DNA of 64,000 nt, from positions 14,794 through 78,793 of the forward strand of contig NZ_AWQQ01000020.1 of assembly GCF_002607855.1 (NCBI RefSeq). The letters run 5' to 3'. The first letter of the stretch is position 1. The number at the start of each line of letters is the position of its first letter. Below are positions 1 to 64,000 of this stretch, piece after piece. The notes beneath the pieces are model-generated. The model did not search any database. It was not told where the DNA came from and saw only the letters and a list, made by a program, of their open reading frames with translations. The DNA is from Desulforamulus profundi (GTDB taxonomy: Bacteria; Bacillota_B; Desulfotomaculia; Desulfotomaculales; Desulfotomaculaceae). The translations under genes and the position numbers were made by a program.

Positions 1-50
1 TTATAGAGAGTTATGATATATAATTATATTAGAATTAAGGGGTGGTGATT

Positions 51-380
51 TTGTTGAAGGAAAAAATATCCCAATTAAAAGCAGATCTGTTTAAAGCCAT
101 TGCACACCCTACCAGAATTCGTATCCTGGAGTTGTTAAAGGACGGGGAACTGTGTGTCTGCGATATTTTCGAGGAACTGAATGTTGAGCAGGCCAATACG
201 TCCCAACACCTGGCGGTTTTAAAAAAGCAGGATGTTCTTCAGAGCAGGAAGGAAGGCCTGCGGGTCATCTACAGCATCAAATATCCGGAGATTATCGATT
301 TATTGGGCATCGCAGACAAAATCCTCCTTCAGCAGGCCAACGAAACCATGAAAACCTTTGGCGAAATAGCAAGAAAATAG
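51..380 (+). CDS. ArsR/SmtB-family transcriptional repressor
   Basis: A winged-helix regulator of about 110 residues. The motif ELCVCDI near residue 35 matches the cysteine pair in helix alpha-3 of ArsR-type arsenite/antimonite or soft-metal sensors, so derepression by a thiophilic metal is likely. The recognition helix region QANTSQHLAVLKK is typical of the family. The gene could start at GTG 42 or 45, but the strong ribosome site around 38-44 fits TTG 51 or 54 better. No arsenic gene is adjacent; the next genes run on the opposite strand. Its target probably lies upstream of the window or is its own promoter. The family is secure, the ligand is inferred. Confidence 0.88.
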   Translation: MLKEKISQLKADLFKAIAHPTRIRILELLKDGELCVCDIFEELNVEQANTSQHLAVLKKQDVLQSRKEGLRVIYSIKYPEIIDLLGIADKILLQQANETMKTFGEIARK

Positions 381-385
381 CGCTA

Positions 386-416
386 AAAAGCACGCCGGGC
401 ACCCGGAGTGCTTTTT
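386..416 (+). terminator. Terminator after the ArsR gene
   Basis: The stem AAAAGCAC / GTGCTTTT with a GC-rich inner part (GGGC/CCCG) is followed by a T-rich tail just after the ArsR stop codon. Confidence 0.8.
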
Positions 417-432
417 GCATTTTTAATAACTT

Positions 433-467
433 AATAACTTAGGTACCAGGTACCTAAGTTATTTTTT
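433..467. repeat. Palindromic intergenic repeat, copy 1; bidirectional terminator
   Basis: AATAACTTAGGTACC, one base, then its exact reverse complement, followed by a run of T. It lies between convergent genes and overlaps the stop codon of the fetB-like gene at 459. A close inverted copy lies at 6689-6719, so this is a dispersed short repeat as well as a likely terminator. Confidence 0.6.
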
Positions 468-1258
468 GCTCTGTAAAACAAAAGGCTGCAAAGCCCCGTC
501 TTCATTAAACAGTTTTTTATAAGAAAGTCCCACCAAAATCAGGCAGCCGATGGCCACAGCGGCGGCAATCATCAGCATGACCACAATTTGATACCGGACG
601 GCTTCGCTGGGGTCCGCGCCGCCAAGAATCTGGCCCGTCATCATACCCGGTAAACTGACCAGGCCCACCACCATTAAAGAGTTAATGGTGGGGGTCATAC
701 CGGCCCGGACGGCTTCCTGGACGCTGGAACGGATGGCCTCCCAGGGGGTGGCCCCGAAGGTCAGCATGGCCTCAATTTCCGCCGAGCGGGACCTGGCCTC
801 GCTGTAAAGACGGTCCAGGGAGAGGGCAATGCCGTTCATGGAGTTGCCCAGGATCATCCGAAAATGGGTATGGCAATTCTGGCGGAATACCAGGGGTCGG
901 GGGAGATAATCAATACTGTGACAAGGGAACCTACCAGGTAGGTGCTGGCCAAAAGGGATACAAAGGCCAGCAGGGACGGGTAGTTGGGGACGTTTGGCGT
1001 TCTCTTGACTGCGGTCTTGGAGGCAATAAAACACATCAAGGTAATGATGGCCATAATAAGCCAGAGGTTATTGATTTTAAAGATATAGGTCAGGGCATAG
1101 CCCACCAGCGTAAGCTGCACGAAGGTGCGGACAGTTCCCCACAGTAAAGACCTCAGCAGCCCCAGCTTCAGAAGGGAGGAGATGGCTCCGGTGATCAAAA
1201 CCAGCACAACCGTAAAAGCCAGATGAAGGTTGGAAATGGGAATGGTGGCGTTTTCCAT
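459..1258 (-). CDS. FetB/YbbM-type ABC exporter permease, frameshifted
   Basis: Membrane subunit of a two-gene ABC system of the FetAB (YbbL/YbbM, UPF0014) family, which in Escherichia coli helps export iron. The N-terminal part (1258 down to about 862) has four hydrophobic segments and ends ARIAIPIFG. The C-terminal part resumes in another frame at MILGNSMNGIALSLDRL, the conserved family core, and ends at 459. One missing base near 862 restores a protein of about 266 residues. The ATPase gene ends two bases before this start, so the two are co-transcribed and probably coupled. The family is clear; the transported substrate is not shown here. Confidence 0.85.
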
Positions 1259-1260
1259 GG

Positions 1261-1914
1261 TTATTCACCTCTTTGTCCGGGACCGATGTCCAGAAAAGAA
1301 ACCCGGTCCAATCCTTTATAATCATTGTTATGGGACACCAGCAGCGCGGCACGGCCCGGGCCGGTCAACCAGCGGGACAGTACCCCGTAAAAGGCTTCCC
1401 TGGCCTGGTCATCCAGGGCGGCGGTGGGTTCATCCAGCAGCATGACATGCGGCTGGATGAGGAGCCCTCTGACAAAGGCAATCCGGGCAGCTTCGCCGCC
1501 GGAGAGGGTCCGGGAATCCTGCTCCCACAGGTTTGCGCCCAGAAGAAGTTCCTGCATCAGGGCTTTGGCCCGGTCGGGATCAAATTTATTTTTACTACCC
1601 TGCCGTGTTTCGAAGGGCTTGGCCAGGTTCTCCGCCACTGTCCCGTCAAAAAGGGCCGGCTTCTGCGCCAGGTAATGCAAACGGGCTCGCCAGGCTGTGG
1701 CCGGCAGGTGCCGCCAGCTTTCCCCTTGCAAAAAAACTTCCCCGCCGCTGCAGGACTGCAGTCTGGCCAGAACCCTGAGCAATGTGGATTTACCGGCCCC
1801 GGAGGGCCCCCGTACCACCAGGACACTTCCCTCGGCCACTGCGCCGGATGCGGTAATTTGACGTCCCGGGCCGGTGCCTAGGGTATAGGTGATGTTCTGA
1901 AACGTAAAGAGCAT
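1261..1914 (-). CDS. FetA/YbbL-type ABC exporter ATPase
   Basis: A 217-residue ATP-binding subunit that powers the adjacent FetB-like permease at the inner face of the membrane. It has a Walker A motif (GPSGAGKST, near residue 36), Q-loop (LAQKP), signature motif (LSGGEAAR), Walker B (VMLLDEPTAALD) and H-loop (VSHNND), so it should be active. It starts three bases after the PadR gene ends and is followed immediately by the permease, forming a padR-fetA-fetB operon. Metal or other small-molecule export is the best guess, by analogy with FetAB. Confidence 0.88.
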   Translation of the reverse strand: MLFTFQNITYTLGTGPGRQITASGAVAEGSVLVVRGPSGAGKSTLLRVLARLQSCSGGEVFLQGESWRHLPATAWRARLHYLAQKPALFDGTVAENLAKPFETRQGSKNKFDPDRAKALMQELLLGANLWEQDSRTLSGGEAARIAFVRGLLIQPHVMLLDEPTAALDDQAREAFYGVLSRWLTGPGRAALLVSHNNDYKGLDRVSFLDIGPGQRGE

Positions 1915-1917
1915 TTT

Positions 1918-2220
1918 CTACCGTTCCTCCAAAACTTCCCGGGCCAGCTCCCGGATTTTTCCTTTGGCCTCCGCCAGCACCTCACCGCCGGCTTCCGTGA
2001 TCCTGTAGTACTTTCGAAGCTTGCCTTCCACGTTGATTTTTTCCGATACCAAAAGCCCGTTTTCTTCAAGCTTGTTCAAAATAGGGTACATGGTGCCGGG
2101 CCCCACGGGGTAGCCGTGCCTGGCCAGTTCTTCCATCAGTTCCAGCCCGTAAACCGGGTTTAAAGAAGCATGATAAAGAATGTGTACCCGGATAAAACCA
2201 AGGAAAAGTTCTCTCAGCAT
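1918..2220 (-). CDS. PadR-family transcriptional regulator
   Basis: A 100-residue winged-helix protein with the PadR signature: YGLELMEELARHGYPVGPGT followed by MYPILNKLEENGL, then a wing with RKYYRITEAG. PadR proteins usually repress a neighbouring exporter or stress gene and often their own gene. It is the first gene of the operon with the FetAB-like exporter, and a TATCG-N5-CGATA palindrome overlaps the start of transcription, which supports autoregulation. The inducer cannot be read from the sequence. Confidence 0.92.
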   Translation of the reverse strand: MLRELFLGFIRVHILYHASLNPVYGLELMEELARHGYPVGPGTMYPILNKLEENGLLVSEKINVEGKLRKYYRITEAGGEVLAEAKGKIRELAREVLEER

Positions 2221-2234
2221 ATATCACACCTCGA

Positions 2235-2281
2235 TATCGGTATACGATAATAATTATACAGGGGGGTTCACCCGCAGGCAA
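2235..2281 (-). promoter_or_regulatory. Promoter and palindromic operator of the padR-fetAB operon
   Basis: On the minus strand a -35 TTGCCT (2281-2276) and -10 TATAAT (2258-2253) are spaced by 17 bases. The palindrome TATCG-N5-CGATA (2235-2249) covers the expected start of transcription, where a repressor such as the encoded PadR would block it. The rest of 2282-2523 holds no gene I can recognise. Confidence 0.65.
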
Positions 2282-2523
2282 GACCTGACCTGTTGGAAGA
2301 AGAAAAACAGCATGAGGTTTGGTTTGAGGACCCGCAAAGCGCAGCACTGAAGGCAGAACTGGTGAAGAAATATAATTGGCAAGGTTGGCCTTCTGGCGGT
2401 TGGGGTGTGAAAATCAGGAGTTCTTTCATGTGTTGACAAAGGTAAAGGGGCCATGACGGAACAATCTGTTAATAAATAACGCCTCCCCCGGCCATACTAA
2501 AGGACGACAGGAGGTGTTTTTCA

Positions 2524-2757
2524 GTGGCGAAAAAAGTGGCCATCGAACCTGGTCTGGATGATTTAAGCCAACTTTTAAAGAACCAGGGCTATAAAGTTGT
2601 TAAACCCGGCAGTGGGGAAAATGTAATGGCGGTTGTTATCAACGGCTTGGATAACAACACCATGAACATGCAGGGCATCTCAACCAAAGCACCGGTTATT
2701 GATGCAGCCGGTTATACGCCGGATCAAATTTTATCCCGCATTAAAGAATTAGGTTAA
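2524..2757 (+). CDS. UPF0180 (YkuS-like) protein
   Basis: A 77-residue protein starting at GTG with a good AGGAGGTG site upstream. It matches my recollection of the UPF0180/YkuS family of endospore formers: MAKKVAIEPGLDDLSQLLK at the N-terminus, a central VINGLDNNTM, and STKAPVIDAAGYTPDQI toward the end. The biochemical function is unknown. It is a single-gene unit with its own terminator. Confidence 0.85.
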   Translation: MAKKVAIEPGLDDLSQLLKNQGYKVVKPGSGENVMAVVINGLDNNTMNMQGISTKAPVIDAAGYTPDQILSRIKELG

Positions 2758-2767
2758 AAGAAAGCAG

Positions 2768-2800
2768 GAAACCCGGAAGAAGGAATCCGGGTTTCTTTTA
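2768..2800 (+). terminator. Terminator after the UPF0180 gene
   Basis: The stem GAAACCCGGA / TCCGGGTTTC with a short loop is followed by TTTTA. Confidence 0.85.
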
Positions 2801-2829
2801 TACTCCGGGCAAAGTACCAGGACTTTTTG

Positions 2830-3240
2830 TTAACGAATGCCGACCACTTCCACCAGGTAATCGTGCAGCCGCTCAAAGAGGAGGCCCACCCCAAACCACA
2901 GGAGAGCCATATCCAGGCGAATCACCCCGGCAATCTGCAAGGGTGTCTGCCCGGTGTAGTCCCAGGGAATGGCGCCGGTGACAGCCTTAATCAACAGGCC
3001 GCTGCCGGCTTCTATGAACCAGATGGCCACCACCCAGACCATCCCCCGCAGCCACCAGGTCCAAGGACGGATGACGTTATGGACCGGTTCCAAGAGGATT
3101 GCCAGTCCGTAAATGGGGAACATCCAGAGATAGGTGGTGGAGGTCAAACGCCAGTCCCCGTCCAGGGCAGACAGAAACCCTGTCCACATAACCTCCATTA
3201 ACCAGCCTAATAGTCCGTAGATAAGAAAGCGTCTGAACAT
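2830..3240 (-). CDS. Four-helix membrane protein, CmpB-like (putative ABC-transporter type IV family)
   Basis: About 136 residues, mostly hydrophobic, with roughly four membrane helices. The opening FLIYGLLGWLMEV and the later LWMFPIYGLAILLEP resemble PF06541 (putative ABC-transporter type IV, CmpB-like), a poorly understood family of small integral membrane proteins. I chose ATG 3240; a longer reading from TTG 3303 lacks support. No ATPase gene lies nearby, so transport function is unproven. Confidence 0.65.
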   Translation of the reverse strand: MFRRFLIYGLLGWLMEVMWTGFLSALDGDWRLTSTTYLWMFPIYGLAILLEPVHNVIRPWTWWLRGMVWVVAIWFIEAGSGLLIKAVTGAIPWDYTGQTPLQIAGVIRLDMALLWFGVGLLFERLHDYLVEVVGIR

Positions 3241-3409
3241 GCACCTATTATTTGCATTCAACACAAAAATATGCCTGAATAACTTACCGGCATGACGATC
3301 CAATTGAGACAGGTAAGGAAGGAAATCGGCAGGCGCAGAGAACCTCCAAGAACGTCATAACGACCCCTGGCATAATATGGTTTTAGGAAAGCAAATGTCG
3401 GGAGGTCCG

Positions 3410-4080
3410 CTACTGCTGCTGTCCGAGCCTTTGCAGCTCTTTTTTTATTCCCCAATACAGCAGTACGGCAACAATCATACTTATGACAAGATAAATATAA
3501 TTCTTGCCCAGGGTAATGACATTATAACTAAAGGCCGTTTCCAACAATAGGGCCGGAAACTTGCAAGGGCTGTAGCGATAAAAAAATGAAACAGGGAAAC
3601 GGATGTTACCGCCCCCAACAGGTTGATAATGCCCGAGGGAATAAAGGGGGCCATCCGGAGAACCGTGAGAAAATAGATCTGTCGCAGACCCGGCAGGGAA
3701 TTAACGGTCCTGAAAAGTTTCCAGTGCCCGGTGGGGATTTTGGCAACGGATTGAACCCCCCACCTGTACAACAGAAAGGACACAACCGCCCCGACAATCT
3801 CCCCGGCCCAGGAGACAAAAAAACCGCCCCAGAGGCCGAAAACCAGGATGTTGGCCCCTGTTAAAAAAACCGAGGGGACAACCCCCAGCACACTGATCAG
3901 CACATTCAGGAGGATACTGATAACAATGGCGGCAGTACCGGCCTTTGCCAGCAGCCCGGCAGTGGCAGTGCTGTCCCCGAAAGGAATTGATTGCAAGATA
4001 TCAAAGGTTCCTGTGCGCCACAGGACAATCAGGAGAATGATTACCACAACGAGTAAGATAAAGGTAACTTTTTTCTTCAT
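3410..4080 (-). CDS. TVP38/TMEM64 (DedA-related) membrane protein, frameshifted
   Basis: A VTT-domain membrane protein of about 224 residues once corrected. The core VVPSVFLTGANILVFG and AGEIVGAVVSFLLYRWG matches the TVP38/TMEM64 family, whose members are implicated in lipid scrambling or envelope homeostasis. The frame breaks near 3553 after FIATALASF; adding one base restores the expected PALLLETAFSYNVITLGKNY and a tail ending at 3410. It is a stand-alone gene. Family assignment is good; function is inferred from family only. Confidence 0.8.
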
Positions 4081-4102
4081 TAAAATAACTCCGGGATGAT
4101 TG

Positions 4103-4134
4103 ATTCTTTAGATGCGGATACCCGCATCAAGAAT
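4103..4134. repeat. Imperfect inverted repeat between divergent genes
   Basis: ATTCTT-TA-GATGCGG, loop ATAC, then CCGCATC-AAGAAT. It sits just upstream of the TVP38-like gene and could be an operator. No T-run follows on either strand, so a terminator is less likely. Confidence 0.4.
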
Positions 4135-4227
4135 AGAATTGTTTAATTATACCCTACTGGCCTGATTAACCGGAAGTAGGAAATTTCTTCTTTTGGGGTT
4201 AGCGAATCCTGGTACTGTAACTACTTA

Positions 4228-4278
4228 TTGACAAAAAGATTGCCAACATTTAAGATATTGATAATGATAATCATTTTC
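4228..4278 (+). promoter_or_regulatory. Promoter with Fur box upstream of the HD-GYP gene
   Basis: The -35 TTGACA (4228-4233), 17-base spacer and -10 TAAGAT (4251-4256) are followed by GATAATGATAATCATTTTC (4260-4278). That sequence matches the classical 19-base Fur consensus at 18 positions. The box covers the transcription start, so iron-loaded Fur should repress this gene. Confidence 0.8.
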
Positions 4279-4328
4279 ATGATGAAATTTTAGTAATTAG
4301 ATAAAGCAGAAATGGATGAGGTGATCCA

Positions 4329-5537
4329 ATGTCTTCTTTATATATGGGAAAGAACCGGCACTTTGAACAGGCGGCCATGCAATTGCGCATTGAACAGCTG
4401 GAACAGCAGAACGAAGAACTCCTTGCCATCAACAGGATGCTTCGTAAGAAAGTGAAGGAAATTAGTTTCTTACACGGGGTGTTGACAGACCTGATCAAAA
4501 CCTATGACTTTGAAGGCACCGTTGAAGCCATCTTGGACATGTCCATGAAAATTACGAACAGTGAAGCGGGCTTTATTGCATTGGCTCCCCGGGTGTGCGA
4601 CAGATTGGAGGTCATTGCAGCCAGAGGGCAGTTCGAGCCGGCCGTTAAAGAGTATTTACAGAACAATACCTGCCTGGTGCGGGGGTGCTTTTCTTCCCGG
4701 GTGGTGGAATTCACCAGTAACCATGCTGCCTTTAAACCGCTGCGCCAAAGGGACGCCTTCCTGCGCTCCCTGATGGCGGTACCGTTACAGGTAAACAGCC
4801 TGGTCATCGGTGTTCTCATCTTGATGCACCGGCACCATGGTCAGGATACTCACCGGATTGAATACACCGACACCGACCGGAGCTCGGTCTTGTCCTTCGC
4901 CGGTCAAGCGGCGCTCATCCTGGACAACACCCGGATGAAAATAGAGTACGGCAGAAGGGATGTTTATCTAAAGAGCATCTCCGCCCTGACATCGGCCATC
5001 GATGCCAAAGATACATACACCCGCAATCACTCCCGCAATGTAGCCAGGTATGCAGTGGCCCTGGGAGAGGGGCTGGGCCTGTCCTCCGAGGAACTGACCC
5101 ATATTCATTTCGGCGCCATTCTGCATGACATTGGCAAAATCGGTGTGCCGGAATTCATCCTCAACAAGCCGGGCCGCTTATCGCCGGATGAATTTCAAAC
5201 CATAAAAGAACATCCCACCATTGGCGCCCATATCCTGGCTCCCATAGACTTTCTCAAGGAAGCGCTCAATGTGGTCCTTTACCATCATGAACGCTATGAC
5301 GGCAGCGGTTATCCCAAGGGACTGAAGGGGGAGGCCATCCCTTACACTGCGCGGTTGGTCAGCATTGCGGACGCCTGGGATGCCATGACCTCGCAAAGAG
5401 CTTACCGCGGGGCACTGCCACTGGAAACCGCTGTCCGGGAATTGGAGCAAGGGGCCGGCGGTCAGTTTGATCCCGTGATGGTAAATGTTTTTACCGGTAT
5501 TATCAAGAGCAAACCCGAAGTTATGATTTCCGGTTAG
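4329..5537 (+). CDS. GAF and HD-GYP domain cyclic-di-GMP phosphodiesterase
   Basis: A 402-residue cytoplasmic protein. Residues 12-50 form a coiled coil (RIEQLEQQNEELLAINRML), residues about 55-205 a GAF sensor domain, and the C-terminal half an HD-GYP domain. The catalytic set is intact: HSRNV near 233, HDIGKIG near 268, EHP near 297 and HHERYDGSGYPKG near 318. It should hydrolyse cyclic-di-GMP in response to a ligand or redox state sensed by GAF. A Fur-box promoter directly upstream ties expression to iron limitation, which is unusual. A broken GGDEF gene follows, suggesting a former synthesis/breakdown pair. Confidence 0.9.
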   Translation: MSSLYMGKNRHFEQAAMQLRIEQLEQQNEELLAINRMLRKKVKEISFLHGVLTDLIKTYDFEGTVEAILDMSMKITNSEAGFIALAPRVCDRLEVIAARGQFEPAVKEYLQNNTCLVRGCFSSRVVEFTSNHAAFKPLRQRDAFLRSLMAVPLQVNSLVIGVLILMHRHHGQDTHRIEYTDTDRSSVLSFAGQAALILDNTRMKIEYGRRDVYLKSISALTSAIDAKDTYTRNHSRNVARYAVALGEGLGLSSEELTHIHFGAILHDIGKIGVPEFILNKPGRLSPDEFQTIKEHPTIGAHILAPIDFLKEALNVVLYHHERYDGSGYPKGLKGEAIPYTARLVSIADAWDAMTSQRAYRGALPLETAVRELEQGAGGQFDPVMVNVFTGIIKSKPEVMISG

Positions 5538-5587
5538 TTACCTGCTGAATGCATGTTCAACCATTGACGATCAAAGGGGTTTTGATC

Positions 5588-6209
5588 ATGTTATCCCGGA
5601 ATTACTTCAACATTCAAGAAATCAACCTGTTGGAAGTGGAACTTTTCATCGCCAGGCTGCGCAAGTGGCTGGTCTGTACCGGCCTGTTCATCGGGGCGCT
5701 TCTTGTGCAATTCAATTCTATATCACAGGGGCAGGGAATCATCGCTGCTGCAGCCGTTTTGTACAGCTTTAAGATTGAAGACTACTACCGGACGGCCGGT
5801 GTCAAAGGGTGCAAATATCTTTCAACCTTTTAAAAAAATTAATGATCGCTTTGGCCACCAGGTAGGGGATCAGGTCCTGGCCCGGGTGGCGGAGGTCATG
5901 AAGCAAACTGTACGTAAAGGAGACAGCGTAGCCCGTTACGGGGGAGAGGAGTTTGTGCTTACATTACCCGGTGCGGACAAACAGGCTGCCTTTGAAGTGG
6001 CTGAAAAGATACGCCAGGCGGTTGAAAATGTGACTTGGAACGGCAGCCTGAAAGTAACCGTCAGTGCGGGAGTGGCCTCTTTCCCTGGGGACGGCCAGGA
6101 CCCGGCGGAGTTGTTAAGGCATGCGGACCAAGCTTTATACAGGGCGAAAGCCGGGGGAAGAAACCGTGTTCTGACGTTCCATGCCCTGTCTTGTTTAAAC
6201 CAGGCCTAA
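5588..6209 (+). pseudogene. Diguanylate cyclase remnant with internal deletion
   Basis: The N-terminal piece (5588-5833) encodes one or two membrane segments (WLVCTGLFIGALLVQF) and ends in YYRTAGVKGCKYLSTF. The second piece resumes in another frame inside a GGDEF domain at FKKINDRFGHQVGDQVLARV and contains the active-site motif YGGEEF and the C-terminal HADQALYRAK. Everything expected between the membrane region and the middle of the GGDEF fold is missing, including the start of the catalytic domain. This is a deletion of several hundred bases, not a single-base error, so no active enzyme is made. Confidence 0.75.
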
Positions 6210-6225
6210 TCAATTTTTATTCCGT

Positions 6226-6284
6226 TTGACAGAACCTACCCAGGGCTTGTATAATAATGTTAATTGATAAAGATTATCATTATC
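6226..6284 (+). promoter_or_regulatory. Promoter with Fur box upstream of the DUF2325 gene
   Basis: The -35 TTGACA (6226-6231), an 18-base spacer and -10 TATAAT (6250-6255) are followed by GATAAAGATTATCATTATC (6266-6284), which matches the Fur consensus at 17 of 19 positions. Repression by Fur-Fe(II) is expected. Confidence 0.8.
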
Positions 6285-6306
6285 ATTGATTGGGAGGGAT
6301 AAGTCA

Positions 6307-6690
6307 ATGAGTTCAACCGGAACCAAAAACAACAAAATACATAAACAAGCCAGACAAAAACAGTGCATCAACCCGTGCGGCCAATGCGATTGCTGCATGA
6401 AGCGGATCTTAATGGTGGGCGGCATTACCAAATTCAAGGCCCTTTATAAAAATATCATTGAGCAGCATGGCTGTCATTTTGAATACCTGGACGGGTATAT
6501 GAAGGGTGGAGAAAGGGCGTTAATCAATAAGATTAAAAGATGCGACATGGTATTTTGCCCCGTTGACTGCAACAGCCACAACGCCTGTCTCAGCGTAAAA
6601 AAGCTCTGTAAAAAGGAAGGAAAACCCTATAAAATCCTGCCTTCCTCCAGCATATCGGGAGTTACCCTGGCCATCGGGGAGATTGGCTAG
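6307..6690 (+). CDS. Fur-controlled DUF2325 protein
   Basis: A 127-residue protein. The C-terminal 90 residues match DUF2325: ILMVGGITKFKALYKNIIEQ, FEYLDGYMKGG, then CDMVFCPVDCNSHNACLSVK and KPYKILPSSS. The N-terminus adds a cysteine group CINPCGQCDCC that could bind a metal or an Fe-S cluster. The fold resembles a Rossmann-like nucleotide pocket, but no activity is established for the family. A Fur-box promoter sits directly upstream with a GGGAGG ribosome site, so it should be made when iron is scarce. Confidence 0.82.
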   Translation: MSSTGTKNNKIHKQARQKQCINPCGQCDCCMKRILMVGGITKFKALYKNIIEQHGCHFEYLDGYMKGGERALINKIKRCDMVFCPVDCNSHNACLSVKKLCKKEGKPYKILPSSSISGVTLAIGEIG

Positions 6691-6719
6691 GTACCAGGTA
6701 CTTAAGTTATTAAGTTATT
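6689..6719. repeat. Palindromic intergenic repeat, copy 2
   Basis: AGGTACCAGGTACTTAAGTT followed by ATTAAGTTATT. It matches the reverse complement of 427-463 with about two mismatches. It lies just after the DUF2325 stop codon. Confidence 0.6.
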
Positions 6720-6791
6720 TGCTTTTTTAGGAAAGGAAAGTTATATACAGTTTTTCAAAAAAGCATAATTTCCTAAAACAAAGAACAAAAG

Positions 6792-6810
6792 GGTGCGGAA
6801 AAACCGCACC
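6792..6810 (-). terminator. Terminator of the DUF1624 gene
   Basis: On the minus strand GGTGCGG, loop TTTTT, CCGCACC is followed by a T-rich stretch directly after the gene end at 6812. Confidence 0.75.
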
Positions 6811-6811
6811 T

Positions 6812-7528
6812 TTAAACATTTATTTTGAAGGGAAAAGACCGGTAAAGAAGGGAAAGGAGCAATAATATCACAGGCTGGTGCAGGAGATAAATGGCTAAAG
6901 AGTGCCGCCCCAGGGTATTTAAAGGGTTTTGCCTGAAAGGGAAAGAGGCAAACAGGCTGTTCTTTTCCCTGTAAATCATTTTTCCCAGCACGACCCCGTA
7001 GAGGAATAAGCCCAGCCACGGGACCAGGGGGTAATAATCCGCCGAGTAAAAGTCCGGTCCCATCAGACCCAGAGGGGCCAGCAAATGATTGGGCATGGCG
7101 ATCCTTTTTAAATAAAACCCTGTTAAAATGATCCCCGTGCCAAGAGTAAGAAGAAGGCCGGGTTTAAGGTGTTTAAAAAGGGGATAAAGAAGGATAGCGG
7201 TACCTAAAAAATGGAGGATGCCGAAAAAAATGTTGGAACCCGGAACCGTCAGAGAAGTAACGAGTGTGATTACCAGACCAAGCGCGAACAGTTTGGCACC
7301 TCGTTTGACGTTGTTTCTGCTCAAAGAACAGCTGATGCCGGCCACAATAATAAACAAGGATGCCGCTGTCTTGCCAATATAGTAGACAGGGCCTTGTTCA
7401 TAAAGGATTGGTACCTGGTAAAATGTGTTTAAGTCATACAAGATATGAAAAACAACCATCATAAGGATGGCGATGCCACGCAAAAAATCCAGTTCCCAAA
7501 TTCTTGTGCCAGACGGGTTGTCCATCAT
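6812..7528 (-). CDS. DUF1624 (HGSNAT-like) membrane acetyltransferase family protein
   Basis: A 238-residue protein with about seven or eight membrane helices. The N-terminal WELDFLRGIAILMMVVFHIL matches DUF1624, the catalytic domain family of heparan-alpha-glucosaminide N-acetyltransferase. The histidine in VVFHILYDLN is the residue usually assumed to carry out acyl transfer across the membrane. The substrate in bacteria is unknown; a cell-envelope sugar is a reasonable guess. The gene stands alone with its own terminator. Confidence 0.82.
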   Translation of the reverse strand: MMDNPSGTRIWELDFLRGIAILMMVVFHILYDLNTFYQVPILYEQGPVYYIGKTAASLFIIVAGISCSLSRNNVKRGAKLFALGLVITLVTSLTVPGSNIFFGILHFLGTAILLYPLFKHLKPGLLLTLGTGIILTGFYLKRIAMPNHLLAPLGLMGPDFYSADYYPLVPWLGLFLYGVVLGKMIYREKNSLFASFPFRQNPLNTLGRHSLAIYLLHQPVILLLLSLLYRSFPFKINV

Positions 7529-7783
7529 CCGCCATATCTCCTAATCTAAGGTAATATACATAAAAAGCAGTGGTTAATATAGATAGCTTGCCCGTTAGAA
7601 CCTTTGCAGACAAAACAAGAAGGCCCGATCTACTAATGGGTGATTTACTATCATTTTAGTATATCAATCGTTCTTTGCAAATCTGTTTCAACAGGGTTAC
7701 ATTTTTACTTGTACAGGAAAAAGGTTCGGAAAGCTGCAAAAAGATCCTTCATTTTTATGGGTAGTTTTTAAGGAGACAAGTCA

Positions 7784-8317
7784 GTGTATAAAAGAAAACC
7801 AGCAAAAAATGGCGCAGGCAATTGTTGAGAGGCAGTACAGCCTGCAGCCCGAACTAAGAAAAAATATGACCAATACCAGCATGAGAAATTTGTACAGGAT
7901 GTAAATTACCACCTTTCGTACCTTTCCGAGGCCGTTGCTGCATCCCAGGTTTCTTTGTTTTCCGAATACATCGCATGGTTAAAGGCGTTCCTGCCCAAGG
8001 CCGGTGTGCCGCTTAGCGAACTGGTGGTTAATTTGCATGTGCTGATGGAGGTTTTAAAGGGAACGCTGCCTCCCGTGATGGCGGAGGTTGCCTGTTCATA
8101 CGTAGAGAATGGATTAAAGCAGCTGCCGCAATTTTCGGAAGAGCTCCCCTCGTTCATCAGGATGCTGAAGAAAAACGGTCTTCGCATGGTGGCCACCTGT
8201 GTAGCCGGGGAACTGCATGAAATCGGCATTCGTATGGCGGCGGACGCCTATGCAAAGGATGCCATGGAAGCCATTACCGTTGCCAACCAATTGGTTAATA
8301 TGGGGGAGAAAGCATGA
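7784..8317 (+). CDS. Helical sensor-like protein, frameshifted, function uncertain
   Basis: A gene of about 178 codons reconstructed across two probable A-run errors: one extra A near 7792 and one missing A near 7868. GTG 7784 has a good AAGGAGA site eight bases upstream. The joined product reads MAQAIVERQYSLQPELRKKY, then YDQYQHEKFVQDVNYHLSYL and SEYIAWLKAFLPKAGVPLSE. It is all-helical and resembles, from memory only, the region preceding cobalamin-binding or globin-like domains in some sensors; I see no B12-binding DxHxxG motif. Its stop overlaps the next ORF by four bases. Treat the function as unknown. Confidence 0.5.
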
Positions 8318-8505
8318 AGATCCAACAAACAGGCGGCATTGCCCTGGTGAGTGACCAAAGGGGTAGGATCACGCGGGTCCTGGAGCATGGATTGCACTGT
8401 GCGGGGATTACTGGCTGGGGCCGTCCTTGGAATGTGCGATTACTTCCGGCCTTACAGCCTCAGAATTGGTCATGGCGGATTAATAAAAATAATTTTGTCT
8501 TTTAA
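8314..8505 (+). pseudogene. Probable N-terminal fragment of a PAS-type sensor protein
   Basis: It starts with ATG overlapping the preceding stop (ATGA). The first 30 residues, KIQQTGGIALVSDQRGRITR and VLEHGL, look like the start of a small ligand-binding sensor domain. Shifting frame near 8410 gives LECAITSGLTASELVMAD, a more natural continuation that also stops soon. The rest of the expected sensor or kinase is absent, so this is probably a truncated gene. Confidence 0.4.
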
Positions 8506-8651
8506 AAAAGGAAACCATAACATTAAGGCGAAACATGAATAAAAATTGTATTATCATCTCACTTTAAAGACACCGGGGAACGACATTGTTTAAGAATGGA
8601 TGTTCCTTTTTTATTCGGGCGGAGGGTTTCAAACGGGGGGAGGAATGCAAG

Positions 8652-9392
8652 ATGGAGATTCACGTGATCGAAGAAACCCTGAAGGACCTGGAGGAATTAA
8701 CAGGGCTTGCAAAATTTAAGGGGACTGTCAAAGAAATCGGCATGCTGGCTCAGACGCGACAATTCGCGGGGGCACCGGTAAACTTTGCTTTTATCGGCAA
8801 CCCCGGTACCGGCAAGGTGGCGCTGGCACGCCTGGTTGGAGAAATGCTGCGCCGGTTGCAGGTGCTGCAAAAAGGCCAGCTGTTTGGCGTGCATAAATTT
8901 GATCTGGCAGGGGAGTCCCCGCGGGAAAACGTACAAAGGGTTGCCAGGGTGGTGGAAAAGGCCCGGGGCGGTATCCTTTACGTTGATAAGGTGCCGGATA
9001 TCCTGGCCCTGGGCAAGGATGTCATCCACGCGCTGTTGGATGCCAGAGAAACCATGATCGTCCTGTCCGGTACCCGTGAGGAGTTGGCAGCGCTTTTAGC
9101 GGACCCGGACATATCTCCCAAAATTAACTTCCGGCTGGAATTTCCCGACTATACGCCCGGCGAACTGTTAGAAGTGGCACAGCGGCTGGTCGATGATTAT
9201 CAATTGGTCCTGACAGCGGAGGCGGCAGAAAAGCTGCGGGGGATTTTTGTGGAAAAACAGAATGAGTTTGGCAAACTGGGCAACACACGGTATGTTAAGG
9301 ACATTATCGACAGGGCCTATCGAAGGGCTGCTTCCAGAATCATGACGGGCGGCGACACCGATAAATTGTTCCCGGAGGATATCGAGGGGTAA
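8652..9392 (+). CDS. Degenerate SpoVK/CbbX-like AAA protein
   Basis: A 246-residue AAA-fold protein related to the SpoVK/CbbX group. ATG 8652 is preceded by a strong GGGGGGAGGA site. The family frame is intact: FIGNPGTGK, the central ARGGILYVD, FPDYTPGELLEVAQRL, and a sensor-2 region GNTRYVKDIIDRAYRRAASR. Two catalytic positions are altered: the Walker A threonine is valine (GKVA) and the Walker B glutamate is lysine (VDK). The pore-loop segment expected as VGQYIG reads AGESPR. ATP hydrolysis is therefore unlikely, and it may act as a regulatory or scaffold subunit, or be decaying. Confidence 0.75.
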   Translation: MEIHVIEETLKDLEELTGLAKFKGTVKEIGMLAQTRQFAGAPVNFAFIGNPGTGKVALARLVGEMLRRLQVLQKGQLFGVHKFDLAGESPRENVQRVARVVEKARGGILYVDKVPDILALGKDVIHALLDARETMIVLSGTREELAALLADPDISPKINFRLEFPDYTPGELLEVAQRLVDDYQLVLTAEAAEKLRGIFVEKQNEFGKLGNTRYVKDIIDRAYRRAASRIMTGGDTDKLFPEDIEG

Positions 9393-9410
9393 AAACCTAT
9401 GGTAATGCAA

Positions 9411-9436
9411 AAAGAGCGAGTAAATCGCTCTTTTTT
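9411..9436. terminator. Bidirectional terminator between convergent genes
   Basis: AAAGAGCGA, loop GTAAA, TCGCTCTTT followed by TTT on the plus strand. The minus-strand copy is also followed by a T-rich stretch. Confidence 0.75.
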
Positions 9437-9837
9437 AGCCAATGATTAACTTTTTTAGTTTGTATATATCCTTGTCATGTTGGTGGGTCTGATCTTCTAT
9501 ATAATCTACATCCTTTCTGAAAGGAATCCAATTTAATCTCCAAATTATCTACTTTAGTTTCCAGGCGATCAAACCTTTCTTCCAAGTGATCTACTTTCGC
9601 TTCCAAGCGATCAAACCTTTCTTTCAAGTGATCTACTTTCGCTTCCAAGCGATCAAACCTTGTTTCTAAGTTGCCTAATCTATTGTTAAATTCATGATGA
9701 TCTGAAATTAATTTACCAACCATGCCAACTAACTGAGTCACAGTATCCGTCAGTTGATTTATATTGTTTTCCATACGAAGCACTGTATTTTCTATCCGTT
9801 CCAGCCTGTCTGAAGCAGCACGATCCATTAAAACCAC
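9435..9837 (-). CDS. Coiled-coil repeat protein, frameshifted near its C-terminus
   Basis: A 134-residue protein when corrected. Residues about 10-40 carry heptads (RLERIENTVLRMENNINQL), and residues about 60-105 contain three to four near-identical 14-residue units of the type RFDRLEAKVDHLEE. The visible frame ends at 9475 in an out-of-character tail. Removing one base near 9520 gives FQKDVDYIEDQTHQHDKDIY and a stop at 9435. A long parallel coiled coil is the only prediction; similar short proteins are common and uncharacterised. No membrane segment or catalytic motif is visible. Confidence 0.65.
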
Positions 9838-9883
9838 CCTCCTTTTTCCACATTATAACACTTACAGGGCATGGAACAATATC

Positions 9884-10236
9884 TTATTTTTTACCCTGTG
9901 CGGGGTGGGTGTAATGAATTTCCAGCTTGTTAATATTTCTCATTAACGTTGTATAATTGATGCTCAGGACCTCGGCGGCCTGGTGCGTGCTGTAGCCGGA
10001 TAGGGCCTCCCGGATTGCTTCCCTTTCTGCCTGGTCCACGATTTCTCTTAGCGGATCCACGGTGAACAGTTCCTGGCGTATTTGAGATCCCGCTGCGGTA
10101 GGAAGGCCAGCATTTCCTGAATGTTTTTTACTGTAATGTCAAAAGATTTAGCTCCAGTGGGCGGCTGGTAAACATACAACCCCAGCATACACAGTGCCAA
10201 CACGATGGCATATTTATATTCCTTAATACCATTCAT
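9884..10236 (-). pseudogene. Chimera of a permease N-terminus and a regulator C-terminus
   Basis: From 10236 the reading is the N-terminus of a DUF318-type permease (MNGIKEYKYAIVLALCMLGL then FDITVKNIQEMLAFLP). Around 10090 it changes, in another frame, to the C-terminal Fis-type helix-turn-helix of a sigma54-type regulator: QELFTVDPLREIVDQAEREA and YSTHQAAEVLSINYTTL, ending at 9884. The rest of both genes is gone. This looks like a deletion joining two formerly separate genes rather than a sequencing error. Confidence 0.65.
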
Positions 10237-10237
10237 T

Positions 10238-10712
10238 TTACATCACCTGCCCGATTATTAAGCTAAATAGCGTGGCCACCAGGAAAAAAAGCCCGTTGCG
10301 CAAGATTGCCGTTCTCTTATCCAGGTATTTGATCTCGGCTGGCAAGGTGACTACGCCCACCGCCATCACGGTGGAAACGAAGGCGGCAATTTGTGGATAC
10401 CCCGCCCCCGCCTTGAGCAGAGCTGCAGCCAGAGGAAAAGCTACAAACGGCGGGATGAGAGTAACCGAGCCTATGGCCAACCCGGCCGGCATACCTGCCC
10501 AACCCGACTTGGCGCCCATAATTTCTGAAATAGTCTCCGGACTAAGGAGCGCTAGGGAGATACCGACAATTAACATGATGGTAAACATGGGGAAGCAGCA
10601 TCCTAAACGAACTCCAGGCCTTTAAGAGATCCATTTTCGTCTTATTTTTATCCTTAACTAACGAAATCAGAAGCAGCACCCCGGCAATTCCGTAGAAAAC
10701 AGCTCCATTCAA
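10238..10712 (-). CDS. DUF318/ArsP-type permease half, frameshifted
   Basis: A membrane protein of about 157 residues. It starts at TTG 10712 behind GAGGAGGG and opens with one membrane helix (FYGIAGVLLLISLV). The frame changes near 10585 in a C-run, after which MFTIMLIVGISLALLSPETI and the family core SVTLIPPFVAFPLAAALL follow. In related bacteria a second permease gene follows; here that second gene is the chimeric remnant at 9884-10236. The family includes the organoarsenic permease ArsP, but substrate is unknown and the pair is probably no longer functional. Confidence 0.65.
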
Positions 10713-10741
10713 CTCTATCCCTCCTCACCGCTTCATTTCTT

Positions 10742-10860
10742 CTATATCAGCTTGCTGTATACATTTAAGAAGTAATCCAGGTTAGCTTTTCTCTTCTCAA
10801 TATCATCCCGGTACTCGGCCAGTTTTTGTCGCCCTACCCTGGTAATCTTATACCACTTTG
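10742..10860 (-). pseudogene. C-terminal fragment of a PadR-like regulator
   Basis: Reads KWYKITRVGRQKLAEYRDDI and EKRKANLDYFLNVYSKLI before a stop. This is the wing and C-terminal helix of a PadR-type regulator without its DNA-recognition half. It sits directly upstream of the permease remnant and was probably its regulator. Confidence 0.55.
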
Positions 10861-11015
10861 TACTGCACAATATAAACAAAGTACTCAGCTCAATTTGACA
10901 GCTAAAAACATTTCACAATTTCCCATAATTATTTCATAATTATACAGATTTTATATTGTAAACTATTAACAAAGCCTTTTGTACACTTACAGTTTGAAGG
11001 GGAGAGGATTGGCAA

Positions 11016-12149
11016 GTGAAGAGATACAGTGTCATTTTAATGGCCGGGGTACTGCTTATAACGAACCTGTTAATGGCCGGCTGCGCCAGAGAAACCAAAC
11101 AAAATCCGGAACAGGGAAAAGGCAACCGGGCCGGTGTGGGTGTGAAGGTTGTAAAGGTTAGTGAAGGAAGTATCAGTGAAAAGATGACATTAAGCGGCAC
11201 GCTGGAGGCGCTTAATTCTGCCGACATCGTGGCCAAGACATCCGGCAAAGTGGCCGGCATTGGCGTGGATGTGGGAAGTCGCGTCAGCGCCGGGCAAGTT
11301 CTGATGTCTCTGGAGGCAGAGGAACTGGCGGCTGCTGTGTCATCCGCAGAGGCCAGTCTGGAGACTGCAAGGATTACATATGACCTGGCTCTGAAAAAAT
11401 ACGAGCGAGGAAAAGAGCTGTACCAATCAGGGGCGGTTGCCCAGGCGGACTTTGAAGAAAATTATGAGGGTGCTTTAAGAAAAGCGGCAGCCGGGGTCAA
11501 GTCTTTCCAAGCCGCCCTGGCCCAAAGCCAGGCCCGTTATAAAGAGACGGTTATCAAATCCCCTTTCAATGGCATTGTTACAGCCAGAAACATCAATGTA
11601 GGAGAACTGGCCGGCACCTCTACACCGTTATTCACCGTTAGTAACTTGGACATCCTTGTTGTAAGTGTCAATGTAAATGAACAACAGGTAAACAAGCTGG
11701 CAGAAGGACAGAAGGTTCGCGTGCGGGTAACTGCAGTGGACCAAAGCCCGTTAACCGGCGTTGTTACCAATATTGCACTGGCTGCAGATACCAAAACAAA
11801 GGCCTTTCCGGTAAAAATTCAGCTGGAAAACAAGGACCACAAACTAAAGCCCGGGATGTTTGCGGAAGTGCTGCTGGAAAAAGAATTGGAGAAGTCTTTA
11901 CTGATTCCCCGGGAGGCTGTTTTAACAAGTGATGGTAAGAATAAGGTCTTTGTGTTAATAGATGGCATCGCCAGGGAGCGGCAGGTGGAGACGGGCCCCA
12001 CTGACGGGAAAAATATTTCTGTCCTCACTGGTTTAACAAAAGATGATAAGGTAATTATCAATAACCTAAGTTCCTTAAGGGATGGTCAAAGGGTAAATGG
12101 TCAGTCCGAAGGTGCCAAGGGCATATCTGATAAGGGGCAGGGGAGGTAA
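11016..12149 (+). CDS. RND efflux periplasmic-adaptor lipoprotein (AcrA/HlyD family)
   Basis: A 377-residue membrane fusion protein. The start GTG 11016 has a GAAGGGGAGAGG site upstream. The N-terminus is a lipoprotein signal with lipobox LMAGC at residues 19-23, so it is anchored outside the membrane. The biotinyl-lipoyl-like domain includes GTLEALNSADIVAKTSGKVA and, after a helical hairpin (about residues 108-170), VIKSPFNGIVTARNINVGEL. Beta-barrel and membrane-proximal domains follow. It links the RND transporter encoded seven bases downstream. In a monoderm the pump probably exports lipophilic compounds or envelope components; the substrate is unknown. Confidence 0.9.
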   Translation: MKRYSVILMAGVLLITNLLMAGCARETKQNPEQGKGNRAGVGVKVVKVSEGSISEKMTLSGTLEALNSADIVAKTSGKVAGIGVDVGSRVSAGQVLMSLEAEELAAAVSSAEASLETARITYDLALKKYERGKELYQSGAVAQADFEENYEGALRKAAAGVKSFQAALAQSQARYKETVIKSPFNGIVTARNINVGELAGTSTPLFTVSNLDILVVSVNVNEQQVNKLAEGQKVRVRVTAVDQSPLTGVVTNIALAADTKTKAFPVKIQLENKDHKLKPGMFAEVLLEKELEKSLLIPREAVLTSDGKNKVFVLIDGIARERQVETGPTDGKNISVLTGLTKDDKVIINNLSSLRDGQRVNGQSEGAKGISDKGQGR

Positions 12150-12155
12150 AAGTCC

Positions 12156-15100
12156 ATGCATATAACGGAGTTATCTGTCCGGCGGCCGGCCATGATGACC
12201 ATGGTCATTCTCTTTTTGTGGTGCTGGGGCTGTATACTTTCGGGAAGATTGGTGTTGAATTATATCCGGCCGTCAACACACCCTATGTTTCGGTTTCGGT
12301 GTCCTATCCCGGAGCCGGGGCTGAAGAAATTGAAACCCAGATTATAAAACCTTTGGAGGATTCCCTATCCTCTCTAGGCCAGTTAAAGAATATCATGTCT
12401 ACGGCTACAACAGGCAGAGGCACCGTTATACTGGAGTTTGACCTGTCGGTGGATGCGGATGAGGTAGCCATCGACGTTCAAAAAACGTGGATAATATCCG
12501 GCGCCGCCTGCCCGACGGGGCGGATGATCCTGTGGTCATCAAGCGGGATATCAATGATTCCCCGGTGATGACCCTCTCCCTGGGAAGACCCGGCGCCAGG
12601 AATGAAACCTATGATATGGCGAACGATATCGTTAAAGAACGCCTGCAAAGGGTTAAAGGGGTATCGGAAATCAGCATTATCGGGGGAATGCAGAGGGAAA
12701 TCCAAATTGAAGTTGATAAGAGCAAGATGGAAGGCTACGGTTTAACCCTTAACCAGGTGGTTAGCCGGCTGGACGCTGAAAACCTAAATGAACCCACCGG
12801 GCGGCTTGACCGCCCGGAAGGTGAATATAACGTCAGGGTACTGGGGCAATTTCAGAGTATACAAGAAATCAAGCAAATCCAAATACCGTCGCCCTCGGGT
12901 TATGCAGTTCCATTGGAAGCCATCGCCAGCGTAAACGACAGTTTCAAAGAGGTGCGGCAGGTGAGCCGCATCAACGGCAAAGAGGCGGTGGGCATCCAGA
13001 TTTATAAACAAAGCGATGCCAGCGTAACCGAGGTGGGGGATGCAGTAAAGGAGAAGCTGGAAGAGGTAAAAAAGGAACTGCCTACGGATTGTGAGCTTTT
13101 AATAACGAACGATTCCTCTGATTTTGTTCACAGGTCACTGAAGGGTACCTGGATGAACATTCTTGAAGGGATTATCACCACCGGTCTGGTTCTGTTTATC
13201 TTTTTACGGCAGTGGCGCTCCACAGCAATTGTCATGCTGGCCATACCAACTTCATTGCTGGCCACCGTCATGATGATGTATTTTGCTGGTTTTACTTTTA
13301 ATATGATGTCTTTAATGGGCCTGGCCCTTTGTATCGGTATCTTGGTGGACGATTCCATTGTGGTGCTGGAAAACATTCACCGCCATATGAAGATGGGTAA
13401 AACCCCCTGGCAGGCTGCCATTGACGGTCGTAAAGAAATCGGTATGGCTGCTATCGCTATTACCCTGTCCGACGTGGTGGTATTTATGCCGGTGGCTTTT
13501 ATGGGCGGCATGGTGGGGCAGTTTTTCAGGCAGTTCGGTCTGACCGTAGTGTTTGCCACATTGTTTTCGCTCTTTGTGTCCTTTACTCTGGCGCCCATGA
13601 TGGCCTCAAGGTTATACCGGCAGTCGGAAAAAGAGGACACCAGGCAGTCTATCGCCAGGGCCATATGGCAGAAGACCATCCCCCTTGGCGAAAAGGCAAA
13701 GGATCTTTATCACCGGATGCTCATGTGGTCCTTGAGTAACCGTAAGAAGGTACTGGTTGGCTCGCTGGCGGCCTTTGTCCTAAGCTTGACATCAATTCCC
13801 CTGGGTCTTGTGGGTATGGAATTCATGCCGAGGTCCGACCAGGGGCAAATTAACGTTACCCTGGAGATGCCGGTGGGAACACCAATCGGGGAAACCAGCG
13901 CCGCTTTAAAGCAAATGGAAAAACATTTAAGTGAAATTCCCGAGGTGCAATATTACCAAACAACCATAGGGTCCGGGGGAGGGGGTTCCTCTAACGGGGC
14001 CAACAGCGGCATAATTCAGCTAAAACTGTTCCCTAAGGATCAAAGAGAAAAATCAGTTTGGCAAGTAGCCGATGGAATACGCCAGTGGAGTACAACCTTT
14101 AAACAAGGGAAAATCCGTGTCTCTGAGTCAGAGTCCATGGTGGGAGGGGGACCAGGTGGCTCCGCCGTTCGTATTGTTGTGTCAGGCAAAGATCATGACA
14201 AGCTGGTGGCACTGTCGGAACAGGTAAGAGATATAGTGGCACGCACCCCCGGTGCCAACAGCGCCAATACCGATTGGACCCTGGGACAACCGGAGGTTCA
14301 GATAAAGGTGGACCACATGCGGACAGCCCATTACGGCCTGTCAGTGAACGATGTGTCCCGTACCCTCCGGGCGGCTGTCAACGGTGAATCCGCCGGGGTG
14401 TACAGGGAAGGTGATAAGGAAATCGATATGCTTGTCAAGTTGGCTGGGGCCAACAAGCAAGACATTAACGACCTGCAGAACTTAATGGTATCCGGCAGCG
14501 GCGGTGCGGTATCCCTTGGCCAGGTGGCAAGTGTAGGACTTGGCAGCGGCCCCACTGATATTCGCCGGGAAAATAAACAAAGGTCTGTCACGGTAACGGC
14601 CAATGTTCGCTCCAGGCCCCTGGGGGACTTTATGGCCGATGTTAAAAAAGAAATCTCTAAACTGGATCTTCCGGCGGGTTTTACCGTTAACTATACCGGC
14701 CAGGCCCGCAGCATGAACGAAAGTTTTACTGAATTGAGATCAGCCTTACTCTTATCCGTCATCCTGGTTTATATGGTGCTGGTAATGCTTTACGAGTCCT
14801 TCACCACCCCCTTAATTCGAATGCTTTCTTTACCGCTTGGTATAGTGGGTGCCCTGGTGGCCCTGGTATGGTCCGGTAACAACTTAAATATTTTTACTTT
14901 TATCGGTATCATCATGCTGGACGGCCTGGTGGCCAAAAACGGTACTTTGCTGATTGACTATACCCACACCCTGATGGCCCAGGCAGATCCCTGAAGGAAG
15001 CCCTGATTGAGGCCGGCAGCACCAGGTTAAAGCCAATTATCATGACCACTCTCACCATGGTAATTGGCATGCTGCCTACGGCCTTGTCCCTGACCGATGG

Positions 15101-15275
15101 CGCGGAAAACCGCACCGGCATGGCCTGGGTGTTGATTGGCGGGTTAATTAGTTCAACAGTGTTCACATTGTTTGTAATCCCGGTTGTCTATACGATCATT
15201 GATGATTGGAAGACAAAGTGGCGTCGTAGAAAAGATTTACAAGCCTTGCCGGTTCCCGAGTTAACCATGCAATAA
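12156..15275 (+). CDS. RND efflux transporter (AcrB/HAE1 family), three frameshifts
   Basis: Inner-membrane proton-driven exporter of about 1040 residues when corrected. It begins MHITELSVRRPAMMTMVILF, the standard RND first helix. Single missing bases near 12213, 12486 (a six-A run where seven fit) and 14983 break the frame. Recognisable parts include the pore domains, the helix-4 motif GILVDDSIVVLENIHRHMKM, and the duplicate ENRTGMAWVLIGGLISSTVF at the C-terminus. Three breaks in one otherwise perfectly conserved gene are better explained by sequence error than decay. It forms an operon with the adaptor and ends at a strong terminator. Confidence 0.88.
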
Positions 15276-15308
15276 ATCTGGCTGGAAAGACCAAACCGGT
15301 CCAGCGGT

Positions 15309-15347
15309 AAAACCCGGACTCCTTTCGGATAAGAGTCCGGGTTTTGT
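15309..15347 (+). terminator. Terminator after the RND operon
   Basis: AAAACCCGGACTC, 11-base loop, GAGTCCGGGTTTT then GTATA. Confidence 0.85.
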
Positions 15348-15455
15348 ATATCTAACGATTTCATGATTTCCCACAATTCCTTGATAATTATTCCGCATTT
15401 GCCGTTTATATTTTAAACGTAGTCACTTTCAAAATTCTTGAAGGAGGAATTAATT

Positions 15456-16154
15456 GTGAAAAACTGGAAAACCAAAGCCGTATCTGCTCTCTTAGCATTG
15501 TCCGTACTTGTACCTACCGCTGCTTTTGCCACGGACGCAGTCACTGGTGCCGGGGATGTGCCGGTGAAAAAAGGATTTGCTCACCACAGGTTCTTTAATG
15601 AAGAAAAGCGTCAGGAGTTAAATAACAAATTACTGGATCTCGTTACCAAGTATACCCCGGAAAGTCTGGAAGATTGGAAAAATGCCCTTGCTAAACACGA
15701 ACAATTGATGAAAGAATTGAAGGAAAAGCGCCCGCATGATAAACAAAGACCCCAATTGTCTAATGAGGCTAAAGAAAAAATAAAAGCCATCTATGAGGAT
15801 GTGAAAAGCGGAAAACTAACCCGTGAACAGGCCAGGGAACAATTAAAGAATTTCGGTATTGAAAAATTCCGGGACAAACCTGAATTGCCCGCTGAATTAA
15901 AAGAGAAACTTAAAGCGATTCATGAGAACGTAAAAAACGGTAAACTAACTCCTGAACAGGCCAGGGAAGAAATGAAAAAGCTTGGCTTTAACGGTAGAAA
16001 AGGTTTTGATCAAAATAATCTGAAGGGCCAGTTTAGACAAGCGGTAGAAGCAAACGATGAGACTAAAATAAAGGAACTGCTGCCACAGATGTTAGAACAA
16101 CTGAAGGAGAAAAACCAGGCTCTGTCTAATAAACTAGCAGAAACGAATAAGTAA
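15456..16154 (+). CDS. Secreted helical protein with a duplicated 40-residue repeat
   Basis: A 232-residue protein starting at GTG 15456 behind AAGGAGG. A Sec signal peptide (SALLALSVLVPTAAFA) ends near residue 25. The mature part is highly charged and helical. Two units are clearly duplicated: EAKEKIKAIYEDVKSGKLTR and ELKEKLKAIHENVKNGKLTP, each followed by EQAREQLKNFG or EQAREEMKKLG. I do not recognise a family with confidence; Spy/CpxP-like helical envelope-stress proteins are a loose structural analogy only. It lies between the RND pump and a two-component system, so a joint role in envelope stress is possible. Confidence 0.7.
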   Translation: MKNWKTKAVSALLALSVLVPTAAFATDAVTGAGDVPVKKGFAHHRFFNEEKRQELNNKLLDLVTKYTPESLEDWKNALAKHEQLMKELKEKRPHDKQRPQLSNEAKEKIKAIYEDVKSGKLTREQAREQLKNFGIEKFRDKPELPAELKEKLKAIHENVKNGKLTPEQAREEMKKLGFNGRKGFDQNNLKGQFRQAVEANDETKIKELLPQMLEQLKEKNQALSNKLAETNK

Positions 16155-16161
16155 TTAGAAA

Positions 16162-16195
16162 CCAGACTCTCTTTTAGGAGGGAGTCTGGATTTTT
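16162..16195 (+). terminator. Terminator after the secreted repeat protein
   Basis: CCAGACTC, loop, GAGTCTGG followed by ATTTTTG. Confidence 0.8.
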
Positions 16196-16232
16196 GATAT
16201 ACTGACACAGAGGCGGATAAGGGGGGTTGAGC

Positions 16233-16909
16233 TTGTTTCGTATTTTCCTGGTTGAAGATGAAATAAATCTGAGTCAAGTATTAACGTCCTATTTGGAAAA
16301 AGAAGGTTGGGAGGTACGGCCTTTTATTGACGGGGAATCTGCCTTCTAGCCATTGCACTGCGACCGCATCTCTGGATTCTGGATATTATGCTTCCCGATA
16401 TCGATGGCTACCAGATTCTTCGTCGCATTAAAGAAGAGTCACCGGACGTCCCAGTCATCTTTATATCCGCCCGGGATGCTGATATTGATCGTGTCATGGG
16501 CCTGGAAATGGGAAGTGATGACTACCTGGCAAAACCATTCCTCCCCAGGGAACTGGTTATTCGCACGCACCGGGTTCTTGAACGGGTATACAACAAGTCA
16601 AATGAGCCGGAAAACTTCATCTCTATCGTTAATCTAGCCCCCTACATTCTGGACGAAGGTAAACGTGAAATTCATAAAGACAGGGAGATGATTGAATTAA
16701 CGTCAAAGGAATATGATCTGGCTCTATTGTTTGCCAAACACAAGGGGCAGGCCCTATCCAGGGTTCAAATTATCAACTATGTATGGGGAGAGGACTATGT
16801 TGGTACTGACCGGTCCGTGGATGACCTGGTACGGCGGTTAAGAAAAAAGCTGCCCGATCTACGCATTGAAACTATTTACGGCTATGGATACAGGATGACG
16901 GCCAGATGA
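16233..16909 (+). CDS. OmpR/PhoB-family response regulator, frameshifted
   Basis: About 225 residues when corrected. TTG 16233 follows AAGGGGGG. The receiver domain starts MFRIFLVEDEINLSQVLTSY (acidic pair E-D) and breaks near 16345; one added base gives ALRPHLWILDIMLPDIDGYQ, where the aspartate in ILDIM is the phosphorylation site. The switch lysine is in DDYLAKPF. The C-terminal winged helix (EIHKDREMIELTSKEYDLAL to IYGYGYRM) binds DNA. It overlaps the histidine kinase start by four bases (ATGA), so the two are translationally coupled. Likely targets are the adjacent pump and secreted protein, by position only. Confidence 0.87.
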
Positions 16910-18219
16910 AAAATCTCTCGCTGACTGTGAAAATCTGGCTGGGCCTTTCCCTGGTTAGCTTATTATTATACCTGGTTGTATTGCTCATGACGCCCCCCTT
17001 AATCCGCAATTTTTTTAGAGATAACTTAATGGAGCCACCCGAGGCGCAATCTAAAAATAAAATCGTAGAACCGCTTAATAGCCGTGGATTTCATATACGC
17101 AGCTTTATTATGCTGGAAGACGGAACAACCCTGCCATCAAATGCCCAGCAAGCATTTCCCGTGTCTTTCTTAAATGAAATAAAGAAAAATGCCGAATCCC
17201 AACAGTCACCTAAACAATTCTATGAAAGTACCAGCAGCCAGGTCCATATTCGCTACGTAATAGGAAAAGACATGGCGTACGGGCGCCCTCTGTATCAGGT
17301 TATGTTTTTAAGGAAACCGGAAGAGGATCTATTTGTTAGATCTCTGTTGTTTAACATGATGTTGTATGTAGGGCTTGCTTTGGTGGTTAGCTGGTTTGTT
17401 TCCTTATTAATTGTGCGCTACCTAACCCGACCCCTTACCATAATGGAACAGCATGTAAAGCGTATCGCCAACCGCAACTGGCATGAACCCCTCGATATAA
17501 AACGAAGTGACGAAATAGGCAATCTGGCGACATCTATTGATGCCATGCGCCAGCAGCTAATCCAGCAGGACGAAACGCAGCAATCCATTTTGCAAAATAT
17601 CTCCCATGAACTGAAAACCCCGGTCATGGTTATCCGCAGCTATGCCCAGGCCATGCACGACGGGATCTACCCGAAAGGTGATTTGAACGGCAGCATACAG
17701 GTAATCGACGAGGAAGGGGAACGCCTGGAAAAGCTGATTAAACAACTGCTTTATTTAACCCGCCTGGATTACCTGGCAACCAAAGATCCGGTTCATGAGA
17801 ATGTAAATCTAGACAAGTTAATTGAGAAAATTGTCCAGAGGTTAAACCTACAACGTCCTGAAATCACCTGGCAGTTAGACCTGCAGCCGGTAATGATTAA
17901 GGGTGATGAGGAAACCCTGCGGGCTATGATTGAAAACCTATTGGATAATCACCTGCGTTATGCTGTGTCAATCCTTACGATTACCCTTCAGGTAAACAGT
18001 GAGCAAGCGGAAGTGGTTCTCAATTTCTGGAATGACGGTTCCCGGATTGAACCCCATATTTTAAATCAGATATTCCTGCCTTTCCAGAAAGGGCGAGAAG
18101 GTAAGTTTGGCCTGGGACTGACCATTGTGCAGCGAATACTAAAAATATATCATGGACAAGTGACCTTAAAAAATGATGGAAACGGTGTGTCTACAACCGT
18201 TAGAATTCCCGCTAAATAG
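16906..18219 (+). CDS. Sensor histidine kinase with HAMP domain
   Basis: A 437-residue membrane kinase. One helix near residues 9-29 and another near 148-170 flank an external sensor region of about 115 residues. HAMP follows (VRYLTRPLTIMEQHVKRIAN), then the phosphoacceptor box ISHELKTPVMVIRSYAQ (histidine near 229) and the ATPase domain with N box MIENLLDNHLRYA and glycine-rich GKFGLGLTIV. The G1 box reads WNDGSRIEP rather than the usual DNGPGI. It partners the overlapping response regulator. The signal is unknown. Confidence 0.9.
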   Translation: MKNLSLTVKIWLGLSLVSLLLYLVVLLMTPPLIRNFFRDNLMEPPEAQSKNKIVEPLNSRGFHIRSFIMLEDGTTLPSNAQQAFPVSFLNEIKKNAESQQSPKQFYESTSSQVHIRYVIGKDMAYGRPLYQVMFLRKPEEDLFVRSLLFNMMLYVGLALVVSWFVSLLIVRYLTRPLTIMEQHVKRIANRNWHEPLDIKRSDEIGNLATSIDAMRQQLIQQDETQQSILQNISHELKTPVMVIRSYAQAMHDGIYPKGDLNGSIQVIDEEGERLEKLIKQLLYLTRLDYLATKDPVHENVNLDKLIEKIVQRLNLQRPEITWQLDLQPVMIKGDEETLRAMIENLLDNHLRYAVSILTITLQVNSEQAEVVLNFWNDGSRIEPHILNQIFLPFQKGREGKFGLGLTIVQRILKIYHGQVTLKNDGNGVSTTVRIPAK

Positions 18220-18303
18220 TAAAAAACTTTCTCGCTAGGCATAGAAGCAGGCTGCCAATAATGTGTTTTCTCTGGCTGTGCCCTTTAAACCGGCGGCTGC
18301 AGC

Positions 18304-18459
18304 GTTCGGGCAGAAACCGGTCAAACCATATTAGATGCGGTCCGGGAAGCAGGTTTAACGATAGGTACCGGAGGCCTATCGGCTCCCTGTGGTGGGCGGG
18401 GCATATCAGGGTTATTAAGCTCACTGGTTTTACTGCTGGAAGTGATTATTCTATCCTAA
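18304..18459 (+). pseudogene. Fragment of a [2Fe-2S] ferredoxin-like domain
   Basis: In frame from 18304 the translation is VRAETGQTILDAVREAGLTI then APCGGRGIS. This matches the start of adrenodoxin-type [2Fe-2S] domains found in corrinoid-activating (DUF4445) proteins, where CGGRGxCGKC carries cluster ligands. The cysteines after the first are missing and the frame soon stops. The rest of the 18220-18646 gap shows no gene, apart from a hairpin at 18634-18657 (AGCTGTTCT/AGAACAGCT) followed by TTTTT on the plus strand. Confidence 0.5.
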
Positions 18460-18646
18460 AGTTTTTTGTTACCCTCGTGTGTGGTACCCCTGATGCCGAC
18501 CTTACAAAGCGCGTAGCTCAAATTTCATGTTTTAACGACCATTATCGCTTATGACACCTGGAAAGAAACCTGATTCGGGATCTACAGTCCCGGTTTACCC
18601 CTGGTACCCGGGACAAAGTTTTGTTCAGGGGGTAGCTGTTCTTTAA

Positions 18647-21250
18647 TTAGAACAGCTGTTTTTCCTTACCGTAAGCCCGCCGATAGATCTCTTGCAGCTC
18701 TTCAATTAAAGGCATTCGTGGGTTGGAGGTGGTGCACTGGTCTTCAAAGGCTCGCTCAGCCATCTCCGGAATAGCGGACTCAAAGGATTCCCTTGGTATG
18801 CCGCAGTCGGCAATGGTCAAAGGGATATCCAATTGTTTCATTAAATCACGGATGGCAGAGACGAGGCTCCGGACCCCCTCTTCTACCGTCTTGCCGGGAA
18901 GCCCCAGGTACTGTGCAATTTGCCGGTACTTTTCAGGGGCCACGTAATATTCGTAATTAGGGAAGGATGCAAATTTACTGGGGTAGCTGGCATTGTATTC
19001 AATCACGTAAGGCATCAGTACCCCGTTTGCCCGGCCGTGAGACAACCCAAATTTGGCCCCCAGAATATGGGCCAAACTATGGTTAATCCCCAGGAAGGCA
19101 TTGGTAAAGGCCATGCCGGCGATGGCGGAGGCGTTATGCATCTTCAGCCGGGCCTTTTTGTCCTGACCGTCCTTGTAGGCCCTGGGCAAGTATGCAAAGA
19201 CCAGTTCAATTGCTTTTAAAGCCAGGCCATCGGTATAATCTGAAGCCATCACGGCCACGTACGCCTCAATGGCGTGAGTTAGCACATCGATACCGGTATC
19301 CGCAGTTACCTTGGGCGGCACGGACATAACAAAATCACTGTCAATAATGGCTACATCCGGCGTCAGTTCGTAATCGGCCAGGGGATATTTAATCTTTTTC
19401 TGTTTATCGGAGATCACCGTAAAGGCGGTGATTTCCGACCCACTCCCACTGGTGGTAGGCACTGCCACCATCTTAACCTGCCGGCCCAGTTTAGGATATT
19501 TGTAGGTCCGCTTGCGGATGTCCAGAAACTTTAACTTGAGAAACTCAAATTTCATCTCCGGATACTCGTATAACAACCACATGCCTTTGGCAGTATCGAT
19601 GACAGACCCGCCTCCCAGGGCGATAAGCGTATCCGGATTAAACTTTTCCATCAGTTCAACGCCCAGGTTGACAATTTCAATGGGTGGGTCCGGTTCCACC
19701 CGGTCAAAGACCTCAATTTGGACGCTGTTTTGTCGTTTCCGCAGATGATAAACAACCCGCTCCACATATCCCAGATCGTTCATGGCCTTGTCCGTTACGA
19801 TCAGAGCCTTCCGTATGTCAGGCATTTTGGTCAGGTATTGGATAGAACCGGGCATAAAGTAAATACGTTCAGGTACCCGGAACCACTGTAACTTTTCCTT
19901 GCGCAGGGCCACCCTTTTAATGTTAATCAGGTTTTGTACACTGACGTTGGCAGTGGTGGAGTTACGTCCCATAGAGCCGCAGCCAAGTGTCAAGGAAGGT
20001 ACGTTTGTATTGTAGATATCCCCGATGGCCCCGTGGGTGCTGGGAGAATTAACGATAATGCGCCCGGCCCGAATCACTTGCGAAAATCGCTTAATGACTT
20101 GCTGGTCCTCCGAATGGATTACCGCCGAGTGCCCCAAGCCACCGAACTCCAACATTTCCTGGCAGCGTTGCAAGCCCTCGTCGGTACTGTTTACAATATA
20201 AAGGGCCAGGATGGGGGAAAGTTTTTCCATGGACAGGGGATAATTGGTCCCCACTCCCTCCAGGGGCGCCACCAGGATTTTGGTGCCACCGGGTACTGAA
20301 AGGCCTGACATCTCAGCAATACGGGTAGCCGGTTGTCCAACGATCTGGGGGTCTATAAAGCCGGCATCGTGGTCGATGGCCACCCGGTTTAACTGCTCTA
20401 TTTCCGAAGGAGATAAAAAGTAACAGCCGTTCTCCTTCATATAGGCAATGGTTGGTTCGGCGATCTCCCGGTCAATGATAACTGCCTGTTCCGATGCGCA
20501 AATCATGCCGTTATCAAAGGTTTTACTTAAAATCAAGTCTGTCACCGCCCGGCGAATATTAGCCGTTTTTTCTATGTAACAGGGCACGTTACCCGGGCCT
20601 ACACCCAGGGCCGGTTTGCCGGAGCTATAGGCGGCACAAACCAATTTGGAACCACCGGTGGCTAAAATTAGAGACACACCCGGATGGACCATTAGTTGTT
20701 GGGTGGCCTCCACAGAGGGCTGTTCAATCCAGCCGATGCAGTGCCTGGGGGCACCGGCGGCGATAGCTGCTTCCAGCATGACTTTGGCTGCGGCAATACT
20801 GCATTTTAGTGCACCGGGGTGAAAACTGAAAATAACCGGGTTGCGGGTCTTGGCACAGATCAGGGCTTTAAACATGGTTGTGGAAGTGGGGTTGGTTACC
20901 GGAATCACGGCCGCCACCACTCCAATGGGCTCTGCCACTTCCAGAAAATGCTCTTCGGTATTCTCATTTATAATCCCTACGGTTCGCTGGTATTTAATGC
21001 TGTGGTAAACTTCTTCGGAGGCAAAAATGTTCTTAGTAATTTTATCTTCGTAGACGCCCCGTGTGGTGTCCTCCACTGCCATCCTGGCCAGTTCCATATG
21101 CTTGTTCAGACCCGCCAGTGCCATTGCTTTCACGATGTTATCCACCTGTTCCTGGCCCAGGCGGAGATATTCTTCCTGGGCCTGCCTGGCGTTTTCCACC
21201 AACGCATCAATCTTCGCTGAGATATTTTGATCCACCTTATTTTCGGGCAA
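18647..21250 (-). CDS. adhE: Bifunctional acetaldehyde/alcohol dehydrogenase AdhE
   Basis: An 867-residue fusion enzyme that reduces acetyl-CoA to acetaldehyde and then ethanol with NADH. The N-terminal CoA-acylating aldehyde dehydrogenase (about residues 15-440) has its catalytic cysteine in FDNGMICASEQ. The C-terminal iron-dependent alcohol dehydrogenase (about 460-860) has the NAD motif GGGSVIDTAKGMW and iron-binding histidines in GINHSLAHILGAKFGLSHGR. The start is TTG 21250 behind AGAGGTGG. AdhE forms spirosome filaments in other bacteria. It is monocistronic and complete, and would dispose of reducing power during fermentative growth. Confidence 0.95.
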   Translation of the reverse strand: MPENKVDQNISAKIDALVENARQAQEEYLRLGQEQVDNIVKAMALAGLNKHMELARMAVEDTTRGVYEDKITKNIFASEEVYHSIKYQRTVGIINENTEEHFLEVAEPIGVVAAVIPVTNPTSTTMFKALICAKTRNPVIFSFHPGALKCSIAAAKVMLEAAIAAGAPRHCIGWIEQPSVEATQQLMVHPGVSLILATGGSKLVCAAYSSGKPALGVGPGNVPCYIEKTANIRRAVTDLILSKTFDNGMICASEQAVIIDREIAEPTIAYMKENGCYFLSPSEIEQLNRVAIDHDAGFIDPQIVGQPATRIAEMSGLSVPGGTKILVAPLEGVGTNYPLSMEKLSPILALYIVNSTDEGLQRCQEMLEFGGLGHSAVIHSEDQQVIKRFSQVIRAGRIIVNSPSTHGAIGDIYNTNVPSLTLGCGSMGRNSTTANVSVQNLINIKRVALRKEKLQWFRVPERIYFMPGSIQYLTKMPDIRKALIVTDKAMNDLGYVERVVYHLRKRQNSVQIEVFDRVEPDPPIEIVNLGVELMEKFNPDTLIALGGGSVIDTAKGMWLLYEYPEMKFEFLKLKFLDIRKRTYKYPKLGRQVKMVAVPTTSGSGSEITAFTVISDKQKKIKYPLADYELTPDVAIIDSDFVMSVPPKVTADTGIDVLTHAIEAYVAVMASDYTDGLALKAIELVFAYLPRAYKDGQDKKARLKMHNASAIAGMAFTNAFLGINHSLAHILGAKFGLSHGRANGVLMPYVIEYNASYPSKFASFPNYEYYVAPEKYRQIAQYLGLPGKTVEEGVRSLVSAIRDLMKQLDIPLTIADCGIPRESFESAIPEMAERAFEDQCTTSNPRMPLIEELQEIYRRAYGKEKQLF

Positions 21251-21503
21251 TGTTTATTCCACCTCTTCATTTTTGTTTTCCTATGTAGTTTCTGTATAAA
21301 AAACATTTAATATGTATTAATTCTTGCGGCTTTCTGATCAAACTAAGGCAGTTATGGGACACTTGCTATGGGTATAAAGACTATGGTTTCTTCAAATAAA
21401 CAATTGCTGGAGAGTGGCCAGGTTACAAATCCTGATGAACATGAAAAAACGGGAGGGTTTGCTCCAGCAGTTTTCAAATGAATTCTAATTAATGGAAAAA
21501 AGA

Positions 21504-21533
21504 AACTCAGGCCCTGGGAGCCTGAGTTCTTTT
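21504..21533. terminator. Hairpin terminator beside the 21552 gene
   Basis: AACTCAGGC, loop, GCCTGAGTT flanked by T-rich sequence on both strands; it lies just after the minus-strand gene end at 21552. The remainder of 21251-21503 holds no recognisable gene. Confidence 0.7.
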
Positions 21534-21551
21534 GGCCGGAGGGGAGTTCGG

Positions 21552-22040
21552 TCATGACATAACCCCGTTAAGGGTTTTAACTTTTAGTGGGGCGTTGTTG
21601 CGGATGGCAAACACAAAGACGGCGTACATAAAGGGGAGAAGTAAACCGATAACGGTCATGAGTACCGCATTTTGACTGTATTTCTTAAAGAGATGATAGG
21701 TTACAATAACATAGAAAAGGAAACAGGCAACGCCCGCCAGGATATTGGCAAAGGGAATCTGGGCCAGGATTGCGTAAACAACGGGTGCAAGCAGCAGCAC
21801 CCATTCCAGGTGCGGTATTACGAAATTGCAGATCCTTACTTCCTTAATCACTTTACCCATTGTATAGTACTGAACAAAAGGAATGAAGGCCAACCAGCTG
21901 TTTTGAACACCGGCCCTGTCAGCCAGCCGGTAAAGGCCATAGCTGAACAGGAGATAAAGTCCGCCCAGGGCAATAAAGGTTATCATTATAGTAAGACTAC
22001 TGATGGCAAAGAGGAGTCCTAATGCTCCCACATCTGACAT
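21552..22040 (-). CDS. Uncharacterised membrane protein with four or five helices
   Basis: A 162-residue protein. Helices are visible near residues 10-35 (SLTIMITFIALGGLYLLFSY), 78-98, 100-118 and 125-145. The loop RLADRAGVQNSWLAFIPFVQ recalls small DUF-type membrane proteins common in Firmicutes in which a WLAFIPF-like motif precedes a helix. There is no catalytic motif. It is a single-gene unit with its own terminator. Confidence 0.7.
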   Translation of the reverse strand: MSDVGALGLLFAISSLTIMITFIALGGLYLLFSYGLYRLADRAGVQNSWLAFIPFVQYYTMGKVIKEVRICNFVIPHLEWVLLLAPVVYAILAQIPFANILAGVACFLFYVIVTYHLFKKYSQNAVLMTVIGLLLPFMYAVFVFAIRNNAPLKVKTLNGVMS

Positions 22041-22303
22041 TATGCATCTTCCTTTCCTTTACTTTACTTTGCTTAAACCTCCCTCCTCCGGCTTTTTTAG
22101 AGTTAAAGAGTTCTCTTTACCAACATATGTCTGCAGGTTTAATTGTGTCCCTGTTTAGGCAATAAAATGGAAATTATTACCCTGTCAGCGTTTAAAACAA
22201 CGTGGGGAGGGATAGATTTTAAATTTATAGATAGCAAAATCAAGCAGGAAGTATGGCGGCATTGTAGAATCCTAAAAATATCATTCTTATTTGAATGAAT
22301 ATC

Positions 22304-22330
22304 AACCGGGGATACAGGCCCCGGTTTTCT
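22304..22330 (+). terminator. Terminator-like hairpin upstream of ybaK
   Basis: AACCGGGG, loop ATACAGG, CCCCGGTT then TTCT, ending about 30 bases before the YbaK start. It may end an upstream transcript or attenuate ybaK. Between 22041 and 22303 there is only a weak 43-codon ORF at 22168 without a good ribosome site. Confidence 0.55.
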
Positions 22331-22361
22331 GCATAAAGTAGAACGGAAGGAGTGTTTTGAC

Positions 22362-22826
22362 ATGCCTGTTAACCGTGTACGGCAGTATGTGAAAAAGTAT
22401 GATGTTCATTTGGAGCCCGTTGAATTTGCTGAAAGCACCAGCACGGTGGAGGAAGCGGCGCAGGTTTTAGGAGTAGAGCCGGCCCAGATTGCCAAATCCA
22501 TTTTGTTTCGTGCCAAGGATCAATTCGGCCTGTTTGTTACGGCCGGTGATGTGCGGGTCAACTTAAAAAAGGTCAAAACCCTGCTGGGGGGCAAACCCAA
22601 GATGGCAACGCCCGAAGAGGTGGAGGAAGTCACCGGGTTTCGGGTTGGCGGTGTCTGCCCCTTTGACCTGAAGCAGGATTTGCCGATCTTCCTGGACGAG
22701 TCTATGAAACGTTTTGATATCGTTTATGCCGCTGCCGGGTCTCCCCGTTCGGCCCTGCCCATTACCTTTGAACAGCTTCAGGCGGTGACCGGCGGAACGG
22801 TGGTAAATGTTCAGGCAGCCGAATAA
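22362..22826 (+). CDS. YbaK/EbsC-family aminoacyl-tRNA deacylase
   Basis: A 154-residue protein of the YbaK/ProX editing family, which hydrolyses mischarged tRNAs such as Cys-tRNA(Pro). The conserved lysine lies in AKSILFRAKD near residue 45; DVRVNLKKVKTLLG and TGFRVGGVCPF are other family blocks. ATG 22362 has an AAGGAG site. The EamA transporter gene follows after about 20-30 bases, so they may be co-transcribed. tRNA specificity within the family cannot be read directly. Confidence 0.9.
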   Translation: MPVNRVRQYVKKYDVHLEPVEFAESTSTVEEAAQVLGVEPAQIAKSILFRAKDQFGLFVTAGDVRVNLKKVKTLLGGKPKMATPEEVEEVTGFRVGGVCPFDLKQDLPIFLDESMKRFDIVYAAAGSPRSALPITFEQLQAVTGGTVVNVQAAE

Positions 22827-22856
22827 GATAAATAAAATCTGAAGCAGGTGAAACAG

Positions 22857-23774
22857 TTGAATCCATTTTATCTGGGTGTGGTGCTGGTCTTTTTATCCGC
22901 CGCCGGTTTTGGCATGATTCCTATCTTTGCTTTATATGCCTATCAAGGAGGGGCAACGGTCACAACGCTGTTGTTTTTCCGGTTTACCCTGGCGGCCCTG
23001 TGTTTCTTTGCTTATATCTTGATGAAAGAGAGAAAAATTTCCGTTGATGGGCCCAGTATAAAATACCTTGTGCTGATGGGCGGGGTGATCTATACACTCC
23101 AGTCCAACTTGTATTTTTCATCGGTGAAATTCATACCGGCTTCCCTGGCCGTGTTGATTTTTTACATTTACCCGGTTTTTGTGGCCATTGCATCTTCGCT
23201 GGTTGACAAAGAAATACTGTCCAAACAAATTGTTTTTTCCATTGCCCTTTCCCTGGCGGGTCTGACCCTGGTATTGGGGACCTCCTTCGGGGACATCAAC
23301 CTAACCGGTGTCCTGCTGGCCCTGGGGGCCGGGTTGGTTTACTGCTGCTATATCGTACTAGGCAACAGGGTGTTGAAAAAATCCCCGGCCCTGGTAACCA
23401 GTGCTTTCATTTGCCTGTTTGCCGCGATATCTCTTCTTATCATTGGCCTTGCCACCGACACCCTGAGGTTTGACCTGACCACCCAGGCCTGGCTGGCGGT
23501 AGCGGGAGTGGCGCTGTGCTGCACCGTTCTGGCCATCTTTACCTTTTTCCGGGGCTTGGAACTCATCGGTTCCACCAGAGCATCCATTTTGAGCATGATT
23601 GAACCCCTGATCACCATCGGGTTTTCCGCCATGTTATTCCAGGAACGGCTCACCTGGCTGCAAATTCTGGGCGGCGCAGCGGTTTTGGCCGGGGCGATGC
23701 TGGTGGTCTCTGCCCGGGAAAAGAGCAAAGACGAAAAACCTTACCAAGCGGAAGCCAAAGGATCGGGTTATTAA
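22857..23774 (+). CDS. EamA/DMT-family transporter
   Basis: About 305 residues with ten predicted membrane helices in two EamA repeats (roughly residues 5-140 and 150-285). The motifs FFRFTLAALCFFAYILM in the first half and RASILSMIEPLITIGFSAML in the second are typical. Such proteins export amino acids, nucleosides or similar metabolites. Start TTG 22857 fits the AGGTG site; GTG 22848 is an alternative. A terminator hairpin overlaps the stop codon. Confidence 0.85.
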   Translation: MNPFYLGVVLVFLSAAGFGMIPIFALYAYQGGATVTTLLFFRFTLAALCFFAYILMKERKISVDGPSIKYLVLMGGVIYTLQSNLYFSSVKFIPASLAVLIFYIYPVFVAIASSLVDKEILSKQIVFSIALSLAGLTLVLGTSFGDINLTGVLLALGAGLVYCCYIVLGNRVLKKSPALVTSAFICLFAAISLLIIGLATDTLRFDLTTQAWLAVAGVALCCTVLAIFTFFRGLELIGSTRASILSMIEPLITIGFSAMLFQERLTWLQILGGAAVLAGAMLVVSAREKSKDEKPYQAEAKGSGY

Positions 23775-23790
23775 AACCCGATCTATTTTG
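23761..23790 (+). terminator. Terminator overlapping the EamA stop codon
   Basis: GATCGGGTT, loop ATTAA, AACCCGATC followed by TATTTTG; the TAA stop is in the loop. Confidence 0.75.
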
Positions 23791-23879
23791 TCAGACAATT
23801 GTCACCAAAACGTAATGCCCCGGGCAGAGGATTATTGACCTCCCCTGTGAAATATAATGGAAAAAAGGGAGGGATAACC

Positions 23880-23972
23880 ATGAAAGAGTATAAAGTGGTG
23901 GTTATTCAACCGGATCAGGACCAGTGCCTGTCAGATGCCCAAAACCTCGATAAAAAAGAGATCAAGGAGTAA
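23880..23972 (+). CDS. Small ORF of 30 codons
   Basis: ATG 23880 follows a strong AAAAAAGGGAGGG site, and a terminator starts 23 bases after its stop. The peptide is MKEYKVVVIQPDQDQCLSDA then QNLDKKEIKE. The MKEYKVV opening recalls DUF4177-type small proteins, so it could be a shortened one. Signals for expression are better than its length suggests; function unknown. Confidence 0.45.
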   Translation: MKEYKVVVIQPDQDQCLSDAQNLDKKEIKE

Positions 23973-23994
23973 CAGGGAAAAGTTTGTAAACAAT

Positions 23995-24021
23995 AAAACC
24001 CCGGAAAAACCGGGGTTTTAT
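23995..24021 (+). terminator. Terminator after the 30-codon ORF
   Basis: AAAACCCCGG, loop AAAAA, CCGGGGTTTT. Confidence 0.85.
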
Positions 24022-24118
24022 CGTGTATGCCACAGGACCCTTTCCTTAAAAAAAATTGGTAAAAGTATGAAATAATAATAAGGCAGCGGTTAAAATAAGA
24101 AAGGGAGGTGTGCGAAAT

Positions 24119-24346
24119 ATGGGTGATCAATTGGACAGGCTCTGCATCATTGATCGATTTGAAGGAGATTGGGCTGTGGTGGAATTTGAAGGCCGTACCA
24201 CCTTTAATTTCCCGCGCAAGCTTTTACCGGAATATGCCCGGGAGGGAGATGTATTGAAGTTTCAAGTGATGATTGACAGGCATGAAACGGAAAAGCGCAG
24301 GGCGGAGATCGATGTCCTGGTGAAAAAGCTTTTTGTAGAGGAATAG
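24119..24346 (+). CDS. DUF3006 protein
   Basis: A 75-residue protein matching DUF3006: CIIDRFEGDWAVVEFEG near the start, FPRKLLPEYAREGDVLKF in the middle and a charged C-terminal helix ending in KKLFVEE. Members are small beta-rich proteins of unknown role, often next to competence-like nuclease genes; none is present here. ATG 24119 fits the AAGGGAGGTG site better than GTG 24110, which abuts it. Confidence 0.85.
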   Translation: MGDQLDRLCIIDRFEGDWAVVEFEGRTTFNFPRKLLPEYAREGDVLKFQVMIDRHETEKRRAEIDVLVKKLFVEE

Positions 24347-24415
24347 ACCTTTTATTTACCTCGTGAGTCATCTTGTGAATAGAAAAATCGGCCCGGATTT
24401 TGGTCTTTAATTTAA

Positions 24416-24511
24416 AAGATTATTATCGAAGAAGCCCTTATGGGTTTCAGTCCGGAAGAAGTAACATTATTAAAAAGGCTATTAAATAAACTGACGGCCA
24501 ATCTGCAATAA
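24416..24511 (+). pseudogene. C-terminal fragment of a MarR-like regulator
   Basis: Reads IIIEEALMGFSPEEVTLLKR then LLNKLTANLQ before a stop, the typical dimerisation helix at the end of MarR-family proteins. The winged-helix domain is absent. A palindrome suited to MarR binding (24528-24539) and an azoreductase fragment follow. Confidence 0.5.
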
Positions 24512-24527
24512 TTTTTTGACAATATAT

Positions 24528-24539
24528 TTGATATATCAA
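24528..24539. promoter_or_regulatory. Palindromic operator-like site
   Basis: TTGATATATCAA is a perfect 12-base palindrome, 10 bases after a TTGACA at 24516-24521. It fits a MarR-type operator that once controlled the adjacent azoreductase gene. A partly similar TTATTGATAAA follows. Confidence 0.4.
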
Positions 24540-24635
24540 TTATTGATAAAATAAACATAAGGGGGATTACAATGAGAATTTCCGCACCGATTAAAAATGG
24601 ACTGGTGGGAGGGATTATGGGAGCCATCATGAGTG

Positions 24636-24773
24636 GATAAGAAAGCTGTCTATATTCAAGCGCGGGGTGGGGTATTCTCACAGGGACCGGCCAAAGAATT
24701 TGAATTCGGTGACCGGTACATGAGGGCCATTTTAACCTTCCTGGGAGTGGAAAGGCTAATTAATAAATTTTAA
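24636..24773 (+). pseudogene. Fragment of an AzoR-type FMN azoreductase
   Basis: The frame from 24636 reads [20 protein letters not shown] and [20 protein letters not shown]. In AzoR the corresponding block is strongly conserved (QARGG, GP, EFGDRYLR). The N-terminal FMN-binding half and the last part are gone. With the MarR fragment upstream this is the remains of a quinone or electrophile-responsive azoR locus. No other gene is visible between 24347 and 24877. Confidence 0.65.
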
Positions 24774-24877
24774 CAATATAAATATACTAAAAATAATCTA
24801 CATGTGTTAAAATCTTAGACAAATTCATAATAATAAACCGTACGTTAATTTTTTGCTAAGAAAAGTGGAGGTGTGAA

Positions 24878-27420
24878 ATGTATTCCTATCGTACCATATC
24901 AGTGATTCCTGAACTGCCTGAATCCATTCACCGGTTAAAAGAACTGGCCAGGAATCTCTGGTTCAGCTGGCATCCGGAGGCGGAGCTGCTGTTTAGCAGA
25001 ATGGATGCTGTTCTGTGGGAGGAAGTCAATCATAACCCCGTTAAATTTTTATTGTACATAGAGGGCGATAAACTGCAAAAAGCTGCCGTTGATCCGGAGT
25101 ATCTGGAGACTTATAACCGGGTGATGTCGGATTTGGATACATACATGCAAGGGCAAACCTGGTACCAGAGGACCTATCCCGAACAAACTGACCAGTTAGT
25201 TGCTTACTTTTCAGCAGAATTTGGGGTGCATGAATCCAATCCGGTTTACAGCGGCGGGTTGGGGCTTTTAGCCGGGGATCACTGCAAGTCGGCCAGCGAC
25301 CTGGGATTGCCCTTTGTAGGAGTGGGCATTCTTTATAAACAGGGCTATTTTTGCCAGCGCGTTAACCGGGAAGGCTGGCAGGAAGCCCATTATTCCTTTA
25401 TGGACTTTAATGAAATGACCGTAACTCCTGCCACTCATCCGGACGGCGGCCATGTCATTATCACCGTCCGCCTGCCGGGCCGGGATGTCTTTGTAAAGGT
25501 ATGGCAGCTGCAGGTGGGCCGGGTGGTCATTTATTTCCTGGATACCGACCTGGCGCAAAACAGCCGGGAAGACCGGCTGCTTACTTCCAAACTTTACGGG
25601 GGAGATCAGGACACCCGCATCTGCCAGGAAATTATTTTAGGCATCGGCGGAGTCAAAGCCCTCAGGCAGCTGGGCATCTCCCCTACGGCCTGGCACATTA
25701 ATGAAGGCCATGCCGCCTTTATTATCCTGGAGCGAATCAGGGAATGGGTGCAGGGCGGGCTGTCCTTACCCACCGCCCTGGAAGCGGTTCGGGCCAGTAC
25801 CATTTTTACCACCCACACGCCGGTACCTGCCGGCCACGATGTTTTCAGTGCAGATATGATCGACCGGTACCTGGGGTACTTGTATGAAGAAGTAAAAACA
25901 GACCGTGACGGTTTTATGGCCCTGGCTGGGATCAGGGGCGCCAAGGATTTAACATGACCAGATTGGCTCTTAATCATGCTGCCTTTACCAACGGGGTCAG
26001 CCAACTGCATGGTGAAGTGACAAAGAAGATGTTTTCCCATTTGTACCCGTCCATTCCTCTAGAGGAAATCCCCATTCATTCCGTAACCAACGGGGTTCAT
26101 ACGGAATCCTGGGTGGCCCCGGAAATGAGAGGTCTGTTCGAAAAATATATTGATACAAACTGGGTCGACAATATCTCCGACCCCTGCCGTTGGAAAAGGG
26201 TGTATACCATTCCGGATCAAGAACTGTGGGAAACACATCAAATCCTCAAGGGACGCATGATTAAGTTTGTGCAAAACAATATTTACCGACGCATGGACAG
26301 GAATTTTCAGCCCCTGGAGCTCATTCGCGAATGTGCCGGTTATTTAAGCAAAAATGTTTTAACCATTGGCTTTGCCCGGCGCTTTGCCACCTATAAAAGG
26401 GCCTACCTGTTATTAAAAGACAGGGAACGTTTAGCCCGTCTGGTCAATCACCCGGAGCGCCCGGTGCAAATTATCTATGCCGGCAAGGCTCACCCGGCGG
26501 ACTTGCCCGGGCAGGAACTGATTAAGATGGTCAACGATATCTCTTTAGAAGAGCGGTTCAGAGGGAAAATTGTTTTTGTGGAAGACTATGATATAAATGT
26601 GTCCCGTCACTTGCTGCAGGGAGTGGATGTTTGGCTGAACACTCCCCGCAGGCCCCATGAGGCCAGCGGCACCAGCGGCCAGAAGGCAGCGGTGAACGGG
26701 GTGATTAACTGCAGTATCCTGGACGGCTGGTGGCCGGAGGCCTACAACGGTGAAAACGGCTTTGCTGTTGGGGCCGAGAGGGACTACGAAAATGAAGAAG
26801 TTCAGGACAGGGAAGATGCCAACTCCCTCTTCGACCTGTTGGAACAGGTGATCGTTCCTTATTATTACCGGAGGGTTGAGGGGATGCCCCGGGAATGGGT
26901 GCGGCGGATGAAGGATTGTTTGGCCACCATTCCCTGGAAATTCAGCACCGAGCGAATGGTCAAGGAGTATACCCGGCGGTTTTATCTCCAGGCGGCCTTG
27001 CGAGGGAAAGCCTTCAGTGCGGACCAGTGCCGGCTGGCAGGTCAGATACAGGAGTTTAAGAAACTTTTGACAGAAAACTGGCACCATGTGTCCTTCCGTT
27101 CGGTCCAGGTCCACCAACCCCCGGTGCTAAAGGAAGACGCAGAGATTTTTGTGCAAGCGGAGGTATCCTTAGGTCCCATTCAACCCCAGGATATTGTGGT
27201 TGAAGTGGTCTACGGCAAAGTCAGTGATCACGGTCTGGATAAAATAACCTTGATGCCCATGAGACTTGTGCAGGCACTGGAAAACAACGTCTACCAATAC
27301 GAAACCAACATCGTCCTCATTCGGGGGACTTCCGGTTACGCACTGCGTGTCCGGCCAAACGATACAAATTTTGTGCACCAGTTTGAACTGCCGCTGGTCA
27401 AATGGGCGGAGAATCTTTAA
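24878..27420 (+). CDS. glgP: Glycogen (alpha-glucan) phosphorylase, frameshifted
   Basis: Releases glucose-1-phosphate from storage glucan. About 848 residues when corrected, the shorter archaeal/clostridial-type GT35 phosphorylase. The N-terminal part has NLWFSWHPEAELLF and GVHESNPVYSGGLGLLAGDH. The frame breaks near 25953 at GGATTTAACATG, where one more T restores DFNMTRLALNHAAFTNGVS. The C-terminal part has GFARRFATYKRAYLLLKD and the cofactor region EASGTSGQKAAVNGVINCSI. Start ATG 24878 follows GTGGAGGTG. It is monocistronic and ends at a perfect terminator. Glycogen use during sporulation or starvation is the likely role. Confidence 0.9.
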
Positions 27421-27421
27421 A

Positions 27422-27466
27422 GTCAAGGGGCCTGCAGAAATCTGCAGGCCCCTTGACTGTACTTTT
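27422..27466. terminator. Strong bidirectional terminator between glgP and the CsoR-family gene
   Basis: GTCAAGGGGCCTGCAG, loop AAAT, CTGCAGGCCCCTTGAC, then TGTACTTTTT on the plus strand. Confidence 0.85.
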
Positions 27467-27750
27467 TAGGAAAATTTCTTGAACACACTCATAAAATCAT
27501 CCAGCGAGGCGGTGAGGTCTTTGCCCTGGCTCATATTTTCCTCAATAGAACTGGCCAGGTGGCAGGCCAGCACAGAAAATCCCACACGGTTGACAGCGGC
27601 TTTAATGGCTGCCAGCTGAATAACGATATCGCTGCAGGAACGATTTTCCGCAATCATCTTTTGCACCCCGCGAACCTGCCCCTCAATTTTCCTTAACCGG
27701 GTCAGCAGTTCCTGCTGCAATTCTGCCTGGTTTTCTAAATTCGGCGACAT
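27466..27750 (-). CDS. CsoR/RcnR-family (DUF156) repressor with altered ligand set
   Basis: A helical repressor of about 94 residues. MSPNLENQ at 27750 has a GGGAG site at the right distance; a longer start at 27765 is possible. The family core is LLTRLRKIEGQVRGVQKMIA, then CSDIVIQLAAIKAAVNRVGF and CHLASSIEE. Relative to copper-sensing CsoR, the first cysteine and the histidine 25 residues later are kept. The last cysteine ligand, four residues after the histidine, is serine, and an extra cysteine precedes the histidine. The ligand may therefore not be Cu(I). It is divergent from an Fe-S/cytochrome operon and TACC/GGTA palindromes lie between. Confidence 0.88.
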   Translation of the reverse strand: MSPNLENQAELQQELLTRLRKIEGQVRGVQKMIAENRSCSDIVIQLAAIKAAVNRVGFSVLACHLASSIEENMSQGKDLTASLDDFMSVFKKFS

Positions 27751-27780
27751 CTCATCATCTCCCATCCTAGGGTACTACCG

Positions 27781-27795
27781 TACCTCCCTATGGTA
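27781..27795. promoter_or_regulatory. Candidate CsoR-type operator 1
   Basis: TACC-N7-GGTA palindrome 31 bases upstream of the repressor start. CsoR-family sites are GC-centred inverted repeats with TACC/GGTA ends, so autoregulation is plausible. Confidence 0.5.
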
Positions 27796-27889
27796 TCAGT
27801 TTATAATTGCAATTGCAAAAAGTCAACAAAGACATAAAGATGACATTGACAAATTGGTTAAGAAGTGTTATTTTTATAGCATAATACAT

Positions 27890-27904
27890 ATACCGTATGG
27901 GTAT
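27890..27904. promoter_or_regulatory. Candidate CsoR-type operator 2
   Basis: ATACC-N5-GGTAT, 40 bases upstream of the Fe-S protein start and downstream of a TTGACA at 27846. It shares the TACC/GGTA half-sites with operator 1, so the same repressor may control both directions. Confidence 0.5.
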
Positions 27905-27943
27905 CGTGGGTCGAATTTGCTATTGAGAGTGGGAGGGATTACT

Positions 27944-28948
27944 ATGTCAGGTATAACCAGGCGTGAATTCATAAAACGTACAGTTGCCGCCGGGGGTGCG
28001 GGCGGTGCCATCCTTTATGGGTTTAAGAAGCCCGCTGCTGCTTCCGTGGCCGGTGAACAAAGGACTGCAGCTGTGGGGACATTGATTGATTTATCGAAAT
28101 GTGATGGCTGCGCCGGGGTAGAAGTGCCGTTATGTGTTCAGGCCTGCAGGCAGGAGAATGGCGCCAAATACCCCAACCCGGTACCGTCGAAAGAAATTCA
28201 TTACTACTGGCCCAACAAAAAGAAAGAGGACTGGCAGGATAAAAAGGCGTTAACCAACCGTCTAACTCCTTATAACTGGACCTTTGTACAGAAGGTCAAG
28301 GTAGAGTACGGGGGAAAACAGGTGGAAGTGGCTGTTCCCCGGCGCTGCATGCATTGTGAAAACCCGCCCTGTGCCAATCTGTGTCCCTTTGGCGCCCAGG
28401 CAAAAACGCCGGCAGGCATCACCCTGATTAATAAAGACCTGTGCTTGGGCGGTGCCAAATGCCGTGATGTTTGTCCCTGGGGCATACCCGCCCGCCAGGC
28501 GGGGGTTGGCTTATATATGAAAATAGCTCCCAAATATCTGGGGGCCGGGGTCATGTATAAGTGCGACCTCTGCTACGACCGGATTAAAGCCGGCGGTAAG
28601 CCCGCCTGTGTGGAGGCCTGCCCCAAACAAGCCATCCTTTTCGGCAGCAAGGCGGCAATGAGGCAAGCGGCTTTAGAGCGTGCCCGGGAAATTGACGGGT
28701 TTATTTACGGCGATGTAGAAAACGGGGGTACGTCAACTTTTTATGTATCACCGGTGCCCTTCGAAAAAATTGATCAAGCCCTTAAAAAGCAGAGAGATCA
28801 ACAACCCAATCCCAGTGCCCCCGGTTTTCCCTTAATGCCGGTAAAAGTGGGCAATTACCTGGATACTGCCAACGGAATGGCGCTGAGTATGCTGGTGGCG
28901 CCGGTGCCGGTGCTGCGCTGGCGGGATTTACAGCCTATCAAAAAATGA
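27944..28948 (+). CDS. Tat-exported four-cluster Fe-S electron-transfer protein
   Basis: A 334-residue protein of the DMSO-reductase/formate-dehydrogenase Fe-S subunit type. ATG 27944 follows GGGAGG. The twin-arginine signal TRREFIKRTVAAGGAGG sends the folded protein out of the cytoplasm. Four cysteine groups follow: CDGCAGVEVPLCVQAC, CMHCENPPCANLC, CLGGAKCRDVC and CDLCYDRIKAGGKPACVEAC, each suited to a [4Fe-4S] cluster. It should pass electrons to or from the cytochrome b encoded next. No molybdopterin catalytic subunit is present beside it, so its partner enzyme is elsewhere or novel. Confidence 0.87.
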   Translation: MSGITRREFIKRTVAAGGAGGAILYGFKKPAAASVAGEQRTAAVGTLIDLSKCDGCAGVEVPLCVQACRQENGAKYPNPVPSKEIHYYWPNKKKEDWQDKKALTNRLTPYNWTFVQKVKVEYGGKQVEVAVPRRCMHCENPPCANLCPFGAQAKTPAGITLINKDLCLGGAKCRDVCPWGIPARQAGVGLYMKIAPKYLGAGVMYKCDLCYDRIKAGGKPACVEACPKQAILFGSKAAMRQAALERAREIDGFIYGDVENGGTSTFYVSPVPFEKIDQALKKQRDQQPNPSAPGFPLMPVKVGNYLDTANGMALSMLVAPVPVLRWRDLQPIKK

Positions 28949-28960
28949 AAGGTGGTGAAT

Positions 28961-29740
28961 AGGGTGGATGAGAAAATCCTGAAGGAACAAAACAAGGTTA
29001 AACGTCATGGTTTTTCGGTGCTGTTTGTTCACTGGACGGTGGCCCTGTCCACTTTTTTACTGATTGTCAGCGGCTTTGGACAGATGCCTATGTATAAACG
29101 TTATAAGATCGCGGACCTTCCCGGTCTGGGTTGGACGGCGGATTACTCTATCACCATCCTGATCCATTATCTCGCTGCGGCGGTCTTGATTTTAGCCGTC
29201 ACCTATCATGTCGTTTATCATGTCATGCGCAAAGAATATGACATCCTTCCCCGTAAAGGTGATCTTAAGGAGTCTTATCTGATTATCAAGGCCATGCTGC
29301 TGAACAGGGAAGAACCTGCCAGTGACAAGTATTTGGCGGAACAAAGATTGGCCTACGCTTTCATCGGCATGAATCTGCTGATCATTATTGTTACCGGTGT
29401 CATTAAGGTTTTCAAGAACTTACCCGGCATCGATTACACGGCTGTTTTTCTGGTCTGGGTTAACGACCTTCATACCCTGGCCAGTATGCTGCTGGTATTT
29501 GGTATACTGGGTCACCTGGCGGCCTTTTTATTCAAAGCAAACAGGGCTTTATTGCCGGGCATGTTTACCGGTAAGATTGACCTGGAGTATGCAAAACACC
29601 GGCACCGGATCTGGTATGAGAGGATGGACCGGAAAAGCATCCAGAGTACGTCAACGCACAGACAAAAACCAACAGTATCTCTTGATAGCGCAAGCGTCCG
29701 ACAACATGCAGCAGGCAGTGAAAAAAACAATAGTTGTTGA
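28961..29740 (+). CDS. Cytochrome b561/FdhI-type quinone-linked membrane subunit
   Basis: About 259 residues with four main membrane helices. Histidines in FVHWTVALSTFLLIVSGFG, ILIHYLAAAVLILAVTYHVV and GILGHLAAFLF are candidate haem b ligands as in formate dehydrogenase gamma subunits. GTG 28961 fits the AAGGTGG site; GTG 28952 is closer to the preceding stop. It would link the exported Fe-S protein to menaquinone. The last 40 residues are polar and unlike the family, possibly a frame slip near the end. Confidence 0.83.
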   Translation, partial: RVDEKILKEQNKVKRHGFSVLFVHWTVALSTFLLIVSGFGQMPMYKRYKIADLPGLGWTADYSITILIHYLAAAVLILAVTYHVVYHVMRKEYDILPRKGDLKESYLIIKAMLLNREEPASDKYLAEQRLAYAFIGMNLLIIIVTGVIKVFKNLPGIDYTAVFLVWVNDLHTLASMLLVFGILGHLAAFLFKANRALLPGMFTGKIDLEYAKHRHRIWYERMDRKSIQSTSTHRQKPTVSLDSASVRQHAAGSEKNNSC

Positions 29741-29752
29741 GAAATAAACACT

Positions 29753-29781
29753 AAAGAGCCAAATTTTTTGGCTCTTTTTTA
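29753..29781 (+). terminator. Terminator after the cytochrome b gene
   Basis: AAAGAGCCAAA, short T loop, TTTGGCTCTTTTTT. Confidence 0.85.
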
Positions 29782-29865
29782 CATATTGTTCAGAAAATTG
29801 TCTATTCACTAATTATGTGTCCAAAATCTGTACAGTGAAAAATGACCAATTAATTAAAAAACATT

Positions 29866-29894
29866 TTGACAGGTAATGGCGAAACATGTACAAT
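29866..29894 (+). promoter_or_regulatory. Sigma-A promoter of the amino acid permease
   Basis: TTGACA (29866-29871), 17-base spacer, TACAAT (29889-29894), 35 bases upstream of the ATG. Confidence 0.65.
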
Positions 29895-29928
29895 AAAACA
29901 CGTCAAACAATCTCCAGGGAGGATCGTC

Positions 29929-31341
29929 ATGAGTCTATTTCGCAAAAAGTCACTGGATGAACTCCTAGCATCATCCAAAAAACAACAACTGAACAGAGTC
30001 CTGGGCCCCCTTGATTTAACCTTGTTGGGTATCGGTGCCATTATTGATACAGGCATCTTTGTTCTTACCGGGGTTGCTGCGGCGGAACACGCAGGTCCGG
30101 CACTGGTCTTATCTTTTATTGTTGCAGGTTTAGCCTGCGTCTTTGCGGCCTTATGTTATGCAGAATTTGCTTCCACCGTTCCCATTGCCGGTAGTGTATA
30201 TTCCTACAGTTATTTTACCTTAGGTGAAGTGGTTGCCTGGTTGATTGGTTGGGATTTAATCCTGGAATACGGACTGGCGGTTTCGGCAGTAGGTGTTGGC
30301 TGGTCGGGTTATTTCCAGAACCTGATCGCCGGTTTTGGCTTAAAACTTCCCGTTGCTTTGTCGGGGGCTCCCGGAAGTGCGCCGGGTGCCGTCTTTAATT
30401 TACCTGCATTTTTGATGATTGTTCTTATCACCTGGCTGTTATCCAGAGGCATTCGTGAAAGCGCCAGGGTAAATAATATCATGGTATTTATTAAGGTAGC
30501 TGTGGTTCTTGTCTTTATTGCCGTAGGTGTTTGGTATGTGAAGCCTGCCAACTGGGCTCCCTTTATGCCCTTTGGTTTCGGCGGTGTAATGACCGGTGCG
30601 GCAACCATCTTCTTTGCCTACCTGGGCTTTGACGCAGTTTCTACCGCCGCCGAGGAAGTAAAGAACCCCAAAAAGGACTTGCCTATTGGCATTATCGGTT
30701 CGCTGGCCGTCTGTACAGTCTTGTACATTGTGGTTTCCGCAATCCTTACCGGTATCGTTCCCTACAGCCAGCTGAACGTAGCTGCTCCGGTGGCCTTTGC
30801 CATGAACTTTATCGGCCAGAACTGGTTTGCCGGTTTGATCTCCCTGGGCGCCATTTGCGGTATGACAACCGTTCTGCTGGTGATGCTGTACGGACAAATC
30901 CGTTTGTTCTTCGCCATGAGCCGCGACGGGTTAATCCCCGGCATGTTTGCCAAGGTACACCCGACTTACAAGACACCCTATACCAGCACCTGGGTTACCG
31001 GTCTGACCTGTGCCACCATCTCCGCTCTGGTCCCCCTCGGCACACTGGCACACCTGGTAAACATCGGTACATTAACCGCCTTTGTTCTGGTTTCCGTCGC
31101 TGTATTAATCCTGCGGAAGACCCACCCCAATGTGCCCAGGGCCTTCACCTGCCCGGCAGTTCCGCTGGTGCCCATGCTGGCCATCTTCTTCTGCGGCTAT
31201 CTCATGATCAGCCTGCCAATGATCACCTGGAAGATGTTTGTTGCCTGGTTGGCCATCGGTATCGTGGTATACGCTGTCTATGGACGCAGCCACAGCTTGC
31301 TGGCAAGAGGCGCCAGGAACAAAGCAGAAATCAGTGCTTAA
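29929..31341 (+). CDS. APC-superfamily amino acid permease (cationic amino acid transporter type)
   Basis: A 470-residue transporter with about twelve helices. ATG 29929 sits behind AGGGAGGATCGTC. It starts with a soluble KSLDELLASSKKQQLNRVLG segment, then LTLLGIGAIIDTGIFVLTGV, the helix-1 substrate and ion-binding motif of the family. FAYLGFDAVSTAAEEVKNPK in helix 6 is also characteristic. These match YfnA/CAT-type permeases importing amino acids by proton symport. It has its own promoter and terminator. Substrate is inferred only at class level. Confidence 0.92.
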   Translation: MSLFRKKSLDELLASSKKQQLNRVLGPLDLTLLGIGAIIDTGIFVLTGVAAAEHAGPALVLSFIVAGLACVFAALCYAEFASTVPIAGSVYSYSYFTLGEVVAWLIGWDLILEYGLAVSAVGVGWSGYFQNLIAGFGLKLPVALSGAPGSAPGAVFNLPAFLMIVLITWLLSRGIRESARVNNIMVFIKVAVVLVFIAVGVWYVKPANWAPFMPFGFGGVMTGAATIFFAYLGFDAVSTAAEEVKNPKKDLPIGIIGSLAVCTVLYIVVSAILTGIVPYSQLNVAAPVAFAMNFIGQNWFAGLISLGAICGMTTVLLVMLYGQIRLFFAMSRDGLIPGMFAKVHPTYKTPYTSTWVTGLTCATISALVPLGTLAHLVNIGTLTAFVLVSVAVLILRKTHPNVPRAFTCPAVPLVPMLAIFFCGYLMISLPMITWKMFVAWLAIGIVVYAVYGRSHSLLARGARNKAEISA

Positions 31342-31345
31342 GACA

Positions 31346-31375
31346 AAAGGAGGCTGCGGCCTCCTTTCTGATTTT
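31346..31375 (+). terminator. Terminator after the amino acid permease
   Basis: AAAGGAGGC, loop TGCG, GCCTCCTTT then CTGATTTT. Confidence 0.8.
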
Positions 31376-31529
31376 ATACCGTACAAGAGTTTTGGTTATA
31401 TTGCATGGTAGGGTCCTGCAGGAATTTTGTTGCCCGCTGCTAAAAATGAGGTAGTCAGAAAGCAAAGGATAGTTTAAAATAGAAAGCGTGCAGCTTACCT
31501 GTAGATTGTTTTTAGAAGGGGATATGGCG

Positions 31530-31871
31530 ATGGAAAAGTTTTTTGAGAAAATGAAGGAATACCTGGGCATGGAGACAGAGATATCCTATGAGGAATTTGA
31601 AGCCTATTACCAGGATGTTATCCATTTCTTGAACAAAGATTATCTGACCCTCAATCAGGAAGAGGCCATCAAAGGTCGATTTATCCTGTCCATCTTAATG
31701 TCAAACAGTGAAGACCGGTCCAAGAGGAACAAAACCCTGGCCAAAAAATACAAAAAAATCTATGAAAAGTGCCACCTGTGGGCGGAAGCTATTACTTTGA
31801 GATTACTGAAAATGGGTCTGACCAAGGACCAGATTGTCCAGGCAGAAAAGGAACTAAGTGATTCGATATAA
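31530..31871 (+). CDS. Uncharacterised soluble helical protein
   Basis: A 113-residue charged helical protein. ATG 31530 is eight bases after AGAAGGGG. It opens MEKFFEKMKEYLGMETEISY and contains NQEEAIKGRFILSILMSNSE. No family, signal peptide or motif is recognised. It is a single gene between the permease and the convergent psd gene. Confidence 0.65.
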   Translation: MEKFFEKMKEYLGMETEISYEEFEAYYQDVIHFLNKDYLTLNQEEAIKGRFILSILMSNSEDRSKRNKTLAKKYKKIYEKCHLWAEAITLRLLKMGLTKDQIVQAEKELSDSI

Positions 31872-31877
31872 ATAAAA

Positions 31878-31915
31878 GGACGGGGATGGGCCTACTGCCA
31901 TCCCGTCCGCATTTT
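31878..31915. terminator. Bidirectional terminator between convergent genes
   Basis: GGACGGGGATGG, loop, CCATCCCGTCC with one bulge, then ATTTTAAGTT; the psd stop codon lies at its edge. Confidence 0.65.
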
Positions 31916-32689
31916 AAGTTTGAAAAGTGCCGATTCGCTGCCCCATTTTAATTTCCATGTTAGCGGTCAGGCCTTTGTCTGGCAGAAAAGAATTCTTTTG
32001 GAAAAACAAAATGACCGTGGAACCAAACTCAAATCGACCGATTTCATCCCCCTTGGCTATTTCCTGGCCCACCTGGTAATTGGATACAATCTTGCCGACA
32101 CCCAGGGCACCCACTTTAACTAAAGCGAATTTATACCCCTTCGCTGTCTCAAAAATGGTGCAGGTGCGCCTGTTTTTGGCAAACAAGTCCTTAATGGTGG
32201 AAATCCCGAGCTTATTAACAGGGAAAACTTTCCCCGGGACATAGCAGTGTTGAATGACCCTGGCTGAAAAAGGCATATGAATGCGGTGATAGTTCCTGGG
32301 GCTTAAATAAATATTTAAATAATACCCGTCCTTAAAATCGCTGCCTTCGTGGGACAGCAGTTCGGGGATGGAATAGGTGTTGTTTTTGGCCAGAATGATT
32401 TTATTCTCCCTGGCAAAGCCCAGGTCGACAATTTTTCCGTCCACAGGCTGATGGCCACATCTTCGCCGGGCGCAATAGGACGCAAGGTGGGACAGATATC
32501 CCTCACAAAAAAGTCTGTCAGGCTTTTATAATGTCTGGGATGCCGGATCTCGTCCCGGTTTATTTTGTAGAGTCGGATGTAGGGTTTTATCAATACTCTG
32601 CTAAAACGGCTGCGGCAGGCCATGTTAAAGACTTTGACGAAGGATTTTCTGGATATCGAATGTACGGCTACTTTTTTTAGTAATTTCAC
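31914..32689 (-). CDS. psd: Phosphatidylserine decarboxylase, frameshifted
   Basis: Makes phosphatidylethanolamine from phosphatidylserine at the membrane. About 258 residues when corrected. The N-terminal half includes YKSLTDFFVRDICPTLRPI. Near 32446 one missing base breaks the frame; after it PVDGKIVDLG, the conserved YLNIYLSPRNYHRIHMPF and VGKIV follow. The self-cleavage site that creates the pyruvoyl cofactor is the serine in FEFGSTVILFF near the C-terminus. GTG 32689 is the start. It belongs to the shorter Firmicute-type group. Confidence 0.87.
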
Positions 32690-32794
32690 TTCTCACAGTC
32701 CTTTATTTTTTATTCATACAAAGCAGCAAGCTACCTTTTATTATAGCATTTTTTACGCCGCCCATTCTACAGAAATAATGGGATAAAACACCTC

Positions 32795-32823
32795 TTGACG
32801 AATCGGGTCTAGATTATTATAAT
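32795..32823 (+). promoter_or_regulatory. Sigma-A promoter of the MgtC-like gene
   Basis: TTGACG, 17-base spacer, TATAAT, 23 bases before the ATG at 32847. Confidence 0.7.
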
Positions 32824-32846
32824 ATCAAATCCGGGGGGTGATATAC

Positions 32847-33308
32847 ATGTTCTGCTTTGATGCTGAAATTTACTTGAGGGTGCTTGTTTCCATGGTGGCA
32901 GGCTTGCTCATTGGTATCGAAAGAACTTTATATAATAAACCAGCCGGGGTCCGTACCTTTGCACTGGTGAGTGTAGGTTCTACTCTCATTACGCTGGTGT
33001 CCATTTACGGAGCCCAAAAGCTGGGTTATACAGGTGTCTCGGACCCTTTGCGGATTACGGCACAAATCGTCAGCGGCATTGGTTTTCTGGGGGCCGGTGT
33101 CATTTGGAGCAGCAAAAACGGCGGCATGAAGCACGGGGTTACCACTGCGGCTGAATTATGGGTTACCTCTGCAGTGGGCATGGCCCTAGGTGTAGGCATG
33201 TATGACCTGGCCATCCTGGTGGTGGTCTGTATCTTTATCGCTATTTTTACCGGGCGCAGGCTGGATGACTTCGTTGACAGGACTGAGAGAAAACGCCGGA
33301 ATCAGTAG
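32847..33308 (+). CDS. MgtC/SapB-family membrane protein
   Basis: A 153-residue protein with four or five helices. The MgtC core is present: GLLIGIERTLYNKPAGVRTF, ITAQIVSGIGFLGAGVIW and GVTTAAELWVTSAVGMALG. MgtC proteins are linked to growth at low magnesium and to control of ATP synthase in enteric bacteria. ATG 32847 follows GGGGGGTG. The longer C-terminal ACT-like domain of some homologues is absent, as in SapB-type proteins. Confidence 0.9.
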   Translation: MFCFDAEIYLRVLVSMVAGLLIGIERTLYNKPAGVRTFALVSVGSTLITLVSIYGAQKLGYTGVSDPLRITAQIVSGIGFLGAGVIWSSKNGGMKHGVTTAAELWVTSAVGMALGVGMYDLAILVVVCIFIAIFTGRRLDDFVDRTERKRRNQ

Positions 33309-33444
33309 ATTATATTGTGTCAATTGAGATTTATTGTTTTACATTTTCAGTGAAAAAGGGTAAAATAATATCAGCTCTAGGTACTAAGGTCTAGGTTCAT
33401 TTATCCTTCTCAATTGCTCTGATGGTAAGGGAGGACTAAGATAA

Positions 33445-33486
33445 GTGAATTTCCCCAAGACCATTCCGGGCACCATAACTTATTGA
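33445..33486 (+). CDS. Possible 13-codon leader peptide
   Basis: GTG 33445 lies seven bases after GGGAGGAC and encodes MNFPKTIPGTITY before TGA. The TGA touches the GAGGAGG ribosome site of the zinc-ribbon gene at 33499, so translation of the leader could affect that gene. The spacing and strong ribosome site are seen; the regulatory role is inferred. Confidence 0.35.
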   Translation: MNFPKTIPGTITY

Positions 33487-33498
33487 GGAGGATTTACA

Positions 33499-33801
33499 AT
33501 GTATCAAGACAAAACCTTAACCTGTCGTGACTGTGGTAGTGACTTTGCTTTTACCGCTTCGGAGCAGGAGTTCTACGCTGAGAAAGGGTTTGCCAACGAC
33601 CCCGGTCGTTGCCCTCAGTGCAGAGCAGCCCGCAAACAAAGAAACAACGGCGGCGGTTTTGCCCGCAACTCCCGTCCCCAGCGCGAAATGTTCCCCGCCA
33701 CCTGTGCGGCATGCGGTGTTGAAACCGAAGTACCTTTCCGTCCCAGCGGAGATCGCCCGGTCTACTGCCGTGATTGCTTTAGCAGAAACAGCCGTTATTA
33801 A
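33499..33801 (+). CDS. Zinc-ribbon protein (zf-trcl/PF13451 type)
   Basis: A 100-residue protein. Residues 1-50 match the zinc-ribbon family with CRDCGSDFAFTASEQEFYAE followed by RCPQCRAARK, four cysteines for one zinc. A second cysteine set, CAACGVETEVPF then YCRDCF, suggests another ribbon at the C-terminus. The linker is basic and asparagine/arginine rich, suggesting nucleic-acid contact. The function is unknown. A strong GAGGAGG site and a terminator suggest high expression. Confidence 0.85.
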   Translation: MYQDKTLTCRDCGSDFAFTASEQEFYAEKGFANDPGRCPQCRAARKQRNNGGGFARNSRPQREMFPATCAACGVETEVPFRPSGDRPVYCRDCFSRNSRY

Positions 33802-33811
33802 TAGGTAATAG

Positions 33812-33843
33812 AAGACTCCTCTACATTTGCAGAGGAGTCTTTT
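33812..33843 (+). terminator. Terminator after the zinc-ribbon gene
   Basis: AGACTCCTCT, loop, AGAGGAGTCT followed by TTTATT. Confidence 0.85.
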
Positions 33844-33855
33844 ATTCCTTTTACG

Positions 33856-34290
33856 TTACATGGTAGGAGAAGAGGGCTCGGAAATCTGCGTCAGGGCCTG
33901 TCCGGCCTCATTTTGGTAAATGTTTTGGGTGGCCAGGTCCCCCAGGGCCACAATGCCGGCCAGCCGGCCGTTTTCAACCACCGGCAGGCGGCGGATCTGA
34001 CGCTGGGCCATTAAATTGGCTGCTTCATGCACATCCATTTGCGGCGTACCGGTTACAATGCCGGTGGTCATTACCGACTGTACTTTGGTTGTAGCCGGGT
34101 TCTGTCCCTGGGATACAGCCCGCAGGGCGATGTCCCTGTCTGTTATGATACCCACACATTGACCGTTTTCCACCACGGGAATCGATCCAACATTGTGTTG
34201 ACTCATAAGTTGTGCGGCTTCCTGCACAGTTTGCTGAGGGTTTACTGTGGCAACCTTTTGTGTCATAATGTCTTGCAGCTTCTGGCTCAT
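33856..34290 (-). CDS. Tandem CBS-domain protein
   Basis: A 144-residue protein made of two CBS motifs (about residues 8-62 and 73-126). Repeated blocks HNVGSIPVVENGQCVGIITD and RQIRRLPVVENGRLAGIVAL mark the pair. CBS pairs bind adenosine nucleotides or NAD(H) and regulate partner proteins. No partner domain is attached, so it probably acts on another protein or senses energy state. Single gene. Confidence 0.92.
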   Translation of the reverse strand: MSQKLQDIMTQKVATVNPQQTVQEAAQLMSQHNVGSIPVVENGQCVGIITDRDIALRAVSQGQNPATTKVQSVMTTGIVTGTPQMDVHEAANLMAQRQIRRLPVVENGRLAGIVALGDLATQNIYQNEAGQALTQISEPSSPTM

Positions 34291-34429
34291 TTTTTACCTC
34301 CCAATTTAAAATCATTGACAGTCTCTATATAGGTTTTCTATATTTGACAAGTTTCATTCCCCTGGCAAGGTGTAAAAACAAAAAAACTTGACAAGGCGTC
34401 AAGGCAGGTTTTCCTATGCAAAAAAACAA

Positions 34430-34460
34430 AAGACAGGGGAAAGCCCTGTCCTTTTTAACG
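34430..34460 (-). terminator. Terminator of the carbonic anhydrase-like gene
   Basis: On the minus strand GGACAGGGC, TTT, CCCCTGTC then TTTTGTTTTTTTG, directly after the gene end. Confidence 0.75.
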
Positions 34461-34466
34461 AATTAA

Positions 34467-35030
34467 TTAACTTTCGTTCTTGTCACTCTTTAATAAGTAT
34501 AAACGATTGTCTTCCAACTGGTACATCATAGGGGCAACCAGAACTTTGGGGTATCTGTGGCGTAATCTTTTGGCCTCGGCCAGCACAAAGTCCAGCTCAT
34601 TGCCAATTTCAAACATAGGAGCAAAATGGTTGAAATGATCCTCGGCAGTTTTTCTGTCCCATCCTATATCAACTAACCCGTCAATAAATTGCTGCTCTTT
34701 GGCCTTCAGGTTGGCCATGCCGCATTTGTTATGACCAATTAAAGCGATGGCTCTGACACCGCCGACGGCAATGGCGTAGGAGACTTTGAATTCAGAGGTG
34801 CGTAAATTTCCTGCCCCGGTTCTAATCACGTAGGCAAATTTTTCGGGAATGTTAAGGCGCTTGCGGTTGTCCATACACATACCAATTAAGAGTTCTGCGT
34901 GCTCATACTTCTTGTCAGATTCAAAAAAGTGCTTGTTAAAGTTGTGATACTCAATGAGGTCGCCGATGGGAGTATTCAGGTATTGGGGAAAAATATCTTC
35001 CCTTGTGTTAATCGGAACAATCTGGGCCAT
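34467..35030 (-). CDS. Beta-class carbonic anhydrase-like protein
   Basis: A 187-residue protein with the beta-carbonic anhydrase zinc site: C52, D54 and R56 in GMCMDNRK, and H100 and C103 in IGHNKCGM. It should interconvert CO2 and bicarbonate in the cytoplasm. The sequence between the two motifs and the C-terminal ELDFVLAEAKRLRHRYPKVL are typical of shorter clostridial members. ATG 35030 has a GGAGGGGTG site. It stands alone, divergent from the YaaR gene. Confidence 0.85.
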   Translation of the reverse strand: MAQIVPINTREDIFPQYLNTPIGDLIEYHNFNKHFFESDKKYEHAELLIGMCMDNRKRLNIPEKFAYVIRTGAGNLRTSEFKVSYAIAVGGVRAIALIGHNKCGMANLKAKEQQFIDGLVDIGWDRKTAEDHFNHFAPMFEIGNELDFVLAEAKRLRHRYPKVLVAPMMYQLEDNRLYLLKSDKNES

Positions 35031-35274
35031 TTTGTCACCCCTCCTTTGTTAGCCTTTCTTAATAATTTAGCAGAAAAATGTATCAATGTCCAACATTTTT
35101 GTCATTACATTTACGGGTTTTTTGCAAAGAATTTCTCTGCCGTTTTATCTTCGACACAAATCAAAAATTAGTCCTCAGGTCGGAAAATTCTTCTCAAATT
35201 CTTGAATTTTTTATACCCGTAAAGGAATTTTACCCGCTGCAACGAATTTAATAATGGATAAGGTGGGGGATAAA

Positions 35275-35718
35275 GTGAAAATATCTGCAATATCCGGGAA
35301 TAAACGAAACCACGGCAATCTTAAATTAACACCCGGGGGTGTGGAGGGGGTCAAAATCAGCCAGCCCTTTTCAACCGTCCTGGATCATAAAGAAAAGGAT
35401 CACGCTGAGAGGCAGCTCTGGGAAATGGTAGAAAAAATAAAGGCTGCGGGGAACAAACTAAAATCAGCGGCCACAGAGGAAAATATTAAACAATATAAAG
35501 ATTCCATCAAGGATTACCTGACGTTTGTGTTAAAAAATTATCATAAACTTAGACACGACCGGAGTATTAACTACAGCACGGTTTATACCCGGGTGGAGAT
35601 TATTAATAAGGAAGCGGAAGAATTAACCCGCAGGTTGTTAACCGAAGAAAAAGGAAATATTGATGTTGTGGCTGAGGTAGACAGAATTACCGGCCTGATC
35701 ATTGATGTGTACAATTAA
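35275..35718 (+). CDS. YaaR-family (DUF327) protein
   Basis: About 147 residues. GTG 35275 fits the AAGGTGGGGG site; ATG 35254 lies upstream of it. The second half, KDSIKDYLTFVLKNYHKLRH and a C-terminal EVDRITGLIIDVYN, is the DUF327/YaaR signature. The protein is predicted all-helical and soluble, of unknown role. It is followed after about 70 bases by the pab operon but has no obvious link to it. Confidence 0.82.
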   Translation: MKISAISGNKRNHGNLKLTPGGVEGVKISQPFSTVLDHKEKDHAERQLWEMVEKIKAAGNKLKSAATEENIKQYKDSIKDYLTFVLKNYHKLRHDRSINYSTVYTRVEIINKEAEELTRRLLTEEKGNIDVVAEVDRITGLIIDVYN

Positions 35719-35789
35719 GTGACACCCTTCCGGGGTATTTTTATTTTACTGGTAGAATGTTATAGTAAAATGAGAAATGCGGTGAATAA

Positions 35790-36373
35790 ATGGTTATTAT
35801 TATTGATAACTACGATTCTTTTATTTATAACCTATACCAGCACATCCGGGAACTGGGGGAAGAGGTGCTGGTTTTTCGCAACGATGCGGTCACCTGCCGT
35901 GAACTGGCAGCCATGCAGCCTCCCACATTGTGATATCCCCCGGTCCCTGCTCACCCGGGGAAGCCGGCATCTCGGTAGATGTGGTAAAGCATTTTGCCGG
36001 AAAAGTGCCGGTGCTGGGGGTCTGCCTGGGGCACCAGTCCATCGGGCAGGCCTTTGGCGGCAAGGTGGTTCGGGCGCCCCGGGTCATGCACGGCCAGGAC
36101 TCCCACGTCATGCATGACGGAAAAACCGTTTATGCAGGTTTGAGCAATCCCTTGCGGGCCGGCAGGTATCATTCCCTGTGCGTAGAGGAGCAGTGCCTGC
36201 CCGGGATTTTGGAAATTTCCGCCTGGACCCGCCAAGGCGAGATCATGGGGCTGCGGCACAAGTTCTATACCGTGGAAGGCGTGCAATTTCACCCGGAGTC
36301 TGTCCTGACCCCCGAAGGTAAACGCCTGCTGGCCAACTTTTTAAACATAAAGGGCGGGCAGTGGCATGGCTAG
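35790..36373 (+). CDS. pabA: Glutamine amidotransferase PabA/TrpG, frameshifted
   Basis: Supplies ammonia from glutamine to PabB for 4-amino-4-deoxychorismate synthesis. About 194 residues when corrected. It starts MVIIIDNYDSFIYNLYQHIR, the class-I amidotransferase opening. One base is missing in a C-run near 35922; after it come SPGPCSPGEAGISV, the nucleophile cysteine in LGVCLGHQSIGQAFGG and the His-Glu pair in VQFHPESV. Its stop overlaps the start of pabB. The same subunit may also serve anthranilate synthase. Confidence 0.88.
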
Positions 36374-37805
36374 AGAACCCCTTATCCTGGAATTTCAAAC
36401 CTGTAAAACCGTTAATGAACTGTTTGACTGCATAAACCCGCTGCCCTACAGCTTTTTACTGGATACCGGCCTGCCGGCAGGGAAAGAACGGTTTTCCATT
36501 TTAGGAGCCGATCCCTGCGGGATCATTCGTTCCAAAAACGGCATCACAACCGCCCGCAGGAAGGATAAACAGCTGGAAGAGGTTGTAACAGGGAATCCCC
36601 TGGATGTAATGAAAAGCTGGCTGGCCGGTTTCCCGGAGATAGCGAAAATCCCCGAAATTCCTTTTGCAGGTGGGGCCGTAGGTTTTTTGGGGTATGACCT
36701 GGGACGGCAGTTGGAGAAAGTACCGGGTATCGCCCTTGACGATTTGCAAACACCGGATCTTTTATTTGGTTTGTATGATGTGTCACTGGTGGTTGATCAC
36801 CTTACTGGACGAAAATTCATTGTATCAACCGGTCACCCTGAAACTGAAGAGGGGAAGGCACAAAAAAGGGCCAGGGAAAGGGCTTGCTGGCTAAAGGAAC
36901 TTTTAGAAAGCAACAGGCAGTGCAGTGCCCTTGGTATTCAAAAGAGGCCGGCCGCCGTCCGGGGGAACTTTACCAAACAATCCTACCAGGACCATGTGAA
37001 GCAGGCAGTTGAGCACATCTTAAACGGGGATATCTTTCAAGTGAACCTTGCCCAGCGTTTCGAAGTGCAATCTGCCATAGACAGCTGGCCCTTGTTTAAA
37101 GAACTGAAGCAGATCAGCCCCGCCCCCCAGTCTGCCTATTTAAAATTTGGGGAAATTGAGGTGGTCTGTTCTTCCCCGGAACGTTTTCTTAAACTGGATC
37201 ATAACAACAGGGTGGAGACCTGTCCCATAAAAGGGACCAGGCCCAGGGGAACCGGCAAGGAAGAGGACTTGCTCAATTACCGGGCCTTACTGGAAAGCCA
37301 AAAGGATTGGGCGGAACTAACCATGATTGTGGACTTGGAACGAAGCGACCTGGGCAAAGTCTGCAAAATTGGCTCCGTGAAGGCTGAGATGCCTTACAGA
37401 ATAGAAACCTTCCCCACGGTATTCCATTTGGTCACCACCGTTGTGGGTGAACTGCCGGAGGACAAGGGGATCTTCGAACTGTTGAAGGCGGCTTTCCCCG
37501 GGGGGTCCATTACCGGCGCCCCGAAAATCAAGGCCATGGAAATCATTGAACGGCTGGAGCCGGTCCGCCGGGGAATTTATACAGGTTCCCTGGGATACAT
37601 CGGTTTTGACGGCAGGGCGGACCTTAATATTGTCATTCGCACCATTGTGAAAGTGAAGGGAAAGTATTACTTCCAGGTGGGGGGAGGCATAACAGCCAAA
37701 TCAAACCCTGCGGCGGAGTATTATGAAACCCTGGATAAGGCAAAGGCCCTCCTGAGGGCACTTCAATTTGAAGGGAGCATCTATCATGGCCCTTATATCG
37801 ATTGA
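36366..37805 (+). CDS. pabB: Aminodeoxychorismate synthase component I
   Basis: A 479-residue chorismate-binding enzyme that aminates chorismate with ammonia from PabA. The catalytic C-terminal domain has DIFQVNLAQRFEV, CPIKGTRPRGTGKEED, the lysine-containing PIKG motif that distinguishes PabB-type enzymes from TrpE, and GGSITGAPKIKAMEIIERLE. It overlaps pabA by eight bases and pabC by 20 bases, giving a coupled pabABC operon for folate precursor synthesis. Confidence 0.92.
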   Translation: MAREPLILEFQTCKTVNELFDCINPLPYSFLLDTGLPAGKERFSILGADPCGIIRSKNGITTARRKDKQLEEVVTGNPLDVMKSWLAGFPEIAKIPEIPFAGGAVGFLGYDLGRQLEKVPGIALDDLQTPDLLFGLYDVSLVVDHLTGRKFIVSTGHPETEEGKAQKRARERACWLKELLESNRQCSALGIQKRPAAVRGNFTKQSYQDHVKQAVEHILNGDIFQVNLAQRFEVQSAIDSWPLFKELKQISPAPQSAYLKFGEIEVVCSSPERFLKLDHNNRVETCPIKGTRPRGTGKEEDLLNYRALLESQKDWAELTMIVDLERSDLGKVCKIGSVKAEMPYRIETFPTVFHLVTTVVGELPEDKGIFELLKAAFPGGSITGAPKIKAMEIIERLEPVRRGIYTGSLGYIGFDGRADLNIVIRTIVKVKGKYYFQVGGGITAKSNPAAEYYETLDKAKALLRALQFEGSIYHGPYID

Positions 37806-38631
37806 CGGAGTTCCGGTGGGCAAGAACGGCATTTCTCCCCTGACCTGGGGCTGTGCCTACGGCTACGGTCTTTTTGAAACCATCCTGGTCTTAGGAAAAA
37901 GGCCGGTGTTTCTGGAGAGGCACCTTGAAAGAATGCGCTTGTCGGCGAGCTTCCTGCAATTGGACATGCCGGAAGAGGATGATTGCACTGAGTGGGCATG
38001 GCGCATGCTGCGCGAAAACAGCGTGCCGGCGGGGAAACTGAAAATCACCCTGCTGGCCAGGGAAAGAATCCCCGGTGAAAAAAAGATTGCCACCCATACA
38101 GTCTTATCTTTTCAACCCGGACTGCCGTACCCGGAATCCCTTTATGAAACTGGGGTCGCCATTGGTTTATTAAACCAAACAAAAAACGAGAAATCCGTCC
38201 TGGTCAAACACAAAACAGTAAACTATCTGGAAAACCTGTTGGGCAGAGAGCGGGCCTGGCAGAACAACTGGTTTGAGGGAATCTTTCATAATACAAAGGG
38301 CCGGTTATGCGAGGGAACCGTCAGCAATCTTTTTATCGTTAAAGACCAGACAATCGTAACCCCCGGCATCAGGGAAGGTCTGCTGCCGGGGGTTACCAGA
38401 GAAATTGTTATTAAACTGGCCAGGAAAAACAAGCTGCCGGTGAGAGTGGGAAAGATCCCTGAAAAGGATTTAACCGTGGCCGGTGAAGTATTTTTAACCA
38501 ATTCATTGTTTGGCATCCTGCCGGTGACCCGTGTCGGAGACCGAACCATCGGGGACGGAGAACCAGGGCCGCTGACCAGGTCCCTCATGGACCGCTACAA
38601 GGCGCTGTTAACCGCCAGGGGCTACCTGTAG
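37786..38631 (+). CDS. pabC: Aminodeoxychorismate lyase
   Basis: A 281-residue PLP enzyme of fold type IV that releases 4-aminobenzoate and pyruvate. ATG 37786, inside the end of pabB, has AAGGGAG upstream. The PLP lysine is in LVKHKTVNYLENLL and the conserved glutamate in CEGTVSNLFIVKD. Branched-chain or D-amino-acid aminotransferases share this fold, but the pabAB context favours the lyase. Confidence 0.88.
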   Translation: MALISIDGVPVGKNGISPLTWGCAYGYGLFETILVLGKRPVFLERHLERMRLSASFLQLDMPEEDDCTEWAWRMLRENSVPAGKLKITLLARERIPGEKKIATHTVLSFQPGLPYPESLYETGVAIGLLNQTKNEKSVLVKHKTVNYLENLLGRERAWQNNWFEGIFHNTKGRLCEGTVSNLFIVKDQTIVTPGIREGLLPGVTREIVIKLARKNKLPVRVGKIPEKDLTVAGEVFLTNSLFGILPVTRVGDRTIGDGEPGPLTRSLMDRYKALLTARGYL

Positions 38632-38645
38632 AATGGAAAAGGTGT

Positions 38646-39101
38646 TTAGGATTCCTTGCTTTCAGGAAGGGGCTTTGCCTCTGTCCTGACCACGACGGTC
38701 CTGGCGGCAAAATCATGGATCCCTCTGCCGTACATCAGAATTAAGACAATGGTGGACAGCATCCAGAATAACCAGCCGGTTTTAATAATGGGCTGGGTTA
38801 AAAGGTAAAAGGGGTAAAGGGTAAAGGCGAATTCCCGCAGCAGGTAATGGCCGATGTGTAATTTTTTCTCCTGGTAGGACTGAATCCGGATTTTCATGAC
38901 CTTTTTACCAACGGTCTGACCGTTCCACAGCACATTTAACAAAACAATGGCGACCAGCAAAATACCGTTGGCAATGTAGTCAACGGTTTTTAGATTGCTA
39001 TTAAAACCAAACCACAAATAAATGGGCAGAGTGATGACGACTTTATCAATAATACGGGCAATCAGGCGTTCAAAGGGACTGGCGTATTGAAGTTCGCTCA
39101 T
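38646..39101 (-). CDS. RDD-family membrane protein
   Basis: A 151-residue protein with the RDD-type opening SPFERLIARIIDKVVITLPI and three helices. NGQTVGKKVMKIRI is another conserved block, and GRGIHDFAARTVVV ends the domain. Function is unknown in most members; some affect ion homeostasis. It converges on the pab operon. Confidence 0.82.
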   Translation of the reverse strand: MSELQYASPFERLIARIIDKVVITLPIYLWFGFNSNLKTVDYIANGILLVAIVLLNVLWNGQTVGKKVMKIRIQSYQEKKLHIGHYLLREFAFTLYPFYLLTQPIIKTGWLFWMLSTIVLILMYGRGIHDFAARTVVVRTEAKPLPESKES

Positions 39102-39362
39102 GGCTTTCTCTCCTTAGTTAAATAGTTGAATAAAGTTGTTACAAAAGTAACAAATTGTTTTAATGATTGCAACTCCCTGAAAGAAAAATTCCCTCTCACC
39201 GGTCAAATTTTTTTCTGGATGATTATTTAAATTTTGTCATTGGTTAGAGAGAAAGATGCTAAAAAAATTTTTTACAAAATTTTAAGAACTTATTCCCTTT
39301 ATCGTCAGGCTGTTGTAAGAAATCAGGGATACAATAGTGACAAAAGTAAGGGGGGAAGGAAT

Positions 39363-39542
39363 ATGAGTCAAGATTTTGGCGGATTTCTTTCATTTGCTTT
39401 AGGTAAATTAAATTTCGCAGGAAGATACAAAGTCTGTGAACGGTGCCCTTACTGGATGATGGAATGCAAAGAGGACAAATACTGTCAATCCCGTTTCCAG
39501 GCGGAAGGCGTGGTTTGGCATCTTGGCAATGATCTTAAATAA
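39363..39542 (+). CDS. Small cysteine-containing protein
   Basis: A 59-residue protein; ATG 39363 follows GGGGGAAGG. It contains CERCPYWMMECKEDKYC, four cysteines in 17 residues that could hold a zinc ion or Fe-S cluster. No family is recognised. A weak terminator (39558-39590) follows. Confidence 0.6.
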   Translation: MSQDFGGFLSFALGKLNFAGRYKVCERCPYWMMECKEDKYCQSRFQAEGVVWHLGNDLK

Positions 39543-39557
39543 CCAATCTGTCCAGAC

Positions 39558-39590
39558 AAGCTCCTGACTGATGGTTGGGAGCTTTACTTT
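39558..39590 (+). terminator. Terminator after the small cysteine protein
   Basis: AAGCTCC, loop, GGAGCTT then TACTTTATAA. Confidence 0.55.
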
Positions 39591-39667
39591 ATAATCATTT
39601 GACGGATTATAGAGAGGGATACTATAGTATAAACTGTGTTCGGCAAATTCCCTTTGAGGTGAATAGC

Positions 39668-39874
39668 ATGTCCTTAACATCGGAAGAACTGAGGGAAGCC
39701 ATGTTTCGTACAAGGTTGGAGGTTTTTGAGTTAATGTACCAACTCAGAATCACCACAGATCCCCTGGAAAGGAAATCCATTAAAATTCGTATCAAAACCC
39801 TGCAGAGGCTTCATTACTGGCAGATCAGGCAGCTGCAGCACCTGGAAGAGCAGGAGTGCCCGTTAAATAAATAG
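39668..39874 (+). CDS. Small coiled-coil protein
   Basis: A 68-residue protein; ATG 39668 follows TTTGAGGTG. It is helical and charged (TSEELREAMFRTRLEVFELM, IKTLQRLHYWQIRQLQHLEE). No family is recognised. The MFS remnant begins right after it. Confidence 0.5.
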   Translation: MSLTSEELREAMFRTRLEVFELMYQLRITTDPLERKSIKIRIKTLQRLHYWQIRQLQHLEEQECPLNK

Positions 39875-39877
39875 CCA

Positions 39878-40563
39878 AATGGGTTATACCCCCATGGAAA
39901 CCGGCCTGATGATGATGCCCATGGCCCTGGTCACCGGGTTTATGATGCCCATTAGCGGTAAACTGTTTGATAAGTTCGGGGCTTTCTGGCTGGGGATCAT
40001 AGGAATGTCCATTGTGGTGGTTGTTACCTATTACCTGCACACCCTGAGCCTGGATACCAGCTACCGCCATCTGCAAATCATTTTATCCATCCGGGCCGTG
40101 GGACTGGGGTTGGCCACCATGCCCCTGACACTGCGGGAATGAATACCGTTCCAAGATTTTTGGTGGGCCGGGCCTCGGCTCTCAACAATACCGTCCGGCA
40201 GATATCCGGTTCCATGGGCATTGCTATTTAACCTACGTCATGCTGCAGAGACAAACCTATCATACCGCCATCCTGAACGAAGGGGTCAGCGCAACCTCTC
40301 CGGTGGTCCCCATGATGCAGACCCAGATGAAAGGCCTTCTGGCCGGCAGCGGCGTCACCGGCGATGCGGCCTTGCAGGGAAGTTATAGCGTCATTGCCGG
40401 TTTGATAGCCCGCCAGTCCTTTATGAATGCCCTGAGCGACACCTTTGTGGTCAGCGCGGCGATTATCGCCTTTGTGCTGCCCCTGATGTTTTTACTTAGC
40501 AAGAAGCGGGTAGAACAGGAAAGAAAAAGACAACAAGCCCGCTACGCTCATATGATGCAGTAA
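39878..40563 (+). pseudogene. C-terminal remnant of an EmrB/QacA-type MFS exporter
   Basis: The reading starts inside the transporter at MGYTPMETGLMMMPMALVTG and covers roughly the last 220 of about 500 residues. Two further breaks occur near 40135 and 40229, between GLGLATMP, NTVPRFLVGRASALNNTVRQ and YVMLQRQTYHTA. The first 280 residues and any start signal are missing, so this is a true truncation and not only a sequencing slip. Confidence 0.7.
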
Positions 40564-40586
40564 AAGGACGTGGTGCGAACCAGGCC

Positions 40587-40718
40587 TTGACAATTCCCTT
40601 GGAAAATTCCATAATAAAAGTGGGAATACTGGTAACTAAACAAAACGGCTCGTTCGCCTCGATCTGCCGAGATTTTCATCTTAAACCCTTAAACTGTTGG
40701 CGCAGTTTAAGGGTTTTT
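40587..40718 (+). ncRNA. Candidate small RNA: promoter plus terminator without an ORF
   Basis: TTGACA (40587-40592), 17-base spacer, CATAAT (40610-40615) and a perfect 14-base-pair terminator AAACCCTTAAACTG/CAGTTTAAGGGTTT (40683-40716) bound a transcript of about 95 bases. It ends next to the stop of the convergent toxin-like gene. Its first bases share a 27-base sequence with the leader of that gene in inverted orientation. Confidence 0.45.
40622..40648. repeat. Imperfect inverted repeat flanking the toxin-like locus, left arm
   Basis: GGGAATACTGGTAACTAAAC followed by AAAACGG. The right arm at 40859-40883 is the reverse complement with about four differences. Together they enclose about 210 bases with the small RNA terminator and the toxin-like ORF. 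Confidence 0.5.
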
Positions 40719-40720
40719 AA

Positions 40721-40807
40721 CTACTGACTTCGGTAAATTTGGTTCACGAGGGATAACAGGGGCAAGATTACTATAATGATCTGGATGGTATCGCTTATAG
40801 TGATCAT
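40721..40807 (-). CDS. Small hydrophobic peptide, type I toxin-like (putative holin-like toxin)
   Basis: A 28-residue peptide starting at ATG 40807, seven bases after a strong GGAAAGGAGGG site. It reads MITISDTIQIIIVILPLLSL then VNQIYRSQ: a single membrane helix with a short polar tail. The MxTxxDxx(I/L) opening and length resemble the small membrane toxins annotated as putative holin-like toxins in Firmicutes. A hairpin GGATGG-ATG-CCATCC lies in its leader (40829-40843). The convergent small RNA candidate could be the antitoxin, but it shows no long complementarity. Confidence 0.5.
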   Translation of the reverse strand: MITISDTIQIIIVILPLLSLVNQIYRSQ

Positions 40808-40858
40808 GCCACCTCACCCTCCTTTCCTGGATGGCATCCATCCTCTGCAGAGTGAGGC

Positions 40859-40883
40859 CCGTTTTGTTTAATTATGTATTCCC
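40859..40883. repeat. Imperfect inverted repeat flanking the toxin-like locus, right arm
   Basis: Reverse complement reads GGGAATACATAATTAAACAA then AACGG, matching 40622-40648. Confidence 0.5.
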
Positions 40884-41017
40884 TTCTTAATTTTACCACA
40901 CAGTTCTACACTGGACACTAATTATTTGCAATGTGAACATCCTATAATTTTTACAGTTTTAGAGAGGTGCGAATATTGCGAAAATACTTCGTGTACTGTA
41001 TTCATGCGCCGAACCTA

Positions 41018-41046
41018 TTGTACCGCTGAAATTCATCTGCTATAAT
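41018..41046 (+). promoter_or_regulatory. Promoter of the nif leader
   Basis: TTGTAC (41018-41023), 17-base spacer ending in TGC (extended -10) and TATAAT (41041-41046). It is about 210 bases upstream of nifH. No -24/-12 sigma54 element is visible, so nif transcription probably uses sigma-A. Confidence 0.6.
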
Positions 41047-41095
41047 CAACTCAACTTCAGAGATACACCGTAGTATCAAGTCAAAAAGGGCGAGG

Positions 41096-41132
41096 GCGCC
41101 GGTTATTACAACCGGTGCTTTGTGTTTTTTTA
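41096..41132 (+). terminator. First terminator hairpin in the nifH leader
   Basis: GCGCCGGTT, loop ATTAC, AACCGGTGC then TTTGTGTTTTTTT. Placed between the promoter and nifH, it either ends a short RNA of about 80 bases or works as an attenuator. Confidence 0.7.
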
Positions 41133-41180
41133 AAATGCTAACGACCTCCCTATATATACATTGTTGTTTTGTGGCGTTGA

Positions 41181-41228
41181 GGCTGCTGGAAAAACCATTG
41201 ACGGGATTCCAGCGGCCTTTTCTTTATT
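41181..41228 (+). terminator. Second terminator hairpin in the nifH leader
   Basis: GGCTGCTGGAA, 15-base loop, TTCCAGCGGCC (one G-U pair) then TTTTCTTTATTT, 30 bases before nifH. Confidence 0.65.
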
Positions 41229-41231
41229 TAA

Positions 41232-42077
<846 letters not shown>

Positions 42078-42127
42078 ACCCTTGAGCCGAAAGTGCGAGC
42101 CGAAAAACATTGCAAGGAGTGAAGGTT

Positions 42128-42457
42128 ATGTTCATGATCAGAGCCATTGTAAGACCTGAAAAAACCAATCTTATTTTAGCCGAACTTAATAGCGCCGGCT
42201 TCCCGGCAGTCACCAAGATGGATGTGGTGGGTCGCGGCAAACAAAGGGGCGTTAAGGTGGGGGAAGTGGTTTACGATGAGATCCCCAAAGAACTGTTGCT
42301 GCTGGTGGTACAGGACGAAAAAGATAAGGATGACGTCATCAGCATCGTTGCCAAATATGCCAAGACCGGCGAAAAGGGTGCCTTCGGTGACGGCAAAATC
42401 TTTGTCACCGCCGTGGAGGAAGTGTACACCATCAGCAGCGGCACCAAGGGTCTATAG
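42128..42457 (+). CDS. nifI1: Nitrogenase regulatory PII-like protein NifI1
   Basis: A 109-residue PII-family protein (MIRAIVRPEKTNLILAELNS, VVGRGKQRGVKVGEVVYDEI, GDGKIFVTAVEEVYTI). Its position between nifH and nifD and its atypical T-loop mark it as NifI1. With NifI2 it forms a complex that binds NifDK and stops activity when ammonium is present and 2-oxoglutarate falls. ATG 42128 follows AAGGAGTG. A paralogue follows 11 bases downstream. Confidence 0.93.
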   Translation: MFMIRAIVRPEKTNLILAELNSAGFPAVTKMDVVGRGKQRGVKVGEVVYDEIPKELLLLVVQDEKDKDDVISIVAKYAKTGEKGAFGDGKIFVTAVEEVYTISSGTKGL

Positions 42458-42468
42458 GGGGTGGCTTT

Positions 42469-42849
42469 ATGAAAGAAATTATTGCCGTTATCCGGATGAA
42501 CAAAATGAATGCCACCAAAAAGGCCCTGGCGGACATCGGCATCTGCGGCATGCACGCCATGAAGGTAATGGGCCGGGGCAAGATGCAGGTGGACTTTTCC
42601 ATCCTCAATGAATTGGGAGCTAAGGAAGAAATCGGCGGCCTGATGGCCGAGGGCCTGGCCGAGGGGGCCCGGCTGATCCCCAAGCGGCTGTTAACCATTC
42701 TGGTGCAGGACGGGGACGTTGAAAAGGTTGTAGACACCCTCATTAAAGTAAATAAGGAAGGCCATAAAGGAGACGGCAAGATCTTTGTAGCGCCGGTGCT
42801 GGATGCCCTGCGCATCAGGACCGGGGAGCAGGGAGAAGCCGCCGTCTAA
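42469..42849 (+). CDS. nifI2: Nitrogenase regulatory PII-like protein NifI2
   Basis: A 126-residue partner of NifI1 with the longer T-loop region GKMQVDFSILNELGAKEEIG and the C-terminal GHKGDGKIFVAPVLDALRIR. In known NifI systems NifI2 carries the main 2-oxoglutarate response. It starts 11 bases after nifI1 with a GGGGGTGG site and is followed 28 bases later by nifD. Confidence 0.93.
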   Translation: MKEIIAVIRMNKMNATKKALADIGICGMHAMKVMGRGKMQVDFSILNELGAKEEIGGLMAEGLAEGARLIPKRLLTILVQDGDVEKVVDTLIKVNKEGHKGDGKIFVAPVLDALRIRTGEQGEAAV

Positions 42850-42877
42850 CAGGCGAGAATAAAAGGAGGTGTAGCGG

Positions 42878-44497
42878 ATGGCCATTAACGAGAAAGTGCT
42901 GGAGGAACTGTTAAACCAGTACCCGGCTAAGGTAAAGAGAAATCGCAAAAAGCACATAATCATCAAGGACGCGGATCTGGCCCGCCAGGAGATTGAAGCC
43001 AACACTAGGACCATTCCCGGCATAATTACCAACCGCCACTGTGCCTTTGCCGGTTGCAAGGGGGTTGTTCTGGGACCGATAAAGGATATGGTTCATATTG
43101 TGCACGGGCCCATCGGCTGTGCCTATTATACCTGGGGGACCCGGCGCAATAAGGCCAAATCCGAGGACCCCACCCAAAATTTCATAAACTACTGTGTATC
43201 CACCGACATGCAGGAAAGTGATATCGTGTTCGGCGGGGAGAAGAAACTGGCCCGCATGATTGATGAAGTAGTGGAGATTTTCAAGCCCAATGCCATTAGC
43301 GTTTCGGCCACCTGCCCGGTGGGGCTGATCGGCGACGACCTGCAGGCGGTGACCAAGGCGGCGCAGCAAAAACACGGAATTAGCATTACCGCTTACAACT
43401 GTGAAGGCTATAAAGGGGTCAGCCAGTCTGCCGGCCACCACATTGCCAATAACGTCTGGATGGATCAGATCGTCGGGCAGGGGGACATGGAGGAGCCACC
43501 CAGCAAGTATACCATCAACATCCTGGGTGAATACAATATTGGCGGTGACAGCTGGGAGGTAGAGAGAATCCTCAAGGAAATTGGCTATACAGTTTTATCG
43601 GTCATGACCGGAGACGGTTCCTACGAAGCATTGAAGAACTCCCACGTGGCTGAATTAAATCTGGTTCAATGTCACCGGTCCATCAACTATATTGCGGAAA
43701 TGTTTGAAACTAAATACGGCACACCCTGGCTCAAGGTAAACTTTATCGGTATCCAGTCCACCATAGACTCCTTGAGAAATATGGCCCTGTATTTCGGAGA
43801 TCAAGACTTAATCAACAAAACCGAGGAAGTTATCGCCAGGGAACTGGCCCGGGTGGAGCCGGTTATTGATCAGTATAAAAAGATTTGCCAGGGTAAAACT
43901 GCCTTTTGTTTCGTGGGCGGCTCCAGGAGTCACCACTACCAGGGCCTGTTTAAGGAGCTGGGCGTCGAGACCGTCCTGGCGGGCTACGAGTTTGGCCACC
44001 GGGATGACTACGAAGGCCGGGAGATTATTCCCGAGATCAAACTGGACGCCGACACCAAAAATATTCCGGATCTGCATGTAACCCCGGATGAGAGACGGTT
44101 CCGGCTGAAGATTTCCCCGGAACGGATGGAAGAGTTAAAGAAAAAAATCCCCTTGAGTGACTACAAGGGCATGAATATCGAAATGAAGGACGGCAGCATT
44201 ATCGTGGATGACCTAAACCACTTTGAGACCGAAGAGTTTATCAAGCTGCTTAAGCCTGACATCTTCGCCTCGGGTATTAAGGATAAGTATGCAGTGCAAA
44301 AAATGGGTATTCCGTCTAAACAGCTCCACTCCTACGACTACAGTGGTCCCTATGCCGGTTTTAACGGCGCCGTGAAATTTGCCGAAGATATCGCCATGGC
44401 TTTTGCTTCGCCTACCTGGAACTTTATTACACCGCCATGGAAGAATGAACCCCTGCTGGAGGGAACAATTGCGGAAGGAGGATGCTCGGCATGTTAG
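42878..44497 (+). CDS. nifD: Nitrogenase molybdenum-iron protein alpha chain NifD
   Basis: A 539-residue subunit that carries FeMo-cofactor and half the P-cluster. P-cluster cysteines lie in HCAFAGCKG, GPIGCAYYTWG and SATCPVGLIGDD. The cofactor cysteine is in VQCHRSINYIAE and the cofactor histidine in KQLHSYDYSGPYAG; the substrate-site QSAGHHIAN is also kept. An insertion of about 50 residues before the C-terminal third (LHVTPDERRFRLKISPERME to ETEEF) is typical of cluster-III nitrogenases of anaerobes. This is a molybdenum enzyme, not the iron-only type. Its last bases overlap the nifK start. Confidence 0.97.
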   Translation: MAINEKVLEELLNQYPAKVKRNRKKHIIIKDADLARQEIEANTRTIPGIITNRHCAFAGCKGVVLGPIKDMVHIVHGPIGCAYYTWGTRRNKAKSEDPTQNFINYCVSTDMQESDIVFGGEKKLARMIDEVVEIFKPNAISVSATCPVGLIGDDLQAVTKAAQQKHGISITAYNCEGYKGVSQSAGHHIANNVWMDQIVGQGDMEEPPSKYTINILGEYNIGGDSWEVERILKEIGYTVLSVMTGDGSYEALKNSHVAELNLVQCHRSINYIAEMFETKYGTPWLKVNFIGIQSTIDSLRNMALYFGDQDLINKTEEVIARELARVEPVIDQYKKICQGKTAFCFVGGSRSHHYQGLFKELGVETVLAGYEFGHRDDYEGREIIPEIKLDADTKNIPDLHVTPDERRFRLKISPERMEELKKKIPLSDYKGMNIEMKDGSIIVDDLNHFETEEFIKLLKPDIFASGIKDKYAVQKMGIPSKQLHSYDYSGPYAGFNGAVKFAEDIAMAFASPTWNFITPPWKNEPLLEGTIAEGGCSAC

Positions 44498-45881
44498 ACT
44501 GCACACCAAAGGAAATCAAAGACCGTACCGGGGGCGTCATCAACCCGGCCAAGACCTGCCAGCCCATCGGCGCCATGTACGCCGCCCTGGGCATCCACAA
44601 GTGCCTGCCCCACAGCCATGGTTCCCAGGGCTGCTGCTCCTACCACCGGGCGCATTTAACCAGGCATTTTCGGGACCCCATTATGGCTTCCACCAGCTCC
44701 TTTACCGAGGGGGCCTCGGTCTTCGGCGGCGGCGCCAACTTGAAGACAGCCATTAAAAACGTGTTTACCATCTACAACCCGGATGTTATGGCGGTGCATA
44801 CCACCTGTTTGTCCGAAACCATCGGCGACGACCTGCCCACCCTGATCCGTACCGCCGAGGTTCCCGAGGGGAAACTGGTGATTCACGCCAACACCCCCAG
44901 CTACCAGGCTCCCATATCACCGGCTTTTCCAACATGGTAAAGGGCATGGTCAGCTACCTGTCGGAAGCAACCCTGGGAACCAAAAAGGAACAGGTAAATA
45001 TTATCCCGGGTTTTGTGAACCCCGGGGATATGAGGGAAATAAAAAACATTTTAAAGACCATGGGGATCAAATTTATCATGTTCCCGGATACCTCCGGAGT
45101 GGTGGATTCCCCCATGACCGGGGAGTATGTCATGTATCCCAGGGGTGGCACCCGTCTGGCAGACCTGAAAGATACGGGAAATTCCAAAGTGACTGTCGCC
45201 CTGGGCAGTTACGCCTCCGCCGACGCTGCCAACCAGTTGGAAAGAAAATGCAATGTGCCTGCCCTTGTTTTGAAAACACCCATCGGCATCAAGGCCACCG
45301 ACCAGCTGCTGATGGCCCTGCGGAGCCAGTTCACCGTGGAAATCCCCTACGAACTTGAAGAGGAACGGGGCCAACTGGTGGACATCATGACCGATACCCA
45401 TTTCCACTTCCATGGCAAGAAAGTAGCCATCTTTGGCGATCCTGATATCGTGCTGGCCATGACGGAATTTGTCTTGAGCCTGGGGATGAAACCAGTTCAT
45501 GTATTAACCGGCACACCCGCCACCGGCGGCGCCATCGGCACAATGGTGGGCAACTTTGAAGACGAGGTGCAGGGGCTGCTCAAAGAAGCGGGCATCGAAG
45601 GAAAAGTCAAGGCCGAGGGCGACCTCTTTGAACTGCACCAGTGGATCAAGAACGAAAAGGTTGACCTGTTGATCGGCAACTCCTACGGCAAGTATATTGC
45701 CAAGGCGGAAGACCTACCCTTTGTGCGCTTGGGCTTCCCCATCCTGGACAGAAGCGTTCATTCCTACCTGCCGGTAGTGGGTTACAAAGGGGCCATGCGG
45801 CTGATTGAAATGATCAGCAATGCTTTACTGGAGCGGGCAGACAGGGATGCCAAAGACGAGGACTTTGAACTGGTGATGTAA
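44491..45881 (+). CDS. nifK: Nitrogenase molybdenum-iron protein beta chain NifK, frameshifted
   Basis: About 463 residues when corrected, without the long N-terminus of proteobacterial NifK, as in cluster-III enzymes. P-cluster ligands lie in PAKTCQPIGA, SQGCCSYHRAH and HTTCLSETIGDD. The frame breaks near 44909: CAGGCTCCC should contain one more G, which gives TPSYQGSHITGFSNMVKGM. The rest runs unbroken to 45881. Since a working nitrogenase needs this gene and the rest of the operon is intact, the break is probably a sequence error. ATG 44491 overlaps the end of nifD. Confidence 0.95.
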
Positions 45882-45884
45882 CAG

Positions 45885-45909
45885 GATAGGAGGCCCCGGG
45901 CCTCCTATT
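45885..45909. other. Intercistronic hairpin between nifK and nifE
   Basis: GATAGGAGGCCC and GGGCCTCCTATT face each other almost without a loop and no T-run follows. It may stabilise the nifHDK transcript end or act as a weak terminator. Confidence 0.55.
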
Positions 45910-45939
45910 CGGAACCATAACATGTTTGGGAAGGAGTTG

Positions 45940-47291
45940 ATGGATGTGCGGGAGGCCGCATTATGGGACATGGTCCTGAAAGAAAGAAAAAACTCCATTA
46001 TCACCAAGGGGAAGCAGAAAAACCAGCTCAAATGTGATACCGACAGCGTGGCGGGGTGCGTCAGCCAGCGGGCCTGTGTCTACTGCGGGGCCAGGGTTGT
46101 CTTAAACCCGGTGACGGATGCCATCCATCTGGTGCACGGCCCCATCGGTTGTGCCAGTTATACCTGGGACATCCGGGGCAGTCTCAGCAGCGGGTCGGAG
46201 TTGTACCGGAACAGTTTTTCTACCGACTTGAAGGAACAGGATGTCATTTTCGGCGGTGAAAAGAAATTGGCCCGGGCCATCGATGAATTGGTTGCCCAAT
46301 ACCCCGCCAAAGTGGTGTTTGTTTATTCCACCTGCATTGTGGGGGTGATCGGGGATGACCTGGAGGCGGTCTGCAAGGCCGCGGCGGAAAGGCATCAAAT
46401 TGAAGTGATTCCCGTGCAGTCCAGCGGTTTTGCCGGCAATAAAGCCGCCGGTTACCGGGCCGCCTGCGACGCGCTGCTCCGGCTGATTCAGCCAACCCAA
46501 ACCGGCATCTCTGCCAGGGCCAACACCATCAATTATTTAGGGGACTTTAACCTGGCCGGGGAAGTGTGGATCATTAAAAACTACCTCAGGCAGATCGGTG
46601 TTGAAGTGAATGTGGCCTTTACCGGCGACTCTGACTATGAAGCTTTGAAAAACGCCACCGCTGCCTCCCTCAATATCATCCAGTGCGCCGGTTCCATGAT
46701 TTACCTGGCCCAGAGGATGAAAGAACTGTACGGGATTCCCTACCTCAACATTTCATTTCTGGGGCTGGAAGACACCGCCGAATCCCTGAGAAAGATCGCC
46801 TCTCACTTTGGCGACGAGGAAATGAAACGCCGGGTGGAAGAACTGGTTGCAAGGGAAACGGCCAGGGTGAAACCCACCCTGGAGTGGTACCGCCGGCGGC
46901 TGCAGGGCAAAAAAGCAGCTATTTACGTGGGGGGAGGGTTCAAGGCCATCTCTCTTATTAAGCAGTTCCGGGAAATCGGCATTGATGTGGTGATGATCGG
47001 CACCCAGACAGGACGCAAGGAAGAATACGAGATCATCAATGAACTGGTGGATGACGGGACGGTCATTTTGGATGACGCCAACCCGTCGGAACTGGAGAAA
47101 TTCATGGTGGAAAAGGGCGCCCACCTGCTGGTGGGAGGCGTCAAGGAAAGGCCCCTGGCCTACAAGCTGGGCATCGCTTTATCGACCATAATCACGAACG
47201 TAAGCATCCCTTGAGCGGTTTTGTAGGTGCGGTCAACCTGGCCAAAGAGGTGTATACCACCCTTTGCTCCCCGGTCTGGCAATACGTATAA
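45940..47291 (+). CDS. nifE: FeMo-cofactor scaffold protein NifE, frameshifted
   Basis: Alpha-type subunit of the NifEN scaffold on which the NifB-derived precursor matures. Cysteines RACVYCGARVV, GPIGCASYTWDIRG and STCIVGVIGDD are conserved. The frame breaks near 47180 (GCTTTATCGAC, where one more T gives AFIDHNHERKHPLSGFVGAV) and the true end is 47291, not 47214. About 450 residues result. Start choice among ATG 45922, ATG 45940 and GTG 45946 is uncertain; AAGGAG at 45931 favours the later ones. Confidence 0.92.
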
Positions 47292-47306
47292 GGAGGGTAG
47301 AGGCCT

Positions 47307-48749
47307 GTGGAAAAAAATCATGCAAATTACCGCGATGTCAATGAAAACCCGTGCAACATGTGCATGCCCATGGGAGGCATTCTGGCCTTCAAAGGATTGG
47401 AACAGTCCATGGTGATTCTCCATGGTTCCCAGGGCTGCGCCACCTACATGCGCCGGCATATGGCCGAGCATTTTAACGAACCCATTGATGTGGCCTCTTC
47501 CTCACTGAATGAGAAAGGCACCGTTTACGGGGGAGAAAAGAATTTAAAACAAGGCATGGACAATGTTATTAAAGCCTACCGGCCCGGGGTCATCGGCATC
47601 CTTACCACCTGCCTGGCGGAAACCATTGGCGAGGACATCGACAGGATCAGCCAGGAATACCTGAGGGAAAAGGGATACGGGGATTTGCCGGTGGTTACCG
47701 TCAACAGCCCCGGTTACGGGGGCACCCATACCGAGGGATACTGGTTAACCCTGAGAAGAATCGTGGCCCAGTTGGCCCGGCCCACCGAAGCCCATGCCAG
47801 AATTAACGTCATCATTCCCAACCTGAGCCCGGCGGATATCCGGGAGATGAAGAGGATTTTACAGCTAATGCAGGTGGACTACATCCTGCTGCCCGATTAT
47901 TCCGATACCCTGGACCGCCCTTATCAAAAACCCTACCACAAGATGCCCGAGGGCGGCACCAAACTGGCAGACATTGCCGCCATGGGCGGCGCCGCAGCCA
48001 CCATCCAGTTTGGTCTCACGGTGGATGAGAGCATGTCCCCGGGTCACTGTTTGGCCAGCGAGTTCGGCGTCCCTCTGTATAACCTGCCGGTGCCCATGGG
48101 GATTGAAAATACCGACATGTTTATAAATCTGCTGGTGAAACTGACGGGCAACCCGCTGCCGGCCTGCCTGGAGCAGGAGCGGGGCAGGCTGCTGGACTGC
48201 ATGATTGATTCCCATAAATACAATGCCCGGGGGCGCAGCGTCATCTTCGGCGAGCCGGACAATATCTACGGGGTAGCCAAAATCTGCCTGGAGAACGGCA
48301 TTTACCCGGTGGTGGTGGCCACCGGCAGTAAAAACCCCAAGCTGGTGAAACTTCTGGAAGAAAAGCTGGCCCACTCGCCCCTGCGTTGTACCGTATTAAC
48401 CGAAACGGATTTTACCACTATTCGAAAGCAAAGCAGAGGAAAGGCCAACATCGCCATCGGCTCATCGGAGGGCAGGTTTCTGACCGAGAAGGAGGGCATC
48501 CCTCTGGTAAGGTACGGCTTTCCCATCCACGACCGCACCGGCGGTCAGCGTCTCCTTTCGGTGGGCTACGCGGGTACCACCATGTTTCTGGACAGGATCA
48601 CCAATACCCTGTTGGAACACAAACACAATCATTACCGGAAATCCATGTATGAAATGTTTTATCTGAACAACCAACCGGTTGAGGAATTTTTTCTGGAAAG
48701 TAGTGGTGAGCAGCATGACGTGCTTATGCAATCAGAACCCCGGCATTAG
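47307..48749 (+). CDS. nifN: FeMo-cofactor scaffold protein NifN
   Basis: A 480-residue beta-type partner of NifE. The opening ENPCNMCMPMGGILAFKGLE, LHGSQGCATYMRRHM and TTCLAETIGEDI resemble NifK but lack the full P-cluster set. GTG 47307 follows AAGGAGG. No NifB domain is fused at its end; nifB is separate and overlaps its last 35 bases. The frame is intact. Confidence 0.93.
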   Translation: MEKNHANYRDVNENPCNMCMPMGGILAFKGLEQSMVILHGSQGCATYMRRHMAEHFNEPIDVASSSLNEKGTVYGGEKNLKQGMDNVIKAYRPGVIGILTTCLAETIGEDIDRISQEYLREKGYGDLPVVTVNSPGYGGTHTEGYWLTLRRIVAQLARPTEAHARINVIIPNLSPADIREMKRILQLMQVDYILLPDYSDTLDRPYQKPYHKMPEGGTKLADIAAMGGAAATIQFGLTVDESMSPGHCLASEFGVPLYNLPVPMGIENTDMFINLLVKLTGNPLPACLEQERGRLLDCMIDSHKYNARGRSVIFGEPDNIYGVAKICLENGIYPVVVATGSKNPKLVKLLEEKLAHSPLRCTVLTETDFTTIRKQSRGKANIAIGSSEGRFLTEKEGIPLVRYGFPIHDRTGGQRLLSVGYAGTTMFLDRITNTLLEHKHNHYRKSMYEMFYLNNQPVEEFFLESSGEQHDVLMQSEPRH

Positions 48750-49647
48750 TCAAACAGCCGGTGACACCCTGGAACAAACCCGCAGGCACCCCTGTTATTC
48801 TCAGGATGCCCATCATAAATATGCCCGCATGCACCTGCCGGTAGCGCCCCAATGCAATATCGGCTGCAATTACTGCAACCGCAAGTATGACTGCGTCAAT
48901 GAAAGCAGGCCCGGTGTCACCAGCGAGGTATTAACACCGGTGTCGGCGGAACAAAAATTTATCGTGGTCAAAGAAAAAATTCCCAACCTCAGCGTGGTGG
49001 GCATTGCCGGGCCCGGAGACGCCCTGGCCAACTGGGACAATACCCGGGAGGCCATCGAGCGGATCAAACAGTCCAACCCGGAGATGATCTTTTGCCTGTC
49101 CACCAACGGGTTGCTGCTGCCCCACTATGCCCCGGAAATTGTAGAGCTGGGCATTAAACATGTAACGGTGACCATGAATACCCTGGACCCGGCCACCGGG
49201 GCTAAAATCTACCGCCACGTCTATTACCAGGGGAAAAAATATGAGGGCGTTGAGGGAGCTCGCATCTTACTGGAAAATCAACTGACCGGTATCCAGTATC
49301 TGGCCCAACAGGGTGTGCTGGTAAAAGTGAACATTGTGATGATCAAAGGCATCAACGACAGCGAGATTCCCTCTGTGGTTAAAAAAGCCAAGAAGTTAGG
49401 AGCCTTCATGACCAACATCATGCCGCTAATTCCGGCGGAGGGCAGCGCCTTTGCCCATCTTCCTCCCACCGGCATGCAGGAACTGAATCAAATGAGGGAT
49501 CTCTGCCAAATTGATTTGCACCAGATGCGGCATTGCAAGCAGTGCCGGGCGGATGCCATCGGCCTGCTGGGTGAGGACCGCTCCCGGGAGTTTTATGCCG
49601 GTCAGGCTGTGCAGCCGCTGAAACAGAATCATTCTATGACTATGTAG
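48715..49647 (+). CDS. nifB: Radical SAM FeMo-cofactor precursor synthase NifB
   Basis: A 310-residue enzyme that fuses two [4Fe-4S] clusters and inserts carbide to make NifB-co. The SAM cluster motif is CNIGCNYCNRKYDC near residue 48. Other conserved blocks are GIAGPGDALANWDNTREAIE and MPLIPAEGSAFAHL. The C-terminal CKQCRADAIGLLGED is kept and the NifX-like domain of proteobacterial NifB is absent, as in archaeal and clostridial forms. It starts inside nifN (ATG 48715). Confidence 0.95.
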   Translation: MTCLCNQNPGISQTAGDTLEQTRRHPCYSQDAHHKYARMHLPVAPQCNIGCNYCNRKYDCVNESRPGVTSEVLTPVSAEQKFIVVKEKIPNLSVVGIAGPGDALANWDNTREAIERIKQSNPEMIFCLSTNGLLLPHYAPEIVELGIKHVTVTMNTLDPATGAKIYRHVYYQGKKYEGVEGARILLENQLTGIQYLAQQGVLVKVNIVMIKGINDSEIPSVVKKAKKLGAFMTNIMPLIPAEGSAFAHLPPTGMQELNQMRDLCQIDLHQMRHCKQCRADAIGLLGEDRSREFYAGQAVQPLKQNHSMTM

Positions 49648-49679
49648 CGAAATCAATTGATGAAAAGGGGTTGGGTCAA

Positions 49680-49988
49680 GTGATTAAGCCGAAACGTCAC
49701 ATTTTTGTCTGCACGAGTTCCAGAATGAACGGTCAGTCCAAGGGTTTTTGCCAGAGCAAAGCCGGTGTGGAGATCGTGGAAAATTTCCTGGAAGAAATCA
49801 GAGACCGGGACCTGGGAGGGGAAGTTTTTGTCTCCAACACCGGCTGCTTCAGCCTGTGCGAGAAGGGTCCCATCGTGGTTGTCTACCCGGATAATGTCTG
49901 GTACGGCGCTGTCACCCCCGGGGATGTGGAAGAGATTATGGATGAGCACATCGAAGGAGGAAACGTGGTCAAGAGACTGGAGATATAG
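49680..49988 (+). CDS. [2Fe-2S] ferredoxin, thioredoxin-like (Shethna/clostridial type)
   Basis: A 102-residue electron carrier. GTG 49680 follows AAAAGGGG. The motif HIFVCTSSRMNGQSKGFC places two cysteines, and SNTGCFSLCEKGP two more, the pattern of thioredoxin-like [2Fe-2S] ferredoxins associated with nitrogenase in Clostridium and Azotobacter. It may supply electrons to NifH or protect the enzyme. It lies between nifB and the AnfO-like gene in the same operon. Confidence 0.88.
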   Translation: MIKPKRHIFVCTSSRMNGQSKGFCQSKAGVEIVENFLEEIRDRDLGGEVFVSNTGCFSLCEKGPIVVVYPDNVWYGAVTPGDVEEIMDEHIEGGNVVKRLEI

Positions 49989-50023
49989 ACAATAACAAAC
50001 TCCTGGAAAAGGGGGAGAGTCTG

Positions 50024-50650
50024 ATGCCCAAGGAAATAGCTGTTTACGTGGGTGAGAACGGAAAGACCACCGACCTCTATCAACAAGGCAAAGTCATGAT
50101 CTATCAAAGGATGCAGGGCCGGTGGAGTGTGTCCAGGGAAAAGGACTTTTCCCTGGGCGAAAACTTTAATATCAAGGCTTTACGGGACCAGATGAGTGAA
50201 CTGGTTGATTTCCTCGGCTCCTGCAAAACCTTTGTGGGGCTTTCCGTCACCGGTATCCCTTATTTTGCCCTGGAGAAATCCCGCTGCAGCATCTGGGAAT
50301 TTGAGGGGAACCCGGTGGAGTTCCTGGATTATATCCTGGCCAAAGAGGAAGAAGAGCAAAAGGAAACCGTGGTGCAAAACGCCGTCAGCCCGCCCGTTCC
50401 GGTGGAGACCTTCAGCGGCTGCTACCGCATTTCCATTAAAGAAATTCAGGAGAAGAACCTAGGTGTTACCTCCAAGCAGGCCCTGTTGCCCTTTGTCCGG
50501 CAGGGTAAATTCTACTCCCTGGAAGTCCTCTGCAACCACATCCCTCCCTGGCTGGAAAACGAAATCCTCGTCAACGGCATGGAGAGCCGCACCGAGGTCA
50601 TTGGAAAAAATGAAATCAAGTTAATCATTACCAAACCATGCTGCAACTAA
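50024..50650 (+). CDS. AnfO-like nitrogenase accessory protein
   Basis: A 208-residue protein matching the AnfO family, named for iron-only nitrogenase gene clusters. The N-terminal half fits well: EIAVYVGENGKTTDLYQQGK, VMIYQRMQGRWSVSREKDFS and KTFVGLSVTGIPYFALEK, then SIWEFEGNPVEFLDYIL. The second half has GCYRISIKEIQEKNLGVTSK and ends in CCN. No anfDGK genes are present, only a molybdenum nitrogenase. ATG 50024 follows AAAAGGGGGAG. The molecular role of AnfO is not established. Confidence 0.75.
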   Translation: MPKEIAVYVGENGKTTDLYQQGKVMIYQRMQGRWSVSREKDFSLGENFNIKALRDQMSELVDFLGSCKTFVGLSVTGIPYFALEKSRCSIWEFEGNPVEFLDYILAKEEEEQKETVVQNAVSPPVPVETFSGCYRISIKEIQEKNLGVTSKQALLPFVRQGKFYSLEVLCNHIPPWLENEILVNGMESRTEVIGKNEIKLIITKPCCN

Positions 50651-50670
50651 AAACCATTCTCAATTCAACC

Positions 50671-50833
50671 GGGGACGGTTCTTGACTTGAATTGAAGTTT
50701 TTCCCAGTTCCTATAAACGAATTATTTATCAATACGGGGCGTTTCTGAACTGTAATTTAGTTTTCCCCAATTCAATTTGAGAACTGTCTCTGCTTGAATT
50801 CTTTAGTTTCAATTCAAGTCAGGAACCGTCCCC
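50671..50833. repeat. Nested inverted repeat (REP-like) between anfO and nifV
   Basis: The arm GGGGACGGTTCTTGACTTGA followed by ATTGAAG (50671-50697) is answered by its reverse complement at 50807-50833 with one mismatch. Further partial copies of CAATTCAA and GAACTGTCTC lie inside. GGGGACGGTTC-type arms recur in many clostridial genomes as intergenic repeats. No protein is encoded inside. Confidence 0.65.
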
Positions 50834-50877
50834 ACTTGAATTGAATGAATTGGCTTTGGTTTTGGAGGGTGATCTAC

Positions 50878-51696
50878 GTGAATACGGTCTACTTTGTTGA
50901 TACCACCCTGCGTGACGGGGAACAGGCGGCGGGGGTTGCTTTTACTGTGGATGAGAAGGTGAAGATTGCCTGGTTGCTGGACCAGGTGGGGGTCTACCAG
51001 ATCGAGTCGGGCATACCGGCCATGGGAAAGCTGGAAATGGATGCCATCTATCGCATCCTGTCCCTTGATCTAAAAGCCAGGGTTTCCACCTGGAACCGGG
51101 CCACCCTGGGGGATGTCAAGGCTTCGCTGGCCTGCGGCGCCCGCAACCTGCACATTTCCGCCCCGGTTTCCGACATTCACATCCAATACAAGTTAAGATG
51201 CAGTCGCCTTTGGGTGCTGGAAAGCGTCAGAAGGGCGGTCAGTTATGCCCGAGAGCACGGCTGCACCGTAACCATCGGTGCCGAGGACGCCTCCCGGGCG
51301 GATATGAATTTTTTGCTGACATTTGCCCGGTTTGCCAGGGAGGAAGGGGCCAGCCGCCTCCGCTTCGCCGATACCCTAGGTGTGCTGGACCCCTTTACCA
51401 CCAGGGATAAAGTGGCCCAAATCATTCAAGAGGTCGGGATCGATGTGGAGATGCACGCCCATAACGACTTCGGCATGGCCACCGCCAACGCCCTGGCCGC
51501 TTACCAGGCCGGGGCCAAATACCTCAGTACCACCGTTTCCGGCCTGGGGGAGCGGGCCGGCAACAGTTCCTTTGAGGAAGTGGTGAAAGTGCTGCAACGG
51601 GTTAAAGGTGTAAAAATAGATGTCCCGGAAGAAAAACTGGAAGAGCTGGCGCAAACCGTGGTCCTGGCCGCCAACAGGCCGGTCTCTTTCTTTTAG
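50878..51696 (+). CDS. nifV: Homocitrate synthase NifV, short form
   Basis: A 272-residue enzyme condensing acetyl-CoA and 2-oxoglutarate to homocitrate, the organic part of FeMo-cofactor. GTG 50878 follows GGAGGGTGA. The TIM-barrel catalytic features are present: DTTLRDGEQAAGVAFT, the metal-binding HAHNDFGMATANALAAYQAG and TVSGLGERAGNSSFEEV. Usual NifV proteins have about 380 residues; this one lacks the C-terminal communication region and matches the length I recall for NifV-alpha of Clostridium pasteurianum. No separate omega subunit gene is visible. Confidence 0.88.
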   Translation: MNTVYFVDTTLRDGEQAAGVAFTVDEKVKIAWLLDQVGVYQIESGIPAMGKLEMDAIYRILSLDLKARVSTWNRATLGDVKASLACGARNLHISAPVSDIHIQYKLRCSRLWVLESVRRAVSYAREHGCTVTIGAEDASRADMNFLLTFARFAREEGASRLRFADTLGVLDPFTTRDKVAQIIQEVGIDVEMHAHNDFGMATANALAAYQAGAKYLSTTVSGLGERAGNSSFEEVVKVLQRVKGVKIDVPEEKLEELAQTVVLAANRPVSFF

Positions 51697-51834
51697 GTAC
51701 TTGGGAAACCCCTAAAAGGTTGATGATGTCTCACGATGTTAAACCGTTTTGACGATTATATGTGAATAAAATTCATTGCATATTTCAATTTTTACCGCAT
51801 ACCCATTATCCTAAAACATTGGGGAGATGGGTGC

Positions 51835-52023
51835 ATGTTTAGGGATTTAAAACTTATCATATATTTACAGATGTATAAGGATGATCCTAATAAGCTGGTG
51901 GAGTTATTTAACCACCACAGGGAAGAGCTGCTTAAGCTAAAAGAAAGATACCCGGCTTGGAAATCTTTCGTAAAACCCGAAGTCCTTGCGGCGTTAAAAA
52001 GCAAGGGACTACCAGTGGACTAA
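51835..52023 (+). CDS. Small uncharacterised protein
   Basis: A 62-residue helical protein; ATG 51835 follows GGGGAGATGGG. It reads MFRDLKLIIYLQMYKDDPNK then LVELFNHHREELLKLKERYP and ends GLPVD. No family or motif is recognised. It is separated from nifV by about 140 bases without a visible terminator. Confidence 0.55.
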   Translation: MFRDLKLIIYLQMYKDDPNKLVELFNHHREELLKLKERYPAWKSFVKPEVLAALKSKGLPVD

Positions 52024-52172
52024 AATATTTACACTTTCACAAGTTCCAATGGCCATGCCTGAAATACAACCAACCACCAGGAAAACCAATTTATCACCTC
52101 GCTTACTATGATAAGCTGCTCAATCTAAGATACACGTTTAGTCCTACCTTAATTTCAATTTGATTTTACTAA

Positions 52173-52221
52173 CGCAAGACCACTTTTACATCCCGATGCA
52201 GGATATAAAAGTGGTCTTGCG
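52173..52221. other. Large hairpin in the 52024-52551 intergenic region
   Basis: CGCAAGACCACTTTTA and its exact reverse complement at 52206-52221 enclose a 17-base loop. No T-run follows on either strand. Confidence 0.5.
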
Positions 52222-52265
52222 TACCCCGACTGCTATAAAACGCATATCTCTTAGGTACCAAATAC

Positions 52266-52298
52266 AGAAAACGCCTACCGGCTCGGGGGGCGTTTTCT
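52266..52298. other. Second hairpin in the same intergenic region
   Basis: AGAAAACGCC, 13-base loop rich in G and C, GGCGTTTTCT. With the hairpin at 52173 it suggests a structured RNA. The rest of 52024-52551 shows no gene. Confidence 0.45.
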
Positions 52299-52551
52299 AT
52301 AGCAATTGATCTCATTGGCGGAGGGATAACCGCAAATCCCGACCCTATCCCAACCGGAACGTTTCTACAATCCACGATACCCACTGGATTTTTTCTTTCA
52401 CCAATGTCAGATTCATTTTATCAGCCACCTTTACCTGAATTTACCACTCAATCTTAGGTTTTCCTGTTAAGTTTGAAATGATACCAGGAAAAGCGGTATT
52501 AATGGTGAAATAATACAGGAGGGCCACAAAAAACGGTTAGGGGGATGACCT

Positions 52552-52665
52552 GTGAAATGTATTTATGAAGATACTCCTTGCAAATGCAACACCTCCTGTC
52601 AGGATGAATGTGATGACTGTTACTGCCGGAAGTGCCCCCTTAAAGAAAGGCCGCCCCATTATTAA
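52552..52665 (+). CDS. Cysteine-rich 37-residue protein
   Basis: GTG 52552 follows TTAGGGGGATG. The peptide is MKCIYEDTPCKCNTSCQDEC then DDCYCRKCPLKERPPHY: eight cysteines in 28 residues, arranged C-x6-C-x-C-x3-C-x3-C-x2-C-x-C-x2-C. A metallothionein-like metal store, small Fe-S or zinc protein is possible. It is followed after 18 bases by another small gene. No family is recognised. Confidence 0.6.
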   Translation: MKCIYEDTPCKCNTSCQDECDDCYCRKCPLKERPPHY

Positions 52666-52683
52666 TAGGTGAAGGTGGGTATT

Positions 52684-52854
52684 ATGCAGGTAATTCTGGC
52701 CGCCGCCGGCTGTGGGCAGCTGAGTGAGATAAGGGAAATCGTGACCAAACACCACCAGGTAATTCTTGGATCCATGGACGGCAGCCGGTTAAACTCCCTG
52801 GTGGACGTAGTGGGCAAGTTGCAAATACCGGTTTGTTTTTACGAAACCGGCTGA
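52684..52854 (+). CDS. Small uncharacterised protein
   Basis: A 56-residue protein; ATG 52684 sits behind AAGGTGGG. It starts MQVILAAAGCGQLSEIREIV and continues with a beta-alpha pattern (HHQVILGSMDG, GKLQIPVCFYETG) that looks like a small alpha/beta domain. The next gene begins seven bases after it, so they are probably one operon with the cysteine-rich gene. Confidence 0.55.
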   Translation: MQVILAAAGCGQLSEIREIVTKHHQVILGSMDGSRLNSLVDVVGKLQIPVCFYETG

Positions 52855-52860
52855 GACCAT

Positions 52861-53124
52861 ATGCGCAGAATCGTTGCCGTGGGCAACTTGACAGGCGTTT
52901 TACCGCTGGAAGACTTTGCGACAGAAGAGGAAATAAAAACCCGGCTGGACAGGGAATTCGGAGCCAACTGGCGGGAAGTCCTGCTGGGGAAAACCAAACC
53001 CTTTGATTACCAGCATTTTTACAACGTTTTCCTGAGGGTAACGGACGTGGTATTTGAAGATCAGGGTACGGTGTTGTCCCTGATCAGCAAGCCCCTTGAA
53101 GTTTACAACATCATCACCGGTTAA
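52861..53124 (+). CDS. Small uncharacterised protein
   Basis: An 87-residue protein starting at ATG 52861. It includes EDFATEEEIKTRLDREFGAN, DYQHFYNVFLRVTDVVFEDQ and ends KPLEVYNIITG. No family is recognised and there is no signal or membrane segment. The ribosome site is weak, suggesting coupling to the preceding gene. Confidence 0.55.
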   Translation: MRRIVAVGNLTGVLPLEDFATEEEIKTRLDREFGANWREVLLGKTKPFDYQHFYNVFLRVTDVVFEDQGTVLSLISKPLEVYNIITG

Positions 53125-53141
53125 AAGGGAGGTTGGAAAAG

Positions 53142-53366
53142 ATGGAACGGGAGGCCCCCAAGGTAAAACTGGATACCGTGATCAAACTGTGCACAGAGGG
53201 GATCGAAATGCTTTCCCAGGGGAAGGTGCAGGAAACCATGAACGGGCTTATGCACACCCTGGAGATGGCCAGGCAAATGCTGGCGGTCCATAACGGCAGG
53301 GGTGAGGTGTGGGTGAAGGCTAAGGTAAAGCTGGGCAATGCAGAGCCGGGTACCGTGGACGGTTAA
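53142..53366 (+). CDS. Small uncharacterised helical protein
   Basis: A 74-residue protein; ATG 53142 follows AAAGGGAGG. It is mainly helical (VIKLCTEGIEMLSQGKVQET, MNGLMHTLEMARQMLAVHNG). No family recognised. Fourth gene of the run beginning with the cysteine-rich protein. Confidence 0.5.
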   Translation: MEREAPKVKLDTVIKLCTEGIEMLSQGKVQETMNGLMHTLEMARQMLAVHNGRGEVWVKAKVKLGNAEPGTVDG

Positions 53367-53386
53367 TCAGAAACGACGAGAGCGGC

Positions 53387-53500
53387 ATGCTGGTCCACTG
53401 GGTGGTGCCGGGCAGTACACGCCCGCTGGTGGATTTGTTTTTACGGGACCAATTTGAAGAATACATCGAACTGGAAGGTCAATGCAATCAGCACCACTAG
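53387..53500 (+). CDS. Short ORF, possibly the end of the preceding gene in another frame
   Basis: Encodes MLVHWVVPGSTRPLVDLFLR then DQFEEYIELEGQCNQHH. It has no ribosome site and its frame is open upstream to within the preceding gene (IRNDESG), so it may be an extension of 53142-53366 after a frameshift. A terminator follows at 53578. Confidence 0.3.
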   Translation: MLVHWVVPGSTRPLVDLFLRDQFEEYIELEGQCNQHH

Positions 53501-53577
53501 ACAACAGCAGAAGCTTTGGCCAGCAGGTTAACGAATGGTTTAAATCGGCAAGTACCCCCAGGGTTTTTTAAAAACTG

Positions 53578-53604
53578 ACCACGGCGGAAGCTGTGGTTTT
53601 TTTG
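53578..53604 (+). terminator. Terminator after the small-gene run
   Basis: ACCACGGC, loop GGAA, GCTGTGGT then TTTTTTTG. Confidence 0.8.
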
Positions 53605-53676
53605 TTTTATTATGTATAAAATTGGCAGAAACCTCACATACTCTTAGTAGTTAATTAGTGTATGTGGGGTGCAGAT

Positions 53677-54261
53677 GTGTTATATACAAAAAAGAAGCGA
53701 TATCTTCTTTGTTTAATCATCCTGTTGCTTGGCCTGGTCTTTTTGTCCTACCGGACCCATGTTCAGCATGAGTTTGCCAGCCAGCTGATTCGCTTTCATG
53801 TGATTGCCAACAGTGATCGTCTTGAGGACCAGACTTTAAAGCTTCACGTAAGAGACGTCATTGTAAATGAAATGAAAGAACGGTTCCGTCATGCGTCAAG
53901 CAGGCAAGAAGCAGAAAAAATTGTATTAGACAGTATGGATGAAATTAAAACACTGGCCCGGGAACAAATTAAACGTGAGGGAAAGGACTACCGGGTGGCT
54001 GTGATGATGGGTGACTTTGATTTTCCCACCAAAACCTACGGTACCTTAACCCTGCCCGCGGGCAATTATCATGCGGTAAGGGTGGTCATTGGCGAAGGAA
54101 AAGGGAAAAACTGGTGGTGCGTCCTGTTTCCTCCCCTTTGCTTTGTGGACAGTGTAGAAACACTGGATAAGAATGAAAGGGCAAAAGGAATTAAGGTATT
54201 TGAAAAGGAGAACGTGGAATTCAGGTTAAAATGCGCAGACTTTTTAAAGATTTTTAGTTAA
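53677..54261 (+). CDS. spoIIR: Stage II sporulation protein R
   Basis: A 194-residue secreted signalling protein made in the forespore that activates the SpoIIGA protease, which then processes pro-sigma-E in the mother cell. It starts with one membrane/signal segment (LLCLIILLLGLVFLSY). Family blocks follow: LIRFHVIANSDRLEDQTLKL and GNYHAVRVVIGEGKGKNWWC VLFPPLCFVD. GTG 53677 fits the GGGGTG site; ATG 53662 is the alternative. It shows that the organism forms endospores. Confidence 0.93.
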   Translation: MLYTKKKRYLLCLIILLLGLVFLSYRTHVQHEFASQLIRFHVIANSDRLEDQTLKLHVRDVIVNEMKERFRHASSRQEAEKIVLDSMDEIKTLAREQIKREGKDYRVAVMMGDFDFPTKTYGTLTLPAGNYHAVRVVIGEGKGKNWWCVLFPPLCFVDSVETLDKNERAKGIKVFEKENVEFRLKCADFLKIFS

Positions 54262-54281
54262 ATCGCATTGTGTTCAATCAA

Positions 54282-54307
54282 GGGCAGTCACCAAGCGGTG
54301 ACTGCCC
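54282..54307 (+). terminator. Hairpin after spoIIR
   Basis: GGGCAGTCACC, loop AAGC, GGTGACTGCCC. There is no T-run, so termination may be weak. Confidence 0.5.
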
Positions 54308-54431
54308 GCTGCTGATCGCCCGCCCCTAAAAGATTGATTATTTATAAAATTTAAATGGACTTGTTTGTACAGGGTTGGTAACTGTTAAATAAAATATAGA
54401 AGAATGTTTATTTTTGTAATATAATATTCAT

Positions 54432-54539
54432 ATGAAGTTAAGCGAAGGGCAAAACGTCAAGGTAATTAATTCAATACCGGAAGTTCTCCGGGAATTGACG
54501 CCTGCGGAGATCCCTCTGGCGGGACGGGCAACCGTCTAG
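54432..54539 (+). CDS. Small ORF of 35 codons, doubtful
   Basis: MKLSEGQNVKVINSIPEVLR then ELTPAEIPLAGRATV. The composition looks protein-like but no ribosome site precedes ATG 54432. Nothing else is visible in 54308-54702. Confidence 0.3.
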   Translation: MKLSEGQNVKVINSIPEVLRELTPAEIPLAGRATV

Positions 54540-54702
54540 TCATGGGTCGTTGAAACAGGAATCTCTGGGTAGGAATATTTTTCTATGAAGAGAGGAACGG
54601 TACACTAAAGAATAGGTTTGTAGTAAAATAAAACCATGTAATACGAACCATTCGTTTAACAATGTTTTTGCCCTTATCTTATATCGGAAAGGACAGACCG
54701 CG

Positions 54703-54938
54703 TTGCAAAACAAAAAAACCAACCAGAAAGCCAACTATTTTGTCTTTGTTGTGCTCATTTTGTATGTAATGGTAGCCTCTTCGGCCCTTAAAAATTTTAA
54801 TGCTACGTACAAACCCTGCAGCTAAGTCCGGGAATTCACCTGGCTGTTTCTTTGGGTGCTTTAGGACTGCTGGGGGCAGGGCTTGTACTGTTAAACAGGT
54901 GGGTCCAGAACTGGTTGCCAAAGAAAATGGATAAATAA
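54703..54938 (+). CDS. Small two-helix membrane protein, frameshifted
   Basis: TTG 54703 follows GAAAGGAC. The first frame gives KANYFVFVVLILYVMVASSA LKNFNATYK and stops at 54825. One missing A near 54812 would continue into TLQLSPGIHLAVSLGALGLL GAGLVLLNRWVQNWLPKK, a second membrane helix ending at 54938. The joined protein has about 78 residues. Family not recognised. Confidence 0.5.
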
Positions 54939-54959
54939 CATATTTGGAGGTATCGTATC

Positions 54960-55241
54960 ATGCAGCACCCAACCAACACCAGAATTATCTATGCGGACAA
55001 CCCGGAAGAAGCAAGACAAAAATACCTGGCCCTGGCCATTAAAACCAAGGACCCCAATCCAGGGGTGGAAGTTCTAAAGCCCCTGGAAGACGAAGAGTTT
55101 GATATTGAGTCCGATATCAACTTGATCGGTGAGGTTTCCGTAGGACCTTCCATCATGGCAGAAATCCGGAAGGACCCCCCAAGGGCCTATGTGGTTTACT
55201 ACCTGGAGGATCCCAAAAACTTTGCAGAGTCTGAATCATAG
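54960..55241 (+). CDS. Uncharacterised acidic protein
   Basis: A 93-residue acidic protein; ATG 54960 follows TTGGAGG. It opens MQHPTNTRIIYADNPEEARQ and contains GVEVLKPLEDEEFDIESDIN. No family, signal or membrane segment is seen. It directly follows the small membrane protein gene by 21 bases and ends at a terminator, so the two form a unit. Confidence 0.65.
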   Translation: MQHPTNTRIIYADNPEEARQKYLALAIKTKDPNPGVEVLKPLEDEEFDIESDINLIGEVSVGPSIMAEIRKDPPRAYVVYYLEDPKNFAESES

Positions 55242-55250
55242 ACAGTTTTA

Positions 55251-55283
55251 AGTCCCGCATCCAAATAGGGTGCGGGGCTTTTC
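55251..55283 (+). terminator. Terminator after the acidic protein gene
   Basis: AGTCCCGCATCC, loop AAATA, GGGTGCGGGGCT then TTTC. Confidence 0.8.
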
Positions 55284-55420
55284 TATAAAACCAATCATAG
55301 ATAATTCAGAAAATTTTACAAATAATAAATAGTTTTGCTTAATTCAGCAGGTCTAATTAAATATCTGTCGAAGTTTTTTAATAAAATAAAGTTTACGGAA
55401 CGGGAAGGAGAATACTTCAG

Positions 55421-56547
55421 ATGCAATCACTTAAACAGCAAATCACCATCCTTGTCGTTGTCGTAACGCTGGTCCTTGCCGTTTGCTTTATGACTGCAGT
55501 GGGCTTACAAATCAAGAAATCTTCGGAACTGGCAGCCATAACAAAGGCAAGGAGTGACATGGCTACAGGCAAGACCATCATTGACCTGAAATATCCCGGG
55601 CCCTGGCGGGAGGTGGACGGCTATCTCTACAAGGGTGACGTGAAAATGAACAACAACTTTGAGATCGTCGACTATATCAGCAGCCTGACAGGGGATACCT
55701 GCACCCTGTTTCTTGGCAGCACGCGGGTGTCAACCACCATAAAAAACCGGACGGACAAAGGGCGGTGGGCACCCATTCTTCGGACGTGGTGGCAAAAAGT
55801 GTGCTTTCCAACGGTAAGGAGTATCTTGGCGAGGCCGAGGTGCTGGGGGAAAAATATCAAACAGCCTACAGCCCCCTTTATGATGAAAGGGGCAATATTA
55901 TTGGTATGTTTTATGTGGGCATTTCAAAAAAATTTTATGATGAACTGCTCTACGAGTCGCTTTTAAGAATGGCTTTTATCGGGGTTGCCTTAACGCTGCT
56001 TGTGTTTGCCGGATCCCTTTATTTTACCCAGAGATTTATCATAAAACCGTTGAAATTGATAACCGCTGAAACACAAAAAGTTACCTCCGGCAATGTGTCT
56101 GCTTCGGTTGAAATCGGAAGCAAAAATGAAATCGGCGAACTGGCGCAATCCTTTAACCAATTGGTGGAGTGGATCCAAGCCTTAACCTATCAAATCAGTA
56201 AAACAACAGGTACAGCATTACCCCAGGTGAATAACTTTCCTAATGTAGAATCAAAAAACGAAACAGCATTTCCCAATAGCAATCAAGCCATCGGTACCTC
56301 TGAATATATGGAAGACTGGGGCGAATTGCCCAAGGGGTTAAACGAGGTTACACTTCAACAAATCCTAGCTTTTTTGAAAAATAATAAAGGAAATCTATCG
56401 GTGTCGGAGATCGCTGAGGAAGTAAAACTCACGAAAGTGACAGTCCGTCGATATCTTGATTTTATGGAGAAGTGCGGCAGGGTGAAGGTGGAAATGCAGT
56501 ATGGTCCCATTGGCAGGCCTTTAAAACTATATACTTATTTAAAATAA
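55421..56547 (+). CDS. Membrane-bound one-component regulator: Cache-HAMP-CitB-type HTH, frameshifted
   Basis: About 376 residues when corrected. Helix 1 (ITILVVVVTLVLAVCFMTAV) and helix 2 (MAFIGVALTLLVFAGSLYF) flank an external single-Cache domain with DGYLYKGDVKMNNNFEIVDY, GDTCTLFLGSTRVSTTI and AYSPLYDERGNIIGMFYVGI. One missing base near 55766 breaks it. HAMP follows (RFIIKPLKLITAETQKVTSG to EIGELAQSFNQLVEWI). After a linker, the C-terminal 70 residues form a winged helix with LSVSEIAEEVKLTKVTVRRY LDFMEKCGRVKVEMQYGPIGRP, the output domain of CitB/DctR-type response regulators. No kinase or receiver domain is present, so sensing and DNA binding appear joined in one membrane protein. Confidence 0.8.
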
Positions 56548-56560
56548 CAATCAACCGCAC

Positions 56561-56600
56561 AAATGGTTTAAGGCACAGGCTCTTAAACCATTTTTATTTT
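56561..56600 (+). terminator. Terminator after the Cache-HAMP-HTH gene
   Basis: AAATGGTTTAAG, loop, CTTAAACCATTT then TTATTTTG. Confidence 0.8.
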
Positions 56601-56814
56601 GGCACAAAACGCCTATACATAGACAGACCTCATTTACTTAATTTACTTTATTAATTAACTTTATTTTTTTAATGGGACAAGCAATCAGGGGAAGACCTGA
56701 TTTTAGTGGCTTGGAGAATACCTTAAATAGTGATTAGAATATTTAGAATAGTTTTAATATATTTTTATTTTACATACTTTCATAAAATTGCCCTTTCTAC
56801 GAAATCAAATTACA

Positions 56815-56925
56815 ATGAAGTAAGCTTGGAGGAGCAAGCATCCACCCCGTTCTTAGCAGTAGAAGTTAAGAACAGCTTTGGGAATCGTCGAAGAGTGTGA
56901 TATAGGTTACTGTTAAGTACGTCCA
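56815..56925 (+). ncRNA. Possible 5S rRNA-related or other structured RNA
   Basis: The segment contains CCACCCCGTTC and, nine bases later, GAAGTTAAG, two hallmark blocks of 5S rRNA in the right order. The spacing is about five bases short and the 3' half does not match well. Hairpins GCTTG/CAAGC and GTTCTTA/TAAGAAC can form. It may be a decayed 5S gene or an unrelated structured RNA. Confidence 0.25.
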
Positions 56926-56958
56926 GGTGAAATAAACTTAACATGTACCTATCTATAG

Positions 56959-57010
56959 AAAAACCCGATTGGTACCGGGTTTATTAGGAAAAATGCAGGC
57001 GCGGTTTTCC
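56959..57010. repeat. Duplicated intergenic module, copy 1
   Basis: AAAACCCGATTGGTACCGGG followed by TTTATTAGG and AAAAATGCAGGCGCGGTTTT. The same order (hairpin with CCCG/CGGG, then AATGCAGGCGCG) recurs at 57212-57264. Between them is a perfect hairpin GGTGGTGCT-CAGTT-AGCACCACC (57026-57048). Confidence 0.5.
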
Positions 57011-57211
57011 AAGTTTTTTATGAATGAAGGTGGTGCTCAGTTAGCACCACCTTCCACCTGGACAATACATTGTCTCAAAAATGAACAAGTGTATTTTTCT
57101 GGCACACAAAAGTTTACAAGTCGTTCCTTATTAGTGCATAATTCGCATTATATTACATGGAATGTTTGTTGCAATTCTTATTACGTTATAAAAATAGTAA
57201 AGAAAAAAGAA

Positions 57212-57264
57212 AACCCGACTAGGTCTCGGGTTACTTCGAAAAACAATGCAGGCGCGATTTTTAT
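57212..57264. repeat. Duplicated intergenic module, copy 2
   Basis: AAAACCCGACTAGGTCTCGGG, TTACTTCG, then AAAAACAATGCAGGCGCGAT TTTT, matching 56959-57010. The AT-rich region 56601-57308 otherwise contains no recognisable gene. Confidence 0.5.
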
Positions 57265-57279
57265 AACTTTAAAAAGAGG

Positions 57280-57306
57280 GGCGGGGACGTATACCACCGC
57301 CCTTCT
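57280..57306 (-). terminator. Terminator of the hydrogenase operon
   Basis: On the minus strand GGGCGG, loop, CCGCCC then CTCTTTTTAAAG, directly after the NrfD-like gene. Confidence 0.75.
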
Positions 57307-57308
57307 AC

Positions 57309-58469
57309 CTAGCTGGGTTGTTCATTAGGCGGCATGGCGTGATGATCATCGTGTTCAAGGATTCGGAAGTTTTCAACGATGAAACAATAAGCCAAAACAC
57401 CCATGGCTACCAGGCCGGCGCTCACGATAAATTCCCCCAGGGAAGGAACATAGGATACGCCGGTGGAACGGATCATACCTATGATTACTACGTTCATACG
57501 GTTCAGTACCACGCCGGAGCTTACCAGTAAACCGAAGACAAATAAGCCGGTGCGTGATGCGCTGAAGCCGCTGAAGCAAATAAAGATGGGAATGATGATA
57601 CCAAAAACCATTTCAATTAAGAACATGTTAGCTTCAAATGTACCGTTAAACATTAGGCCAAATACGTCTCGACTCATTAGGTCGTAGATTTTCAGTATCA
57701 GATATACTATCATAGCATATCCTGAAATTCTTATCAACTTGCGGAGGATCGGAATCGGGATCCAGTGATCGTAAGCTTTGCCGGCCAGGGTGGTTTCCAC
57801 GCAAATCATCGCAGGTCCTACGAAGAAGGAAGAGATTAAGAAGAACAGGAAGATAATGGGTGACCACCACAGGGGGTACAGCTTATCAACCATGAGCAGG
57901 TACAGGCCGCCCAGTGAAGACTGGTGCAGGGTGGGGAAGATAATACCAACGATCATTAACACGGGCAGGGCTGCCTTAGCTATATTATGAAATTTTGTTC
58001 CGACGCGCTCAGTGGCAATCTCAGCAAATTCCAGGATCTGTACAGTGGTATAACAGGACACACACCAGAAAACTTCAAACAGTACCGAGGAGTGACCCCA
58101 GGATACGAAGGGACGCCAGAAGTTAAACCACTGACCGATATCCAGGAAAAGCCCGGCCATGACCAGCAGGTAACCGATCAAAGACGTCAGCATAGCGCTG
58201 CGGGCGATGGGAAGGAAATAATCCCTGTGCAGAACGTGAACGATCAGAGCTGTGCCGTAACCGCCGCCGGCCAGTGCAACACCGCACATTACGTCAAAAG
58301 CGATCCAGAGGCCCCAAGGCCATTCGTCGCTTAAGTTTGTAACTGTGCCAAGACCGGTTACCAGACGATAGATAATAATGGCAGTGGCAACTGCGGATAG
58401 CAGCAGCAATAATACGCGGATAGGAGTAATTCGAAAACCCCACTTTTGGGCTTCGGCGTGAGACGCCAT
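57309..58469 (-). CDS. HybB/NrfD-family quinone-linked membrane subunit
   Basis: A 386-residue protein with about ten helices of the NrfD/PsrC/HybB family. Typical features are SDEWPWGLWIAFDVMCGVAL near residue 48, a GGGYGTALIVHVLH segment, and later SSLGGLYLLMVDKLYPLWWS. Such subunits exchange electrons and protons with menaquinone. It is the last gene of the hydrogenase operon and should connect the exported hydrogenase, through the HybA-like protein, to the quinone pool. Confidence 0.9.
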   Translation of the reverse strand: MASHAEAQKWGFRITPIRVLLLLLSAVATAIIIYRLVTGLGTVTNLSDEWPWGLWIAFDVMCGVALAGGGYGTALIVHVLHRDYFLPIARSAMLTSLIGYLLVMAGLFLDIGQWFNFWRPFVSWGHSSVLFEVFWCVSCYTTVQILEFAEIATERVGTKFHNIAKAALPVLMIVGIIFPTLHQSSLGGLYLLMVDKLYPLWWSPIIFLFFLISSFFVGPAMICVETTLAGKAYDHWIPIPILRKLIRISGYAMIVYLILKIYDLMSRDVFGLMFNGTFEANMFLIEMVFGIIIPIFICFSGFSASRTGLFVFGLLVSSGVVLNRMNVVIIGMIRSTGVSYVPSLGEFIVSAGLVAMGVLAYCFIVENFRILEHDDHHAMPPNEQPS

Positions 58470-58506
58470 ATATATCCCCCCAGTTTTCTAAAATGTGATT
58501 GCCTGT

Positions 58507-59292
58507 TTAGGCTTTGATATTTTTATTGTTTTCCTTGGAAATTTGGCTGCGACGTTTGGTGTAGTGATACAGACCTGTCAAAATGATACCCCAGGTTATA
58601 CCCACATAGGGAGTTGCATGCATATAAGCAGCGGTATAACTGGGCAGCGGGCGCTTGGTAACATTGGTCTTAAAGCCTAATTGTTCAAAGGGAATATCCG
58701 AGATATAAATCCATTCGGTGCCGCCCACCTCTTCTTCGCCGAAGATGTGCTTAACGTACTTGGAATCTTTGGCAATGATGGACCTGGCTTCTTTCAAGAG
58801 TTCTTCACGGTCGCCGTATTTGAATACTCCGGCCGGGCAAACGGATACACAGGCAGGGGCTTCGCCCTTGGCCACCTTGTTGCTGCACATCGTGCATTTG
58901 GTTACCAGCGGGAACGCTTTATCCCATTGAAATTTGGCAATATTGAAGGGACAAGCTACCATGCAATACCGGCAGCCGACACAGAGGTGGGGGTAATAAA
59001 TAACCGGACCCTCTTTGGTCTTCTGGAAAGCCTTGGCAAAGCAGGCAGAGGCGCAGGCAGGTTCTTTACAATGGAAACACTGCTCTTTAACAAAACGCCA
59101 AACAGGCTGGCCTTCTTTGTTTTTCACCTCTTTTCGGTGAACAACCGTCCAGTTTTTGTCGGTCAGTTTGGCTTTGTCTCCCATAGTAGGAGTTTTTTCA
59201 TCCCATTTATTATCGTTATACAATTTGCAGGCAACGGTACAACCGCCGCAGCCCACACATTTGGTCAAATCAACCAGAACGCCTTTTGACAT
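58507..59292 (-). CDS. HybA-like four-cluster ferredoxin subunit with C-terminal membrane anchor
   Basis: A 261-residue Fe-S protein. Cysteine groups CVGCGGCTVAC, CFHCKEPACASAC, CVGCRYCMVAC and CTMCSNKVAKGEAPACVSVC give four [4Fe-4S] clusters. A hydrophobic helix near residues 228-246 (VGITWGIILTGLYHY) can anchor it. It lacks its own Tat signal, so it may be carried out with the hydrogenase, which has one, or its topology differs. It lies between the hydrogenase and NrfD-like genes and should relay electrons between them. Confidence 0.88.
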   Translation of the reverse strand: MSKGVLVDLTKCVGCGGCTVACKLYNDNKWDEKTPTMGDKAKLTDKNWTVVHRKEVKNKEGQPVWRFVKEQCFHCKEPACASACFAKAFQKTKEGPVIYYPHLCVGCRYCMVACPFNIAKFQWDKAFPLVTKCTMCSNKVAKGEAPACVSVCPAGVFKYGDREELLKEARSIIAKDSKYVKHIFGEEEVGGTEWIYISDIPFEQLGFKTNVTKRPLPSYTAAYMHATPYVGITWGIILTGLYHYTKRRSQISKENNKNIKA

Positions 59293-59318
59293 GGATCTTC
59301 ACCTCCTAGGTTATACAG

Positions 59319-60873
59319 TTACGCGTCCTTCTTAACAGTCAGTTGTTTACTGCGATCAGTATAGTGGGTGTGCAATAATTCATGGGCCAAATGACTGTTG
59401 GGGTTCTCCAGGAACTTTTGGTAGAGGGCCAGAACCTCTTTGTTTTCGTAACTCTTCCGCTTGGCGTAAATATGAGCATCGGCATTGTAAATGCTGTTGA
59501 TGCGGGCTTGACGCACCTGGTCAGACGGCGGTAAAGAGGTACGAGGTTGGCCACCGCCACCGATGCAACCGCCGGGGCAGCACATAAACTCGATAAAGTG
59601 CCAGGGAGCTTCTTTTTTGCGTACAGCTTCCAAAATCGGACGGGCGTTGCTCAAACCGTGTACGACAGCAACTTTTACAGCCCCTACACCGGGAATATCA
59701 ACCGAGGCTTCTTTGCAGCCCTTGAGACCGCGAATGGGGGTCAGGTTCAACAAAGCTTCCGGTGACTCCTGCTTGGTAATCAGGAAGTAAGCGGAACGAA
59801 TGGCTGCTTCCATAACACCGCCGGTGGCGCCGAAGATTAAGCCGGCACTGGTGCTTTCGCCCAACAGGGAGTCATACTTTTCGTCCTGCAGGGAGTTCAG
59901 GTCAATGCCTTTGCTCTTAATTAAGCGGGCCAGTTCACGGGTGGTGAGAACCACGTCAACGTCTCTCATTTCCGGTTTTCCGCCATGCTTACCGGCACTG
60001 TTCATTTCCGGACGGGCAGCTTCAAATTTCTTGGCGGTGCAGGGCATGATGGATACCGAGAAGATTTTATCCGGCTGATGCCTTTTTCTTTGGCATAATA
60101 AGTCTTAATCAAAGTGCCAAGCATTTGCTGGGGTGACTTGCAGGTAGACATATGGGGCAGCAGGTCAGGATAGTAATATTCACAGAACTTCACCCAACCG
60201 GGGCTGCAGGAAGTGAACTGCGGCAGGGGTTCGTGAATTTGACCGGTCACTCGCTTGATTAATTCAGTAGCTTCTTCAAAAATTGTGAGGTCCGCCGAGA
60301 AGTTGGTGTCGAATACAGCATCAAAACCCAGTTTTTTCAGAGCTGCAACCTGCTTGCCTTCCACGAAGGTGCCGGGAGCCATGCCAAATTCTTCCCCTAA
60401 ACCAACTCTGCTGGCCGGGGCGGTTTGTACCACCACGTGCATGTTCTTGTCTGCCAGGGCTTTGACAACCTTGTCAATGTCGTCACGCTCAGTGATGGCC
60501 GCAGTGGGACACCACAGGGTGCACTGGCCGCAGTTTACACAGGTAATGTCGTTTTTGATAGGAAGCTCATAGTACCCGTATACAGTCTGGACCCTTTGAC
60601 AAACCTCTACGCACTGGCCGCACAGAACGCACTTTTTGTCATCCCGGGTAATGGAAGGTTAGCAGGATCGATGGGAATACGACCCTTTACCTGGACAGGG
60701 AAGGAACTGGCAACCTGGTACTGTTGTGGCATCCAGCCCTTGCCCCCGGCGGGATCTGTACTGCAGCCGGCAATGGTTGCAGTGATACCGGTAAGACCAA
60801 TACCCCCCATCATTTTGAGGAAGCCCCGCCTGGTGATTTGCTTTTCTTTTTCTTTGGCCACTTGGTTCTGCAT
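59319..60873 (-). CDS. hydA: Tat-exported [FeFe] hydrogenase, two frameshifts
   Basis: About 518 residues when corrected. ATG 60873 follows AAAGGGGG. The twin-arginine signal TRRGFLKMMGGIG and a following cysteine (AGC) direct export. Two [4Fe-4S] motifs follow, CVLCGQCVEVC and CVNCGQCTLWC. The H-cluster motifs are TSCSPGWVKF, MPCTAKKFEAARPE and FMCCPGGCIGGGGQP, all intact. A C-terminal small-subunit-like tail ends HTHYTDRSKQL. Single missing bases near 60655 and 60073 break the frame. With the HybA- and HybB-like genes downstream it forms an external H2-oxidising (or evolving) complex on the quinone pool. Confidence 0.92.
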
Positions 60874-60926
60874 AGGTTTTCCCCCTTTGCTAAAAACTAC
60901 TTTTGCATATGCATGCTAACGACTCT

Positions 60927-60958
60927 GCTAACAATAATGACACTGTAGAGTTGTTAGC
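60927..60958. promoter_or_regulatory. Inverted repeat upstream of the hydrogenase operon
   Basis: GCTAACAA, 16 bases, TTGTTAGC, with a third GTTAGC copy nearby at 60914. It is 54 bases upstream of the hydrogenase ATG and is a candidate operator. The regulator is not identified. Confidence 0.4.
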
Positions 60959-61310
60959 TAATTGCCCGACTATTCGACAAATTAACTATAATGTTCTATT
61001 TGTTGCAAAATTAAAAAAACCTTCTTTTTATTAAAAAATTATTAAAAAATATTAATCATGAAATTTTTGCATAGAAGAGCATACCAAGATTTTTAGTTAG
61101 AAAATTTAAAATATATATACTAGTAAAATAATTATAGATAAAATAGTTTGAGTTGTGCCAGACTTAACGGTTTGGGCCTAGATTACATAAAGTATATTAC
61201 CGCGATTTTTTTAATTATTATTTTGAGGTTCGCTCATCTGCATAAAACTATTTATAGTGAATTTTATTCAGGAAATTTAACAATGTGCAGCAAGGACGAG
61301 TGAAAATAAA

Positions 61311-61324
61311 GTGAAATGAATCAC
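61311..61324. promoter_or_regulatory. CRP/FNR-type palindrome
   Basis: GTGA-AATGAA-TCAC with an outer A on each side. It lies in the AT-rich gap 60959-61566 between divergent genes. I see no coding sequence in that gap. Confidence 0.35.
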
Positions 61325-61566
61325 ATTGTTGTCACGATAGGAAGAAGGGTTGGGATGCAGACCCGGCTCATAATTTGACTTTGACTAACCTTAACCTAAG
61401 TTCATTATAGCACCTGGTCTGTAAAAGACAATAACAATTCAAATATTTTTATAAAATTTTCATAAATAGTAAATAATAAAAGTCTTAGAGGAAACAATGA
61501 GTTAGTTTTGCCTTTTGGAAGGATTTTGCTGACTGGTAGGGAATTGTATTTTATATCTCAATTGCA

Positions 61567-62196
61567 ATGGACCATCATCTTGCAGGTAAGGGGGGAGTAA
61601 CAATTATCCCGAATGAAGTGAAGAGTAAGAAGTACGGAGAGTATTATATTTTTTACCTCAAGGACATTAAAGTATTACGAATTAAATGTGAGCTGGGCCC
61701 CCCGGAAATTATCGCGAATTTAAACAGGGATCGTTCCATCAGTTCCCTGGGGCAAAAACGCATCAGGGAGTTTTTTGAAGGAACCGGTTTTGAGAAAGGT
61801 AATGTGGCCAACTGCCAGGTCCACTATTATAAAGAAGGAAAAGCTGTTTATGAGAGCCTTTCTGAGATAGAACGCAATAAATTTTTGGATTTCTGTATGG
61901 AGACCGCCCTGCAGGGAATCCTGGGGGAATTAAATGACATTGTCAGTTACTTCAGTGGGTTGGAAAAGCAGTTCAATGCCTCCATCGAGGAAGGAGCAGA
62001 GATATTTTGCTCCCCGGAATTTGAGGAAAAGTACGATACCCGGGAGATGATCGCCGAAGTATCCAATGAACTGGCTCGGATTTACAAGAGCAAACCCAAC
62101 CCTAAAGTGGTTCAGTGGGCGGAAATACTAATACATAATTTATTGAAGGATATTTTTAGCCTGGGTTATGCCATCGGCAAAGAGGATATTGAATAA
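61567..62196 (+). CDS. Uncharacterised soluble protein
   Basis: Up to 209 residues. It includes KYGEYYIFYLKDIKVLRIKC and ELGPPEIIANLNRDRSISSL, then a long helical second half (FLDFCMETALQGILGELNDI to WAEILIHNLLKDIF). No family is recognised. ATG 61567 has no ribosome site. A strong GGGGGGAG site at 61589-61596 points to a start near 61603, where the in-frame codon is ATT, or to GTG 61618. Confidence 0.55.
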   Translation: MDHHLAGKGGVTIIPNEVKSKKYGEYYIFYLKDIKVLRIKCELGPPEIIANLNRDRSISSLGQKRIREFFEGTGFEKGNVANCQVHYYKEGKAVYESLSEIERNKFLDFCMETALQGILGELNDIVSYFSGLEKQFNASIEEGAEIFCSPEFEEKYDTREMIAEVSNELARIYKSKPNPKVVQWAEILIHNLLKDIFSLGYAIGKEDIE

Positions 62197-62255
62197 TTAT
62201 ATAAATACAAATCATTTAGGAAAGGAACAATCTACCGCAGAAAAGGGTGTGCTTT

Positions 62256-62477
62256 ATGGTGGAGAGAGGAAAGGCGAGAGGAAAAGTCATTCAATTCACA
62301 CCAAGGGAGAAGCCAAAACTAAAAAAATTAAATTATACCGATCCCGCACAAAAGCAGCTCAGACGAGAAAGAGAACAGCAAAGGAAAGATGCCCTTGTCC
62401 GCAGCAAAGTTGTTAAAAATGTGGGGATTTTTGTGGGTCTCTGTGTTGTGGCTTATTTGATCAAGAGTTTATTATAA
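62256..62477 (+). CDS. Small C-terminally anchored basic protein
   Basis: A 73-residue protein; ATG 62256 follows AGAAAAGGGTG. The first 50 residues are very basic (REKPKLKKLNYTDPAQKQLR) and a single membrane helix ends the chain (VGIFVGLCVVAYLIKSLL). No family is recognised. It lies 60 bases after the previous gene and ends at a strong terminator. Confidence 0.6.
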   Translation: MVERGKARGKVIQFTPREKPKLKKLNYTDPAQKQLRREREQQRKDALVRSKVVKNVGIFVGLCVVAYLIKSLL

Positions 62478-62487
62478 AATCAAATCA

Positions 62488-62772
62488 TTATAGCAAAAAA
62501 GCACTCCGTGGCAGTCCACGGAGTGCTTTTTTGCTATTTTTGCTAAGGAACTTTCGATGAGCCTTAATCACATCATAACCTCGTTTTATGCCCCATAACA
62601 GGACAACCACATCATCGGCCCGGCCTGTCAGGGGTAGGAAATCGGGCACAAAATCAATGGGACTGATAAAATAAAGCAAACATCCACCCATTTCATATTT
62701 GAGCCGGCTGGGAACCGCAGGGTTTAAAAGTGCTTGCGCAAAGAACACGCATTTTTTAAAAATGTTTACCAT
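62488..62772 (-). CDS. DUF1232 (YkvA-like) membrane protein
   Basis: A 94-residue protein. The family core LLYFISPIDFVPDFLPLTGR ADDVVVLLWGIKRGYDVI is present. The role is unknown. The reading frame runs through the terminator stem, giving a tail (KKALRGLPRSAFLL) foreign to the family, so the natural stop is probably just upstream after a one-base error. ATG 62772. Confidence 0.8.
   Translation of the reverse strand: MVNIFKKCVFFAQALLNPAVPSRLKYEMGGCLLYFISPIDFVPDFLPLTGRADDVVVLLWGIKRGYDVIKAHRKFLSKNSKKALRGLPRSAFLL
62491..62536. terminator. Bidirectional terminator with a 20-base-pair perfect stem
   Basis: AGCAAAAAAGCACTCCGTGG, loop CAGT, and the exact reverse complement. It serves both convergent genes; the annotated end of the DUF1232 ORF lies inside it. 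Confidence 0.9.
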
Positions 62773-62907
62773 CTAATTGCCCCCTCGGTCCGCTTCGTTA
62801 AAATACTAGTTCTGCATCACTGGGCTAAATCCTCTGTTTTTAGAAGCATGCTCCTTCTATTATTTCCTTTATTAAATCAAGTATTTTTTTGCAGTAAAGA
62901 TACAGGG

Positions 62908-62931
62908 GACGTCTCTTTGACGTCCCCTGAA
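62908..62931 (-). terminator. Terminator after the ferredoxin gene
   Basis: On the minus strand AGGGGACGTC, loop AAAGA, GACGTCCCCT then GTATCTTT. Confidence 0.75.
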
Positions 62932-62937
62932 ATTATA

Positions 62938-63126
62938 CTACAGTTCCATGATGGTAAAGGCACCGCTGGGGCAAATTTCGATACAGGTTTCACAACCCAT
63001 GCATTCTGCAGCATCTCCGGTTACTTCTGCTTTGTCATCTACCATACCCAGGATTTTAGCAGGGCAGGGGTCTACACAGGAACCACAACCTGCACATTTG
63101 TCCGGATTAATGGATACCATAAACAT
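62938..63126 (-). CDS. 2[4Fe-4S] ferredoxin
   Basis: A 62-residue low-potential ferredoxin with two full motifs, CAGCGSCVDPCP and CMGCETCIEICP, in a typical clostridial spacing. ATG 63126 follows GAAGGGGGAATTAAG. It can carry electrons for nitrogenase, hydrogenase or pyruvate:ferredoxin oxidoreductase. Monocistronic, with its own terminator. Confidence 0.93.
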   Translation of the reverse strand: MFMVSINPDKCAGCGSCVDPCPAKILGMVDDKAEVTGDAAECMGCETCIEICPSGAFTIMEL

Positions 63127-63349
63127 CTTAATTCCCCCTTCCAGAAATAGTATGCATTATGAACTACGATCTTTTCGGATACAAAATTATTATAAAAGAA
63201 ACCGGTTAACCAGTTCAATCATTATTAAATCCCTGAATTGTTTTATCCAGGAAAAGAAGCGCCTACCGGGGAACAAAAGGAAAATAACCAGAGCTTACCA
63301 CCTTTGGATGCAAAGATCGGTGTTAAAAACTGGAAGTCTCCAAATAAGA

Positions 63350-63380
63350 AAAAACTTGGCTATCCGCCAAGCTTTTCTGC
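63350..63380 (-). terminator. Terminator after the PpnP gene
   Basis: On the minus strand AAGCTTGGC, loop GGATA, GCCAAGTTTTTTC. The gap 63127-63349 contains no visible gene. Confidence 0.75.
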
Positions 63381-63383
63381 TAA

Positions 63384-63694
63384 TTAATCAATATAGGAAC
63401 AACAATAATCTGTGGGGGTTTTAATTTCTAACTGAAACTTGGAATTGGCGGGGACTTCAAAGACACCTTCACCGTTAATGGTATTCCACTGGGTTTCTCC
63501 GGGCAACCGGTAACGAAGCTCACCGGCCAGGATTTCCATGATCTCCTTTTTGGCGGTCGCAAATTCATACTCTCCGGGCAGCATAATGCCCAGTGTTTTT
63601 TGCTGCCGTTCGCAAAAAAGACGGTTCTGCTGGTTACTTTGCCATCGTAATAAATATTGGCCTTTTTAACGACGGTCACATTGTCAAACTGCAT
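63384..63694 (-). CDS. ppnP: Pyrimidine/purine nucleoside phosphorylase PpnP, frameshifted
   Basis: About 104 residues when corrected, a small cupin of the PpnP (DUF1255) family that phosphorolyses nucleosides. The N-terminal part reads [29 protein letters not shown]; one A is missing in the A-run near 63599, after which [33 protein letters not shown] and [13 protein letters not shown] follow to 63384. ATG 63694 follows AGTAGGAGG. Confidence 0.85.
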
Positions 63695-63958
63695 AAAAAC
63701 AACCTCCTACTATATCCTTTTAAAATAATTTCTTCCTATATTAAGAAATCCCCTCTTTTTCAAGGAATAGAAAAATTATTCCTTATACCACTAGCGTTGC
63801 ATAAATAAATTTCCAAAATGTCAATATCTAAAATTCTAGAAAAAAACCAATAAATCATTGTTTTTCCAGCAATATCCTGTAAAAATGATTAAAATCTCCT
63901 TATAATTGAGGTATAACAGGTAGTCCTGTCCATAATCTCAAAAATAAGGAGACATCGC

Positions 63959-64000
63959 ATGGACAAGGATACCAATAAATCCACATATAATCAACTGTTT
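63959..64000 (+). CDS. Start of a gene cut by the window end
   Basis: ATG 63959 follows AAATAAGGAGA. The 14 visible residues are MDKDTNKSTYNQLF. Too little is present to name it. Confidence 0.45.
   Translation, partial: MDKDTNKSTYNQLF

Follow-up and report, generated by a model that had tools for sequence, protein, structure and literature searches.

Upon analyzing a window of 64,000 nucleotides of Desulforamulus profundi (the whole stretch of DNA considered here), we found a regulator gene whose product combines an sCache_3_3 sensor, a HAMP domain and a winged helix, an architecture that profile matches and alignments to relatives make certain. We consider it probable that this protein is a membrane-integrated one-component activator, with formate sensed at the sCache_3_3 domain, the signal relayed through HAMP, and a CitB-type winged helix acting on a directional operator. 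In the broad sense (an outer sensor and a DNA-binding domain in one chain, with no phosphorelay), the protein as modeled is a membrane-integrated one-component system, its membrane insertion being taken from hydropathy and the model. The regulator would probably sit in the membrane as a homodimer, with formate or a close analogue occupying the outer sCache_3_3 pocket and the signal being transmitted via the second transmembrane segment (TM2) and HAMP, such that the CitB-type winged helices would bind a directional operator abutting a weak -35 and recruit RNA polymerase. In relatives, the regulon would comprise formate dehydrogenase (FDH), FocA, and NuoE/F-type and exported [FeFe] hydrogenases. 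The gene is laid out as follows:

55421..56547, plus strand: regulator gene, encoding TM1, sCache_3_3, TM2, HAMP, a linker and a CitB-type winged helix, with one frame change within the Cache domain
55421..55762, plus strand: first readable piece (frame 1), with the N-terminus, TM1 and the Cache start, in which the triad's Arg and first Thr lie; sCache_3_3 at residues 75-111
55724..55735, plus strand: codons for R102 and T105 (P0002 numbering), aligned by equal spacing to the PacF formate contacts R142 and T145
55765..56547, plus strand: second readable piece (frame 2), with the remainder of Cache, TM2, HAMP, linker and winged helix
55771..55773, plus strand: codon for T118, aligned to T158 of PacF
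56032..56169, plus strand: HAMP domain (residues 90-135 of the second piece)
56323..56544, plus strand: CitB-type winged helix (LPKGLN..TVRRYL..YGPIGRP)

An earlier note on this DNA had placed the start at 55421 and the stop at 56547, both correctly, and a single frameshift within 55750-55790; the break indeed falls there, between the end of frame 1 and a GTG at 55765. We read the window sequence as is in two frames, with no base restored. Frame 1 (55421-55762) contains TM1 and matches positions 2-38 of the sCache_3_3 profile (PF17202; E 7.7e-9, 36.3 bits), and frame 2 (55765-56544) matches positions 43-104 (E 8.2e-19, 68.4 bits; curated cut-off 28.8). As these are successive parts of one Cache profile, the two pieces form one domain. 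Frame 2 also matched the HAMP profile (47.6 bits, cut-off 25), and its winged helix matched HTH_11 (38.5 bits, cut-off 25) and, weakly, the DpiA/CitB model HTH_64 (PF20714; 16.3 bits, cut-off 27). No stop lies between HAMP and the winged helix. Hydropathy of the relative P0002 placed the N-terminal transmembrane segment in residues 1-32 and gave two hydrophobic segments overall. The missing kinase and receiver were borne out, neither being among the best 25 of 31 Pfam matches listed for the window protein; likewise, no histidine kinase, receiver or MCP signalling domain (MCPsignal) was among the Pfam families listed for it or for 69 relatives.

The frame break is probably a sequence error or very recent decay. 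Against D. putei, dN/dS was 0.03 before the break and 0.06 after it, i.e., purifying selection on both sides. Upon comparing 15 D. putei ORFs, at least 2 of them reverse-strand and possibly not genes, we found that 5, including those of the regulator and the hydrogenase, are split in the window, indicating an error-rich assembly at 44482-60903. The split ORFs there comprise two at 44482-47288 (beside genes that we take to be nitrogenase-like), a small one at 53142, the regulator and the hydrogenase. A second copy in D. aquiferis (L084) is also frame-split, its break lying at a different place; that draft genome also has split FDH genes at this locus.

The several frame breaks in the window could also be taken to mean that a chemoreceptor and a response-regulator piece were joined by chance or by assembly. 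The search for the same architecture elsewhere makes this vanishingly improbable and in effect refutes it, since independent genomes of three classes carry the same architecture without inner stops at E<=1e-100: 36 of 82 in the class of a Desulfosporosinus, 2 of 4 in that of Carboxydocella, and 11 of 113 in that of D. putei (13 matches at 1e-100 or better). At a looser 1e-70, 41 of 113 genomes matched in the class of D. putei, where matches weaker than 1e-100 lie in longer frames and align chiefly over Cache and HAMP; all 10 of the weaker Cache matches tested were chemoreceptors with an MCP signalling domain. Some members of the regulator family bear the name MCP in their source records. A genome holds up to three copies, with G125 and G126 each carrying three, beside FDH, FocA and hydrogenase, respectively.

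Intact relatives include P0001 (94%) and P0002 (88%). Cache was present in 113 of the 115 proteins found, 112 of these 113 aligning across the winged helix (P0113 does not), and P0114 and P0115 are response regulators that have only the output domain in common with the regulator. The CitB-type assignment of that domain is supported by P0114, which carries both receiver and HTH_64 and to which P0002 is 52% identical over 71 aa. Among the relatives profile-searched, sCache_3_3 was found in 69/69 and HTH_64 in 53/69 at E<=0.001, and HAMP went unrecognised in 5/69. The claim of a one-component, membrane-integrated, HAMP-coupled regulator is supported. In sequence and fold databases, the winged helix matched winged helices of generic type (Fur and Z-alpha, for example), with no solved CitB-type structure among the matches listed, which does not count against the CitB-type assignment. 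No NCBIfam model spanned the architecture above cut-off in the four members checked. For P0106, P0109, P0110, P0111 and P0112 (alignment A5), no HAMP was among the families listed; P0106 is presumably the copy of L095, adjoining a NuoE/F hydrogenase operon. Such a HAMP-degenerate subclass may signal differently.

We found the sensor pocket to resemble that of formate receptors. PacF contacts formate through R142, T145 and T158, as given in an excerpt of PMC12501870, and the equivalent triad of Arg, Thr (+3) and Thr (+16) was present in 112, 113 and 113, respectively, of 113 Cache family proteins and is encoded in the window's own codons. The intact relative P0001 has Pro in place of the triad Arg; in Atu0526, formate binding is reported to have persisted when the equivalent Arg was changed to Ala. 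The best structural matches of the Cache domain were formate-bound sCache structures (PDB 8py0, 8py1). The earlier suggestion of a small-carboxylate ligand is thereby supported and, judged from the residues, likely narrows to formate or a close analogue. As single residues can alter the ligand of a Cache domain (PMC12415202, seen as an excerpt), the same regulator might instead sense another C1-C2 carboxylate or carbonate (acetate, glyoxylate or bicarbonate) and control formate enzymes indirectly, which we regard as unlikely given the strict triad in the family, the formate-bound best matches, and the FocA and FDH neighbors of regulator genes.

A formate sensor is also suggested by the neighborhoods, which we fetched for all 81 matches at 1e-100 or better (60 in 59 loci, then 21 more; L098 was an additional fetched locus and no family member). 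A same-strand marker gene lay downstream of the regulator in 51 of the 59 loci and 19 of the 21 later ones, with L126 having an FdnG first half and L136 hyp genes downstream. Across 80 loci, which are not independent, a downstream marker was present in 72: FDH in 32, NuoE/NuoF/[FeFe]-hydrogenase in 24 (3 of which carry FocA too), FocA in 15 and hyp in 1. FdnG alpha is the FDH marker; of the 27 first halves observed, 26 terminate at an in-frame TGA. Its operon partners are a 4Fe-4S protein, cytochrome b and an FdhE-like protein. Where a marker was lacking, the contig ends soon after the regulator (L091, L097, L230, L250) or the exported hydrogenase operon was the only candidate, elsewhere or on the opposite strand (L079, L080, L083 and L085 of Desulforamulus; the L083 contig stops 95 bases downstream). 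The markers were absent within ~6 kb of 20 Cache loci without a winged helix (19 from the class of D. putei, 1 from Carboxydocella). Operon types cluster on the regulator tree, with 10 changes against a shuffled mean of 29.6, a number that near-copies favor. Hence, the absence of an obvious adjacent target, noted earlier, holds for the window and fails for the family, whose target operons very likely encode formate dehydrogenase, FocA, NuoE/F-type [FeFe] hydrogenase and exported [FeFe] hydrogenase.

Comparing these neighborhoods, as had been suggested, also yielded a candidate operator. A motif search in 40 non-redundant leaders between regulator and target returned the 26-mer tTTtytTaATgTtCAtAAacr.GACa, with a log-likelihood of 568.7 against a mean of 147.5 and a maximum of 175.5 in 20 dinucleotide-shuffled sets (which superseded a weak first control by block shuffles, done once per setting). 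With both strands of 51 leaders allowed, 39/39 sites of >=14 bits lay on the target strand, and so did a site of >=18 bits in each of the 20 later loci (of 21) with enough sequence, several of the 21 being close kin of training loci. Upon cross-training between operon types, between 9/19 and 9/11 of loci ranked in the top 5% of their own windows. A MAFFT alignment of FDH leaders was uninformative. The motif ends in the -35, with a TAAACT-like -10 near 17 bp (25 sites at 17, 5 at 18); 9 sites scored with a -10 at 15 bp also show TAAGCT or TAATCT at 17. No site of >=14 bits was found in 12 of the 51 leaders; the 7 leaders of the D. putei class, which is that of the window, are all among these 12. 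Autoregulation was rejected, with 0/58 leaders upstream of the regulator holding a site of >=15 bits, and the predicted operator likely lies downstream of the regulator, before the target operon. A degenerate pattern of motif plus -10, drawn after the sites were seen, gave 22 matches in eight genomes against 2 for a reversed control, 16 of them adjoining regulators and 6 unlinked. Four of the unlinked matches lie upstream of exported [FeFe] hydrogenase genes (1 Pfam-tested, 3 judged from translation), one lies before FocA (tested), and one, with 3 mismatches, before nothing; these six are the most independent support for the predicted regulon.

The overlap of the motif with the -35 would also suit a repressor that covers this element and is released on formate binding. 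We consider this rather unlikely, because the weak promoter elements, with a -10 usually matching 4/6, fit an activator-dependent promoter, and because CitB-type output domains are usually activators. The regulator likely acts as an activator.

Downstream of the regulator, the window itself contains the following features:

56768..56793, plus strand: candidate diverged family operator, the best PWM match in 64 kb at only 9.3 bits, its right end TTGCCC being the -35
56811..56816, plus strand: -10 element TACAAT, 17 bp after TTGCCC
56940..57068, minus strand: structured element, copy 1, adjoining the regulator in the window and in L079 and L080
57203..57306, minus strand: element copy 2, which forms the conserved 3'UTR of the hydrogenase operon with its intrinsic terminator and is antisense to sister-species fdnG starts
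57309..60903, minus strand: convergent operon of a TAT [FeFe] hydrogenase (frame-split), a 4Fe-4S protein and an NrfD/HmcC-like membrane subunit
60992-61010, minus strand: TTTTGYRACAAATA element in the hydrogenase leader, in Desulforamulus loci with and without the regulator

The hydrogenase operon is unsupported as a local target. As it keeps the same neighbors in five sister genomes without a regulator match at 1e-100, its linkage to the regulator in the window tells little; its leader bears another conserved element (TTTTGYRACAAATA, presumably resembling a redox-regulator site), and the family motif is absent, with a best score of 4.4 on its strand in 10 leaders. The operator candidate lies 220 bp after the regulator stop, with similar sequence at the same place in D. 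putei and D. hydrothermalis, and in L079 and L080. A strict Desulforamulus pattern, drawn from these two species, gave 4 matches each in 5 genomes and in the control, with 0-1 mismatch only in two regulator-adjacent ones. Taken alone, the window promoter is unremarkable, since a simple promoter scan of the stretch found 5 such sites against 2.5 in shuffles. No ORF lies between this promoter and the 3' end of the convergent operon, and no known RNA family reached the gathering cut-off in 56550-57330, the only matches being at E 1.8-4.6. In D. putei, D. hydrothermalis and D. ruminis, FocA had no match at E<=1e-15 and fdnG does not adjoin the regulator; in D. aquiferis (L084), the FDH operon lies downstream of it. 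The local output of the window may therefore be unlinked genes, an RNA, or a relic left after loss of an FDH operon such as that of L084. That the regulator itself is a relic in this lineage, with its target operon lost and an orphan promoter and fdnG-start-like sequence remaining, would accord with the promoter facing no ORF in the window, L079, L080 and L085, with FDH at that place in L084, and with the frame break. We nevertheless find it rather improbable, as dN/dS is 0.03-0.07, the promoter geometry is preserved in sister species, and other window ORFs are split too.

The 3'UTR of the hydrogenase operon is a candidate 3'UTR-derived regulatory RNA. It has matches at E<=1e-9 in 9/113 genomes, and its model weakly matches fdnG starts in six (G001, G058, G059, G056, G060, G062). 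As the strand opposite the D. putei 3'UTR reads GGGTTACATAGAAAAATAAAGCAGGCGCGATTTTT, nearly identical to the fdnG start region, RNA of this 3'UTR can form a duplex across the start codon. Duplex energies with fdnG beat shuffles in 9 of 10 3'UTRs (z -3.9 to -5.9), the window and G057 being tested against D. putei fdnG and G002 against its regulator-linked fdnG; the tenth 3'UTR (G061) gave z -0.3 against one fdnG, the core of its second fdnG resembling its 3'UTR more closely. In nine hydrogenase 3'UTR copies, the changes in the core GCAGGCGCG are by eye all G to A, so that G-U pairing is kept; in G059, an extra copy next to a different gene (L223) shows a G to T as well. Speaking against a coevolved pair, the fdnG of another species is for several 3'UTRs a better pairing partner than their own, and the 3'UTR may have descended from an fdnG start. 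The plus strand of 56915-57072 folds with z -6.57, and a consensus structure of seven element copies had 12 pairs and zero compensatory changes, hence no covariation support. As the 3'UTR is antisense to the fdnG start and the orphan promoter (56768-56816) reads the opposite strand, its transcript would be a decoy for the antisense RNA. We think it quite doubtful that in Desulforamulus the formate sensor drives such an RNA sponge; if so, extracellular formate would turn the cell's metabolism from hydrogen to formate.

Among anaerobes, formate and hydrogen serve as main electron currencies. A single protein here appears to do the work of the usual two-protein relay, showing a route for joining a chemoreceptor sensor and a response-regulator output without a kinase. 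The predicted pocket, operator, promoter geometry and regulon make a sensor of outside formate directly testable, and the regulator would serve as a ready-made formate biosensor.

Compared with the CitA/CitB and DcuS/DcuR two-component systems, the regulator lacks kinase and receiver, and its sensor is nearer to formate-bound sCache domains than to CitA or DcuS. Formate chemoreceptors (PacF and others with sCache_3_3 or Cache_3-Cache_2 sensors) share a related Cache domain with the Arg/Thr/Thr triad and its spacing, but their output is an MCP signalling domain that controls motility, whereas that of the regulator is a winged helix acting on genes. FhlA of E. coli, a soluble cytoplasmic sigma-54 activator, resembles it in the formate-responsive activation of formate and hydrogen genes proposed here, but the regulator is membrane-bound and its promoter sigma-70-like. 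The earlier view that the architecture is no described family holds in part: 14 transcription factors among 276 sCache_3_3 proteins had been tallied (PMC4822843, Table 1, seen as an excerpt), alike in joining sCache_3_3 to an HTH output, and the excerpt lists them without ligand, target, operator or family description. In the open-licence PMC literature, as far as its text was accessible, we found no description of the architecture or of a membrane formate regulator, so that the kind appears known there as a tally, with family, ligand, operator and regulon undescribed. A further parallel in layout is ToxR/CadC, which, according to an excerpt of PMC5936718, likewise pairs an outer sensor with an inner winged helix and no phosphorelay; however, the ToxR type has an N-terminal winged helix, one transmembrane segment and a C-terminal sensor, with CadC lacking HAMP, whereas the regulator reverses this order, with two transmembrane segments, a HAMP domain and a C-terminal winged helix.
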